Origin: a virus
Virus record (IMG/VR): IMGVR_UViG_3300020197_000053
Coordinates: 1-41,557 of that record
Reading direction: 5' to 3' (one strand)
DNA: 41,557 bases
The translations under genes were made by a program, and so were the position numbers. The notes under the pieces were generated by a model. That model did not search any database, was not told where the DNA came from, and saw only the letters and a list, made by a program, of their open reading frames with translations. Positions within the stretch are counted from its first letter, which is position 1; every line of letters begins with the position of its first letter. Positions 1 through 41,557 of this stretch are shown here, piece by piece.

Positions 1-75
1 TTTGGTTTGGGGAGCCGAAGTCGGGGATGGGGCGGGGGTGGCCGCAGGGGATGGGGTCTGGGAGATGGGAGATGG
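1..75. repeat. Linker-encoding G-rich repeat, identical to 40802-40863
   Basis: Bases 1-62 are identical to 40802-40863 and then diverge. Related copies built from GGGGATGGGG and GGGAGATGGG units occur near 481-550, 1330-1420, 40465-40490 and 41458-41480. On the minus strand they encode the P/S/T/A linkers (…PSPTSAPQTK) of the giant virion protein. The plus strand carries many runs of three to five G and could form G-quadruplexes. The repeat sits exactly at the window start, so an assembly break or collapse here is possible. Confidence 0.8.
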
Positions 76-2451
76 GGTGGGAGCTTTGGACACCAGCGCA
101 CCAGTCGAGTCCATCGTGCCAGCGGCAATCTCCCGCAAGTCTCTGACCGTGTGCTCGATGGTTTGATACACCGACTCGTCCCACCGTTTCCAGTTAATGT
201 CCCGAGGGCGGCGGGCATTGTGCTGATTGATGGCTTCCTTGGATTTGGCCTTGGCAATCGCTTCCGCCTCTTCGAGTGACTTCCCAGCACGGAGCGCGTC
301 GCGTAGGTCATACATCGCACCCTCACGCCAGCGGTAGTCAATGTTGCCGGAGCCGGCCGCAAGCCCGCGGCCGCCTTCCGTCTCCGAGGCAACGCCCGAA
401 GCTCTCTGGGCCATTCGGGACAAGTAAAGTTCAGCGTCTTTGGAGAACGTGTAGGCGGCGGGAGCGGGTTGCGCTGGAGCCGCAGGGGATGGGGCGGGGG
501 CGGCCGCAGAAGATGGGGTCTGGGAGATGGGAGATGGGGTGGGGGCGGCGGTTGGCGGCACGTAGAGGTCGCCTTCGCGGGTCCAGCCTGCGGGGAGCTT
601 GATGCGGTAGGCGTCAACGGCTGCGGTGGAGACGGGCAATTCGTTAATCACCGCCTCTTCGATAGCGTTTCGATGCAGGGAAAGCTCCTGCCTTCCACTG
701 ACCAAACCTTGGGCCAAGGCATACCGCATTGCCGCGCCTCGTAGTTGTCTTTGTTCTGTCTCCGACTTGGTTCCAAAATCATTTAACCACTCCTCCGGCG
801 TCATCTGCTCCACCGGCTTTGGGGTCGGGGTGGGTGCGGGCGCGGGTTCGGGCGTGGTCCAGCGGTCGGAGGTTCTTGGCATCTCGCCGCCGAGGCCGTA
901 GTCCAGTTCGGTCGGGGCGGGTTCGACGGCGGGCTGAACCGGAGTTTGCTTGGGCGTCTGTTGGCGAGTGGCGAGCCACCGCGTGTAATCTTCTTGCAGT
1001 TTCCTCTGTTCTGCCTCCGGTAGTTTTCGCGCTTGCTCGATCGTAATTCCGCGCTCAGCAAGAAATTCATTCTGAGTGGCTCTCGCTTCATCTATCGCCC
1101 TCAAAATATCGGCACCTAGACCGGTCCCGTGGCCGTTCACATCGCCCTCGGGCGCTGGCGCGGGTGCGGGGGTGAACTCCTCGACGGTCAGGTCGGTGAC
1201 GGGGCCTTTGGTGGCGAGGATGGCGTTGATGGTGTCCAAGGGCGTGCCGGCGGGGAACTCGATCTCCGTGGGGCGACCCGAGGCGTCGGTGAAGCGGACG
1301 GTGCGGGCGGGCTCGGGAGGAGGGGTGAAGGTGGGAGCGTCTTGGGTCTGGGGTCTAGGGGCCGGGGTCGGGGGGATGGGTTCTTGGGTCGTGGTTGTTG
1401 GTTCTTGGGTCGGGGGGCGGTTGGCGAGGTCGCTCACGCCTTTAACGGCGGTCACGGGGCCGGCGACGAGGGCTCCGGCGAGGGCGGCTTCGGTGGCTTC
1501 CTCGATGGCTTGGGCCATGGTCATGTCGGGCCGGTAACTCATCCGCGCCACGGCCGCCTGGCCGACTTGGTCCCAGAACTCCTCGGCGCCTTCGTGCACG
1601 CTCTCGCGCGCGACCGACCGCGCCAACTGCTTGAACGTGCCCGTGCGGACCGCGTTCTGAAGCCCCTCGATGCCGGTCGCGCCAAAGCCGCGCGTGATCA
1701 GCCCGGTCACGACACCGCTCGCCAAGGCAGGGGCGAACGCCTTCACGCGGGCTTGCTCGCGGGTCAAGTTGGGCGCGGCCTTGAGATAGGCTTGCTCGGC
1801 CTCGTCGGACGTGCTAACGAAACTCTGGGCCGCCGCGGCCAAGGCGCTTGCGGGCAAGCCGACCGGGGCGACGGCAAGGCTGGGCAGCATCGAAGTCGCG
1901 CCCGCGGCGACGGTCCGGGCGAGTTCGGGCCCTTGCACCTCGCGGCCGAGTTCCTCCCACTCTTGGGCCTTGGCCTGGGCGATGTCGGCCGCGCCTTGGA
2001 AATGGCGCGAGACGGCGCGGGCGGTGTCGGGCGCGAGCCTGGAGAGCAAGCCACTCGGAGTTAACACGTTGAAGGGGTAGTCCGGGTTGGTGCCGAGTTC
2101 GAGCAGGCGGTTGCCTTGCTGGCCGAGTTGCGCGAAGCCTTTGGCGAGTCCGATGCCGGATTGCGACCAGAAGCCGCCTTGCTGAAGCGGTTCGGGCGCG
2201 AGCGGCTCGGGCAGCTTGCTCGGGGGATACTGGCGGTCGAGCGCGGCGCCCTCGGCGCGGGCTTGGGCCACCTCGACGGCGAGGCGGTCGCGCGCGAGCG
2301 CCCGGGGGTCGGGTTGCGGCTCGGGCTCAGGCGCGGGCGCGGGCGCGGGCTGGCCGAACTTGCGCCGGAGCACGCCGAGGATGTCCTCGCGCGACATGGA
2401 ATCGGGAAACTCCACGTCGCCGACACCCCGCACTTGCACGGTGATGGGCAT
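1..2451 (-). CDS. Giant internal virion protein, N-terminal part (runs off window edge)
   Basis: Open reading frame that starts at ATG 2451, overlapping the TAA of the upstream gene by one base (TAATG), and stays open to base 1. The last codon (1-3) is complete, and joining base 1 to base 41557 continues the frame into the 37259-41557 gene, for about 2249 residues in total. The start (MPITVQVRGVGDVEFPDS) and a later segment near 1300-1200 resemble short N-terminal modules of large phage ejection proteins. Hydrophobic Ala/Gly/Val-rich stretches lie around 1900-1450, with an EGAEEFWDQV-type segment between them. Long Pro/Ala/Thr linkers separate the modules. A module beginning AVDAYRIKLPAGWTREGDLY recurs at the right window edge. 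It probably acts as an ejected internal virion protein of the large polyvalent type. No enzymatic motif was recognised with confidence. Confidence 0.8.
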   Translation of the reverse strand, partial: MPITVQVRGVGDVEFPDSMSREDILGVLRRKFGQPAPAPAPEPEPQPDPRALARDRLAVEVAQARAEGAALDRQYPPSKLPEPLAPEPLQQGGFWSQSGIGLAKGFAQLGQQGNRLLELGTNPDYPFNVLTPSGLLSRLAPDTARAVSRHFQGAADIAQAKAQEWEELGREVQGPELARTVAAGATSMLPSLAVAPVGLPASALAAAAQSFVSTSDEAEQAYLKAAPNLTREQARVKAFAPALASGVVTGLITRGFGATGIEGLQNAVRTGTFKQLARSVARESVHEGAEEFWDQVGQAAVARMSYRPDMTMAQAIEEATEAALAGALVAGPVTAVKGVSDLANRPPTQEPTTTTQEPIPPTPAPRPQTQDAPTFTPPPEPARTVRFTDASGRPTEIEFPAGTPLDTINAILATKGPVTDLTVEEFTPAPAPAPEGDVNGHGTGLGADILRAIDEARATQNEFLAERGITIEQARKLPEAEQRKLQEDYTRWLATRQQTPKQTPVQPAVEPAPTELDYGLGGEMPRTSDRWTTPEPAPAPTPTPKPVEQMTPEEWLNDFGTKSETEQRQLRGAAMRYALAQGLVSGRQELSLHRNAIEEAVINELPVSTAAVDAYRIKLPAGWTREGDLYVPPTAAPTPSPISQTPSSAAAPAPSPAAPAQPAPAAYTFSKDAELYLSRMAQRASGVASETEGGRGLAAGSGNIDYRWREGAMYDLRDALRAGKSLEEAEAIAKAKSKEAINQHNARRPRDINWKRWDESVYQTIEHTVRDLREIAAGTMDSTGALVSKAPTPSPISQTPSPAATPAPSPTSAPQTK

Positions 2452-3398
2452 TAACGCACCTCTTCGAGATCGTTGGTCTGGGGGTTGAACCTGAACTTCT
2501 TGGCGCCCGTCTGAGCGGGGGCGGTCGGGGCCGGAGCGCGGAAGCTGTCGCGCTCCTTCTCGAGCTTCTTGCGATGAGCGCTTGCGGCGTCGAAGGCTTG
2601 GCGGAGCGAGTCGTCGGACGGACGGGCGCGATACTTGGCGAGGGCCTCGCTCTCGGCGGCGAGGGCCTTGTAGTAAGCGCTTTCGAGCGCGGCGGGCGGC
2701 TTGGGGGCGGGCTCGGTCTTGGGCTCGGGTTTCTTGATGTATTGCACGCCACCGCGGGATGTCCGCACTGTGAAGTAGCCTGGGATCTCAGGGCCTTGGT
2801 CGGGGTCCGCACCTTGCTCCCAGCCGGCGGGGAGAATCTGCCTGCCGCGAACGACGAAGGCCGCGCCGGTGATTGGATGGGTGAAGGTGCCGGTGGTGAG
2901 GTCTCCATTGCTGTCGTCGAGCAACATGCGGCTCAGGTCGGCGGGGTTCACGCCTCGGGCGGCGTCGGGGTTGTCTTGCAAGGCGGCGGCGTAGGCTTCG
3001 AGCGGTTGCATGGAGCGGAGCGGGGCCGACCCGGTGCCGGGTTGATACCCTGCGGCGTAGCGGGCGAGGGATTGGGCGAAGCCGGGCATGGCGGCTTGGC
3101 TCGCGGCGATGCGAGCCTCGCGCTCGGATTCGAGCAGGTGACGGCTCATGTCGAGGTTCGCCCGGCGCTCGGCGTCTAGCCGGATGCTCTGGGCTTCCTT
3201 GCCGCGGACGAGGCCCTTGAGCGAGTCGAGGTTCAGGGGCGTGGAGACGTCCTTGGAGACGCCGTGGGCGACCTCGGCGTATTCCTGAAGGGCCTTGAAC
3301 TCGCGTGCGCGGTCGCGCTCGGCTTCCTGCCGCTTGGCAATGGCGTCAAAGGCCGCGCTCAAGCCGCGCGGACCGCTGGTCGTGTCGTAGTCAGGCAT
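2451..3398 (-). CDS. Coiled-coil internal virion protein (hypothetical)
   Basis: Protein of 315 residues, very rich in Ala, Arg and Glu. It has predicted helical coiled-coil stretches near the N-terminus (AIAKRQEAERDRAREFKALQ) and again near residues 235-290, with a central Gly/Pro segment and a Pro-rich linker around 225. No catalytic motif was seen. It lies between the 377-residue membrane-associated virion protein and the giant virion protein and overlaps the latter's start (TAATG), so translation is probably coupled. By position it resembles the middle internal core or ejection protein of podoviruses. That role is inferred from gene order, not from recognised homology. Confidence 0.7.
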   Translation of the reverse strand: MPDYDTTSGPRGLSAAFDAIAKRQEAERDRAREFKALQEYAEVAHGVSKDVSTPLNLDSLKGLVRGKEAQSIRLDAERRANLDMSRHLLESEREARIAASQAAMPGFAQSLARYAAGYQPGTGSAPLRSMQPLEAYAAALQDNPDAARGVNPADLSRMLLDDSNGDLTTGTFTHPITGAAFVVRGRQILPAGWEQGADPDQGPEIPGYFTVRTSRGGVQYIKKPEPKTEPAPKPPAALESAYYKALAAESEALAKYRARPSDDSLRQAFDAASAHRKKLEKERDSFRAPAPTAPAQTGAKKFRFNPQTNDLEEVR

Positions 3399-3480
3399 GG
3401 TCGTGCGGGGCTGAAGGGTTCACGGCTGCTTAATACTCGAATTCACCGGCGAAGCTCGAGGGCGTGGGTCTGGTATCGGC

Positions 3481-4614
3481 TCATGGGAGTCCTCCGATGC
3501 CGCCGCCTTTGGGCGACGTGAACCACGACAGCCCATTGTCGAACGTGCCGCCGCGCCCTTGGTTGCCGAAGAGCGAGCCCCAGTCCACGGTGGTCGCGCC
3601 TCTCATCAGCGATCCGAGATAACCCTGTTGCGTATTGTGGCCGGCGATGTTGGCCGCGTTCTGGGCCGAATACCCGGCAAGCCCGCTCTGGTAAGCCGCG
3701 GGGTTGACGCCGGGGCTGACCATCGAGGATTCCGGCAGGAGGTAACTCTGGGGCGGGGCGGTGCGTCCGCTGGACCGGCCGAGCACCTGGATGAATGGGT
3801 CGCCATAGATGGCCGCGCGCTGGCTGGCCACGCTTGAGGCGAACTGCTGGCGCTCGCGCCGGCGACGTTCGGCCTCGGATCCAAGCTGCATGGCCTCGGT
3901 GAACACGTCGGTGGTGCCGTAACCCAGCCCGCGGTCGGCTTGCCCGGCGCGGACGGCTTGCTGCACCTCGCGCGTGAGCGACGGGCCGAGCGCATAGCCG
4001 AGGTCGAGGTCGCCCTGGGCATCGGCGGCAAGGCGGTCGAGGATGGCTGTGGAGGCGGGGTCGTAAGCGCGGAGCGCGGCGAAAGCCTGCGGGCCGAGCT
4101 CGCGCACGTCTTTAAGCGACTGGTCGCGGGCGACACGTTCGAGCGCCGAGATGCGGGGCTGGGCGCGCTCGGCGAGGTCGAGCAGACCGGGCGCGGCGGC
4201 GACGTTCTCGGTGTAGGTTTCCTCGACGGGTTCGGTAACCAACTGGCGCTCGTAACGATACCGCAACGGGGTCCCAAAATGAATTTGGTCGACCTGCGAT
4301 TGCGGATCCAAGACGGGCACGAACTTTTCGACCTGGCGCTGCACGGTGCGGGTGCGCTGCTGGGACGAGGCGGGGCGGCCGAAGAAGCGGTCCCAGTCGA
4401 TGCGGGACCGCAGCGCGGCGATCTCGGGGTCGAACTGCTCGCGGAGCGAGACCTTTTGAGGCAGGAACTCGAGCTCGGCGGCCATGGCGTCGCGGGTCAT
4501 GGCGCCGAAGTTGGGCGGCGCGGGCATGTCGGGGTTGAAGGCGCCGGCGGCCCCGGCGATGCCGACGCCTGCGGATGTGACAGCGGCGAGGGTGGCGATG
4601 GTTTCAAGGCCCAT
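3481..4614 (-). CDS. Internal virion / ejection protein with N-terminal membrane segment
   Basis: Protein of 377 residues. The first 30 residues form a hydrophobic glycine/alanine segment (TLAAVTSAGVGIAGAAGAF) that could insert in a membrane. A long charged helical centre follows (residues 130-270), then a Gly/Ser/Gln/Asn-rich C-terminus ending in glycine clusters. This architecture and the position directly before the coiled-coil and giant virion proteins match the small internal virion proteins of podoviruses that help build the DNA-ejection channel. The function is inferred from context and composition. The gene overlaps the end of the upstream GNAT-like gene by 11 bases. Confidence 0.65.
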   Translation of the reverse strand: MGLETIATLAAVTSAGVGIAGAAGAFNPDMPAPPNFGAMTRDAMAAELEFLPQKVSLREQFDPEIAALRSRIDWDRFFGRPASSQQRTRTVQRQVEKFVPVLDPQSQVDQIHFGTPLRYRYERQLVTEPVEETYTENVAAAPGLLDLAERAQPRISALERVARDQSLKDVRELGPQAFAALRAYDPASTAILDRLAADAQGDLDLGYALGPSLTREVQQAVRAGQADRGLGYGTTDVFTEAMQLGSEAERRRRERQQFASSVASQRAAIYGDPFIQVLGRSSGRTAPPQSYLLPESSMVSPGVNPAAYQSGLAGYSAQNAANIAGHNTQQGYLGSLMRGATTVDWGSLFGNQGRGGTFDNGLSWFTSPKGGGIGGLP

Positions 4615-5086
4615 AAGCGATTCCTTTCACAAAGCAGTTTTCAACCAGACGAAAGCCTTGGCGGCCAAGCAGCCGGGCGCTCGGACATTCTGGCGGGACA
4701 CTGACGTGCAACGTCCGCGCGCCGAGATGAACCGCGGCTTTCTGCATTACGCCGAGCAATCGCAGTTGGATTTTGGCCCGTGTGGCGGGAGAAAGTTTGG
4801 GGTGGCTGTGCCAGACAATTTCCACGGCCTTGACATGGGACACGTCGGTGAGGCTGGCGACCAAGGCGACGGCGACAAGGCCGACCAGTTGGTTATTCTG
4901 CCACGCGCCCCAGGCGTAAAAGACATTCTGCGCGCTGGCCTGTTGCAACCGCGCCCGCACCGTGACGGGATTGAACGACTCGCCCCGGCGACCGAAGTCC
5001 ATTTCGTCCCAGCACGCCTTGAGCAACGTCACCGCATTGTCCACGTCGGCCGGGGCCAGTGCTTTGATTTTGACGGTCGGGTTCAT
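4604..5086 (-). CDS. GNAT-like N-acetyltransferase
   Basis: Protein of 160 residues starting at ATG 5086, within an ATGA overlap with the zinc-ribbon gene. The fold pattern is GNAT-like: an N-terminal helix (DVDNAVTLLKACWDEMD), then strands LVGLVAVAL and AVEIVWHSHPKLSPA, a helix of the KIQLRLLGVMQKAAVHLGA type, and a terminal strand (LGRQGFRLVENCFVKGI) typical of the end of GNAT domains. Similar small acetyltransferase-like proteins lie beside tail and internal virion genes in many podophages. Substrate is unknown, and a structural or assembly role rather than catalysis is possible. Confidence 0.6.
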   Translation of the reverse strand: MNPTVKIKALAPADVDNAVTLLKACWDEMDFGRRGESFNPVTVRARLQQASAQNVFYAWGAWQNNQLVGLVAVALVASLTDVSHVKAVEIVWHSHPKLSPATRAKIQLRLLGVMQKAAVHLGARTLHVSVPPECPSARLLGRQGFRLVENCFVKGIAYGP

Positions 5087-5235
5087 TCGATCAGCCTCGC
5101 CCGGCAGCCGCCGCAGACCCACTGGCCGAACGGGAGCAGCTTGCCGCAACCCATGCAGCTCTCCGTCGCCTCGGGGCGCGGTCTCGGGTCGGACCTGCGA
5201 ATCACAGGCCGGCGCTTCTTGCGCGAGCGGTTCAT
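5083..5235 (-). CDS. Small zinc-ribbon protein
   Basis: Fifty-residue protein, ATG 5235 to TGA 5083. It has a basic N-terminus (MNRSRKKRRPVIRRSDPRPR) followed by CMGCGKLLPFGQWVCGGC, two CxxC knuckles suited to binding one zinc. Its TGA overlaps the ATG of the GNAT-like gene, so the two are probably translationally coupled. A nucleic-acid-binding or structural role is possible; no specific function can be assigned. Confidence 0.55.
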   Translation of the reverse strand: MNRSRKKRRPVIRRSDPRPRPEATESCMGCGKLLPFGQWVCGGCRARLIE

Positions 5236-5247
5236 AGGGCATCGGGT

Positions 5248-5331
5248 TCAAAGGGTGTAAGTTCGGACCGTCATGCGGAAGGTGTTGGCGGTCGCGGTGG
5301 GCAGGAAGGAGATGGCTTTGGGGTCGCTCAT
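5248..5331 (-). CDS. Very short possible gene (27 aa)
   Basis: Reading frame MSDPKAISFLPTATANTFRM… that begins two bases after the tail-fibre stop codon and ends just before the zinc-ribbon gene. It fills an otherwise empty 97-base gap in a tightly packed operon. That packing is the only support; no homology or motif is visible. Confidence 0.3.
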   Translation of the reverse strand: MSDPKAISFLPTATANTFRMTVRTYTL

Positions 5332-5332
5332 A

Positions 5333-6892
5333 TTACCAGCCACGGTAGGCGTAGCAGCGGAGTTTCCAGTCAGCGGCAGCAATCAGGTCCAAGGCAGGTG
5401 TGGCATTCAAAACGTAGGGGGCATAAGTGCCAAACATATAGCGCAGCGTGCAGGTGGTGGCGTTGGAGGAAGCCTCCGAAAACACCCCATTGCCGTTGTG
5501 AGTTTGGGGCAGCAGCACCTCATCATTCTGCGCGTAGCCGTCGCTGCCCGTTTGATTTACAAGCGTCCAGCGGAATATGTCAGGCTTGAGACCGAGCTTG
5601 TGGGTCTCACTCTTGGAGCTGTTGGCGAGGGTGAAGGACTGGTCGGCGCTGCTCTTGAACTGGCCCCGGAACATGTAGCTGGTTATGCTGGTGATGGCAC
5701 CGCCAGACACGACCGATTCACCCACGAAGACGCGCTGTTTAGTGGTTGCCGTCGCTCCGTCGCCAAGATACATTTGCATCTCATTGATAAGGAACGTGTG
5801 TGCGCCGCTGGCAATGCTGGCCGCGTCGTCGTTTACGTAGGTGGGCCGGGTGGTGGTGTAGCCGTAGGTCAGGGCGGCGGTCGATGCATCGCGGTCAACA
5901 AACAGGTAATACGTATTGTCTGACGCAGGCAACGTCCACGCGCTGCTGGTGTTGGCGGTGTAACGGGCGATGTAGTCCACCGCACCATTGGCATCATGCC
6001 CGGCGGCAAAGGCGACCACGAGCGGGCTGGTGGAGGTGGCCAACAAGCTGATGTTCTGACCGGAGTAGCTTAGAATGACTGGATGTCCATTGGTGTCCAC
6101 CGGGCCGGTGAGCGCGGTCTGCCGCACGGACACGGTGGCGCGCGCGCTTGATGGGGTGACGGGGCTGAGAAGTTGAAAGTTGGTGCCGTCGAACGTCACG
6201 CAAACCCATTGACCGGCCTTGATGTCGCCGTTGTCGAGGGTGCCGTTGTAACTCTTGACAATGGTGGGAGGGCTGGCGAGGCCGGAGACTTGCAGCGTGG
6301 CCGCGCCCGTGTTGACGGTGTTGGCCTTGAAGATGACGGGCACGCCGGTCAGGTCCGCGTAGGCGCGGACGGCGGGCGTGGGCGTGATGGCATAAGAGTC
6401 CGTGCTGCCGGAATCCGCGCCGAAGACCACGGCGCCATTGCCGGAAGGCTGGACCATCTGGAACTGTGTGCCGTCATAGCGCACCCAGACGAGCTGGCCG
6501 GTGCGGATGTCGCCGGCCGAGAGGGCGTTTGCGCCTTGCTTCGTGAGCGCCTTGGTGCCGGCGATGCCGGAGACGGCCACGGTCACGGCGGCGGTGTTCG
6601 TGTTGGCGGCGACGTAGGCGAACTCTTGGCCGGCCACGAGGGAAGTGGGCAAGATGGTGGCGCTGGCGGCCGCGGCGAGGACATGGGCGTTGGCCGTGCC
6701 GGAGTCGGTGGCGTAGAACCACGGACCGTAAGCGCCCTTGACGGCGGTGACGGCCGAGTTGGTGATCTGCGAGGTGTCGGCGGTGCCCGAGAGCGCGAGC
6801 GTGGGCAGGCCGAGCGCGTTGAGCTTGGCGTTGGTGATCTCCTCAAGCCGCGTGAAGATCTTCCGGGCGGTGATGGTGATGCTAAGAGCCAT
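5333..6892 (-). CDS. Tail fibre / receptor-binding protein
   Basis: Protein of 519 residues, rich in Ala, Thr, Ser, Val and Gly with few charged residues, typical of beta-rich phage fibres. Residues about 75-240 contain two tandem modules ending in 'G.I..GQ.V.V.YDGT.FQ' (DIRTGQLVWVRYDGTQFQMV and its second copy near 230), as in collagen-like or fibre shaft and knob repeats. The C-terminal part (about 330-519) carries aromatic-rich beta segments (YYLFVDRD, YGYTTTRPTYV) ending in WKLRCYAYRGW. It lies directly downstream of the tail nozzle gene with a 9-base gap. It is probably the host-recognition fibre; the receptor is unknown. Confidence 0.65.
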   Translation of the reverse strand: MALSITITARKIFTRLEEITNAKLNALGLPTLALSGTADTSQITNSAVTAVKGAYGPWFYATDSGTANAHVLAAAASATILPTSLVAGQEFAYVAANTNTAAVTVAVSGIAGTKALTKQGANALSAGDIRTGQLVWVRYDGTQFQMVQPSGNGAVVFGADSGSTDSYAITPTPAVRAYADLTGVPVIFKANTVNTGAATLQVSGLASPPTIVKSYNGTLDNGDIKAGQWVCVTFDGTNFQLLSPVTPSSARATVSVRQTALTGPVDTNGHPVILSYSGQNISLLATSTSPLVVAFAAGHDANGAVDYIARYTANTSSAWTLPASDNTYYLFVDRDASTAALTYGYTTTRPTYVNDDAASIASGAHTFLINEMQMYLGDGATATTKQRVFVGESVVSGGAITSITSYMFRGQFKSSADQSFTLANSSKSETHKLGLKPDIFRWTLVNQTGSDGYAQNDEVLLPQTHNGNGVFSEASSNATTCTLRYMFGTYAPYVLNATPALDLIAAADWKLRCYAYRGW

Positions 6893-6901
6893 GGTGGTTG
6901 G

Positions 6902-9283
6902 TTACGCGGCGAGCACGCCGGGTTTGCGACCGCTGGCGGTGGCGGCGAGCTGGATGCTGTTGACCTCGACCCGCCCGGCGGTTCCGGTGATCTTCACCTG
7001 AATCCACGCCCCGCCCTCGTTGATCGGGAAGTTCTCGGTCATCTCCTGGTGCTGGTCGAAGTTGATGCCGGCGGTGCCGAGGGTGGTGCCGGTGACGTTG
7101 TCGGGCACAACGCTGTAGTCCTGCCTGCGGGCGGTCGCCCAGTCGAGGCTGGCGTTGGTCTCGACCCAGGCGGCGGTCCCGGCGGTGTCGTAAGTCGTGC
7201 GGCTTCGGGTGCGACCGCTCACGGCGGCGAAGGACTCGTTCACGCCATCGGTCAGGGTGGTGATGCTGTAAGTGGGCGCCCAGGTCTGGAGGCTCACGAG
7301 ACATTCGCGGAAACGCTTGCGGTCGGCCGGGCCGCGATAACCGCGCGTGATGAGTTCGGTCTGCACCGCTTGCTGGGTGTAACGGATGCCGGACATGCCG
7401 TAGTCCACGTAAGCCCACGAGTTGGTGCCGTAGAAGCCCGTGGTTGAGGCGGCGCCGCCATTGATGAGCACGGTGGGGTTGGCGCCGTTGGTGGCGAGGA
7501 ACCTCACGCCCCAGCTCTTCTGTTGCGGGGTGGTGTTGGGCGCAAGCCAGGGGTTGCTGCCGGACTGGTTGAAGCCGGGCTGGTTGAGCCGGTCGATCCA
7601 GATGTTGTCGCGCGCGTAACCGCCCGAGACACCCCAGCGGCCGAAACCGGCGATCGGGCCGAGATTCGTGCTGAAGCCCGTGTTCACGAGGACCGTCGTG
7701 CCGCCGTTGACCTGCAAGGTGTCGTTGTTGGTCGGCGTGACTTCGTGCACGTAGACATCGGCGTAGTAAGCCGCCGGGGTCTTGTCGAGAATGTCGTCTT
7801 TGAACCCCTCCTCGTAGAGCCGGAGATAGCCGAAGCGGTCGAAGTAACCGAGGCGCAGCTTGTCCTGGTAGGTGAACGTGACCCAGCGATGGATGTTGAG
7901 GCCGTTGCGGGTGTCGGAAGTCTGGCGCTGGTCGAAGCCGCACCACGCCTGGTTCTGCGTGTCGTAAACGAGGACGGCGTTGTTGACGCCCTTGAAGAGC
8001 ACTTTCTTGAGGCTGGCGGTCGAGGCGGTCTCGGCGGTGCCGTTGAGCGTCACGCTCGCGCCTTGCGCGGTGAACACGTTGTCGCCGTAGACCGTCTCGG
8101 TGCCGTTGGTCAGGCTGGTGTCGGCGCTGCTGCCCTGGGCGTAGCGATACTCGGCGCCCGAGGTGACGTTGACCGTGAGCGTGCCGCCGGCGCTGTAACT
8201 GCCGCTCACGAGTTCGGCGTCGAGCAGCTCGGCGTTGTCGAGCGGCACGGCCATGTAGAGCTTGCCGTCCCAGTAAGCGGCGACCGCGCCCGAGCCGCCG
8301 TTGCGACCGGCGGCGTAAGGCCAGTTGACGCGGTCCATGGTGCGCTCCATCGGGGCGCTCAGGATGGCTTGCGTGCTCTGGATCTGGTTCAACTCGGTGA
8401 GCTTGAGCGTCACGATCCCCTTCTCGGAAAGCCAGGCGAGGTCGTTGCCCATGCGCACGACGCTCCACGGGCTGACGCAACCGTATTCGTTCGTCACGTC
8501 GCCGAGGCGGACGGAGGAGAGGTCGCCGTAGACGTTATCGACGCGGAGGATGCTCTGGTCCTTGAACATGATGAGCGTGGTGTCGGTGAACGGGGCGATG
8601 GCCACGAGCGCGTCGTTGTTGCCCTTGTTGATCTTGAACTCGCTGAGCACGGGCGTGTAACGGGTGTAGTCGAGCAGGTCGCTCACGGCCACCTCGTCGC
8701 GGTCCTTGATGACAAGCAGCCGGTTCTTGTAGTAGAGCCCGAACGAACTGTTGGAGATGGCTTGCGTGCCCGTGCCCGAGGCGGTCTGGGCGATGGCCTT
8801 GAAGCCCTCGTCGAGCGAGGTGCAGACCAGCGGCGCTTCGTCGGCCCCGCGCAGGAGCACGAGCACGTTCATGCACTGGACGAACTGCACGCAGGTCGAG
8901 GCCGAGAGCGCGGCGGCGCCCGAGGGCAGGGTGGTGGTGAGCAGCTTGCCGTCGTTGTTCGGGCGCAGGGCGTAGATGGCGGGCGAGCCGCCGGTCGTGC
9001 CGGCCACGACGATCCATTCGAGCCCGTCGTCCGGGTTGGCGAACACGGCGGCGCAATACGTCTCGGTGAAGGTCGTCTGGCCGCCGTCGGGCATCCACTG
9101 GCAGATGGCGTCTCCAAGCCGGGGCTCGGCGCGCTTGTTGCGGAAGCGCATGTTGACCGCGCGCGCGACCATGCCGGGGCGGAGATGAGGCGCGTAAGTG
9201 CGCTCGTCCACGCCGATGAACTCGGCGTCGCCCTCGACGCCCCAGGGGGCGTCCTGCTGGCCGATGGGAGTCTGGTTCTTCAC
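6902..9283 (-). CDS. Tail nozzle / tail tubular protein B-like
   Basis: Protein of 793 residues starting at GTG 9283, which overlaps the TGA of the membrane protein gene. The N-terminal half has the beta-propeller-like pattern of podovirus nozzle proteins: repeated strand pairs such as EWIVVAGTTGGSPAIYAL, NRLLVIKDRDEVAVSD, TLIMFKDQSILRVD and KGIVTLKLTELN. The C-terminal half is beta-rich with many WG/YD motifs. Length, position before the fibre and context fit the tail tube or nozzle subunit that closes the short tail. Assignment rests on sequence pattern and synteny. Confidence 0.65.
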   Translation of the reverse strand: MKNQTPIGQQDAPWGVEGDAEFIGVDERTYAPHLRPGMVARAVNMRFRNKRAEPRLGDAICQWMPDGGQTTFTETYCAAVFANPDDGLEWIVVAGTTGGSPAIYALRPNNDGKLLTTTLPSGAAALSASTCVQFVQCMNVLVLLRGADEAPLVCTSLDEGFKAIAQTASGTGTQAISNSSFGLYYKNRLLVIKDRDEVAVSDLLDYTRYTPVLSEFKINKGNNDALVAIAPFTDTTLIMFKDQSILRVDNVYGDLSSVRLGDVTNEYGCVSPWSVVRMGNDLAWLSEKGIVTLKLTELNQIQSTQAILSAPMERTMDRVNWPYAAGRNGGSGAVAAYWDGKLYMAVPLDNAELLDAELVSGSYSAGGTLTVNVTSGAEYRYAQGSSADTSLTNGTETVYGDNVFTAQGASVTLNGTAETASTASLKKVLFKGVNNAVLVYDTQNQAWCGFDQRQTSDTRNGLNIHRWVTFTYQDKLRLGYFDRFGYLRLYEEGFKDDILDKTPAAYYADVYVHEVTPTNNDTLQVNGGTTVLVNTGFSTNLGPIAGFGRWGVSGGYARDNIWIDRLNQPGFNQSGSNPWLAPNTTPQQKSWGVRFLATNGANPTVLINGGAASTTGFYGTNSWAYVDYGMSGIRYTQQAVQTELITRGYRGPADRKRFRECLVSLQTWAPTYSITTLTDGVNESFAAVSGRTRSRTTYDTAGTAAWVETNASLDWATARRQDYSVVPDNVTGTTLGTAGINFDQHQEMTENFPINEGGAWIQVKITGTAGRVEVNSIQLAATASGRKPGVLAA

Positions 9284-9942
9284 GTCTTGCGGGTGAGTTC
9301 CTGCACCTTGGCGTCGAGCGCCTGGTGGGTTTTCCAGAGCTGGGCCATCTCGGAAATCTTGGCCTTCACGTCGTCGTTCTTGGCGGCCTCGACGCCGGCG
9401 ATGACGGTCTCGAGCAACTCGTTCTTGGCGGTGGCGTCCTGCAAGGCGCGGGCAGCCTTGACGGTCTTGAGGCGGGCGACCCAGCCGAGCACGCCGGACA
9501 CGGCGAGCAGCGCCATGTTGACGAAAGGCGCGGTGGGCGTGGGGTTGACCGCGGTGTTGACCGTGCGGACCGTCTCGATCGCGCCGGTGAGGGCGGGGGC
9601 GACGGTGGTCACGACGTTGGTCACGTAGTTCGTGAGCGTGACGGCGGGCTGGACCTGCACGAGCACGTTGGTGACGAGGACGGGCCCGGCCGGGGTGGTG
9701 TTGGTGAGCACGACGGTGGTCGTGTTGGTCTGGGCGGGGAGGACGCGGACTTGCTCGACCACGTTGGTGGTGGTGACGAACGGGTGTTTGAGCGCGGCGA
9801 ACGTGCCGCAACCCGAGCCGGACAGGGCGACGGCGATGAGCAGGACCCAGAGCGCGATGAGCACGATGAGCGCGGCGATCTCGGCGCGGTTCCAGTTCTT
9901 CCCGTTCTTGAGTTTGAAGCGGAAGGGCATGGCTGGGTTCAT
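9280..9942 (-). CDS. Membrane protein of the lysis-type cassette (spanin/holin-like?)
   Basis: Protein of 220 residues; ATG 9942 overlaps the preceding TGA. It has a basic N-terminus (FRFKLKNGKNWNR), then a strong transmembrane segment (IAALIVLIALWVLLIAVAL) followed by SGSGCGTF, a weak lipobox-like cysteine. An extracellular Thr/Val/Asn-rich region follows (residues 55-125), then a second hydrophobic helix (VNMALLAVSGVLGWVA) and a C-terminal coiled coil. Together with the upstream small coiled-coil membrane protein it could form a holin or spanin pair. No endolysin gene was recognised nearby, so the lysis role stays tentative. Confidence 0.5.
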   Translation of the reverse strand: MNPAMPFRFKLKNGKNWNRAEIAALIVLIALWVLLIAVALSGSGCGTFAALKHPFVTTTNVVEQVRVLPAQTNTTTVVLTNTTPAGPVLVTNVLVQVQPAVTLTNYVTNVVTTVAPALTGAIETVRTVNTAVNPTPTAPFVNMALLAVSGVLGWVARLKTVKAARALQDATAKNELLETVIAGVEAAKNDDVKAKISEMAQLWKTHQALDAKVQELTRKT

Positions 9943-10259
9943 TTGGTCGCCGGAAGATATTTGACCAGCCAGCCGCCGACCGTGGCGAGGAGGACGATGG
10001 CCCCGGCGAGCTTCCACCGGAACTCCTTGAGTTCATCCAGCTTGCTGGTGATGCGGCCAAACTCGAGCTTGTCGTCCATCTCGTGCTTGACCTGCCATGT
10101 GAGGCTGGCGTTGAGGTTGGCGGCGTTGGTGATCTGCTGCTCGTGGATTTCCTTCACGTTGCGCTCGACGCGGCGCAAGGTGTCGGTGTTGTTGCCGATG
10201 GCGAGTTCAAACCGCGCCACCACGGCGTCCAGCGAGTCGGGGTTGATTTGGTCGCTCAT
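9939..10259 (-). CDS. Holin-like coiled-coil membrane protein
   Basis: Protein of 106 residues starting at ATG 10259. The N-terminal 75 residues form an amphipathic coiled coil (VVARFELAIGNNTDTLRRVE and onward). One C-terminal transmembrane helix (WKLAGAIVLLATVGGWLVKY) and a short KYLPATK tail follow. This coiled-coil plus single C-terminal helix layout resembles XhlA-type hemolysin/holin-associated phage proteins. The gene overlaps both neighbours by four bases, in a tightly coupled operon. Confidence 0.5.
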   Translation of the reverse strand: MSDQINPDSLDAVVARFELAIGNNTDTLRRVERNVKEIHEQQITNAANLNASLTWQVKHEMDDKLEFGRITSKLDELKEFRWKLAGAIVLLATVGGWLVKYLPATK

Positions 10260-11521
10260 GATTTGCGCCACAAAAGGCTTGTCACATACACGGTGTTTCC
10301 AGCGTCCGCAGTCTGCCATTGCCATGTCAGGTCGAGGGTCTGCGCGGCTGTGGTGTCCACCTCGAGCGTGCCGGTGTAGAAGTTGGGCGTCACCGACTCA
10401 ACCCATGTCCCGCGCCAAGTGCCGTTTGTGCCCGCCGCCTCGCACATGACCTGGTTGTCCACAAAGGCAATCACAACAGCCGAAAGGTTGGCCGGCGGGG
10501 TGAAGGCTGCCGTCACAATCGTGCCTCCTGCCGTCTTCACCCGGATCGTCACCGTGCCGGGCACCGCGGTGGTGGTCAGTAAAACCACCAACCGCAGCCC
10601 CAAGGTGCCGTAAAGAGGAAGGCCGTTCGCCGGGACGATGTTTGTGCCGTAGTTCAGCGATCCGATCAGGCTGGTCTCGGTCGTCGTGTTTCCCACCGTG
10701 ACTCCGCTCGTCTCGAAGCCGAACGGCACCGTGCTCTGTGGCGAAACGTCGCCGACCTGCCCGTAGCTCGATCCGTTGGCGTTGCGGTAGATGGCCGAGA
10801 TCTCCGCAAGCGATAGCGGCCGCTTCCAGATGGCGAACTCGTCCACGTCACCCTCGCTTCCGGTGCCGGTGTAGTTGCCGACCCCGATGTCCTTGGGGTC
10901 CGTGGTGGTGGCAATGGCCGTGATGCCCGAGGCGGTCGACACCGCCGTGGTGTTCACGTAAAGCGTCACCTTGGCGTTGGGCTGGTCGTAGACGGCAGTC
11001 AGCAAATACCACGTGCCGAGGGTCAGGTTCGTCGTGTGGTCGTAGTTGTTGGTCCAGTCCGTGCCGGAGGTGGACACGCGAAAGCGGAAGCGCAAGTTGC
11101 CGCCCGTCGATCGCACGATGGCTTCGTAGAACGCCACGCCGCCTCCCAGGAGGCCGCCCACGCCGAAGTGCTCGCCCGAGACGATCACGTTGGGCTTGAC
11201 CCACGCCTGCAAGGTCATCGAGCCGGGGCAGTTGATCTCGGTGGTGACGGCCTTGGAAAGAAAACTTTGTGTGCCCTCGCAGCGAATTGCTTTGGCGCCC
11301 ACCTTGCCCGTGATGGCCGTGACGTTGCCATACTGGAAGAGGTTTCCCACAAGGCCCGTCGAGTCAACCCGCGGGTCGGCGGATTCGTCGAGCTTGTAGT
11401 AGCAAAGCAAGCCGTCGTCAGGCCCCTTGGCCATCTGCGCGTCCACATAGTTCGCGTTGGCCAAACCCGTGCCGGTGGTGGGTTCGGTGTTCGGGAGTCC
11501 GCCCAAAATGAAGCTGCTCAC
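10256..11521 (-). CDS. LamG/concanavalin-like lectin-domain virion protein
   Basis: Protein of 421 residues; GTG 11521 overlaps the upstream TGA. Residues about 35-250 match a LamG/concanavalin-A-like domain: CYYKLDES, a cysteine-flanked MTLQAWVKP strand, GTWYLLTAVYD with VTLYVN, and the closing GDVDEFAIWKRPLSLAEISA typical of LamG_3 domains. The C-terminal 150 residues are a second beta-rich region ending LTWQWQTADAGNT. Such domains bind glycans and occur on phage surface proteins, so a decoration or adsorption role is likely. Confidence 0.7.
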   Translation of the reverse strand: MSSFILGGLPNTEPTTGTGLANANYVDAQMAKGPDDGLLCYYKLDESADPRVDSTGLVGNLFQYGNVTAITGKVGAKAIRCEGTQSFLSKAVTTEINCPGSMTLQAWVKPNVIVSGEHFGVGGLLGGGVAFYEAIVRSTGGNLRFRFRVSTSGTDWTNNYDHTTNLTLGTWYLLTAVYDQPNAKVTLYVNTTAVSTASGITAIATTTDPKDIGVGNYTGTGSEGDVDEFAIWKRPLSLAEISAIYRNANGSSYGQVGDVSPQSTVPFGFETSGVTVGNTTTETSLIGSLNYGTNIVPANGLPLYGTLGLRLVVLLTTTAVPGTVTIRVKTAGGTIVTAAFTPPANLSAVVIAFVDNQVMCEAAGTNGTWRGTWVESVTPNFYTGTLEVDTTAAQTLDLTWQWQTADAGNTVYVTSLLWRKS

Positions 11522-11685
11522 GGTGTGGGGTCCTTGGGGTTGTGGCCCGGCTTGTCGAGCCCCAGCTTGCGCCAGAGCCAGCCGGGAGCCTTCTTGTCGG
11601 GCTTGGGCGCGGACTTCGCTTCGGGCTTCGGCTCCGCGCCGGAGCAGAAGCCCTTGATCGCCTTGGTGCCAATGAAGGCGCTCAT
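11518..11685 (-). CDS. Small hypothetical protein (55 aa)
   Basis: Frame MSAFIGTKAIKGFCSGAEPK… ending KPGHNPKDPTP. ATG 11685 overlaps the TGA of the upstream virion gene, and its TGA overlaps the GTG of the LamG gene, so it fits the coupled operon exactly. It is Lys/Pro-rich with a central WLWRKLG. Function is unknown. Confidence 0.5.
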   Translation of the reverse strand: MSAFIGTKAIKGFCSGAEPKPEAKSAPKPDKKAPGWLWRKLGLDKPGHNPKDPTP

Positions 11686-12365
11686 GCCGCGGTCGTGTAG
11701 TAGAACCTCATGCTCACATCCACCGCCGCGCTCGAGGCGACGGTGAAGGCCGTGTTGACCGCCTCCGACGTGAACCACGCACCGCCGCCGGGGATGGGGT
11801 CCTTGATGACGCCGCCGTTGGCGCCGAGGAAGTAGCGGGCCACGGTGGTGGCGTTGTCGGTGAGGGTGATGGTGGTCGCGCCCGCGACCATGATTTCGTA
11901 GGCGAAGATGCGGTGCTTCTGCGCGGCGACCGCCGCGATGTTGATGAGCGTGCCGCCGGCCGCGGAGTTCGCGGCGACCTCGGTGTAGGCGGTGACACTC
12001 GTCTGCATACCGAGGACGCTGAGCGTGGTGGAGCGGCCCTTGACCGTGATGGTGCCGGCCGTCCACGCCGAGATGCGGCACCGGAGATAGTGCAGGCCGG
12101 TGGTGTTGACGTAGTAAAGGCCGTCGGCGGTCGCGGTGGTGGCCGCCGAGCCGGAGGTCATGTTGATGGCGAGCACCGAGACGTAGTTCGTCTCGTCCAC
12201 GCTTCCCTCGAAGGTGATGGTGGCGGTGGTGATGCCCTTGACTTGCACGAGGCACGCGCTCGCGCCCTCGACGGTGAGCACCGTGCCGTTGCCCGTGGCC
12301 ACGGCCGCGTCTTGAAACGTGCATTCACTGTTGCGACCCGCCGCCCTGACTGTCGGTTGTGACAT
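11682..12365 (-). CDS. Beta-rich virion protein (hypothetical)
   Basis: Protein of 227 residues, rich in Ala, Thr and Val. The N-terminal half includes TVLTVEGASACLVQVKGITT and ATITFEGSVDETNYVSVLAI, the immunoglobulin or galactose-binding-like strand pattern of phage decoration proteins. A second beta domain runs from about 130 to 227. There are no catalytic motifs. Position between the connector and LamG genes suggests a head or tail accessory protein exposed on the virion. Confidence 0.55.
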   Translation of the reverse strand: MSQPTVRAAGRNSECTFQDAAVATGNGTVLTVEGASACLVQVKGITTATITFEGSVDETNYVSVLAINMTSGSAATTATADGLYYVNTTGLHYLRCRISAWTAGTITVKGRSTTLSVLGMQTSVTAYTEVAANSAAGGTLINIAAVAAQKHRIFAYEIMVAGATTITLTDNATTVARYFLGANGGVIKDPIPGGGAWFTSEAVNTAFTVASSAAVDVSMRFYYTTAA

Positions 12366-12411
12366 AGCCTTGTGTCCTCTTCTAGTCGTTGTTGTTGGTT
12401 GTCTTCAGAGT

Positions 12412-13656
12412 CTAATACGTGCCCACGGCGACCCGGCCGCCTTGGGACTGGTAGTTGTAAAGTTTCTGCGCCTCGACGGTCAGCGCGTCGGCGGCCATCT
12501 GGTCCATAAGCGCGGCGCGGTCGGGCTGGCCGTCCATGCGAAGCGCGTCGGCCACGGTGCCGTAGGCAAGGTAGTTCTGGAAGATGAGCGGGATCTGCGC
12601 CTTGACCCACTTGTCGGGATGCGTGGTCGGGCTCTGTCCGGCCGAGGTGGCGCTCACGCACGTCCAGTAATTCTTGGTGGTGCCGACGGTGAAGAGCACC
12701 TGGTCGTCCACGGCGTAGGTCGAAGTGCTGGAGTAGTCAGACCCGAGCAACACCGGCCGGCGCGGCCGGTAGGTGATCCAGACCACGGGCGTGCTCGAGA
12801 CGAGGTGAACGCCGTCGTCCACCAGCTCGAAGTCATACTCGGTGTAAGTGCGCGTGAGCCGCGGGTTGCCGCTCGTGCAGCGCAACACCTCGGCGATGGG
12901 CTCGATGTAAGGCGTGGCGGTGATGGTGCCGGTCGCCGGGCTGGAAGGCGCGTTGCTGACGGTGAAGGTGAACACGGTTCCGCTCGTGACCGTGACAGTG
13001 TAGCGGCCATTGTAAGCCGACTCGTTGGCCCCGGCGATGAGCACGCGGTCGCCCGTGGCGAGCAGATGGTTGATGGCCGTGATGCAGGTCGCGGTGGTCG
13101 AACTGCGCGTGAGAGCGGAGACACTGATCGCGGCAGCGGTCTGGTCGAGCGCGATGGAGCGCTCGAACTCGCGCAGGAGACCCCAGTAGGTCGCGTTGGT
13201 CGGCACGTTGTTGGTGCTCGCGGTGTGGCACTGGTAACGCTGGCCGGTCGTGGGATAATAGACCTGCTGGCCAACGGTGTAAGCCGTGGTCGAGCTGTAA
13301 TCCGACCCGCCGTAGCTCGCGGCGCAGAGCGCCCAATAGGCGGAGTTCTCCACGTCCGAACTGTCGGCCGGGGTTTGGTTGGAGTTGGACCGCAACGCCT
13401 GGTAATAACCGTTCGCGCTCGTGTAATACACCTCGTCGCCCGGGGCGTAGGTGGTCGAGGAGTTCCATTCGCGCCGGAACTTGCGCCACTCGGAGCGCTT
13501 GATCTCGGGCCAGTATTCGGCCTCCCACGCGAGCGCGAGGCGGCGGTCGATCAAGCCGCGCAGCCGGACCGCGAGCGCCGAGTCGAGATTGTCATAGCTC
13601 TCGCCATAGAGGTCCACCGCCGTCCTCAACACCGTGCTGTAGTCCGTGGTGTTCAT
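12412..13656 (-). CDS. Head-tail connector/adaptor with carbohydrate-binding-like insertions
   Basis: Protein of 414 residues; ATG 13656 overlaps the upstream TGA. The ends resemble a podovirus head-tail adaptor: N-terminal LRTAVDLYGESYDNLDSALA and a C-terminal helical part (QNYLAYGTVADALRMDGQPD). Inserted between them are three short modules of the CBM5/12 chitin-binding type, each with a 'Y..GD.V.Y….Y..' core and a closing Trp: TTYAPGDEVYYTSANGYYQA, TAYTVGQQVYYPTTGQRYQC and STYAVDDQVLFTVGTTKNYW. The insertions probably lie on the neck surface and may bind host polysaccharide. The connector role is inferred from position and the terminal helical regions. Confidence 0.6.
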   Translation of the reverse strand: MNTTDYSTVLRTAVDLYGESYDNLDSALAVRLRGLIDRRLALAWEAEYWPEIKRSEWRKFRREWNSSTTYAPGDEVYYTSANGYYQALRSNSNQTPADSSDVENSAYWALCAASYGGSDYSSTTAYTVGQQVYYPTTGQRYQCHTASTNNVPTNATYWGLLREFERSIALDQTAAAISVSALTRSSTTATCITAINHLLATGDRVLIAGANESAYNGRYTVTVTSGTVFTFTVSNAPSSPATGTITATPYIEPIAEVLRCTSGNPRLTRTYTEYDFELVDDGVHLVSSTPVVWITYRPRRPVLLGSDYSSTSTYAVDDQVLFTVGTTKNYWTCVSATSAGQSPTTHPDKWVKAQIPLIFQNYLAYGTVADALRMDGQPDRAALMDQMAADALTVEAQKLYNYQSQGGRVAVGTY

Positions 13657-14066
13657 GCGGCGTTGGTGGTCGCGGCGGGATAGACCTTGTGAAAGCGCGA
13701 GGGGTTGGTGGGGGTGAAGGTGACGCCGGCGGGCTGAAACCCGACCTGCTGGGGCTTGATGCCCCTGGCATGGATCCGGGCGCCCTCGTTGTCGCGCCAG
13801 AACTCCTTGAGGAACTGCTTGTCCTTCCAGCAACGATAGCCGAGGCGCTTGCCCCAGTAGTGATAGGCGTATTGGTCGACCTCGAGCACGGGGCGGCCGA
13901 GGCCCTTGAGACTGCGGCGGTCGCCGAGGGCGTGCTGGGCGCGGGCGACCTTCTGCTGGCGGAGCCGGGCCATGGCGTGCTGGGCGGTGTGCTCGTTCTT
14001 GAGGCAGCGGTTGAGCTTCTCAATCATCTCGCCGGTGAAATTGGCCGTGCTGTTGAGGGTGCTCAT
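13653..14066 (-). CDS. Head-region hypothetical protein
   Basis: Basic protein of 137 residues, with an N-terminal helical region rich in Gln, His and Arg and a central aromatic patch (VDQYAYHYWGKRLGYRCW, KDKQFLKEFWRDN). It lies between the putative capsid decoration gene and the connector and overlaps the connector start by four bases. No known domain was recognised. A head-completion role is plausible from position only. Confidence 0.5.
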   Translation of the reverse strand: MSTLNSTANFTGEMIEKLNRCLKNEHTAQHAMARLRQQKVARAQHALGDRRSLKGLGRPVLEVDQYAYHYWGKRLGYRCWKDKQFLKEFWRDNEGARIHARGIKPQQVGFQPAGVTFTPTNPSRFHKVYPAATTNAA

Positions 14067-14080
14067 GGCTGCCTCGGATG

Positions 14081-14133
14081 CCGCCCGCCGGGCGGAAGGG
14101 CCCCGGCGCGCCTGGGTCGTGCGCGCCGGGGCC
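14081..14133 (-). terminator. Two GC-rich hairpins between head genes
   Basis: A strong perfect 13-base-pair stem pairs 14099-14111 (GGCCCCGGCGCGC) with 14121-14133 around a 9-base loop. A second stem pairs CCGCCC 14081-14086 with GGGCGG 14090-14095. No U-run follows on the minus strand, so this may be an attenuating or mRNA-stabilising structure rather than a classical terminator. It would allow high capsid expression relative to downstream genes. Confidence 0.45.
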
Positions 14134-14147
14134 GTGGTGGGCTCCGC

Positions 14148-14630
14148 TTACGAGGCCACGCCGGTGCGGAGCGCGGCCAGGTCGGTGATGGCCAGGTAGA
14201 CCTCGAGCGAGCCGGCGGTCACGCTGGTGAGCGCGCCCGCGCCCGCGGTCACGATGAGGTCGATCGTGTTGGCGGCGTTGTAGGTGACGGGCTTGGTCGC
14301 AATGGCGTTCTCGACATACGCGGCCGTCTTGATGGTGGTGCTGGCGAACAGGCGGTCGTCGTCGCCGTCATCGCCGATGATGGCCACGAGCGTGCCGGGC
14401 GCGAACGTGAACGCAGTGGCCACGTTGACCACGCAGCGCTCGACGCGGAAACCCGCGGAGAAGGTGCTGCTGGTGGCGCCGAGCGCGTTGCCGGGGAAGA
14501 TCGCCTGCAACGTGCCGGAGGTCATGGTGGCGACGCCGGTGTAGTCCACGACGATCTTGTGGGTGAAGCCGTGCCGAGCGATTTCATTCTCGGAGAACGG
14601 CGTGATGGTGAGTCCTGTGAGGTTTGCCAT
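14148..14630 (-). CDS. Capsid-associated (decoration/stabilising) protein candidate
   Basis: Protein of 160 residues immediately downstream of the major capsid gene. It is beta-rich with high Ala/Thr/Val and an acidic cluster (IIGDDGDDDRLF). It starts MANLTGLTITPFSENEIARH, without signal or membrane segments. Small beta-rich proteins after the capsid gene are commonly decoration proteins; homology was not recognised here. Confidence 0.5.
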   Translation of the reverse strand: MANLTGLTITPFSENEIARHGFTHKIVVDYTGVATMTSGTLQAIFPGNALGATSSTFSAGFRVERCVVNVATAFTFAPGTLVAIIGDDGDDDRLFASTTIKTAAYVENAIATKPVTYNAANTIDLIVTAGAGALTSVTAGSLEVYLAITDLAALRTGVAS

Positions 14631-14680
14631 AGGTCAGGGTTGGGTATGGGTTGGAGTGGTGAGTTGTGTCCTGCCGTGGC

Positions 14681-15670
14681 TTACGGTTTGAACTTGCCGA
14701 ACGCGCGGGGGTTGTCGACGCGCAGACCGGCGATGGCGCGGCACAGGATGCGGGGACCGCCGCCCAGGTCGGGCAGGCGCTCCATGGTGGGCATGCGCTG
14801 GAAGTGCAGCGCGAGCTTGTCGAAGTCGCACACGTAGCCGCGGTCGGTGTCCGTGGTCGCGCCTCCGATGAAGTTCGAGCTCACGACTTCCATCGAGCCG
14901 TAGTCGCCGTTGTAGATGGTGCAGGTGTTGGTCACCGTCTCGCTGGCGCCGTCGTAGTTGAAGCTGCGAACCTTGGTGTTCGTGCTCGTGGTGTTGGCGA
15001 CGGTGCGGGCCATGTCGGTGAAGCGCCGGCGCAGGACCGAGCCGCAGACGAGCACGTGGTCACCGTTGAACCCGTTGGAGTCGAAGATCGCGGTGAGCAT
15101 GCCCTGGATGTCCGTGTCCTCGGTCAAGCTGGCCGTGGCCGTGGTGTTGACCTGTGTGGACGGGGTGCGGAAGTTGGAGTTGACGCTGTAGAGCGTCGGC
15201 CCCGCCGTGGAGATCCACGTGTCCATGGCGCACGTGAGGTTCGCCTTGGATCCGTCATCCTCCTGCGCGTCGGCGCCGCCCAACAGGGTGGCCTCGATGT
15301 CGCGCTTGAGCTCGACGATGGACTTGCGTGTGGCCTCGACGATTTCGCCGCCGGACCCGAGGCCGGCCACGTCGCTCACGTCCTGCGCGAGGGTGGAGAC
15401 CTTGGCGGTGCGGTCGAAGATCTGGAGGCGGTTCTTGAGGCGCGCGCGGTTGGCCACGGCGTTCTCGAACTCGCTGATGTCCTTGCCGTCGACACTGCCC
15501 GTCACCTTGACGTCGGCGAAGTTGTCGGCAAGCCACTCGAACAGCACGTTGGTGGCCTTGCCGACTTTCTTGATTCGGCTCGTGAACGGCGTCTGGCGCA
15601 CGTCCGCGAAGGAGATGAGGTCGGCAAGATCCTCACGTTTTCCGATTTGGGTTGCTTCGGTCAGCTGCAT
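14681..15670 (-). CDS. Major capsid protein (HK97 fold, DUF5309/SU10-like)
   Basis: Protein of 329 residues following the scaffold gene. The N-terminus (LADLISFADVRQTPFTSRIK) and following FEWLADNFADV match the 'TPF…K…EW..D' start typical of DUF5309/SU10-type capsid proteins. Residues about 95-135 contain KVSTLAQDVSDVAGLGSGGE and a helix of the VELKRDIEATLLGG type. The region 195-230 has GMLTAIFDSNGFNGDHVLVC, and the end (RIL…IAGLRVDNP…GKF) is also characteristic. It is expected to form the icosahedral shell. The family name is recalled from motif pattern rather than from a search. Confidence 0.8.
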   Translation of the reverse strand: MQLTEATQIGKREDLADLISFADVRQTPFTSRIKKVGKATNVLFEWLADNFADVKVTGSVDGKDISEFENAVANRARLKNRLQIFDRTAKVSTLAQDVSDVAGLGSGGEIVEATRKSIVELKRDIEATLLGGADAQEDDGSKANLTCAMDTWISTAGPTLYSVNSNFRTPSTQVNTTATASLTEDTDIQGMLTAIFDSNGFNGDHVLVCGSVLRRRFTDMARTVANTTSTNTKVRSFNYDGASETVTNTCTIYNGDYGSMEVVSSNFIGGATTDTDRGYVCDFDKLALHFQRMPTMERLPDLGGGPRILCRAIAGLRVDNPRAFGKFKP

Positions 15671-15713
15671 AATGAACTTTCTCTGTTTGCGCCGCGCTCG
15701 GTAGACCTATAGG

Positions 15714-16772
15714 TCACCGCAAGAGCGGCATGGTTTTGAGCACCGCGCTCAGCCCGTCATCGTCGCCCGACCTCAACCGCTGCATGGCAGCGGCCTTTTC
15801 CGAATCAGAACTGTGGGGCCTTGGGGCCGCGCCCGCGCCTGGAGGCTTGGGCACCGGCTTGGAGGCGCCGTTGAGCCGCGCCGTGGCTGCGGCCGTGTCG
15901 TCCGCCTTGAGGGCGAGCAACCCGCGCACGAAGATGGCGCCGGCCATTTTCCAATGGGCGAGCCGCTTGATCTCCGGCAGCGTTTCGAGCACGGCGTTGA
16001 ACTGCTGGAACTCCGCGCTCTTGTTGTCCTTGAGCCACGGGAACTGGGCCTCGGCCTTGCGGTTGAAGTCCGCCTCGGTGCGTTTCCACGTGTCGCGCGC
16101 CTGCCGCTCCTCGAACGAAGCCTTGGCGCGGAGCGCGTTGGCGTCGTCCCGTGCGGCTTCGAGCGCGGCCCGCAAGGTCTCCGGTTCGTAATCCGGCACC
16201 TGCACCTTGGCCTGGTTGAACCACTCGGCGGTGCGCTCGGGGTCCTGGTTGAGTTCCCTGAGTTTCTCGCGCACCGTGGCCAGCGCGCGCTCGGCGATCT
16301 CGCGGTCCTTGACCCACGGTTCATCACCGCGGGGGGCTGGACTGGATTCTGCCGGCGGCTTGGCCGCCTTGAGGTCTTCGAGCTCCTTTCGCGCCGTCTC
16401 CAGCGCTTCCTCGGCCGCCTTGCGCCGGGCCACTTCCTTGCCGATGCGGCGCTCGAACTTGTCGGCGCCCTTGGGCTCGTCGTGATCCGGGCCGGGCTCC
16501 GAGTCGCCCTGCTCCTGGTCCTGATTCAGTTTTGAAGGATCGTCCGTCGATTCGGCGACTTCGCCCGGTTGCCCGGTGTCCGTCGTTTCGCCCCCTGCGT
16601 CTGCCTGCGGGGCCGCGTCGCCTTCCGGCTTGGCGATGCCCAGCAAGCGGGCCAGGGCGCCCGTCAACTGCGCTTTCTGCGTTGCGTCTGCCGCAGCGTT
16701 TTGAGCCGGCTGCGCGGCCACCGTGGTTTCGGCTTGCGCCGGGGCTTGTCCACCGCCCCCTTGAGAGTTCAT
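15714..16772 (-). CDS. Capsid scaffolding protein
   Basis: Protein of 352 residues starting at ATG 16772. It has a low-complexity acidic N-terminus rich in Ala, Gln, Gly, Asp and Glu. A long coiled coil spans about residues 115-250 (AAEEALETARKELEDLKAAK, AERALATVREKLRELNQDPE), and a C-terminal basic tail ends KTMPLLR. Length, composition and position directly before the major capsid gene fit a scaffold protein, which directs capsid assembly and then leaves. Confidence 0.75.
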   Translation of the reverse strand: MNSQGGGGQAPAQAETTVAAQPAQNAAADATQKAQLTGALARLLGIAKPEGDAAPQADAGGETTDTGQPGEVAESTDDPSKLNQDQEQGDSEPGPDHDEPKGADKFERRIGKEVARRKAAEEALETARKELEDLKAAKPPAESSPAPRGDEPWVKDREIAERALATVREKLRELNQDPERTAEWFNQAKVQVPDYEPETLRAALEAARDDANALRAKASFEERQARDTWKRTEADFNRKAEAQFPWLKDNKSAEFQQFNAVLETLPEIKRLAHWKMAGAIFVRGLLALKADDTAAATARLNGASKPVPKPPGAGAAPRPHSSDSEKAAAMQRLRSGDDDGLSAVLKTMPLLR

Positions 16773-16975
16773 TCGGGTCAGCGCGTTTGGAGGAGCCGCG
16801 CAGACGCTCCATGGGCCAGTGTTCACGCGCCTCGCGGCGCACCGCCCAACACAGAACGGCGGTGATTGCGCCTGATGAAAAGCACGAGGCGGGCGTGGTG
16901 TAAACAGACCTCCTTCTACAACCGTCCAAAACCGACCAAAACAGGCCAAACTTTCTTGAAGAAGAACTGCGGTTA
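16773..16975. other. 203-base non-coding gap before the late (structural) operon
   Basis: No convincing reading frame was found. The stretch near 16910-16965 is AT-richer than its surroundings and contains two GTTTTGG-type repeats on the minus strand (near 16922-16945). It is a likely place for the late-operon promoter reading left into scaffold and capsid genes. No clear -35/-10 pair was identified. Confidence 0.35.
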
Positions 16976-17176
16976 CTACACCGGAAGGCCGATGATCTGG
17001 GCGACAACGACTTTTCTGAAGCGCCGGCCCTTGCCGCGACCGACGACAGCGGGGCGGAGCTGGCCATCGCGGGCGGCGGCTTCCTGGCGGAACGTCTCGA
17101 TGCTCCATCCCGTGGCGGCAAGCACCTGGGCCCGGCGCAACAGGAACGGCAGACGTTGAAACTCGGCGGCGGTCAT
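16976..17176 (-). CDS. Small MerR/excisionase-like DNA-binding protein
   Basis: Basic protein of 66 residues; ATG 17176 overlaps the upstream gene by four bases. The pattern LRRAQVLAATGWSIETFRQE followed by a short wing and a basic segment (VVGRGKGRRFRKVVVAQII) resembles winged helix-turn-helix excisionase or terminase-small-subunit-like DNA-binding domains. It is the last gene of the early operon, before the gap leading to the late genes, so a switch or packaging-recognition role is possible. Confidence 0.45.
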   Translation of the reverse strand: MTAAEFQRLPFLLRRAQVLAATGWSIETFRQEAAARDGQLRPAVVGRGKGRRFRKVVVAQIIGLPV

Positions 17177-17415
17177 GGGTTGGTGCCGCGGGCTTTGTCG
17201 CGGAGGGTGGTGAGGGCGCGCCAGAACTCGCGCACGCCGCCGACCTTGCCGGCGAGCTGGAGTTTCTCATCGCCGCCCACGCGCTCGTCCTCGATCGCGT
17301 CGAGCAGTTGGTCAAGCACGGCGTCCTTGACGGCGGCGAGCGCGCGCCACTGGGGCGATTCATCGGGCAGCGAGGCGAGGGCCTCGAGCACGAGGCGTTC
17401 GGTCTGGGGGTTCAT
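17173..17415 (-). CDS. Hypothetical helical protein (80 aa)
   Basis: Mostly helical, acidic protein of 80 residues starting MNPQTERLVLEALASL, with a second helix (AAVKDAVLDQLLDAIEDERV) and a basic C-terminus (WRALTTLRDKARGTNP). Its start lies two bases after the stop of the 17418-17624 gene. No domain was recognised. Operon position links it to the small DNA-binding protein downstream. Confidence 0.5.
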   Translation of the reverse strand: MNPQTERLVLEALASLPDESPQWRALAAVKDAVLDQLLDAIEDERVGGDEKLQLAGKVGGVREFWRALTTLRDKARGTNP

Positions 17416-17417
17416 GG

Positions 17418-17624
17418 TCAGGAGGGGTTGGGGGTGGAGTCGGTCGGGGCGGGTTCGGCGGCCTCGGCGTGGAGCTGGTCGCGGTGGACCCAGACGCGGA
17501 CGCCATCGGCGACGCGGACGGCGCGGTGAAAGCCCGGGACGTCTGCCGGCTCGATCGCGGTGATCTCGAAGGCGGGCCCTTCGCGCTGCTGGTAGAACCA
17601 TCGGGCCGTCGGGGTCGGGGTCAT
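17418..17624 (-). CDS. Small beta-barrel (SH3/KOW-like) hypothetical protein
   Basis: Protein of 68 residues starting at ATG 17624. The strand-turn pattern ARWFYQQREGPAFEITAIEP, GFHRAVRVADGVRVWVHRDQ and a Pro-rich tail is consistent with a small SH3-like barrel. It is the first gene downstream of the second cassette insertion site; its start codon is 53 bases from the crossover point at 17677/17678, so its upstream sequence was changed by that insertion. Confidence 0.45.
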   Translation of the reverse strand: MTPTPTARWFYQQREGPAFEITAIEPADVPGFHRAVRVADGVRVWVHRDQLHAEAAEPAPTDSTPNPS

Positions 17625-17663
17625 GAGGTGTTGCGTGTATATTGCACAACCGCGGCAGGGTGT

Positions 17664-17684
17664 CGTATATTCAACTGTTATGCG
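17664..17684 (+). other. Second attI-like cassette insertion site
   Basis: GTATATTCAACTG followed by TTATGCG. The 13 bases left of the crossover match the attI beside intI (GTATAATCAACTG) at all but one position, and weaker similarity extends about 20 bases further left. The crossover is after G17677. The sequence to its right is the start of a cassette whose own attC R'' box (GGCGCATAAC, 18185-18194) is the exact reverse complement of GTTATGCGCC. So cassette insertion used a second site about 12.8 kb away from intI. Confidence 0.75.
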
Positions 17685-18279
17685 CCTCGCCGTTGCGCGT
17701 GTTCGTGTCCATCTGCCAGCGGTTCTTCACTTCGAGCATCACCGGCGAGTGTGTCCGCTTTTCGTTGAGATGGTCATCTTTACGCCAGCCATCCTTGACC
17801 GGCTTCGTTTGCCCGACGATGCGCCAGCCTGTCCCTCGCAGACTCGCGCCGGATTCGGTTTGGAGCGTGTAGGTTATCAGACGTTGCCCGCCCATCGCCC
17901 GCCACGCCCGCCAGCAGGCTTGGTAGAGCATCGAACACGCGCCTTTCGGGGCGGTTTCGATTGTGCAGACCCGCAGCACTTCGGCCGTCCATCCGTCCAT
18001 CAGCGTTGCCGAGAGCGGATTGCCCACTATTGCCACTCCGACCAGCTTCCCGTCGCACGCCAGGCCACACGACCACTTGCCGCCGTTGCGGGCCGTTCGC
18101 CCATTGTGCCGGTGGTAGGCTGCCACGAAGTCGTTGGCTTTCCTCAGAGTCATCGGCACGAGGTATGGTTTTCCAGATTCGACCGGCGCATAACCAGGCG
18201 CTGCACTGAACGCCTGCCCCGCTTCTCCGTTTCGGGGCGGCGCTTCAAGTCCTGGCAGCGTTGTGTCGGCGTGAGTCAT
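17671..18279 (-). CDS. XF1762-like (GNAT-type) acetyltransferase in cassette 5
   Basis: Protein of 202 residues. The core (from residue 43: MTLRKANDFVAAYHRHNGRT, then CDGKLVGVAIVGNPLSATL, EVLRVCTIETAPKGACSMLY, RLITYTLQTESGASLRGTGW) matches the XF1762 family of GNAT-like proteins found in phages and mobile elements. Its biochemical role is not established. The first 30 or so codons lie inside the attC, and a shorter start at 18159 (GTG) or 18153 (ATG) is possible. The C-terminus …AHNS-stop is completed across the recombination point: the last codons AAC AGT TGA come from the insertion site, as in cassette 1. Confidence 0.8.
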   Translation of the reverse strand: MTHADTTLPGLEAPPRNGEAGQAFSAAPGYAPVESGKPYLVPMTLRKANDFVAAYHRHNGRTARNGGKWSCGLACDGKLVGVAIVGNPLSATLMDGWTAEVLRVCTIETAPKGACSMLYQACWRAWRAMGGQRLITYTLQTESGASLRGTGWRIVGQTKPVKDGWRKDDHLNEKRTHSPVMLEVKNRWQMDTNTRNGEAHNS

Positions 18280-18308
18280 GGTCGGGCAGGCGTCAGTGAG
18301 CTTTCTCG
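17678..18308 (+). mobile_element. Solitary integron gene cassette (cassette 5)
   Basis: Cassette of 631 bases, bounded by the attI-like crossover (after G17677) and by the R' box GTTAGAC of its attC (18308-18314). Its first bases TTATGCGCC pair perfectly with R'' of its own attC (18185-18194), which shows that it can circularise. It contains one ORF on the minus strand, opposite to the attC orientation and in the direction of the surrounding phage early operon. Confidence 0.8.
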
Positions 18309-18314
18309 TTAGAC
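18188..18314 (+). repeat. attC5 recombination site of cassette 5
   Basis: R'' GCATAAC (18188-18194) and R' GTTAGAC (18308-18314) delimit a 127-base imperfect inverted repeat. Left arm GCTGCACTGAACGCCTGCCC pairs with the complement of the right arm (GCTCACTGACGCCTGCCC), leaving two unpaired bases (G and A) on the left arm. That is the asymmetry expected of the L'' side and sets the plus-strand orientation. Confidence 0.8.
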
Positions 18315-18367
18315 GGCTTCATAAAGCCTTTGGTAATTCGCACGGTCGCTCACCCGGAGCGTTAGCC
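18309..18367 (+). other. Half-attC remnant
   Basis: After attC5 comes a 53-base stretch that ends in a typical attC right arm: GGTCGCTCACCCGGAGC followed by GTTAGCC (18361-18367). The spacing from L' to R' is the same as in the other attC sites. No left arm (R''/L'') is present, so this looks like the residue of a further cassette whose body was deleted. The 10 bases GTTAGCCGTC here are the exact reverse complement of the R'' region of cassette 2 (32590-32599). Confidence 0.5.
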
Positions 18368-18368
18368 G

Positions 18369-18941
18369 TCAGCGTTCGCTCTCGATTTGCGCGAGCAGGC
18401 GAGCCAGGTCGCCAGTGGTGAATTTGCACGATTGCATTACGACTACGGTTTTACCTACGATTCGATACGGCAGGTTTCCACTCGCAGGCACAGCTTCCTC
18501 GGTGGTTTTCTTGTCCTCGATCCACGCTCGCTGTTCGGCGATTGTCCGGAGCCGGGCCCCAGAGAAGACTTGGGCGGCCTGTGCCGGTGTCAAATTTCGC
18601 ACGTCCATTTCGAGGGTTTCGCCGCCTGACACAAGCAGCGTCACCGGCGCGCTCGCGTGCTTCTTTTGGAGTTCGTAGGGCAGCCGGCGCAGGCGGCGGA
18701 CGCCGGGGGAGTCATTTAGAAGCAGGTTGGGGTAGAGTTGTTGCCGCCCGATCTGTTCAAAGCGATAGACGGTTTCGGGCGATATGTCTTTGCATTGGTC
18801 GCAGATTTGATCCACGAAGTCGGGATTCTCGTCGATGTTTTGGGCGATGAGCTGGCCCGCCTTGAACCAGCATTCGACGCCTTTGTTGATGAGGCCGATG
18901 ATTTCCACGATGTCTGCATTGTTGCGTTTAAGTGTGTTCAT
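18369..18941 (-). CDS. Hypothetical protein, probable DNA-associated (190 aa)
   Basis: Protein of 190 residues from ATG 18941 to a TGA two bases right of the GTTAGCC half-site. The N-terminal half is helical (KRNNADIVEIIGLINKGVEC, then AGQLIAQNIDENPDFVDQIC). The middle resembles ParB/KorB-like proteins (PGVRRLRRLPYELQKKHASA, LTPAQAAQVFSGARLRTIAE), and the C-terminal strand is YRIVGKTVVVMQSCKFTTGD. No definite family was recognised. The gene is AT-richer than its neighbours, suggesting separate acquisition. Its stop codon touches the attC-like core, so its 3' end may have been set by cassette events. Confidence 0.55.
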   Translation of the reverse strand: MNTLKRNNADIVEIIGLINKGVECWFKAGQLIAQNIDENPDFVDQICDQCKDISPETVYRFEQIGRQQLYPNLLLNDSPGVRRLRRLPYELQKKHASAPVTLLVSGGETLEMDVRNLTPAQAAQVFSGARLRTIAEQRAWIEDKKTTEEAVPASGNLPYRIVGKTVVVMQSCKFTTGDLARLLAQIESER

Positions 18942-19378
18942 AGAGTCGTGAGATGTTTTTCTATTTGTGCCGCCGCGTTTGTGGTTTTGAAGAAGAGGTT
19001 TTTGCCAGACCAGTAGCGGTTGCGGGCGCGGTGATGATCCCTGCACCGAAGCGAGCAGTATTTTCTTGATTTGGATTGCGATACGATTTCCTTGCCGCAG
19101 TATAGGCATTGGCTTTTGTAGCTTTCGACAGTCCATTCGGCGGCGCACCGATTCCGACAGACATAGCCGCCACACATACTTTCTTCTTTTACTTTGCCGC
19201 CACAAACCTCGCATGGCTTTAGGTCTTTTAGTATCCACGGAATGCCTTCGCCTTCCAGGCATTCGTCACTGCATACGCAGTGCGAGTATGTGCGTGCTTG
19301 GAATGGTTTTCCGCAACCCGTGCAAGTTCGGGTTTTGGATGGAGCGCAAATCACTGGAGCGAATGGGGGCGTGGTCAT
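18938..19378 (-). CDS. Multi-zinc-knuckle protein
   Basis: Protein of 146 residues starting at ATG 19378, coupled by ATGA to the Lar-like gene. It contains three cysteine clusters: CTGCGKPFQARTYSHCVCSD, CEVCGGKVKEESMC with CRNRC, and CLYCGKEIVSQSKSRKYCSL followed by RCRDHHRARNRYW. These look like treble-clef or zinc-ribbon units. The last, with histidines, is distantly reminiscent of phage HNH-type or recombination zinc fingers, but no catalytic HNH set is evident. Probably nucleic-acid binding. It shares the lower GC content of its downstream neighbour. Confidence 0.55.
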   Translation of the reverse strand: MTTPPFAPVICAPSKTRTCTGCGKPFQARTYSHCVCSDECLEGEGIPWILKDLKPCEVCGGKVKEESMCGGYVCRNRCAAEWTVESYKSQCLYCGKEIVSQSKSRKYCSLRCRDHHRARNRYWSGKNLFFKTTNAAAQIEKHLTTL

Positions 19379-19638
19379 AGCGGGCGGTGGGAGGAGGTGC
19401 CGAGGCGGCGGTCGAGGTCGGTGTGGAGGTTGGCGGCGTCGCGCTCGGCGAGTTCGGCGCGGATCGTGGCGGTGGCTTCGTTCCATGAGATGCCGGGCGA
19501 GGTGTTGGCGGGGCCGCGGGCGCCGCAGGAGGCGCACATGACGGCGCCCACGCTCGGGTTCACATGGGGAAGGTCCGGCGGGGGCTCGGGCAGGAAAGCC
19601 GAGGACTCGCCGCAGAAGGGGCAGGGGTTGAGTTTCAT
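19375..19638 (-). CDS. Lar-like restriction-alleviation zinc protein
   Basis: Protein of 87 residues starting MKLNPCPFCGESSAF. The CPFCG start followed by a second CASCG (AVMCASCGARGPANTSPGIS) and a 'WNEA' motif matches Lar/DUF-type phage proteins in which CPFCG…C..C…A…WN is characteristic. The family's founding member reduces type I restriction by stimulating methylation; most relatives are untested. The stop overlaps the next ATG. Confidence 0.65.
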   Translation of the reverse strand: MKLNPCPFCGESSAFLPEPPPDLPHVNPSVGAVMCASCGARGPANTSPGISWNEATATIRAELAERDAANLHTDLDRRLGTSSHRPL

Positions 19639-19666
19639 GCTAGACTCCGGTGTTGGAACGGGACGG

Positions 19667-19784
19667 GAAACTTGCAAACCCGGATAAACACGGATGCCAA
19701 GGGCTTGCGGAAGCGGATTTCGGTCTCTGAATCCGTGTCCATCTGTGTTTATCCGTGGTTGAACTGTGGTTTCCAGGTTCATGG
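19667..19784. repeat. Dispersed host-type repeat, copy 1
   Basis: Begins GGGAAACTTGCAAACCCGGAT and ends at GTTCATGG. It shares nearly its whole length with copy 2 (19888-20022). The ends (CGGATAAACACGGAT … ATCCGTGTCCATCTGTGTTT) form a long inverted repeat. Elements with this 'CGGATAAACACGGAT' theme are, from memory, common dispersed repeats in Verrucomicrobiota and Planctomycetota genomes. The copy starts right after the stop codon of the methyltransferase remnant. Confidence 0.7.
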
Positions 19785-19877
19785 TGTGATCTCCATCGCG
19801 GCGCGGACGAACTCGGCGCCGAGGGGCGCGACAATCGCGTTGCCATAGCCTCTCAGCAGGGCGACGCGACCGGGGAA
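19779..19877 (-). pseudogene. dcm-like: C-terminal remnant of a DNA (cytosine-5) methyltransferase
   Basis: The only preserved coding stretch reads FPGRVALLRGYGNAIVAPLG followed by AEFVRAAMEITP and a stop. The '…R.GYGNAIV…AAEFI' pattern is the conserved C-terminal end (motif X region) of C5-cytosine DNA methyltransferases. No catalytic PC or ENV motifs occur nearby, because the sequence upstream is occupied by repeat copy 2. It is therefore a truncated gene, with a repeat copy on each side. Confidence 0.7.
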
Positions 19878-19887
19878 GGCCGTGGCG

Positions 19888-20022
19888 AGCAGGAAACTTG
19901 CAACCACGGATGGACACGGATAAACACGGATGCCAAGGGCTTGCGGAAGCGGATTTCGGCCTCTGAATCCGTGTCCATCTGTGTTTATCCGTGGTTGAAC
20001 TGTGGTTTCTAGGTTCATGGGT
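19888..20022. repeat. Dispersed host-type repeat, copy 2
   Basis: Longer copy, beginning AGGAAACTTGCAACCACGG and ending GTTCATGG at the dnaB stop codon. It has the complete inverted ends (ACCACGGATGGACACGGAT against ATCCGTGTCCATCTGTGTTT), so it can fold as a hairpin. It differs from copy 1 by a few substitutions and a 17-base insertion in the left arm. On the minus strand it starts ATGAACCT and overlaps the dnaB stop, exactly as copy 1 overlaps the methyltransferase stop. Confidence 0.7.
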
Positions 20023-21598
20023 CGTTGGATTCGGGCGGGAGCCATTCGTCGGGCTGGGCGGGTGGGGGCGAGGCGGGTTTGATGCGTTCGCCTTTGTTGG
20101 CTTGCTCGTGGCCGTGGCGGACTTTCCAGGCGTGCCAGTCCTCGAAGCGGAACTGGTTTTTGTGGAAGAGCAGCTCGATCTTGCCGGTGGCGCCGTCACG
20201 GTTTTTGGCCACGAAACCGTTGATGCGCTGCGGAAGTTCGCTCCACTCGACCTGCCGGGTTCCGCCGGAGGTGTAGTGGTCGAAGATGAGGTCGGTGTCG
20301 TCGGGCGGCGGGTCCTCGCCCTTGCGCGGGCGCTTGCGCTCGGGGAAGTAGAGGAAGAGGACGGCGTCGGAGTCCTGCTCGATGGCGCCGCAGTCGCGCA
20401 GGTCGGACATGACGGGGACGCGATGGCTTTCGGCCTGCTCGATGTTGCGGTTCATCTGGGCGAGGATGATCCACGGGACGTTGAGGTCTTTCTTGAGCTG
20501 GACGAACTGGGCGGAGATGTCGGTGAGTTCCTGGACGCGGTCGATGCGGCCGCTGCGGCGGTCGGGCAGGACGAGCTGAAGGTAGTCGAGGACGAAGCAC
20601 TTGACGCCGAACTCGCGGACCATGCGGCGGGCCTTGGCGGCGATCTGGCTGATGGTCTGGCTGGGCTGGGAGTCAAGGGCAATGCGGGCGCCGGCGACTT
20701 GCGGGGCGGTGTTGAGCAGGGCTTGAAGGTCGGCGTTGGACATGAAGCCTTGCTTGAACTTGCCGGCGCTGACCTGGGCTTCGCCAAAGAGCATGCGGCG
20801 GCCAAGGCTCTTGGCGGACATCTCGAGCGAGAAGACGCCGACGGGGATGCCGGTCTGTTTCAGACCCGCCTCGTTGGTATGTTCATAGCGAAGGGTAAGG
20901 TGGCTGACGATGTTGAGGGCGAGCGTGGTCTTGCCGCTGCCGGGACGGCCGGCGAGGACGACATAGCCATCCTCGGGGATGCCGCCGAGGACCTTGTCCA
21001 TGTAATCGAGGCCGGTGGGGAGCCCGTCGATCTGGAGGCCGCCCTTGTGGTAGTGCTCGATGTGGGCGAGGGCGGCTTGGACGGCGGGGCGGAAGTCCCA
21101 GCAGTCTTGCTGGGTGGTGACCTCGGCGGTGGCGCGGTGGACGGTCTCGGCGGCGGCGTTGACGAAGGCGCCGACGTCGGGGCCGGTGTCGGCGGTCATG
21201 GCCTGGGCGCAGACTTTGGAGCACGCGGCGATGACGCGGCGAAGGCGCCACTTGTCGCGGAGGGTGTCGATGAAGAGCGGGAGGCGGGAGCGCAAGGGCG
21301 ACTCGTTCATCCACTGGCCAAGGCCGGGGAGGCCGCCGGCGGCGTTGAGGATGTCGGGCGTGGCCTTGAGCGTCTCGTAAATGACGTGGTAATCGACTGT
21401 GCGGCCGTCGCGGGCGATCTTGAGGACGACGTCGAACACGTTGCGGAAGCGGTGGTCGAAGAACCAGTCGGGCGTGGCGCCGGCCTGGAGGACGACGTCG
21501 AGCGCGGCGTGGCCGTCCTGAAGGATGGCGCCGAGGACGGCCTGCTCCGCCTCGGGGGAGTAAGGCGGGAGCGAGTCGGTGGGGGTGGGAGGGGTCAT
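20015..21598 (-). CDS. dnaB: Replicative DNA helicase (DnaB-like)
   Basis: Protein of 527 residues. The N-terminal DnaB helical domain (EAEQAVLGAILQDGHAALDV) spans about 15-120. The RecA-like ATPase domain carries the Walker A motif AGRPGSGKTT (about 216-225), Walker B in CFVLDYLQLV (about 330), and the QLKKDLNVPWIILAQMNRNI sensor region with an arginine-rich H4-like segment. Length fits replicative helicases. It unwinds phage DNA at the fork. It follows the winged-helix initiator and a small gene in one operon, with overlapping start/stop codons. The C-terminus runs to the edge of repeat copy 2. Confidence 0.95.
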   Translation of the reverse strand: MTPPTPTDSLPPYSPEAEQAVLGAILQDGHAALDVVLQAGATPDWFFDHRFRNVFDVVLKIARDGRTVDYHVIYETLKATPDILNAAGGLPGLGQWMNESPLRSRLPLFIDTLRDKWRLRRVIAACSKVCAQAMTADTGPDVGAFVNAAAETVHRATAEVTTQQDCWDFRPAVQAALAHIEHYHKGGLQIDGLPTGLDYMDKVLGGIPEDGYVVLAGRPGSGKTTLALNIVSHLTLRYEHTNEAGLKQTGIPVGVFSLEMSAKSLGRRMLFGEAQVSAGKFKQGFMSNADLQALLNTAPQVAGARIALDSQPSQTISQIAAKARRMVREFGVKCFVLDYLQLVLPDRRSGRIDRVQELTDISAQFVQLKKDLNVPWIILAQMNRNIEQAESHRVPVMSDLRDCGAIEQDSDAVLFLYFPERKRPRKGEDPPPDDTDLIFDHYTSGGTRQVEWSELPQRINGFVAKNRDGATGKIELLFHKNQFRFEDWHAWKVRHGHEQANKGERIKPASPPPAQPDEWLPPESNDP

Positions 21599-21981
21599 GC
21601 GAGCGGGGTTCTTCCGTGCTTCGGCGGCACTCTAGCCCACGATGCAAGCGTGACCGCAAGGTGCGTCTGGTTGAGGCGCTCGGATACGTGCTTCAACTTT
21701 CGGGCCAACCCTTCCAAGTCGGTGATGTGATCGCGCAAGGCAAAGTCCGAGCTCACGAGTTCGGCGAACTCGGCACCCGTGATCTCGCGCGGGGTGGGTG
21801 TGTGGTTCAGGGCGTCGAGCAGCAACCGGGCGTCTCTCAAGGAGAGTGGGTTCCTGAAATCCCGCATCACGATGGCGAATGGTTTGGTGTCGTGGTAGAG
21901 CTCGGAGAGGCAGTGGTTGTAGGACCACACATCCGGCGCTTCGGTGGAGGGTTCGAGTTTCGGACGGCGTATTTTTTTCAT
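21595..21981 (-). CDS. Hypothetical protein between initiator and helicase
   Basis: Protein of 128 residues starting MKKIRRPKLEPSTEAPDVWS, largely helical, with LRDARLLLDALNHTPTPREI and a C-terminal basic helix (LEGLARKLKHVSERLNQTHL). Starts and stops overlap both neighbours by four bases. Position between a replication initiator and DnaB suggests a helicase-loader or accessory role, but no AAA+ or other motif is present. Confidence 0.55.
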   Translation of the reverse strand: MKKIRRPKLEPSTEAPDVWSYNHCLSELYHDTKPFAIVMRDFRNPLSLRDARLLLDALNHTPTPREITGAEFAELVSSDFALRDHITDLEGLARKLKHVSERLNQTHLAVTLASWARVPPKHGRTPLA

Positions 21982-22913
21982 ACGGGGATGGAGAACAGGC
22001 TGGTCTGAAGTTCACGTTCGCGGGCGCGGAGGGCGTGGTGCTCGGCGTCGGGGGTGGTGCCGGCGAGGGCGTCGAGCTGGTCGGAGACTTCGCGGAGTTC
22101 GCGGTTGATGGCTTCGCGGGCTTTCTGGCTGGCGATGAGGTGGACGGCGGTGGATCCGGCGCCGTTGGGCGGGGCGGCGAGGTCGCCAAGGGCCTTGGGG
22201 TGGCGGCGTTGAAAGTCGGAGCGGAAGCGGAGCAGGAGCGTGGTGGTCCAGCGGTTGAAAGAGCGGTTGTTTTCGACCATGGAGGCATACCAGTCGACGG
22301 CCCAGGGTTCGGGGATGAAAGGTGCGCCGACGTCGAGCAAGGCGCCCCGGGTCTCGGTGGTGTCGAGGAACTCGATCACGTCGTCGAGCGTCGGTGGGTT
22401 GGATGCGGAGGCGATGGGGGCAGTCGGGTTTGGCGGGGTTCCTGACTCCGCGCGCGCGCGCTCCCCCCTCCCTATCTCCCCTCCTTTCTCCTTACTCTGT
22501 GTCGGGTCTGTTGCTCGGTCTGGTGTCGTGTCCGCTGACGGGTCTGCTGCTTGGTTTGTTGCCGGGTGTGGTGTCTGGTAGGTGTTGTAGTTGGTGACGG
22601 TGATGAGGGTGGAGACGGTGTCGGATTTGACGCGGACCATGCCCTTGGCGGCGAGCTCGCGGAGGAAGCCGGCCGCTTTCTCGCGTCCCCACTGCCAGCG
22701 GTCGGCGAGGCTGACGATGCTCCAGGCGAGCTGGCCGCGTTCGACGACGACGGGGACGCCGCGGATGCGGAGTTCGTGGCGTTCGGTGTTGGCGAGGAGG
22801 AGGATGTCGATCCAGGCTTGGGCGCGGTTGAAGGGTTCGGCGAGCCATAGGTCGTGGGTGCTGAGCCTGCGGGTCAGCGTGAGGGTGCCTGAGAGGTGGT
22901 TCATGGGGGTCAT
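21978..22913 (-). CDS. Replication initiator / replisome organiser-like (winged helix)
   Basis: Protein of 311 residues from ATG 22913. The N-terminal winged-helix region (RAQAWIDILLLANTERHELR, GQLAWSIVSLADRWQWGREK, then FLRELAAKGMVRVKSD and ITVTNYNTYQ) is the characteristic start of phage replisome-organiser and DnaD-like proteins. A Thr/Pro/Asp-rich linker (about 120-180) separates it from a C-terminal helical region with W-rich motifs (EPWAVDWYASMVENNRSFNR) followed by a coiled coil. It is expected to bind the origin and recruit the DnaB helicase encoded two genes downstream. Confidence 0.8.
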   Translation of the reverse strand: MTPMNHLSGTLTLTRRLSTHDLWLAEPFNRAQAWIDILLLANTERHELRIRGVPVVVERGQLAWSIVSLADRWQWGREKAAGFLRELAAKGMVRVKSDTVSTLITVTNYNTYQTPHPATNQAADPSADTTPDRATDPTQSKEKGGEIGRGERARAESGTPPNPTAPIASASNPPTLDDVIEFLDTTETRGALLDVGAPFIPEPWAVDWYASMVENNRSFNRWTTTLLLRFRSDFQRRHPKALGDLAAPPNGAGSTAVHLIASQKAREAINRELREVSDQLDALAGTTPDAEHHALRARERELQTSLFSIPV

Positions 22914-22918
22914 GGCTG

Positions 22919-22987
22919 CTATTCCTCGGCTTGTTCTGCGCACCAGCCGCCGTTGCAGGCGAGTTCGTCAGTCATGGGGTTGTTCAT
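22919..22987 (-). CDS. Tiny ORF in the early operon (22 aa)
   Basis: Frame MNNPMTDELACNGGWCAEQA… whose ATG overlaps the upstream TGA and which ends six bases before the initiator gene. It fills the gap in a chain of overlapping genes. It carries two cysteines and is otherwise featureless. It could serve as a translational bridge. Confidence 0.3.
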   Translation of the reverse strand: MNNPMTDELACNGGWCAEQAEE

Positions 22988-23166
22988 TCGCTGCGTTTTT
23001 CTTGTTTCTGGACCCAGAGTCCGTTGCCGAATTTGATGCGCCAGCCGCGGTGGTTGGCGCCGTTGACGGCGAGGCCTTCGCCGGTCCACCTCCAGCGGAC
23101 GCGGTCGCTGGGGTGATGGAGGAGCCGCACGAGGCCGCGCATCCGTAGGCGGCGCCAGGGGTTCAT
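22984..23166 (-). CDS. Small basic hypothetical protein (60 aa)
   Basis: Tryptophan- and arginine-rich protein (MNPWRRLRMRGLVRLLHHPS, RWRWTGEGLAVNGANHRGWR) with a basic end, consistent with nucleic-acid binding. Its ATG overlaps the TGA of the upstream 44-residue gene and its TGA overlaps the next ATG. Confidence 0.5.
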   Translation of the reverse strand: MNPWRRLRMRGLVRLLHHPSDRVRWRWTGEGLAVNGANHRGWRIKFGNGLWVQKQEKRSE

Positions 23167-23297
23167 GGGGCGGGCTTGCCGCCCCAGATGAAGGTGACGC
23201 CCTGGCCGCGGGGGTCGTAGACGGTGACGGCGCAGCGCCGGACGATGACGGACCGTCGCCGCGGTTTGCGGGGCCGGGATGGGGGTCGGGGTTTCAC
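23163..23297 (-). CDS. Small basic protein (44 aa)
   Basis: Begins with GTG 23297, overlapping the TGA of the upstream gene: MKPRPPSRPRKPRRRSVIVR, then a beta-like segment AVTVYDPRGQGVTFIWGG. The Arg/Pro-rich N-terminus suggests nucleic-acid contact. Support comes from perfect chaining with neighbours. Confidence 0.45.
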   Translation of the reverse strand: MKPRPPSRPRKPRRRSVIVRRCAVTVYDPRGQGVTFIWGGKPAP

Positions 23298-23971
23298 CAC
23301 TTGCCTTTCTGCCGCGGTTTGCGGGTGTAGTAACGGTCGCGCGGGCCGTTGGGTTTGAGGCCGACTTTCATGCCGGGGACAAACCATGGGCGCCAGTCGG
23401 GCTTGACGTCGAGCCAGGCGCGCCGGCCGTCGACCTGAAGCTCGATGACCATGGGGTTGGGGAAGTTGACGCGGGTGACGGTGCCGATAATGGGCCATTC
23501 CACGAGCGGACTTGGCGTTCCGGCGGGTTTTTCGGACACGGCGGCTTCGGAGACGGTGCGCGCGCCCAAAGGGGCTGCGTCGCCGTCCCGTGGGGCGTTG
23601 AGCCATGCCTGGATTTCGTCGCCGACGCCGAGGTGGGCGGCGAGTTTTTCGGCGGCGGCGCGTGTCCAGCGGATCTTGCGGTCGACAGGAAGCCAGTCGG
23701 TGCCTTCGGAGAAGCGAGCGCGGGCTTTTTTGAGCGCACCGAAGGGTCTGCCGAGGCGGATGGCGAGGTCGCGCTCGGCGATCGGGAAGGCGGCTTGCGG
23801 GGCGGTGTCCCCAGCGGAATGTTCCGGGCTGGGACAAGTGGTTACCTTGGCCTCAACAGCCCTGATGTGCTGGCCCTCCTTGGCCGGGGGCACCTCGCCG
23901 CAAGCGTCTTGTGTCGTGTCCATAACCCGATTTGGCCAAAATTCTCCGCAACCTGACCCATTATCCAGCAT
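23294..23971 (-). CDS. Hypothetical protein with DNA-binding-like region (225 aa)
   Basis: Starts at ATG 23971 within the stop of the upstream gene, or alternatively at ATG 23917. Residues about 60-115 resemble a helix-turn-helix (IAERDLAIRLGRPFGALKKA, RWTRAAAEKLAAHLGVGDEI). The C-terminal half is beta-rich (VEWPIIGTVTRVNFPNPMVI, then WLDVKPDWRPWFVPGMKVGL) and ends in a basic RYYTRKPRQKGKW tail, suggesting an SH3/OB-like nucleic-acid-binding fold. No family was recognised. Confidence 0.55.
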   Translation of the reverse strand: MLDNGSGCGEFWPNRVMDTTQDACGEVPPAKEGQHIRAVEAKVTTCPSPEHSAGDTAPQAAFPIAERDLAIRLGRPFGALKKARARFSEGTDWLPVDRKIRWTRAAAEKLAAHLGVGDEIQAWLNAPRDGDAAPLGARTVSEAAVSEKPAGTPSPLVEWPIIGTVTRVNFPNPMVIELQVDGRRAWLDVKPDWRPWFVPGMKVGLKPNGPRDRYYTRKPRQKGKW

Positions 23972-24638
23972 CGCCCGACGCCGAAACCGCACCCCCCCCC
24001 CCGCCACCACCCGCGGGCAGGCTGGCGGCCGGGGCCGGGCCCAGGTCGCCGCGATCCGGCGGCAGACCAGCCGCACCAAGTGCCGCACCGCCGCCGCCGA
24101 CTCCACCAAAACCTCCAGAAAAGCCACCGTTCGCGCTTAATTCGGAATCAAGAGCACGCCCGCCAGCGTCCGGCAGCCCGGCCAGGTATCCCGCCACGTC
24201 CTCGCGCCGCACTTCGCTTTTATGTGCCACCCGCACCGTAGCCTCACCCATCAAAAGGAGCGCCTTGTCGGCAGCCTGGCACGCATTGAGCACCAGCAGG
24301 CCAGCCGGGATCTTGTCGACCTCGGCCGTAGCCCTCTCGACTGCCAGCCTTGCGAAGCCACGGAACAGTCCAGCTAACCTCTTCTTTTCTGGCTCCGCGG
24401 CCTCGGGATATTTCGCCGCCAACGCCGCCACGGTGTTTCGGCTGACATGGAAGGCCGCGGCGACGTGCCGGAACGAAAGCCCCTCGTGAAGCGCGGCCAG
24501 GATAGCCGCCACCCGCTCACGGTCCCGCTCGATCCGGCTCCCGTCGTGGCCACCACTCGCCGCGCGCACATCGACCGTGAGCAACTCCGCCCCCTTGGCC
24601 TCCTCCAGCTCGGGAAACTCAACTTGAAGCTCGCTCAT
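23961..24638 (-). CDS. Helix-turn-helix protein, possible small terminase or regulator
   Basis: Protein of 225 residues; ATG 24638 overlaps the upstream TGA. A helix-turn-helix lies at about 45-75 (ILAALHEGLSFRHVAAAFHV, SRNTVAALAAKYPEA). A helical domain follows (GFARLAVERATAEVDKIPAG, ACQAADKALLLMGEAT). The C-terminus is a Gly/Ala-rich tail containing a run of glycines encoded by an 11-base C tract near 23991-24001. Small terminase subunits and phage regulators share this HTH plus helical layout; no other terS candidate stands out near terL. Confidence 0.5.
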   Translation of the reverse strand: MSELQVEFPELEEAKGAELLTVDVRAASGGHDGSRIERDRERVAAILAALHEGLSFRHVAAAFHVSRNTVAALAAKYPEAAEPEKKRLAGLFRGFARLAVERATAEVDKIPAGLLVLNACQAADKALLLMGEATVRVAHKSEVRREDVAGYLAGLPDAGGRALDSELSANGGFSGGFGGVGGGGAALGAAGLPPDRGDLGPAPAASLPAGGGGGGGAVSASGDAG

Positions 24639-24844
24639 CGCGCCACCTCCTGCACCCGCCGCCGCTCCAAGAGCCTGTTCATGCTCGGCCCGCTGATACG
24701 CGGCCGCCCGAGCTGGTAAACGTCCAGCTCCCGCGCTGCCATCTGCAATTCCACCCATCGGCGCGACATCCCAAAAAAAGCCGCAGCCTCAGCCGGCGTG
24801 TAAAGCCGCCGCTCCGCGAGCCGCTCTTGCGTCCCTTGGCTCAT
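24635..24844 (-). CDS. Excisionase/MerR-like HTH protein
   Basis: Protein of 69 residues. RRLYTPAEAAAFFGMSRRWV followed by a basic recognition segment (RELDVYQLGRPRISGPSMNR) is the classical helix-turn-helix_17/excisionase pattern, here with 'RPRIS' in place of 'gr.~rI.~' wings. It may act as excisionase for the integrase at 27879-29231 or as an early regulator. It overlaps both neighbours by four bases. Confidence 0.6.
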   Translation of the reverse strand: MSQGTQERLAERRLYTPAEAAAFFGMSRRWVELQMAARELDVYQLGRPRISGPSMNRLLERRRVQEVAR

Positions 24845-25032
24845 GCCCTCCACCCCACCGAAAAAGCCCGCTCATCTGCCATCTCCCGCTCCGCCTCAGC
24901 CGCAGCCGCTTGCGCCAACCGACGCCGATGCGCCCGCGCCTCGAGCGCCCGGACCACCAGCAAGACCACCAGCGCCACCGCAAGCCCGGCCTCGACGCCG
25001 AGCAGGAAAAAAAACAAGTCGCCCAGGCTCAC
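24841..25032 (-). CDS. Small single-pass membrane protein
   Basis: Protein of 63 residues starting at GTG 25032. An N-terminal hydrophobic helix (LFFFLLGVEAGLAVALVVLL) is followed by a basic, Ala/Glu/Arg-rich cytoplasmic tail (RALEARAHRRRLAQAAAAEA). Inner-membrane location is expected. Function unknown; in an early operon it could modify the host envelope or block superinfection. Confidence 0.5.
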   Translation of the reverse strand: MSLGDLFFFLLGVEAGLAVALVVLLVVRALEARAHRRRLAQAAAAEAEREMADERAFSVGWRA

Positions 25033-25190
25033 GGCTTCCGCTCCTTCGGTTGAAGTTTGACCCAGCCTTCAGGCGATCGGACCAGCTCCACCCCGACCGC
25101 GGCTAGGAGCGGCCTCAAAAAAGCCGCGTCAGCGGCCCCTTGCGCCTCGCGAATCGCCATCCTCCGCCGGGTCGCGCGCCTCGCGCTCAC
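25029..25190 (-). CDS. Small hypothetical protein (53 aa)
   Basis: Begins at GTG 25190 overlapping the upstream TGA: basic N-terminus (MSARRATRRRMAIREAQGAA) and a short terminal strand pair (VELVRSPEGWVKLQPKERKP). The stop overlaps the GTG of the membrane protein gene. Supported by chaining within the operon; function unknown. Confidence 0.45.
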   Translation of the reverse strand: MSARRATRRRMAIREAQGAADAAFLRPLLAAVGVELVRSPEGWVKLQPKERKP

Positions 25191-25390
25191 GATGCCACCT
25201 CCGCCTTCAACGGCGCCGACGCCGCCGCGCCCAACACGTCTTGCTCGATCGTCGGCAAGCCGCGCAGCAACGCCTTCCGCACGATATGACTCGGCGTGAG
25301 CTCCGACACCTGGGCGAGCCGCTCCACCCGCGCGCGGTCCTGCGGGTCAAGCGTTGTGCTCACCGTAACCTTTCGCTGATCGTATGACAT
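25187..25390 (-). CDS. Ribbon-helix-helix regulator candidate
   Basis: Protein of 67 residues starting MSYDQRKVTVSTTLDPQDRA. The pattern strand (KVTVSTTL), helix (PQDRARVERLAQVSE), turn, helix (TPSHIVRKALLRGLPTIEQD) is the ribbon-helix-helix/CopG fold. It heads the minus-strand early operon and is divergent from another small RHH-like gene across an 80-base gap. It is a good candidate for a lysogeny or early-promoter repressor binding the shared intergenic region. Confidence 0.65.
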   Translation of the reverse strand: MSYDQRKVTVSTTLDPQDRARVERLAQVSELTPSHIVRKALLRGLPTIEQDVLGAAASAPLKAEVAS

Positions 25391-25470
25391 GGACAAGCTA
25401 TATGCCCTATCCATTCCAGATGCAAGAGAAAAGTTGACAAATTTATTGCCTCGGGTTTTCTTCTCTGCGC
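25391..25470. promoter_or_regulatory. Divergent promoter/operator region
   Basis: This AT-rich 80-base gap separates divergent gene blocks. Leftward: TTGCAT, 17-base spacer, TATAGC just upstream of the RHH gene. Rightward: a consensus TTGACA -35 at about 25434-25439 with a poor -10. Another TTGACA, also preceded by G, occurs at about 26064. This is the likely early control region. Confidence 0.45.
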
Positions 25471-25707
25471 ATGAGCAAAAAGCAATGCGGCACCAGCCTT
25501 GAACAAGCGCTTTACGAGCGCGTTTCGCGCGTCGCCACCGTCGACCGTCGAAGCATCGCCGAAGTGATCGCCGCCGCCGTGGCCGCAGGCCTCCCACTGC
25601 TCGAGGAAGAACTCAGCCGCCCGAAGTTGAACCTCTCCGACTACCTTTTGAACGACTCGCCACGCGCCGCAGCTCCAGCCGCAACACTCCGCACCGCCAA
25701 GAAATGA
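25471..25707 (+). CDS. Small RHH-like/antitoxin-type protein
   Basis: Protein of 78 residues: GTSLEQALYERVSRVATVDR then RSIAEVIAAAVAAGLPLLEE, a ribbon-helix-helix-like pattern, followed by a loose tail (KLNLSDYLLNDSPRAAAPAA). It is the first plus-strand gene and faces the RHH gene at 25187-25390, so the two may form opposing regulators. Start ATG 25471; the stop overlaps the next ATG. Confidence 0.55.
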   Translation: MSKKQCGTSLEQALYERVSRVATVDRRSIAEVIAAAVAAGLPLLEEELSRPKLNLSDYLLNDSPRAAAPAATLRTAKK

Positions 25708-25991
25708 ACTCGCGCGCCCGCCTCGCCTCGCTCCTCCTCCTCGCCCTCGTCCTCGCCGGCCACACGCAGACCGCCTCAGCGCCCGCGCCCTCGGCCACCG
25801 TCGGTCCCGTCGGCCGCTTCACTATCATTTCCGCCACCAGCGAGATCCTGCACGCCGACACCCTCGGCACCACGCGCGTCCCCGTCATCATCAAGCTCGA
25901 CACGTCCACCGGCCGCACCTGGCTTCTCGTCTCCGTCGTCAAGGACTCTCGCCAGATCGACACATGGCAAGAGATCACCCGCACCCAATAG
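25704..25991 (+). CDS. Secreted small protein
   Basis: Protein of 95 residues with a clear signal peptide (MNSRARLASLLLLALVLAGH, likely cleavage after TASA). The mature domain is a small beta-rich unit (VGRFTIISATSEILHADTLG, VPVIIKLDTSTGRTWLLVSV) ending WQEITRTQ. Export across the inner membrane is predicted. It might be a lysogenic conversion or envelope protein. Coupled to the preceding gene by ATGA. Confidence 0.55.
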   Translation: MNSRARLASLLLLALVLAGHTQTASAPAPSATVGPVGRFTIISATSEILHADTLGTTRVPVIIKLDTSTGRTWLLVSVVKDSRQIDTWQEITRTQ

Positions 25992-25994
25992 CTC

Positions 25995-26014
25995 GCGCAA
26001 AAATTATTTTGCGC
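25995..26014. promoter_or_regulatory. Palindromic hairpin after the secreted-protein gene
   Basis: GCGCAAAA, loop ATTA, TTTTGCGC forms a perfect 8-base-pair stem, 4 bases after the upstream stop codon. The sequence after the stem is not a T-run on either strand. It may be a weak bidirectional terminator or an operator. A half-copy (CGCAAAATTATTA) recurs at about 26051. Confidence 0.45.
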
Positions 26015-26213
26015 CTTTCGCGCTGTGGGGGTTGTCGGTTTCCATCACCTCGCAAAATTATTAGTTGACACATTCGCCGCCCCGTGAGACGCTCCCCGCG
26101 TCAACGTGAAAAGTGACACCAACAACAACGGCAGATTTCCCCGCCCCGCGGCGGTCCTGCGCGCGCCAGCGTGCAGCTTTTCACCCGTCGCGGGCGCGGG
26201 GTTCGGAGACACC

Positions 26214-26627
26214 ATGAAAACCAGCATCATCAACCTCCTGTCCCGGCTCGTGAACGTCGGATTCACCGTCGAGGAAGCCAACACGCTACGCCGCGCAGAG
26301 ATGACCCTTCACCGATGGGGAGAGCTCGAGTGTGGCGACGGCAACGACTACGCTTCCTGGTGCCTCGAGCGCGACGAGACGACGGGCAAGCCTTACCTCG
26401 TCACCTATCCGCACACGGGCAAAAGCTACCGCCGGCCCGTGGCCGACCGCGAGCGCGGCGCCCTGCGTCGGGTCGAGGCGGTTTGCAAGCGCGCCGGCCT
26501 GAGCTACTACCACCAGACCGATCCCCGCGGTTGCGCGCTCTACATCCTGCGGCCCGGCGACGTGCCCGACGGCCGCCCCGTGGACAGTTGCTACACAAAC
26601 GGAATCGCAGTTTGCGCCCACGCCTGA
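26214..26627 (+). CDS. Hypothetical phage protein (137 aa)
   Basis: ATG 26214 is preceded by GGAG (Shine-Dalgarno-like), so I prefer it over a GTG at 26106. Protein: LLSRLVNVGFTVEEANTLRR, then a segment of the EMTLHRWGELECGDG type, YASWCLERDETTGKPYLVTY, and a C-terminal VCKRAGLSYYHQTDPRGCAL. The 'ANTLRR.EMTLHRW.ELECG' pattern is one I associate with hypothetical proteins of phages from high-GC bacteria. Function unknown. Confidence 0.65.
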   Translation: MKTSIINLLSRLVNVGFTVEEANTLRRAEMTLHRWGELECGDGNDYASWCLERDETTGKPYLVTYPHTGKSYRRPVADRERGALRRVEAVCKRAGLSYYHQTDPRGCALYILRPGDVPDGRPVDSCYTNGIAVCAHA

Positions 26628-26712
26628 TCCGCCACTCCGCGCCCGGCCTCGAGCCGGACGCGGCCGGCGGGGCAGACCGCCCAGCACCGCCCCGGCGGCA
26701 CCGACAAAGACC

Positions 26713-26925
26713 ATGATCACCAACACCAACAACAACACCAACACCACCGTCGAGTCCTTGTTTGAAGACGCGCGTCGGTTTTCGGGCAGCATGAGCCACG
26801 GCGACGCCGTGTTCATGGCCGTGAACCAGGCCATCGACTTCGGATGGGTGGACAAAGCCGACAAATACGCGCTGTGCGACTTAGTCGCTGCGCGCCTTCG
26901 GAACTGGGAAGTGAACGGCAAGTAA
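26713..26925 (+). CDS. Small hypothetical protein with Asn/Thr-rich start
   Basis: Protein of 70 residues starting MITNTNNNTNTTVESLFEDA, then SGSMSHGDAVFMAVNQAIDF and DKADKYALCDLVAARLRNWE. The C-terminal helical domain is compact and acidic. The AAC/ACC-rich start is shared with the next two genes. Function unknown. Confidence 0.5.
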   Translation: MITNTNNNTNTTVESLFEDARRFSGSMSHGDAVFMAVNQAIDFGWVDKADKYALCDLVAARLRNWEVNGK

Positions 26926-26945
26926 CCACCAACACCAAAGCGCGT

Positions 26946-27164
26946 GTGACCAACAACACCAACATCCGCCGTTACCTAGCCGCGGCCTTTGAGTGGATAG
27001 CCGAAAACGACGAGCCTGGCTCATCGCTGGCTTGCGACACCGCGACTGTCGAGGGATACGCAACCGTTCAGTTTGCCGCCGCGTTGTTCAATAAAACCCC
27101 GTCTTACATTGCCCGCCGCGTGGTGGCTCGTAGGATGGGCTTAGATCGGCGGCGTCGAAAGTGA
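26946..27164 (+). CDS. Small hypothetical protein related to its downstream neighbour
   Basis: Starts at GTG 26946: VTNNTNIRRYLAAAFEWIAE, then EGYATVQFAAALFNKTPSYI and a basic end RRVVARRMGLDRRRRK. The first 11 residues match the start of the next gene (…TTNIRRYLAA), showing a local duplication. The basic C-terminus suggests DNA binding. Its TGA overlaps the next GTG. Confidence 0.45.
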   Translation: MTNNTNIRRYLAAAFEWIAENDEPGSSLACDTATVEGYATVQFAAALFNKTPSYIARRVVARRMGLDRRRRK

Positions 27165-27271
27165 GCACCACCACCACCAACATCCGCCGTTACCTAGCCG
27201 CCATCGGCCGCAAGGGCGGCGCGTCGCGGAGCGTTATTAGCGGGCGTGATACAACGGCGGCGCAGTATTAG
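27161..27271 (+). CDS. Short protein (36 aa) with 'RKGG' motif
   Basis: GTG 27161 overlaps the upstream stop. It encodes NIRRYLAAIGRKGGASRSVI then SGRDTTAAQY. The AIGRKGG segment is found in many tiny phage proteins that end with Arg/Lys/Ala repeats. The coding segment is duplicated at 27885-27942. Confidence 0.4.
   Translation: MSTTTTNIRRYLAAIGRKGGASRSVISGRDTTAAQY
27194..27252 (+). repeat. Duplicated coding segment (second copy 27885-27942)
   Basis: From CGCCATCGG to AGCGGGCGTGA the two copies differ at very few positions, with one long identical stretch starting CGCAAGGGCGGCGCGTCGCG. Both are read in the same frame as AAIGRKGGASRSVISGR. The second copy lies at the 3' end of the 27715 gene and overlaps the phage integrase end. 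Confidence 0.75.
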
Positions 27272-27306
27272 CGCGGCTGCAAAGTGCGGGCGGGAGCAAA
27301 CAGTTG

Positions 27307-27335
27307 TGGACAGTGCGTGCTAGCTCGCATATAGT
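27307..27335 (+). promoter_or_regulatory. Sigma-70-like promoter
   Basis: TGGACA (27307-27312), 17-base spacer, TATAGT (27330-27335), with an ATG six bases further on at 27342. The spacing is ideal. It would drive 27342-27718 and neighbours from a short-leader or leaderless transcript. Confidence 0.5.
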
Positions 27336-27341
27336 GAAGCC

Positions 27342-27557
27342 ATGAAAACGATCATCACTGAACTGAAAGACAGGCTGGCGCTGGTGGACATGGGGCAACT
27401 TCCTTACTGCGACAATGACGCCGGATACGTGGCACTATACAAGGATCAGGAGCGACAACTGGTGGACCTGATTCAGGTAGCCAACGATCTCCGCAGAGAG
27501 CTTGAACAAGAGCGCGAAAGCTACGAAGCCTGCCTGCGTTTCAAGTCCCGACAATGA
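27342..27557 (+). CDS. Small coiled-coil hypothetical protein (71 aa)
   Basis: Protein MKTIITELKDRLALVDMGQL, then YVALYKDQERQLVDLIQVAN and a coiled-coil end (LRRELEQERESYEACLRFKS). It is acidic and helical. It follows directly on a good promoter, and its TGA overlaps the next ATG. Function unknown. Confidence 0.5.
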   Translation: MKTIITELKDRLALVDMGQLPYCDNDAGYVALYKDQERQLVDLIQVANDLRRELEQERESYEACLRFKSRQ

Positions 27558-27718
27558 ACACCTGCCCGAAGTGCGGCCACCAGTGGCCAGACGCCAAACG
27601 CGCCAAAGGCGGGAAAGCCCGCTGGCGCGGAATGTCCAAGGCCCAACGAAAACAAGCCGCCAGCGAGGCCGCGAAAGCACGGTGGGTTAGGCGGCAGAAC
27701 GGAGCGGTCGCGCGATGA
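27554..27718 (+). CDS. Tiny zinc-knuckle/basic protein (54 aa)
   Basis: MNTCPKCGHQWPDAKRAKGG followed by KARWRGMSKAQRKQAASEAA and KARWVRRQ. It combines a CPKCG knuckle with the '(G)GKARW…KARW' repeat typical of very small phage DNA-binding proteins. ATGA overlaps link it to both neighbours. Confidence 0.55.
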   Translation: MNTCPKCGHQWPDAKRAKGGKARWRGMSKAQRKQAASEAAKARWVRRQNGAVAR

Positions 27719-28011
27719 AACCCAAAACACCACCCGCCGAGCTTTTCAAGTGCGACGCCTGCGGGCGCATCGCCAAACTTGAAACCCACAAACGCCACTG
27801 GTGCGACTGCAACCCGCGCGCGCCGTTCGCAATGCACAGCGTCAAGGATGCGCGCGTAACGGACGGCGTGATTTCCGCCTACCTCACCGCCATCGGTCGC
27901 AAGGGCGGCGCGTCGCGGAGCGTTATTAGCGGGCGTGAAGGAACGGTTTCCTTTCCCACCGCCAACGCCGCGACCACGTCCACGGCGCCCGCCCTCGGCG
28001 CGGCCGCGTAA
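27715..28011 (+). CDS. Small zinc-knuckle protein with duplicated tail
   Basis: Protein of 98 residues with CDACGRIAKLETHKRHWCDC (a four-cysteine zinc site), then the duplicated AIGRKGGASRSVISGRE segment. The last 40 codons run antisense across the 3' end of the phage integrase (27879-29231), so one of the two genes has an extended or recombined tail. Confidence 0.45.
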   Translation: MKPKTPPAELFKCDACGRIAKLETHKRHWCDCNPRAPFAMHSVKDARVTDGVISAYLTAIGRKGGASRSVISGREGTVSFPTANAATTSTAPALGAAA

Positions 28012-29231
28012 ATCTGCGTTGTCCTGACATCCTGGTGACCGAGCGCAGCCTGAACCGCCGTCACGTCGTTACTGCGCACCAAGACGCTCGCGTAGACCTT
28101 CCGCATCTCGTGCAGTTTCTGCCTCCGCGTCCACCCCGCCGCGATCAACCACGGCCCGAACCGGCGCGCCAACCGCTCGAACCCCGACGCGATCACCCGG
28201 TCACCCGGGCCCGTCGGCCATCCCAGCGCCACCGCGACCGACCGCGCCTCGCGCTCCGTCGCCTCGGCGCAAGGCACCTCCCGCTCTTCCCGGCTCTTCG
28301 GCATGAAGTCCGATTCAAAGCACACGCGCACGGATCCCGGCCTGAACCACCTCCACCGCATCGCCCGCAGCTCGCCCTTGCGCAGCCCCGTCTGGACTGC
28401 GAGCCACCAGAGCAGCCACAGCCCCGGCCGATCCACGCGCAACCGCTCCGCCGCCTCGAGCACCGCCGCCAGCACCGCAGGCTCGGGCAGCGAAGCCTTG
28501 CGCTTCGCCTCGCGCAGCTTGCGCGCGGCCAGGAACCCCGCGAGCTCGGGCATCACAAGCCCGGCGTAGGGCGCCCGCGCCATCACCTCGCGCGCGAAAA
28601 GCTGCCTTGCCTGGCGCACGTAACTGTTCGCGCTCACCGCGGCAGCGTTGCGCGCCTCGACCTCCTCCGCCGGCACCCGCGCCATCCACGCCCGCTGAAA
28701 CCGATACACGAGCCCCTCCGAAAACACGCTTGCCGGCAGCTCACCCACGTCCTCGCGCACGACGCCGTCCGCCACGCTCACCACCCGCTTGGCCGCGAGC
28801 ACCACGTTCTCGAAGGCCCGGCGCGGACGGTTCAACACCGGCGCCAGCGCGACATAAGCGGCGAACACCTCCTCGAGCCTCGCCACCGGCCGCCGCGAGT
28901 TCCGCGCCTCGACGTCCTCCCAACGCCCCGCCAGCGCGGGCAGAATGTATTGCCGAAGCGCCCGCTCCTCCGCGACCTTCCGCACGTTCGTCCCGAGCGA
29001 AGGGTGCATCATCCTCCCGCCGACGATCGCGCGCAGATACCAGATCGCGTCCCGTCCCGGCGACCCCTCGGCCCCGGCCGGCGCGCGTCGGTAAATCTTG
29101 AACCTTCGCCCGCCGTGCTTGACGTAAGCCGTCGAGTCCGGCGACCCTCCACCCGCCGCCCGCGAGGCGCGGCCTTCATCTGACATGCAATCAACCGTTC
29201 GATCTGGTGCTTGGTTTGGTGCGGACTTCAT
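27879..29231 (-). CDS. int: Phage tyrosine integrase
   Basis: Protein of 450 residues. After an Arg/Gly-rich start there is an arm-binding-like region (GGRRFKIYRRAPAGAEGSPG, AIWYLRAIVGGRMMHPSL), a core-binding helical domain (about 120-255), and the catalytic domain with R in TGLRKGELRAMRWRW, HEMRKVYASVLV (H..R), LGHQDVRTTQIYAAAP (H and the tyrosine nucleophile). It differs from the neighbouring integron integrase in sequence, length and domain layout. It is expected to integrate the phage at a tRNA-Arg site; the candidate attP lies 127 bases upstream of its start. The 3' 130 bases overlap a plus-strand gene. Confidence 0.9.
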   Translation of the reverse strand: MKSAPNQAPDRTVDCMSDEGRASRAAGGGSPDSTAYVKHGGRRFKIYRRAPAGAEGSPGRDAIWYLRAIVGGRMMHPSLGTNVRKVAEERALRQYILPALAGRWEDVEARNSRRPVARLEEVFAAYVALAPVLNRPRRAFENVVLAAKRVVSVADGVVREDVGELPASVFSEGLVYRFQRAWMARVPAEEVEARNAAAVSANSYVRQARQLFAREVMARAPYAGLVMPELAGFLAARKLREAKRKASLPEPAVLAAVLEAAERLRVDRPGLWLLWWLAVQTGLRKGELRAMRWRWFRPGSVRVCFESDFMPKSREEREVPCAEATEREARSVAVALGWPTGPGDRVIASGFERLARRFGPWLIAAGWTRRQKLHEMRKVYASVLVRSNDVTAVQAALGHQDVRTTQIYAAAPRAGAVDVVAALAVGKETVPSRPLITLRDAPPLRPMAVR

Positions 29232-29280
29232 TTGCGAGACTATGCGTAGTCCTGCGAACTACTGCAACCAAAATCCGCAC

Positions 29281-29348
29281 CAACCCCTTGCCCGCGCCAC
29301 CGCAACCCCTTGCACCCCATTCAAAACCGCGTGAATTTCAACCCCTTA
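29281..29348. repeat. Three CAACCCCTTG repeats (putative integrase arm-type sites)
   Basis: CAACCCCTTG at 29281-29290 and 29303-29312, and CAACCCCTTA at 29339-29348, all in the same orientation between the integrase gene and the tRNA-like core. Short direct repeats flanking a tRNA-identical core are typical arm-type binding sites of tyrosine integrases. Confidence 0.5.
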
Positions 29349-29357
29349 CAAACCCCC

Positions 29358-29400
29358 GCGCTGGTAGCTCAATTGGATAGAGCTTCTGACTTCGGAGCAG
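29358..29400 (+). other. attP: Candidate attP: 5' half of tRNA-Arg(TCG)
   Basis: GCGCTGG, TA, then a D-arm GCTC…GAGC and the anticodon stem-loop TCTGACTTCGGAGCAG, i.e. positions 1 to about 42 of a tRNA with anticodon TCG (loop CTTCGGA). The 39-43 side of the stem is imperfect and no T-arm or acceptor complement follows, so it is not a functional gene. Its place beside the phage integrase makes it the likely attP core. Unusually it preserves the 5' rather than the 3' half. Confidence 0.55.
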
Positions 29401-29478
29401 TGTCGGGCGGGGCGCTGAGCGTTGAAGGGCAGAGGGTTGCCCGCGGGCTCCCGGCGTTGGTGCGGCGTATGGTGCGGC

Positions 29479-30459
29479 TCAGTCCAGCGGGCCCTTCACG
29501 CGGGGCTTGCGGGTGTCCTTGGATCCGAGGTAGCGCATGGTCGTCTCGACGTTGCGGTGCCCGAGCGCTTTCTGAATCTCCGCGATCGGCGTGCCGCGGC
29601 GCTCCATCTCGCGGGCGCTGGCGTGGCGGAGCGAGTGCGGGGTGATGCGCTTCTTGATCCTCAACTGCGTCCTCGCCGAGCGGAGCGCCCGCTGCAAGGT
29701 GTCGGGCAGCGTGTGGTGCCGGCCGCGCTTGCCGCTCGACGGGTCGCGCGAGTCCTGAGCCTGGGCGAACACGTATTGCCATCCGGTCTCGAAGTGCAGT
29801 TTGGGATTCTTGCGCCCGAGAAGCCCGGGCAGGAAGACCCAGCCGCGGCCGTCGCGCTTCTCGGCGGCGTGCTCTACCTCGCGCCGCGCCACGAGATCGC
29901 GCAACTCGCGCGCGAGCTTGGACGGCAACGGGACCACGCGGTCCTTGTCGCCCTTGGATCCGCGCACGTAGATTTCACCGTTGGCGAAGTCGAGGTCTTT
30001 CAAGCGCAGCCGCAGGCAGTCGTGCAACCGGAGCGCCGAGCCGTAGATGAGCCGGAGCGCGAGGCCGGCATCGCCGGGGACGGCGCCGACGATCTTCATG
30101 GCGTCCTCGTGGGATGCGGGGACGTCGGGCAGGCGTTCGGGCCGGGTCGCGCGGGCGAAGGCGGGGAACTGGCCGAGCTCGAGATTGAGCACGTCGCGGA
30201 AGACGAACACGAGCGCGTTGAGCGCCTGGTGCTGGGTGGAGACCGACACGCCCCGGCGCGCCTCGGCCGTGAGCCAAGCGGCGATCTTGGCCTCGGCGCC
30301 GTCGCGCAGCTCGGCCTCGGACTTCAGGCGGTGATATTGAACGAACCTTGCGAAGTGGTGCCAGTATTGGCGAGACGTGTGCAGGCTCAAATGCCTGAGC
30401 GCGACGACGTTGTCAAATCGGACTCGCAACCGTGGCTTGGGTGGCTCGACCTGCGGCAT
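29479..30459 (-). CDS. intI: Integron integrase (IntI-type tyrosine recombinase)
   Basis: Protein of 326 residues from ATG 30459; an upstream in-frame extension would run through attI and the promoter, so it was rejected. N-terminal SAM-like domain (about 12-100, VSVSTQHQALNALVFVFRDV). Catalytic residues R144 (YGSALRLHDCLRLRLKDLDF), K172 (GSKGDKDRV), H275/R278 (HSLRH), H301 (ALGHRNVETTMRY) and Y310 sit close to the spacing of IntI1. The IntI-only insertion is present at about 222-249 (TGWQYVFAQAQDSRDPSSGK, then RGRHH), which separates IntI from XerC/D and phage integrases. It ends VKGPLD like other IntI proteins. It should catalyse attI x attC cassette capture and attC x attC excision. attI and four attC-bounded cassettes lie next to it. 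Confidence 0.95.
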   Translation of the reverse strand: MPQVEPPKPRLRVRFDNVVALRHLSLHTSRQYWHHFARFVQYHRLKSEAELRDGAEAKIAAWLTAEARRGVSVSTQHQALNALVFVFRDVLNLELGQFPAFARATRPERLPDVPASHEDAMKIVGAVPGDAGLALRLIYGSALRLHDCLRLRLKDLDFANGEIYVRGSKGDKDRVVPLPSKLARELRDLVARREVEHAAEKRDGRGWVFLPGLLGRKNPKLHFETGWQYVFAQAQDSRDPSSGKRGRHHTLPDTLQRALRSARTQLRIKKRITPHSLRHASAREMERRGTPIAEIQKALGHRNVETTMRYLGSKDTRKPRVKGPLD

Positions 30460-30465
30460 CTCGGC

Positions 30466-30494
30466 ATTATAGCGACGTCGTGCTGTATAATCAA
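30466..30494 (-). promoter_or_regulatory. PintI: intI promoter overlapping attI
   Basis: On the minus strand: TTGATT (30494-30489), a 17-base spacer, TATAAT (30471-30466), then six bases and the intI ATG. Spacing is ideal, the -10 is a perfect consensus, and transcription should begin at or beside the ATG, giving a leaderless mRNA. The -35 box lies three bases from the attI crossover. Confidence 0.65.
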
Positions 30495-30504
30495 CTGTTA
30501 GAGC
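30484..30504 (+). other. attI: attI insertion site
   Basis: TGTATAATCAACTG followed by TTAGAGC; crossover after G30497. It is directly upstream of intI and is the left boundary of cassette 1. The left side GTATAATCAACTG recurs at the second site near 17677. On the minus strand the core supplies AAC AGT TGA, the last codons of whichever reversed cassette ORF is inserted first. Confidence 0.8.
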
Positions 30505-31144
30505 GCAAGGCAGACGCCATCGGCAGCTCTGGTGTTTGGTTTCGGTGTCCTTCAATAAAACGTTCAAGGGCGGGAACCTTGTCCTGCCGTGAGGGGTCGC
30601 GGAACCAGCCAGTCCCGTCCACCGATTCGCAGCCTAGCCGGGCGCAGGCTTCGATCATTTCTGGCGCGTTCACGCGGGCGCAGTGGACACGCGGGAAACT
30701 TTGAGTCCACATTTCGAGATTGGGGAATTTCCAGCCATCGCTGCCGCCCACAAACACCACATCGGCATCGGCAGGCACATCGGCGGGAGTCATGCCGTCT
30801 TGGACACAAAAGGCTGCTGGCCAGCCGAGGCGTTTGATTTCGTCGCGGTAGATCGGCCAGTTGGCAAGCGTTGCTTCGCGGTTTGCCACCACATCCGGCA
30901 CCGCTGCCCACAGCGGTTTCTGGCCGGTCATCCGTATCCATCGCAGCATCCCGCGCCACGCTTCCACGTCCCACAGTTTCTTGTCGCGCCACGCCGTAAA
31001 AGCGTCATTGTCCAGCACGAACGGCATCCACTTATCCACGGGGACTTTCTTGCCATAGGACGGGCCAATCAGCACGCCCACCGAGCCGGGGTGTCTCCCG
31101 GCCCAGTAGTGCCAGACGCGATTGGATTGTCCCATGATGAGCAT
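30491..31144 (-). CDS. dpdA2: DpdA2-like DNA-guanine transglycosylase
   Basis: Protein of 217 residues; ATG 31144 overlaps the queC stop (TGATG). The motif series FVLDNDAFTAW, PLWAAVPDVVANREATLANW, CVQDGMTPADVP, VFVGGSDGWKF, ARVNAPEMIEACARLGCESV and DGTGWFRDP matches the short TGT-like proteins (DpdA2 type) of phages that insert 7-deazaguanine bases into DNA. Aspartates in 'VPDVV' and 'QDGM' are the expected substrate/catalytic positions of the TIM-barrel family. Substrate would be preQ0 made with the help of the adjacent QueC. The C-terminal RSNS and stop span the cassette/attI junction. Confidence 0.8.
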   Translation of the reverse strand: MLIMGQSNRVWHYWAGRHPGSVGVLIGPSYGKKVPVDKWMPFVLDNDAFTAWRDKKLWDVEAWRGMLRWIRMTGQKPLWAAVPDVVANREATLANWPIYRDEIKRLGWPAAFCVQDGMTPADVPADADVVFVGGSDGWKFPNLEMWTQSFPRVHCARVNAPEMIEACARLGCESVDGTGWFRDPSRQDKVPALERFIEGHRNQTPELPMASALRSNS

Positions 31145-31821
31145 CACGCGATTGCGGCGTTTAGTTTTTGGCAGGCTGGGCATTTGCCGCACGGGCCTGT
31201 TTCGGTTGGTTGGTAGCACGTCCAGATTTCGTCTGGCCGGATGCGGAAGTCAGACGCCAGCCGCGCAATCCACGCCTTTGATTTGTCGAGATACGGGGCG
31301 CAGATTTCCACGTCATATCCTGCCGCCTCAATGGCGGCATTCATCGCATCCAGAAAAGCCTTGCGGCAGTCGGGGAAGTAATCGGCATCGGCGGCATTGC
31401 ATCCGATTGTCACAGTGTCCGCACCAGCCTGCGCGGCCACATTTACCGCCACGCTCAGAAAGATGGCGTTGCGGTTTGGCACGACCCACGATTGCTCATT
31501 CAGTCCACCGAGTTGCGGAAGTTCCATTCGCGTCCACAGCACTCCCGCCCGCTTCGCGTGCGTGATTGCAAACTGGAGTTCCTGCTTGTGGCGTTGCTTG
31601 TAGTCGAACAGCAGAGCGTGAACGCGATGACCTTGATTGGTTAGGTCGTAAAGCATGGTCACGGAGTCGAGGCCGCCGGATAGTAGATGGATGATGGTTT
31701 TGGGGATCATAGGATTGCGCTCTAACATCACGTTGCAGCCAACGGGCGATGTGCCGGTCAGTTCTGCGGTGTTGGTGTTGTCTGAGTTCATGGTTATTCG
31801 CGCCCGTGGCTGACCTTGGCG
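30498..31821 (+). mobile_element. Integron cassette 1 (dpdA2-like + queC)
   Basis: Cassette of 1324 bases between attI (after G30497) and the R' box of attC1 (G31821). Its first bases TTAGAGCGC are the exact reverse complement of the R'' region GCGCTCTAAC at 31717-31726, so the free circle has a perfect R''/R' pair. It contains two overlapping genes on the minus strand and no attC between them. Confidence 0.85.
31144..31710 (-). CDS. queC: QueC, 7-cyano-7-deazaguanine (preQ0) synthase
   Basis: Protein of 188 residues. PP-loop ATPase motif LLSGGLDSVT at 9-18, followed by TMLYDLTNQGHRVHALLFDY and a VPNRNAIFLSVAVNVAAQAG helix that is diagnostic for QueC. There is a C-terminal four-cysteine zinc site (WTCYQPTETGPCGKCPACQK). 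It converts 7-carboxy-7-deazaguanine to preQ0 using ATP and ammonia. An alternative ATG at 31728 overlaps the attC1 R'' box, adding MLERNP. Its stop is coupled to the dpdA2-like start, so the product is probably handed to DNA modification. Other preQ0 pathway genes (folE, queD, queE) are absent and would come from the host. Confidence 0.9.
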   Translation of the reverse strand: MIPKTIIHLLSGGLDSVTMLYDLTNQGHRVHALLFDYKQRHKQELQFAITHAKRAGVLWTRMELPQLGGLNEQSWVVPNRNAIFLSVAVNVAAQAGADTVTIGCNAADADYFPDCRKAFLDAMNAAIEAAGYDVEICAPYLDKSKAWIARLASDFRIRPDEIWTCYQPTETGPCGKCPACQKLNAAIA

Positions 31822-31827
31822 TTAGCC
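31720..31827 (+). repeat. attC1 recombination site
   Basis: R'' CTCTAAC (31720-31726) to R' GTTAGCC (31821-31827), 108 bases. Left arm TTGCAGCCAACGGGCG pairs with the complement of the right arm (GTCAGCCACGGGCG), leaving G and A unpaired on the left arm, as in the other four sites. Confidence 0.85.
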
Positions 31828-32673
31828 GGCCACACACCCGCACGGCATTTCGTGCGGCTCGATGTCCAGCATCATTTTTATTTGGGCTTCGTCCATTGCC
31901 AGCCAGTCCGCCCACAGGTTGCCGCCGCCACCTAGCCCGATTTTGGTGCGGTTTCTCGCCTGTGCGGCCGCCTCGATTCTCAGCGCGGACGCCAGCAGTT
32001 CGGGATGGTTTTCTTTGAGTCGCACGACTTCGCTGCGCTTGCTCGCCGGACAGAAGTAGCACGCGCTCTTTCCGGCCTGCGGTATTCCGTGGCGGCAGAT
32101 TGCCGATTGGCAGTCCTCTTGCCGCCATTGCCATTCGACGAGCGGATACCAGTAGCGTTCCGTCAGACCTTTCGCCAGTTGCTTGCTCGTAGGCTTTCCG
32201 GCGACGCGGTAGCCTTCATCCGCGTGGTATCCGATACACTTCACGATTTCGCTCACGCCATTTTCACGCATCCACGTCTTTATGTATCGTTCCATCGGTT
32301 CGTGCTTGAAGCGCTGAGAGCATGACCGCGAGCCATACGCCAGAGCGGGCAGGAGTTTTTTCTTTTCGCAGTCCTGCACGATTGTCCACGGTTGATTTTT
32401 GCGCGTGGCTTGCACCGTCACGAGTTCGAGATTCCACCACTCGCGGATTTTCGCCCGCATGATTTCGACGTGCGCATAGGTATGCGGCATTTCCGCGCCG
32501 GTATCCGCGAAGATTATGAGCGCGGGTTTGATTCCCCGCGTCTTGAAGCCACAGAGCATCGCAGTCGAGTTAGTTCCACCGCCATAAGAGACGGCTAACA
32601 AGGCGCTGGAGCGAACAGCCATGAGCGCCGGGCTGGCGTCTTGCGTGATAGGTTGCGTCTCGGCGGCGCTCAT
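31822..32673 (-). CDS. PP-loop / PAPS-reductase-like protein
   Basis: Protein of 283 residues. PP-loop SYGGGTNSTAML near residue 30, then ALIIFADTGAEMPHTYAHVE, a PAPS-reductase-family pattern, SCSQRFKHEPMERYIK in the middle, and a C-terminal zinc site CRHGIPQAGKSACYFCPASK. The family (adenine nucleotide alpha hydrolases: PAPS reductases, DndC-like, QueC relatives) activates a substrate with ATP. The specific reaction is unknown; a role in DNA or nucleotide modification is possible given the neighbouring DpdA2/QueC cassette. The first 50 codons lie inside attC2; ATG 32622 is an alternative start just ahead of the PP-loop. The stop TAA comes from the attC1 core. Confidence 0.75.
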   Translation of the reverse strand: MSAAETQPITQDASPALMAVRSSALLAVSYGGGTNSTAMLCGFKTRGIKPALIIFADTGAEMPHTYAHVEIMRAKIREWWNLELVTVQATRKNQPWTIVQDCEKKKLLPALAYGSRSCSQRFKHEPMERYIKTWMRENGVSEIVKCIGYHADEGYRVAGKPTSKQLAKGLTERYWYPLVEWQWRQEDCQSAICRHGIPQAGKSACYFCPASKRSEVVRLKENHPELLASALRIEAAAQARNRTKIGLGGGGNLWADWLAMDEAQIKMMLDIEPHEMPCGCVAG

Positions 32674-32694
32674 GGCTGTCGCTCAGCTTGGGCG
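31822..32694 (+). mobile_element. Integron cassette 2 (PP-loop protein)
   Basis: Cassette of 873 bases from the attC1 crossover (after G31821) to G32694. Its start TTAGCCG pairs with R'' CGGCTAAC of its own attC2 (32592-32599). A single ORF on the minus strand fills it from end to end. Confidence 0.85.
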
Positions 32695-32700
32695 TTAGAC
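32593..32700 (+). repeat. attC2 recombination site
   Basis: R'' GGCTAAC (32593-32599) to R' GTTAGAC (32694-32700), 108 bases. Arms GCTGGAGCGAACAGCCATGA and the complement GCTGAGCGACAGCCATGA pair over more than 20 bases, with two unpaired bases on the left. The ends TAACAAGGCG … GGGCGTTAG are almost textbook attC. Confidence 0.9.
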
Positions 32701-32988
32701 CAAATCGCCATAGAACAGCCCGCACTTGTTCGGGGTTTTGGTTTTTGCACTAGATGAGAGCGCCACAGATAGTCCGCAACCGGCGCTATGGTGCTTTCCG
32801 ATGACGAGCTTTATTTCCATCGTCATGTTTGCATCCAGCACGCTGCGGATTTCCTTGGTCACGTATTCTTGAGTGAGGTATCCAGCCATCAGCCGCATTG
32901 CCTCTTCTACGGTTTTTACGCGGCCATTGTCGCCGGATAGTTGCTTCGCCGCTTGGCGGTTTATTGGTGTTCGGTCTGCGGTAATCAT
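32695..32988 (-). CDS. Unknown protein of cassette 3 (97 aa)
   Basis: MITADRTPINRQAAKQLSGD, then a helical region (KTVEEAMRLMAGYLTQEYVT) and a strand-rich centre (NMTMEIKLVIGKHHSAGCGL) with a C-terminal GLFYGDLV. No family was recognised. ATG 32988 lies four bases past the attC3 R'' box, and the stop TAA is formed by the TTAGAC at the start of the cassette, so the ORF fills the cassette between its recombination boxes. Confidence 0.65.
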   Translation of the reverse strand: MITADRTPINRQAAKQLSGDNGRVKTVEEAMRLMAGYLTQEYVTKEIRSVLDANMTMEIKLVIGKHHSAGCGLSVALSSSAKTKTPNKCGLFYGDLV

Positions 32989-33076
32989 AAAGGTCTAACC
33001 ATTGCGTGCAGCGAACGGGCCTTCCACGCTGCGGGTTGATTCGGGAGCGCCAGCAGGCCCGTCGCTGACGCAGGTG
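32695..33076 (+). mobile_element. Integron cassette 3
   Basis: Cassette of 382 bases. Start TTAGACC pairs exactly with R'' GGTCTAAC (32992-32999) of its attC3; right boundary at G33076. One minus-strand ORF. Confidence 0.8.
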
Positions 33077-33082
33077 TTCGGC
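32993..33082 (+). repeat. attC3 recombination site
   Basis: R'' GTCTAAC (32993-32999) to R' GTTCGGC (33076-33082), 90 bases. TGCGTGCAGCGAACGGGCC pairs with the complement of the right arm (TGCGTCAGCGACGGGCC), with two extra bases on the left. R' is non-canonical because it is formed with the start of cassette 4. Confidence 0.8.
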
Positions 33083-33312
33083 GAACCCAATCGTTCGCTC
33101 ATGTGTTGGCGCAGGGATTTGCTTGCGTCCACGCCGTCACGTTTCGATTTATACCACCACCAGCGGAGAAAGGCGTGTATCCATGCATCCGTTTTCACGT
33201 CGCGTCTTAGCACTTCAGCGTGCCATCTCCGAACCAAGCGATCGAGCGAACGCCGGGGAGCGCGGATGCGTCCCGGTTGCAATCGCTGCCGTTTCTTCGC
33301 GCTCCCCGTCAT
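32995..33312 (-). CDS. Unknown basic protein of cassette 4 (reads through attC3)
   Basis: Basic, Trp-rich core AWIHAFLRWWWYKSKRDGVD then ASKSLRQHMSERLGSPN. Upstream codons (MTGSAKKRQRLQPGRIRAPR…) lie inside attC4; GTG starts near 33208 and 33193 are alternatives. No stop exists within the cassette. If inserted first at attI, the frame would end PN-S-stop on AGTTGA. In its present place it reads through attC3 and ends …FAARNG at a TAG. No family recognised. Confidence 0.5.
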   Translation of the reverse strand: MTGSAKKRQRLQPGRIRAPRRSLDRLVRRWHAEVLRRDVKTDAWIHAFLRWWWYKSKRDGVDASKSLRQHMSERLGSPNTCVSDGPAGAPESTRSVEGPFAARNG

Positions 33313-33327
33313 CGCTCACCTTTCTCG
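33077..33327 (+). mobile_element. Integron cassette 4
   Basis: Cassette of 251 bases. Start TTCGGCG pairs with CCGAAC of its attC4 (33229-33234); right boundary at G33327. It is the last cassette before the portal gene and holds one minus-strand ORF that lacks its own stop. Confidence 0.7.
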
Positions 33328-33333
33328 TTCCCG
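33228..33333 (+). repeat. attC4 recombination site
   Basis: R'' TCCGAAC (33228-33234) to R' GTTCCCG (33327-33333), 106 bases. Arms GAGCGAACGCCGGGGAGCGC and complement GAGCGATGACGGGGAGCGCG pair with an extra A on the left. Core boxes are CGAAC/GTTC rather than CTAAC/GTTAG. Confidence 0.7.
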
Positions 33334-33422
33334 TCTCGCTTCATCCCGTGTATTCTGCCGAATAACCGCACGGTGTCAAGCGGCTTTCTGGGGTGGTCGG
33401 CCGCGGGCTTCGGCGCGGGCGC

Positions 33423-35567
33423 TCAGGCGCCGACGGGCTTCACGCCGGTGCGGCCGGTCACGACGTTCTGCCCGAGCTGCACGACGGACTGTTGCAGGTT
33501 CTTCTGGTAGTTCTCCATGAGCGCGCGGAAGCGCTCGTTGCTTTGCAACGCCTCCTGGTAGGCCGGGTTGCCGCCGCGGCCGGTCTGGTCGCCGAAAACG
33601 ATCTGGCTCAAGAACTGGAGCTTCATCTGCGCGGTCGGATCGTTCTCGACGTATTCGGCCTCGTTGCCGGCGCTCATGCGCAAAACCTGCTTGTCGACCT
33701 CGTCGAACACCGCCTTGGACGCGCCGGTCTGGTCGCTCACGATGGATTGCGCGAGCGAGGGGTCGATGGCCGCGAGCGTGAGCCCGACGAGTTTATTGTG
33801 GTCGATCAAGCCGCCGCGGTCGATGGGCACGGCGAGCTTGTTCACCGCCTCGAGCTTGCGGAAGGTGTAGTCCATGTCGAGGTCGCGCGCGTCGAAGACG
33901 AGCTGCACGTCGAACTGCCCGGCGATGTCCTGCGGCGAGCGCGGGAAGTCGGGGTTGCTGCCGGCGTAGCGCTCCATCTCCTCGGGCGTGAGGAACTGTT
34001 GCGCGAGCTGGAGCATCTGCGTGAAGACCGCCTCGGCGCTGGTGAGAAAGCCATCGCTCGCGGCCTGCATCTTGGCCTGCCAGCGGGCGGGCAAGACCTC
34101 GGGCTCCATAAGTCCGAAGTAATTCGCGGCGCGGGCGCGGACCATCTTGACCACCTCGAACGCGATGTTCGGCGAGCCCGGGGGCGGCTTGAGGAAGTCG
34201 ATTTCGTTTTCGCGCGCGCGGGTCACCTTGACGCCGGGGCCGATGTTGAACTTCTGTCCCATGCGCGCCGGCACGAGCAACGTGGGGTTGACTTCGAGGC
34301 TGGTGCGGTCGGTGAGCGCGTCGCACTGGGCCTTCTCCTCGTATTGCCAGGTCACGGCCACGTCGGGCACGCCGCGGGCGTCGAGCAACCGGCGCGAGAC
34401 ACGTTCGCGGGCGAGCTCGATGAAGGGATACTGCGCGTGATCGTAGCCGAGCGCGTAGTGCCGGGCGTAGATCGGCTCGCCGCGCTCGTCCTGAAGCGCG
34501 TAGGGGCTGAACACCGTGACCCAGACCTGCGGCACGCCGTCGTCGTCCACCTTGCGGACGTAAGCCCACAGCACCTCGACGAGATCCTGCCCGTCACGCA
34601 CGGCGCTCGCGGCCATGAACTCGTTCTCCAGACTCTTGCGGCCGGCGAGCAGCGCGGCGTTCCAATCGGTGAAGCGCCCGCGGGTCTTCATGGCGTGGTC
34701 CACCCAGTTGGCATCCCAGCCCTCGGTCAGCACGTTCTCGCGCAGCTCGGTCTCGGTGAGATAATCCTTCACGAACATGACCCGGGCGCGCTGGAGCGTG
34801 GACGTCTCGATGGGAAAGAAGATGTCCTCGGCGACACGTCGCGCGGTGACGCAAGGACCGTTGCGCGAGATGTAAGTCTCGGGGAAGGTGGCGCGGCCCT
34901 GCTCGCGGAGTTCGCGGACGAGCTTGCGGGCGCGGGCGGGCTTGAGCTTGAGCACCTCGGCGGCGAGCGCGACCACGGCCGGCTCCTGCGCGGGGTCGAG
35001 GAGCATCGAAGTCAGTTGCGGCATCCCGGCGGCTTGCGCGGCGTAGCCGACCTCCTCGAGCGTGATCGTGCGGTAATGAGCGGAGACCTGGCGTTCCCAG
35101 TCGACCTGCATCACGCCGACGCCGTAGGTGAGCATGTATTGCAGCGCGAGCTCGGCCTCGCGCCGGAGGTCGCGCCGGTAGGTCGCGCGCAAGTAGTCCA
35201 TCACCTTCTGGACGGCGCCGGCGCGGGCGGTGTCCTGGGCGCGGCGGGCGACCACCTTGAGCTGGGCGCGTTGGAAGGCCATGAGCAGCACCACGAGCAG
35301 GTCGTTGATGATGGCGTCCACGGTCGGGATCCGCGAGTCGGCCGCGCCTTCCCACGGAAACGGCTCGGCGCCGTCGAGGTTCTCGCGGTGCTTCTTGCCG
35401 TCGCTCGACTGGCCGGTCCAGCGCATGAACCGCACCTCCTCGGCGCGCTCGGTGCGCGAAAGGCTGTTCCAAGAGCCTCCGGCCTTTTCATACTCACGCA
35501 GGAGCCGCCGCATGTCGGGCTGCTCGGTTACTTGCAACAGTTCGTCGTGTTCGTTCGTTGTGTTCAT
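33423..35567 (-). CDS. Portal protein
   Basis: Protein of 714 residues downstream of terL. The N-terminus includes NLDGAEPFPWEGAADSRIPT and VDAIINDLLVVLLMAFQRAQ, a pattern of podovirus-like portal proteins. The middle has QYMLTYGVGVMQVDWERQ and the typical C-terminal region includes YQEALQSNERFRALMENYQK. Twelve copies are expected to form the ring through which DNA enters. Length is in the range of podophage portals. The start lies close to the terL stop. Confidence 0.85.
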   Translation of the reverse strand: MNTTNEHDELLQVTEQPDMRRLLREYEKAGGSWNSLSRTERAEEVRFMRWTGQSSDGKKHRENLDGAEPFPWEGAADSRIPTVDAIINDLLVVLLMAFQRAQLKVVARRAQDTARAGAVQKVMDYLRATYRRDLRREAELALQYMLTYGVGVMQVDWERQVSAHYRTITLEEVGYAAQAAGMPQLTSMLLDPAQEPAVVALAAEVLKLKPARARKLVRELREQGRATFPETYISRNGPCVTARRVAEDIFFPIETSTLQRARVMFVKDYLTETELRENVLTEGWDANWVDHAMKTRGRFTDWNAALLAGRKSLENEFMAASAVRDGQDLVEVLWAYVRKVDDDGVPQVWVTVFSPYALQDERGEPIYARHYALGYDHAQYPFIELARERVSRRLLDARGVPDVAVTWQYEEKAQCDALTDRTSLEVNPTLLVPARMGQKFNIGPGVKVTRARENEIDFLKPPPGSPNIAFEVVKMVRARAANYFGLMEPEVLPARWQAKMQAASDGFLTSAEAVFTQMLQLAQQFLTPEEMERYAGSNPDFPRSPQDIAGQFDVQLVFDARDLDMDYTFRKLEAVNKLAVPIDRGGLIDHNKLVGLTLAAIDPSLAQSIVSDQTGASKAVFDEVDKQVLRMSAGNEAEYVENDPTAQMKLQFLSQIVFGDQTGRGGNPAYQEALQSNERFRALMENYQKNLQQSVVQLGQNVVTGRTGVKPVGA

Positions 35568-35570
35568 AGT

Positions 35571-37262
35571 CTAATAACCTCCGCCGCCGCCGAAACATAC
35601 CGGGGCCCTGGCGTCCACATATTCCACGGGAAACTTGGCGGCCATCTTCAAACAGTCGACGGGGTCCTTGCTCGCGCCCTTCTCGCCGTCGGCGCCGGTC
35701 CACTCGCGCAGGCTGAAGATGGTGTTCTCGCAATCCTCGGAGACATAAAGCTGCGGGCAGTTCAAGGCGTCTACCGGGCGCAAGGTGTCGTAGTCGAGCC
35801 AGTCGTTGATGAGCGTGGACCCCTCGTCCACCTTGCAACCGGGCGCGGGCATCCACTCCATCGGGGCCTGGGCGACCGCGCCCTGGCCGTCGAGTTGCTC
35901 GTCGAGCATCATCTGCACGATGCTCGTGCCCTCGTCGAGCCCGGGCACGGCGGCGTTGCCGGCCCGCGGGTCGATGATGCGACCGTAGACCTCCTCGGAT
36001 TCCAACTCGCGCAAGAGCGCCTTGTAGCCCGTGATGCCGCGGCCGGCGTCGTTCTTCTGGGCGGGGCCCGGCTTGCCGTCGGCCTTCTCGCTTGGCAACG
36101 CCCATTCGCCGTGCGTGAGGCGCGAAGGCCACTCGCGGTAGACAAACTTGCGGCCGAGCGCGTCCACCCGGATCCAGATGAAGAACCAGTTCTTGGCGCC
36201 GCCCGGGTCGCAGATGCACCAGTTCGTGCCCTCGACCGGCACGTCGGCGCGCTTGACGATGTTGAGGTCGCCAAACTTCGGGAACACGTTGCCGGCGAGC
36301 TTGTCGGCCCAGCCGTAAGCGCGGACCTTGATCTCGGTGCTCGGCCGGCCGGCGAGCGCCTCGACAAGCTGCTTGTAGGGCGAGTAGGGATTCTCCGAGG
36401 TGTGGAAATAGACCACCCGCTGAGATTTCCTGAGCGGTTCGAGCACGTAAGGCATCGTGCCCTTAATGCAACCGGCCACGTTTACGCGGTCAAGCAGGAG
36501 CGGACTCGGCAACGTCTCGGCCACCCTTGCGCCGGCCACGTAGTCCTTGACCACGAGACTGTAACCGTTGACCGGCGTGAAGGTGATGAGCAGCTTGGCC
36601 CGGCGGGTCACGAGACGGTAGCGCAGAGTTTCAACCCAGTCGTAGGGCACGAGTTCATCGCACCAGACGCCGACGATCGGGCCGTCGAGCGCGCCGAGCT
36701 CGCCGCCCTCGATCACCTTGGGGTCTTGCATGTAGTTCATGAACCAGCATTGCGACCCGTTCGGCAGCACGAAGGTGTTCTCCGAGAAACCGTTCTTCTG
36801 GGTGTAGCAGACATTGGTCACCCGGCCGCGCTTGCCGATGTCGCGCCACTCGGGCGGGAGATACTTGTGGATGACCGGCTGTTGCATGGCCACGCTCGTG
36901 TTGGCCGAGGAGTGGAGGCACCAGGCGCGGGCGTTCTCGTGGTTGACGAGCCCCTCGACCACGAGCTTGGCGGCGAGTTCGGTCTTCGACGCGCGGTTGC
37001 CGCCTTGGATGAGCAAGTCGTCGCAGACGCCGAGCAGTTCGCGGGCGCGCTTCCACGGTCGCGGCTCGAAGCCGTGGTTGAGCGGGTCGGTCTGCTCGAG
37101 TTCGATGAGCTTCTCGCGCTGGAGCAGGGCGTCCACAAGTTGCTGGAAGCGCGCGGGCTCCTGCCGGGCGAAGGCGACCTGCGCCGGCGTGGGCAAGGGC
37201 AACGTCGGCCACGGCGTCGGCTTGAACGCCTGGGCTGGAGCGGTGGCGGTGGGCGTGTTCAT
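35571..37262 (-). CDS. terL: Terminase large subunit
   Basis: Protein of 563 residues. The ATPase domain has Walker A GGNRASKTE (about 87-95) and Walker B IVGVWCDE (about 196-203), and a LLITFTPVNGYS coupling motif. The C-terminal RNase-H-like nuclease starts with WCICDPGGAKNWFFIWIRVD and contains IIDPRAGNA and a late acidic/Lys segment (SKDPVDCLKMAAKFP). It packages DNA through the portal encoded next. ATG 37262 overlaps the stop of the giant virion gene. Its C-terminus is glycine-rich (FGGGGGY). Confidence 0.95.
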   Translation of the reverse strand: MNTPTATAPAQAFKPTPWPTLPLPTPAQVAFARQEPARFQQLVDALLQREKLIELEQTDPLNHGFEPRPWKRARELLGVCDDLLIQGGNRASKTELAAKLVVEGLVNHENARAWCLHSSANTSVAMQQPVIHKYLPPEWRDIGKRGRVTNVCYTQKNGFSENTFVLPNGSQCWFMNYMQDPKVIEGGELGALDGPIVGVWCDELVPYDWVETLRYRLVTRRAKLLITFTPVNGYSLVVKDYVAGARVAETLPSPLLLDRVNVAGCIKGTMPYVLEPLRKSQRVVYFHTSENPYSPYKQLVEALAGRPSTEIKVRAYGWADKLAGNVFPKFGDLNIVKRADVPVEGTNWCICDPGGAKNWFFIWIRVDALGRKFVYREWPSRLTHGEWALPSEKADGKPGPAQKNDAGRGITGYKALLRELESEEVYGRIIDPRAGNAAVPGLDEGTSIVQMMLDEQLDGQGAVAQAPMEWMPAPGCKVDEGSTLINDWLDYDTLRPVDALNCPQLYVSEDCENTIFSLREWTGADGEKGASKDPVDCLKMAAKFPVEYVDARAPVCFGGGGGY

Positions 37263-40200
37263 TGCGCAAACTTCTCCAGCGCGGTCTCGTAGCGGCGACG
37301 GTCGATGGGGCGGACGTTGAAGCCGCCGAGTTCAAGCAGCCGTTGGAGGTCGCTGGCGACCTGCGGCGAGACCGACCGGGTGCGGCGGTCGAGCGGGCCC
37401 TCGGGCGGCAAGGTGCTCTCGGCCGGTCCGTGCTCGCCGGGCGCGCCCGTGAGCAGCCGGTCGAGCAAGCCCGTGACGTGTCCGACCCGCGCCGCGTCCC
37501 ACACGCCGGGCTCGAAGCCCTGCTGCTTGCTCGCGGTCCGGCGGCGTTGGACGGGGTCAATCCACCGGATCACGAGGTCGGCCTGGCGCGAGCCGGGCAC
37601 GAAGCTGTCAAGCGTCTGGTCAGTGACGTAAGCCACGGTCGGCACGCCCGAGGCGTAGGGATCGACCAGTGTGCGCTCGCGCGGGCGGTTGCTGAGTTCG
37701 CCGAGCAGCTTGGCGGGCACCTTGACCGCGGCGCCCACGCTCAGGAAATCGCTCGCCAGATCGCTCGCGGCCCGGGCGTAAGTGCGCGCGCCCTCGACCG
37801 CGCCGAACTTCCTCGCGTCCTCCTCGGCAAGCAACGCCGCCCCGGCCATGGCGATGGCGGGGTAAGACCGCACCCGCAGCCAGAAGTCCTCCTCGCGCTC
37901 GGTGCCGAGCCCCATCTGCCGGGCCCAGGCCGAGAGGTTGATGCGGTTGCTGGTGATCAGCTCGCGCGGGAGAACCTTGGACGTCACGTTGCCGTCGGCG
38001 TCGAGGTCCTTGACCACGGCCGTGCCGACGAGCTGGCGCGCCTCGGCGTCGTCGTCGTCCTTGTCGCCACGGGCGAGGTAGGCGGCGAGGATGCCGAGCC
38101 CGCCCGCGGGCCACATGAGGAAGGTCATCACGTCGGCGAAGGCGTCGGCTCGCTGGCGCGCGGGCACCTTGGAGAGCAGCGTCTTGACCGCGGCCGCTCG
38201 CCTCGCGTTCTTGGCGATGTAATGATAGCCAAAACGCGGGAAGGGCATCACGAGCTTGGAGTAGTCGTTGCTGGCGAAGTTTTCGAGCCACGCCGGTGAA
38301 TCCGAGTAGTTAAGCAGCTCGAAGCCCGCCATGGCGACCGCTTGCGCCCGGTCCGACATCGGCGGGTTGCGCAGGTAAGTCTCGACCGCGGTGCGGAGCG
38401 CCGCGCCCTTCAAGCCCGCCTCGCGCGCGCGGGTCACGGCGCGGGCCTTGAGGAAGGCGTAAGCCATGCGTTGCTTCGAGCGCACGTCGATGTTGCCGTA
38501 GCGGATGGCCTGAAGCGCCGCCGCTCCGATCTCGCCCTTGCGGAGATAACTCAGCGGGTCCTCGTCCATCCGCACCTTCACGTCGGCGAGCGCGGTCTGG
38601 TCGGCGAACAGGTTGTCCGGCAGCACCTCGGCCACGGTGTCGCGGAACTGCGGGTCCACGAGCCCGCGCAAGCCGGGAAACCACTTCCACGCCTCGGCCA
38701 CGAACAACTCGCGCGCGAGGCGGAGGTCCTCGGGGTTGCCGCCGGCCACGCCCGACAAGATGCGGCGCGTCGCGGCTTCGAGCGTGAAGAGGTCGTTGGT
38801 GAGCACGTTGGCTACGTAAGTGACGGGATGCGCAAGGAAGAGCCGGGCCGAGTTGCGGACCGCCCAGGCGCCGAGGCGATAGAGCATGCCGTGCTCGACC
38901 TGCGCGGTGTAACGCCGCACAAGCTGGTCGACGAGCGCCGAGGGCAACATCAACTGCCGTCCTCGCAAGCGCGCCGCCTCGCCGAAGAACGCCTTGTATT
39001 CGGGCGAACCATCATCGGTCAGGCGTTGCTCCGTCTCGGGAAACTTCGGGTTGCCGGTCGTGGGATCCACGGGCGAATGCCAGCGGCGCAAGCGCTTCAC
39101 CGCGTTCCACAAGTCCGCCATGCCCGTGTCCAGCTTCGTCCAGCCGGGCGGGACCACGTTGCCTTGGATCGGCGTGGCCGCGTCCAAGACCGCCCGCATC
39201 CACTCCCTCCGCCCGCGCTCGGCGAGCATCTGAAACGTCCGCACATTGAAGCCGCTGAGCAGGTCGCGCACGTGCCCGCCCTCGCGGCTTGTGCCGCTCT
39301 TGTATCGCCGCCCCGGCGACCGCGTGCCCGCCCTGAAGCTGAGCGCGCCCCGGATCGCCCCGAGCAGGCTTCGCGTCACCAGCACGTCGGGCGTGTAAGC
39401 CGTGAGCGGCGAGAAGTTCGGGTCGCCATCGGCCATCATCGCCGCCGAGGCGAACCGATTGAACACCGGCACCTGGACGCCGTTCACCGTCTGCCTCACG
39501 TTCGCAAGCGCCGGGTCGATGAACATGTCCACAAACCACATCATCTCGGGGAACTCCCGCGCGAAGTGGTCGTAGACCTCCCTTTGCGTCTGCGCCGACA
39601 CCGGCCGCGCGAGCTGATGGAACACGCGCCCCTCGGGCGTGGTCACCACCGGGCCGAGCGTGAGCACCTCGGTGACGCCCGTGAGCGGGTCGGTCGTCTG
39701 GAACTGGTCGCCCGGTTGCAAGCCCATCTGCTCGGCCGTGCCCAGGCTCATCCCGCCGGCGCGCATCGTGAAGTCTTGAAACACGAAGTTGCCCTGCGCA
39801 TCGCGCCCCGTCGCGTTCAACCGCGCCGCGATATGCAAGGCTCGGCGCTTGAACGCCCGCGCCCGGGGCGAACCCACGAGCCACTTCGGCAACGCGAACC
39901 GCCCCAGCACCGTGCTCGGCGCGGCGGACTCGACCAGCTTGCGCCAAAGGTCGTCCGACTGCCGCTTGACCGCGGCGGCTTGGGTGGCCTCGCTCACTTG
40001 CAGCTTGCGCTGCTCGGCGGCGAGTTCGGCCGAGCCGAGCGTGGCGACCTGCGCGCTCACGGGCGCGGCGCGCGTGAGCAAGCCGGGCGCGCCCTTGGCG
40101 AGCGTGGCGTCGTCGTAAGGCGGATGCTGCTCCAGCGGGATGTTGGCCACTCCCGCGAGCGCCTCGATCTGGTTGAGGTGCGCCTGGCCGTTCGCGCTCA

Positions 40201-41557
40201 CGCCGTTGGCCTGCGCGTGCTGGGCCCGCATGAGGCGCGTCCACGTGGACGCAAGCGCCCTCTGGATCTTCGACCCGAACTTGCGGACCATGGCCGCCGA
40301 CCACCGGGCGAAGGAAGCCGTGAACTGCCCCAGCTCGCGCAAGATGCGCGCGCCCGAGACGGCGACCGCCTGCCAGAACTTGGGATCCAGAAACGGGTTG
40401 GCCGACACCCCACCCGACAACGCCGAGGTCACGCTCCGGTCCGCCGCATCGGCTTCTCGGCCGTGAGCGGGGGATGGGGTCTGGGAGACGGGAGCTGCCG
40501 GGTGCCCTACAATCTCCAGAAGGGCTTTCTCAAACTGCTCTGCTGTTTGGAGGTCAGCTTCGGGGTTAAAGAACGTCGTGCGGCGCGGCACAGAAATTCC
40601 AATCTTCTCTGCCGCGTCTTGCAAATCTAGGGCAGCTCTCTCCACTTTCCTCTTGCCCGCTTGTGACGCCCGCCGAATTTGACCGGGCGCATACTCCCGC
40701 AAAATCCGAAGGGCGTTGACCGCCCGCTCATACGCTTTGCGCTCGTCACCCGTCCAGCTCGCTGGAGGGGATGGCGGGAGAGTTGGCGCAGCGGGCGCGG
40801 GTTTGGTTTGGGGAGCCGAAGTCGGGGATGGGGCGGGGGTGGCCGCAGGGGATGGGGTCTGGGGGATGGGGCCGGACCCGCCAGGTTCGTAAAGCGAATG
40901 CAGTCTATCTATCGCCTGCTCCGGCAATCCTTCAATCCACGGGGCGGTTCTTACTTTACCGGTGGCATCCAGCGCGTAATGGGTCTTGGCGGTGGCACTC
41001 CAATAAATCGGCTCACCGCGTTCATTCTTGCCAAGCAGTTCATCCGTCTTCGGGTCAACCTCATAAAAGAGGTCGCTCCGATGTTTTACAATTAGCTCTT
41101 TGAACCTAGCTTCGTCCGCCTTGGTGAACTTCACTCCCTTCACCTTGTTCTGTGCCTGCTGTCGCCGCAGGTTTAGTTCCTGAAATTCTTTCCACGTTTC
41201 CGTGGAACTGGATTGCTTGGCCACCGGCTTCGGCGCGGCTGCCTCGGGGGCGGCTGGCTGGATAACATTGCGCTGCGCCATTTCAATCGCCTCTCGCGGG
41301 GTCTTTCCGAGAATCGTCTTACCGCCAACCGTAACATCCCTTCCGCTGGCGTCCACGGGAACGAAAACATCATCGCCTTTGAACTTGGCTTGCCGGACAG
41401 AGCCGCGCCAGTTCAAGTCTGCAACAGCGGATTCAATGCTCTCACTCGCGGTGGCGGGAGCCGAAGTCGGGGATTGGGCGGGAGCCTTCGGCGGCACGTA
41501 GAGGTCGCCTTCGCGGGTCCAGCCTTCGGGCAGCTTGATGCCGTAGGCGTCCACGGC
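37259..41557 (-). CDS. Giant internal virion protein, C-terminal part (starts outside right edge)
   Basis: Open from the right window edge; a GTG at 41554 exists but the frame continues in frame into base 1-2451 if the molecule is circular, so it is treated as the C-terminal 1432 residues of a ~2249-residue protein. It starts AVDAYGIKLPEGWTREGDLY, a repeat of a module near 620-540. Pro/Thr-rich linkers alternate with globular parts. The last 600 residues resemble large polyvalent-protein domains of podophage ejection proteins (FAREFPEMMWFVDMFIDPAL, MLAERGRREWMRAVLDAATP, NDYSKLVMPFPRFGYHYIAK). No protease, lysozyme or polymerase signature is certain. Confidence 0.8.
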   Translation of the reverse strand, partial: AVDAYGIKLPEGWTREGDLYVPPKAPAQSPTSAPATASESIESAVADLNWRGSVRQAKFKGDDVFVPVDASGRDVTVGGKTILGKTPREAIEMAQRNVIQPAAPEAAAPKPVAKQSSSTETWKEFQELNLRRQQAQNKVKGVKFTKADEARFKELIVKHRSDLFYEVDPKTDELLGKNERGEPIYWSATAKTHYALDATGKVRTAPWIEGLPEQAIDRLHSLYEPGGSGPIPQTPSPAATPAPSPTSAPQTKPAPAAPTLPPSPPASWTGDERKAYERAVNALRILREYAPGQIRRASQAGKRKVERAALDLQDAAEKIGISVPRRTTFFNPEADLQTAEQFEKALLEIVGHPAAPVSQTPSPAHGREADAADRSVTSALSGGVSANPFLDPKFWQAVAVSGARILRELGQFTASFARWSAAMVRKFGSKIQRALASTWTRLMRAQHAQANGVSANGQAHLNQIEALAGVANIPLEQHPPYDDATLAKGAPGLLTRAAPVSAQVATLGSAELAAEQRKLQVSEATQAAAVKRQSDDLWRKLVESAAPSTVLGRFALPKWLVGSPRARAFKRRALHIAARLNATGRDAQGNFVFQDFTMRAGGMSLGTAEQMGLQPGDQFQTTDPLTGVTEVLTLGPVVTTPEGRVFHQLARPVSAQTQREVYDHFAREFPEMMWFVDMFIDPALANVRQTVNGVQVPVFNRFASAAMMADGDPNFSPLTAYTPDVLVTRSLLGAIRGALSFRAGTRSPGRRYKSGTSREGGHVRDLLSGFNVRTFQMLAERGRREWMRAVLDAATPIQGNVVPPGWTKLDTGMADLWNAVKRLRRWHSPVDPTTGNPKFPETEQRLTDDGSPEYKAFFGEAARLRGRQLMLPSALVDQLVRRYTAQVEHGMLYRLGAWAVRNSARLFLAHPVTYVANVLTNDLFTLEAATRRILSGVAGGNPEDLRLARELFVAEAWKWFPGLRGLVDPQFRDTVAEVLPDNLFADQTALADVKVRMDEDPLSYLRKGEIGAAALQAIRYGNIDVRSKQRMAYAFLKARAVTRAREAGLKGAALRTAVETYLRNPPMSDRAQAVAMAGFELLNYSDSPAWLENFASNDYSKLVMPFPRFGYHYIAKNARRAAAVKTLLSKVPARQRADAFADVMTFLMWPAGGLGILAAYLARGDKDDDDAEARQLVGTAVVKDLDADGNVTSKVLPRELITSNRINLSAWARQMGLGTEREEDFWLRVRSYPAIAMAGAALLAEEDARKFGAVEGARTYARAASDLASDFLSVGAAVKVPAKLLGELSNRPRERTLVDPYASGVPTVAYVTDQTLDSFVPGSRQADLVIRWIDPVQRRRTASKQQGFEPGVWDAARVGHVTGLLDRLLTGAPGEHGPAESTLPPEGPLDRRTRSVSPQVASDLQRLLELGGFNVRPIDRRRYETALEKFAQ

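Follow-up and report, generated by a model that had tools for sequence, protein, structure and literature searches.

Integrons are textbook bacterial devices in which forward cassettes are driven from a Pc promoter. They also occur in phages, where Qi et al. (2023; PMC9892861) found both complete integrons and CALINs, some with methyltransferase cassettes. These authors reported attC function in E. coli and attributed the Vibrio cases to the capture of integrons from the host. In Spirochaete-type integrons with a reversed intI, intI and the cassettes point in the same direction (PMC9668308). It is intI that is flipped in this type, while the orientation of the genes to attC remains the usual one. 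Among the modifications of phage DNA, 7-deazaguanine has been reported as a shield against restriction (PMC6884629).

We analyzed IMGVR_UViG_3300020197_000053, a linear IMG/VR virus record of 41,557 bp (hereafter the window, meaning the whole stretch of DNA). Both ends fall inside a single large repetitive gene, so the record is probably near-complete, yet the ends do not close, and the end repeats likewise fail to close the genome. The original prediction held that this phage contains a complete integron, with intI, attI and four attC cassettes. This claim was upheld, with three good attC sites and one degenerate site. Its claim of novelty was overstated, as phage integrons and CALINs had been published in 2023 (PMC9892861). 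It also overlooked the reversed orientation of the cassettes, their apparent DNA-modification cargo and a second attI with a fifth cassette.

The locus resembles the phage integrons of Qi et al. in placing intI, attI and attC cassettes within a phage genome, and DNA methyltransferases are among the cassettes of theirs; Shewanella M16-3 has two attI sites, as does the window phage (PMC9892861). However, their complete integrons are host or class 1 pieces with ordinary cassettes, whereas the window combines a divergent IntI and reversed cassette genes with a modification cargo (Mom, QueC-DpdA, PAPS) and a second attI within the phage body. With class 1 and sedentary chromosomal integrons the locus shares the intI-attI-array polarity and the R''L''..L'R' structure of attC, including the extra base in L''. 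Unlike theirs, its cassette genes read towards attI and intI rather than away, and we have no evidence for a Pc in intI serving the cassettes. Like the Spirochaete type, it has intI and cassettes in the same direction, but attI stays 5' of intI and what has flipped is the orientation of the genes to attC. Its cargo belongs to the same families as 7-deazaguanine phage modification (DpdA/QueC; PMC6884629) and the Mom of phage Mu, for which protection from restriction has been proposed; the window carries them as cassettes. The consulted sections of PMC9892861 contain no gene reversal, describing typical same-direction cassettes and, in one phage, divergent attC directions, and the open-licence literature we searched holds no report of systematic cassette reversal. 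Within the literature searchable to us, the reversal, a phage-only IntI clade and a second attI in the phage body appear to be new.

Integrase, attI and attC sites in a tailed-phage genome

The window encodes the genes of a tailed phage: terminase, portal, an SU10-type major capsid, a head-closure-like protein, and replication genes that include a DnaB-like helicase and a DnaD-like loader. The terminase large subunit (35571-37262, minus strand) has Walker-type motifs and relatives annotated as large terminases, among them L095 at 75%. The portal-like protein (33423-35567, minus strand) lies 3' of terL, as in nearly all relatives retrieved, and homologues of both proteins occur in hundreds of viral contigs. 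On the other side, adjoining intI, is a phage integrase of the tyrosine recombinase family (27879-29231, minus strand; PF00589, 1.4e-11; phrog_1, 2.4e-19). The predicted arrangement, with terminase and portal on one side and phage integrase and replication genes on the other, was confirmed for the genes. The predicted attP remains only a candidate: a sequence like a tRNA 5' half (29358-29458, plus strand) scores 21.4 bits with the tRNA model (E 0.036), below the Rfam gathering score of 29, and an Rfam search at gathering scores returned no match. A temperate lifestyle is inferred from the integrase, with this sub-threshold half as the only trace of attP.

The intI gene (29479-30459, minus strand) encodes a 326-aa protein that passes the integron integrase model TIGR02249 (272.6 bits, cutoff 265). 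Among solved structures, VchIntIA (2a3v, 6e-44) is its best match. Aligned with VchIntIA and IntI1, it shows the IntI-specific insert (the extra IntI domain), the catalytic residues R144, K169, H275, R278, H301 and Y310, and the PLD end, all three as the original prediction had stated. A tree of 105 rows places IntIs apart from XerC/D at 100/100 support, with the window protein among the IntIs; grouping with Xer recombinases would have refuted the prediction. Membership of the IntI family is thus shown. The exact position of the protein is unsure: its branch length is 2.54, its best identity to any relative is 41%, and no close bacterial IntI was found. A phage-only IntI clade of 42 rows (support 85/90) lies elsewhere in the same tree. 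Because the branch is very long and some residues are unusual (RYLG where IYTH is expected), altered or even lost activity is possible, and recombination remains untested. A single-sequence scan with query protein P0001 gave no match in viral contigs and only distant recombinases in genome contigs.

The main attI (30480-30504, plus strand; core G^TTAGAGC at 30497) adjoins the 5' end of intI and faces it as predicted. Its 21-bp site, GTGNNGTATAWTCAACTGTTA, has exact copies at 30480 and 17660 and nowhere else in the window; shuffled sequence contains none, even with up to 3 mismatches allowed. The second copy (17660-17680) forms part of a second attI, GTGTCGTATATTCAACTGTTATGC (17660-17684, plus strand). 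This site is outside the interval originally noted (29479-33333), lies about 12.8 kb from the first, just ahead of the scaffold and capsid genes, and carries one cassette with its own attC. The duplication of attI is a direct observation. An exact-pattern scan for the window attI in other contigs gave 96 matches, mostly attributable to chance, but one of them in an independent contig from this phage; a longer attI pattern had no match in other contigs.

For attC detection we trained a covariance model with the standard R''L''/L'R' structure on 35 sites that excluded those of the window, 33 of them taken from phage contigs and 2 from a class 1 integron; a model without structure was discarded. 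Two plus-strand sites are significant at E ≤ 1.1e-4: attC2 in the main array (32592-32700; 27.0 bits, E 5.9e-5) and the attC of the mom cassette (18188-18314; 26.1 bits, E 1.1e-4). The absence of any attC would have counted against the prediction. The other three, also on the plus strand, are attC1 (31719-31827; 11.7 bits), attC3 (32992-33082; 13.0 bits) and the degenerate terminal attC4 (33227-33333; 14.1 bits, E 0.16). None of them is significant alone, and all have the expected position and strand. By a profile-plus-duplex score, attC2 (54), attC3 (55) and the mom attC (54.7) rank above anything in 1.04 Mb of DNA from related phages (at most 44) or elsewhere on the same strand of the window (at most 45.6). 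The related phages have a lower GC content than the window, which makes them an imperfectly matched control.

In three cassettes the R'' box is the reverse complement of the cassette's own start at 8/8 positions, in cassette 4 at 7/8, and in the mom cassette the core complementarity is 7/7. A random GTT/AAC pair reaches 8/8 with P = 0.002, and the joint probability of the observed complementarity is about 5e-12. The cassette boundaries are thus shown; attC1 rests on its fold score and boundary match besides its model score, and the boundary at attC3 is 8/8.

Cassette cargo and gene polarity

Cassette 1 (30498-31821, plus strand, with its genes on the minus strand) has core GTTAGAGC and R'' box GCTCTAAC, matching at 8/8. 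It contains queC (31144-31791, minus strand; PF06508, 1.1e-44; phrog_1550), whose likely start is an ATG near 31710, directly past the attC R'' box, and a gene for a DpdA-like DNA-guanine transglycosylase (30491-31219, minus strand; phrog_15826, 5.6e-28; likely start 31144) that also matches proteins annotated as DpdA-like. At the DNA level the two genes share 72-80% identity with an operon of phage contig L237, where we found no attC, and phage L241 has the order queC-queD-dpdA. A fold model of DpdA was of low confidence and matched generic TIM-barrel-like structures, none at E < 0.001, adding no support. Cassette 2 holds a PAPS-reductase-like gene (31822-32673, minus strand; phrog_424, 5.1e-35; PF01507) whose frame stays open through attC2. 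Cassettes 3 and 4 contain ORFs of 97 aa (32695-32988) and 105 aa (32995-33312), both placed on the minus strand without proof of orientation, and family searches assigned neither to a family. The single cassette at the second attI (17677-18307) carries a mom-like gene (17671-18279, minus strand; phrog_1384, 3.2e-32). These gene families are shown; that the cargo as a whole (QueC with DpdA, the PAPS-reductase-like protein, Mom) serves DNA modification is inferred from them.

All family-assigned cassette genes of the window (QueC, DpdA, PAPS, Mom) lie on the minus strand, against attC top strands on the plus strand and in the same direction as terL and portal. The typical, though not obligatory, same-direction layout is absent. 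As in ordinary integrons, attI sits on the intI side of the attC top strands.

For comparison we took the best 80 of 395 IntI relatives in viral contigs (IMG/VR), called attC arrays with the covariance model and assigned cassette direction by codon usage and Pfam matches, since ORF length cannot decide it at high GC. By codon usage, other phage IntI loci have 30 reversed cassettes to 4 forward, with 91 of 125 cassettes uncallable. The same pipeline gave 0 reversed to 16 forward for bacterial chromosomal integrons and 0 to 4 for the isolate contig L088. Phage and bacterial cassettes thus differ in direction (Fisher p 1e-9; p 0.0015 at the level of loci). The codon-usage test made no call on the window's own cassettes. 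Pfam matches in reversed ORFs of the phage loci include PAPS_reduct (five times), Mom (twice) and several methylases; the forward ORFs have one match, an HTH. By these calls, reversal with similar cargo is shared between the window phage and the other environmental phages examined, although most cassettes could not be called.

These loci also resemble the window in their neighbors. Nine of them, scanned jointly, have portal (five) and TerL (four) within about 10 kb of IntI, along with protease and primase, so the placement of intI beside terL or portal that the original prediction suggested looking for was found. About 17 of 49 records resemble the window in having a second tyrosine recombinase directly after IntI and on its strand. 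Some IntI contigs have no called attC. Neither the SU10_MCP profile nor a profile of the window TerL found relatives among the other IntI contigs, which shows that they are different phages from the window phage. Separately, phrog_2 fails on most terminases here, that of the window included; its count of 6/49 IntI records is for this reason not read as a lack of phage genes.

Assembly support and competing explanations

An independent contig from a different metagenome, IMGVR_UViG_3300020200_000168, matches window positions 1-23,926 at 99.98-100%. It contains the mom cassette at 100%, so that cassette is truly part of the phage. The contig ends short of intI, and positions 23,927-41,557 rest on one assembly only. 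In relatives the scaffold and capsid genes come immediately after portal, whereas in the window 16 kb lie between, so rearrangement or misassembly remains possible.

Four other explanations deserve consideration. The one that survives best, although we consider it unlikely, is that the integron has decayed, with cassettes fixed as phage genes and an IntI that no longer shuffles them. The very long IntI branch, the degenerate attC4 and weak attC1, and a mom cassette unchanged in one sample all favor it. Against it stand an intact IntI frame with every catalytic residue kept, perfect boundaries in three cassettes, and a cassette GC content unlike that of the phage, suggesting recent arrival.

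Capture of a host chromosomal integron fragment by imprecise prophage excision near attP, a route suggested for phages of Vibrio anguillarum, is also improbable. Precedents are known, and the integron adjoins the candidate attP and int, that is, a prophage end. However, the phage body holds a second attI with a cassette at a distance of 12.8 kb, the GC content of intI is phage-like, the cassette genes come from phage families, IntI has no close bacterial counterpart, and the cassettes are reversed as in other phages.

There is still less reason to suspect an assembly chimera in which integron-bearing DNA was fused to a phage contig. A single assembly spans the stretch from intI through the array to portal, and the gene order is unlike that of relatives. 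The doubt is weakened by the independently confirmed phage region, which holds an attI copy and a cassette with the same attC type, and by the many other phage contigs with intI beside terL/portal or int. Finally, the view that the phage merely employs IntI as an additional integrase, with attC-like hairpins present by coincidence, can be all but excluded from the structure of the attC sites, the complementary cassette boundaries and the duplicated attI, even though intI sits next to int here and in other phages and some IntI contigs lack attC.

A proposed resident phage integron and its predicted expression

We favor the view that a temperate tailed phage has its own resident integron, which swaps DNA-modification cassettes, a likely explanation in which recombination activity, the route of expression and the anti-restriction benefit are inferred. 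In this reading, the phage IntI would insert attC cassettes by recombination at two attI sites in the phage, the one adjoining intI and the one ahead of the scaffold and capsid genes, and the cassettes would bring in phage-type DNA-modification genes (queC-dpdA, PAPS-reductase-like, mom). Because these genes are backwards relative to attC, they would be transcribed with the phage genes (terL, portal, then the array, then intI) or, alternatively, from a promoter located distally, at the array's far end, and not from a Pc inside intI. Such swappable modifications would probably serve the phage in evading host restriction. The 'cassette-capture platform' of the original prediction likewise remains an inference.

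A bolder reading could as easily prove wrong as right: environmental tailed phages would share a phage-specific kind of integron, with attI at more than one place in the genome and reversed cassettes expressed by phage transcription, through which they would exchange DNA-modification (anti-restriction) genes. If a form with reversed cassettes and DNA-modification cargo is indeed widespread, phages use integron recombination for themselves, have in it a mechanism for swapping anti-restriction modifications quickly, and link their own cassette pool with that of bacteria. As a search marker for such systems, the polarity of cassettes is simple, and it yields a testable prediction about transcription.

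Promoter-like matches in the region are no more numerous than expected by chance. One, TTGATT-17-TATAAT (30466-30494, minus strand; 10/12 consensus), could serve intI and overlaps attI; a LexA box considered at PintI amounted to a half site only. Another, TTGACA-16-CAGAAT (33352-33379, minus strand), is a motif match in the gap between portal and array and reads into the cassette genes. The GC content of intI, 0.685, fits that of the phage (0.65-0.67), and the cassettes, at 0.585, look foreign. These values are compatible with an old resident integrase carrying newer cargo, a possibility inferred from GC content.

Reading frames across attC sites

The reversed frames at 17671-18279, 31144-31791, 31822-32673 and 32995-33312 run uninterrupted across attC, with an ATG lying within the hairpin. 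Because these frames remain open and carry this codon, translation of reversed cassette genes could possibly start inside the recombination site.

attC arrays on other contigs

In Virus Rctr41k (L007, KX853513.1), the region of interest spans 4680-8813 and contains cassette-like genes, one of them a methyltransferase, and an IntI annotated as xerD. A heuristic scan found four consistent attC-like sites 3' of the IntI gene, which are missing from the covariance-model listing. On the evidence of that scan alone, L007 is a further phage integron. Its array lies on the opposite side of intI from that of the window integron.

The 56.7-kb viral contig L241 has a pair of attC sites (54-478) of the same type as the window's, with a reverse-oriented ORF between them and queC-queD-dpdA nearby; no IntI was detected in this contig. 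A Gemmatirosa plasmid (L011) also carries an integron (3001-6580), its attC array downstream of intI and on the same strand.

Genome organization and contig ends

In relatives, the scaffold and capsid genes directly follow portal, whereas here 16 kb (33423-17363) containing the integron, int and replication genes separates them. A 107-bp direct repeat (19678-19784 and 19914-20020; copies 97% identical) adjoins a DnaB-like gene as well as a weak Lar-like domain, and might be a replication origin. Both contig ends (1-621 and 40797-41557) encode repeated VDAYxIKLPxGWTREGDLYVPP modules of one very large gene, in which the assembly break likely falls.
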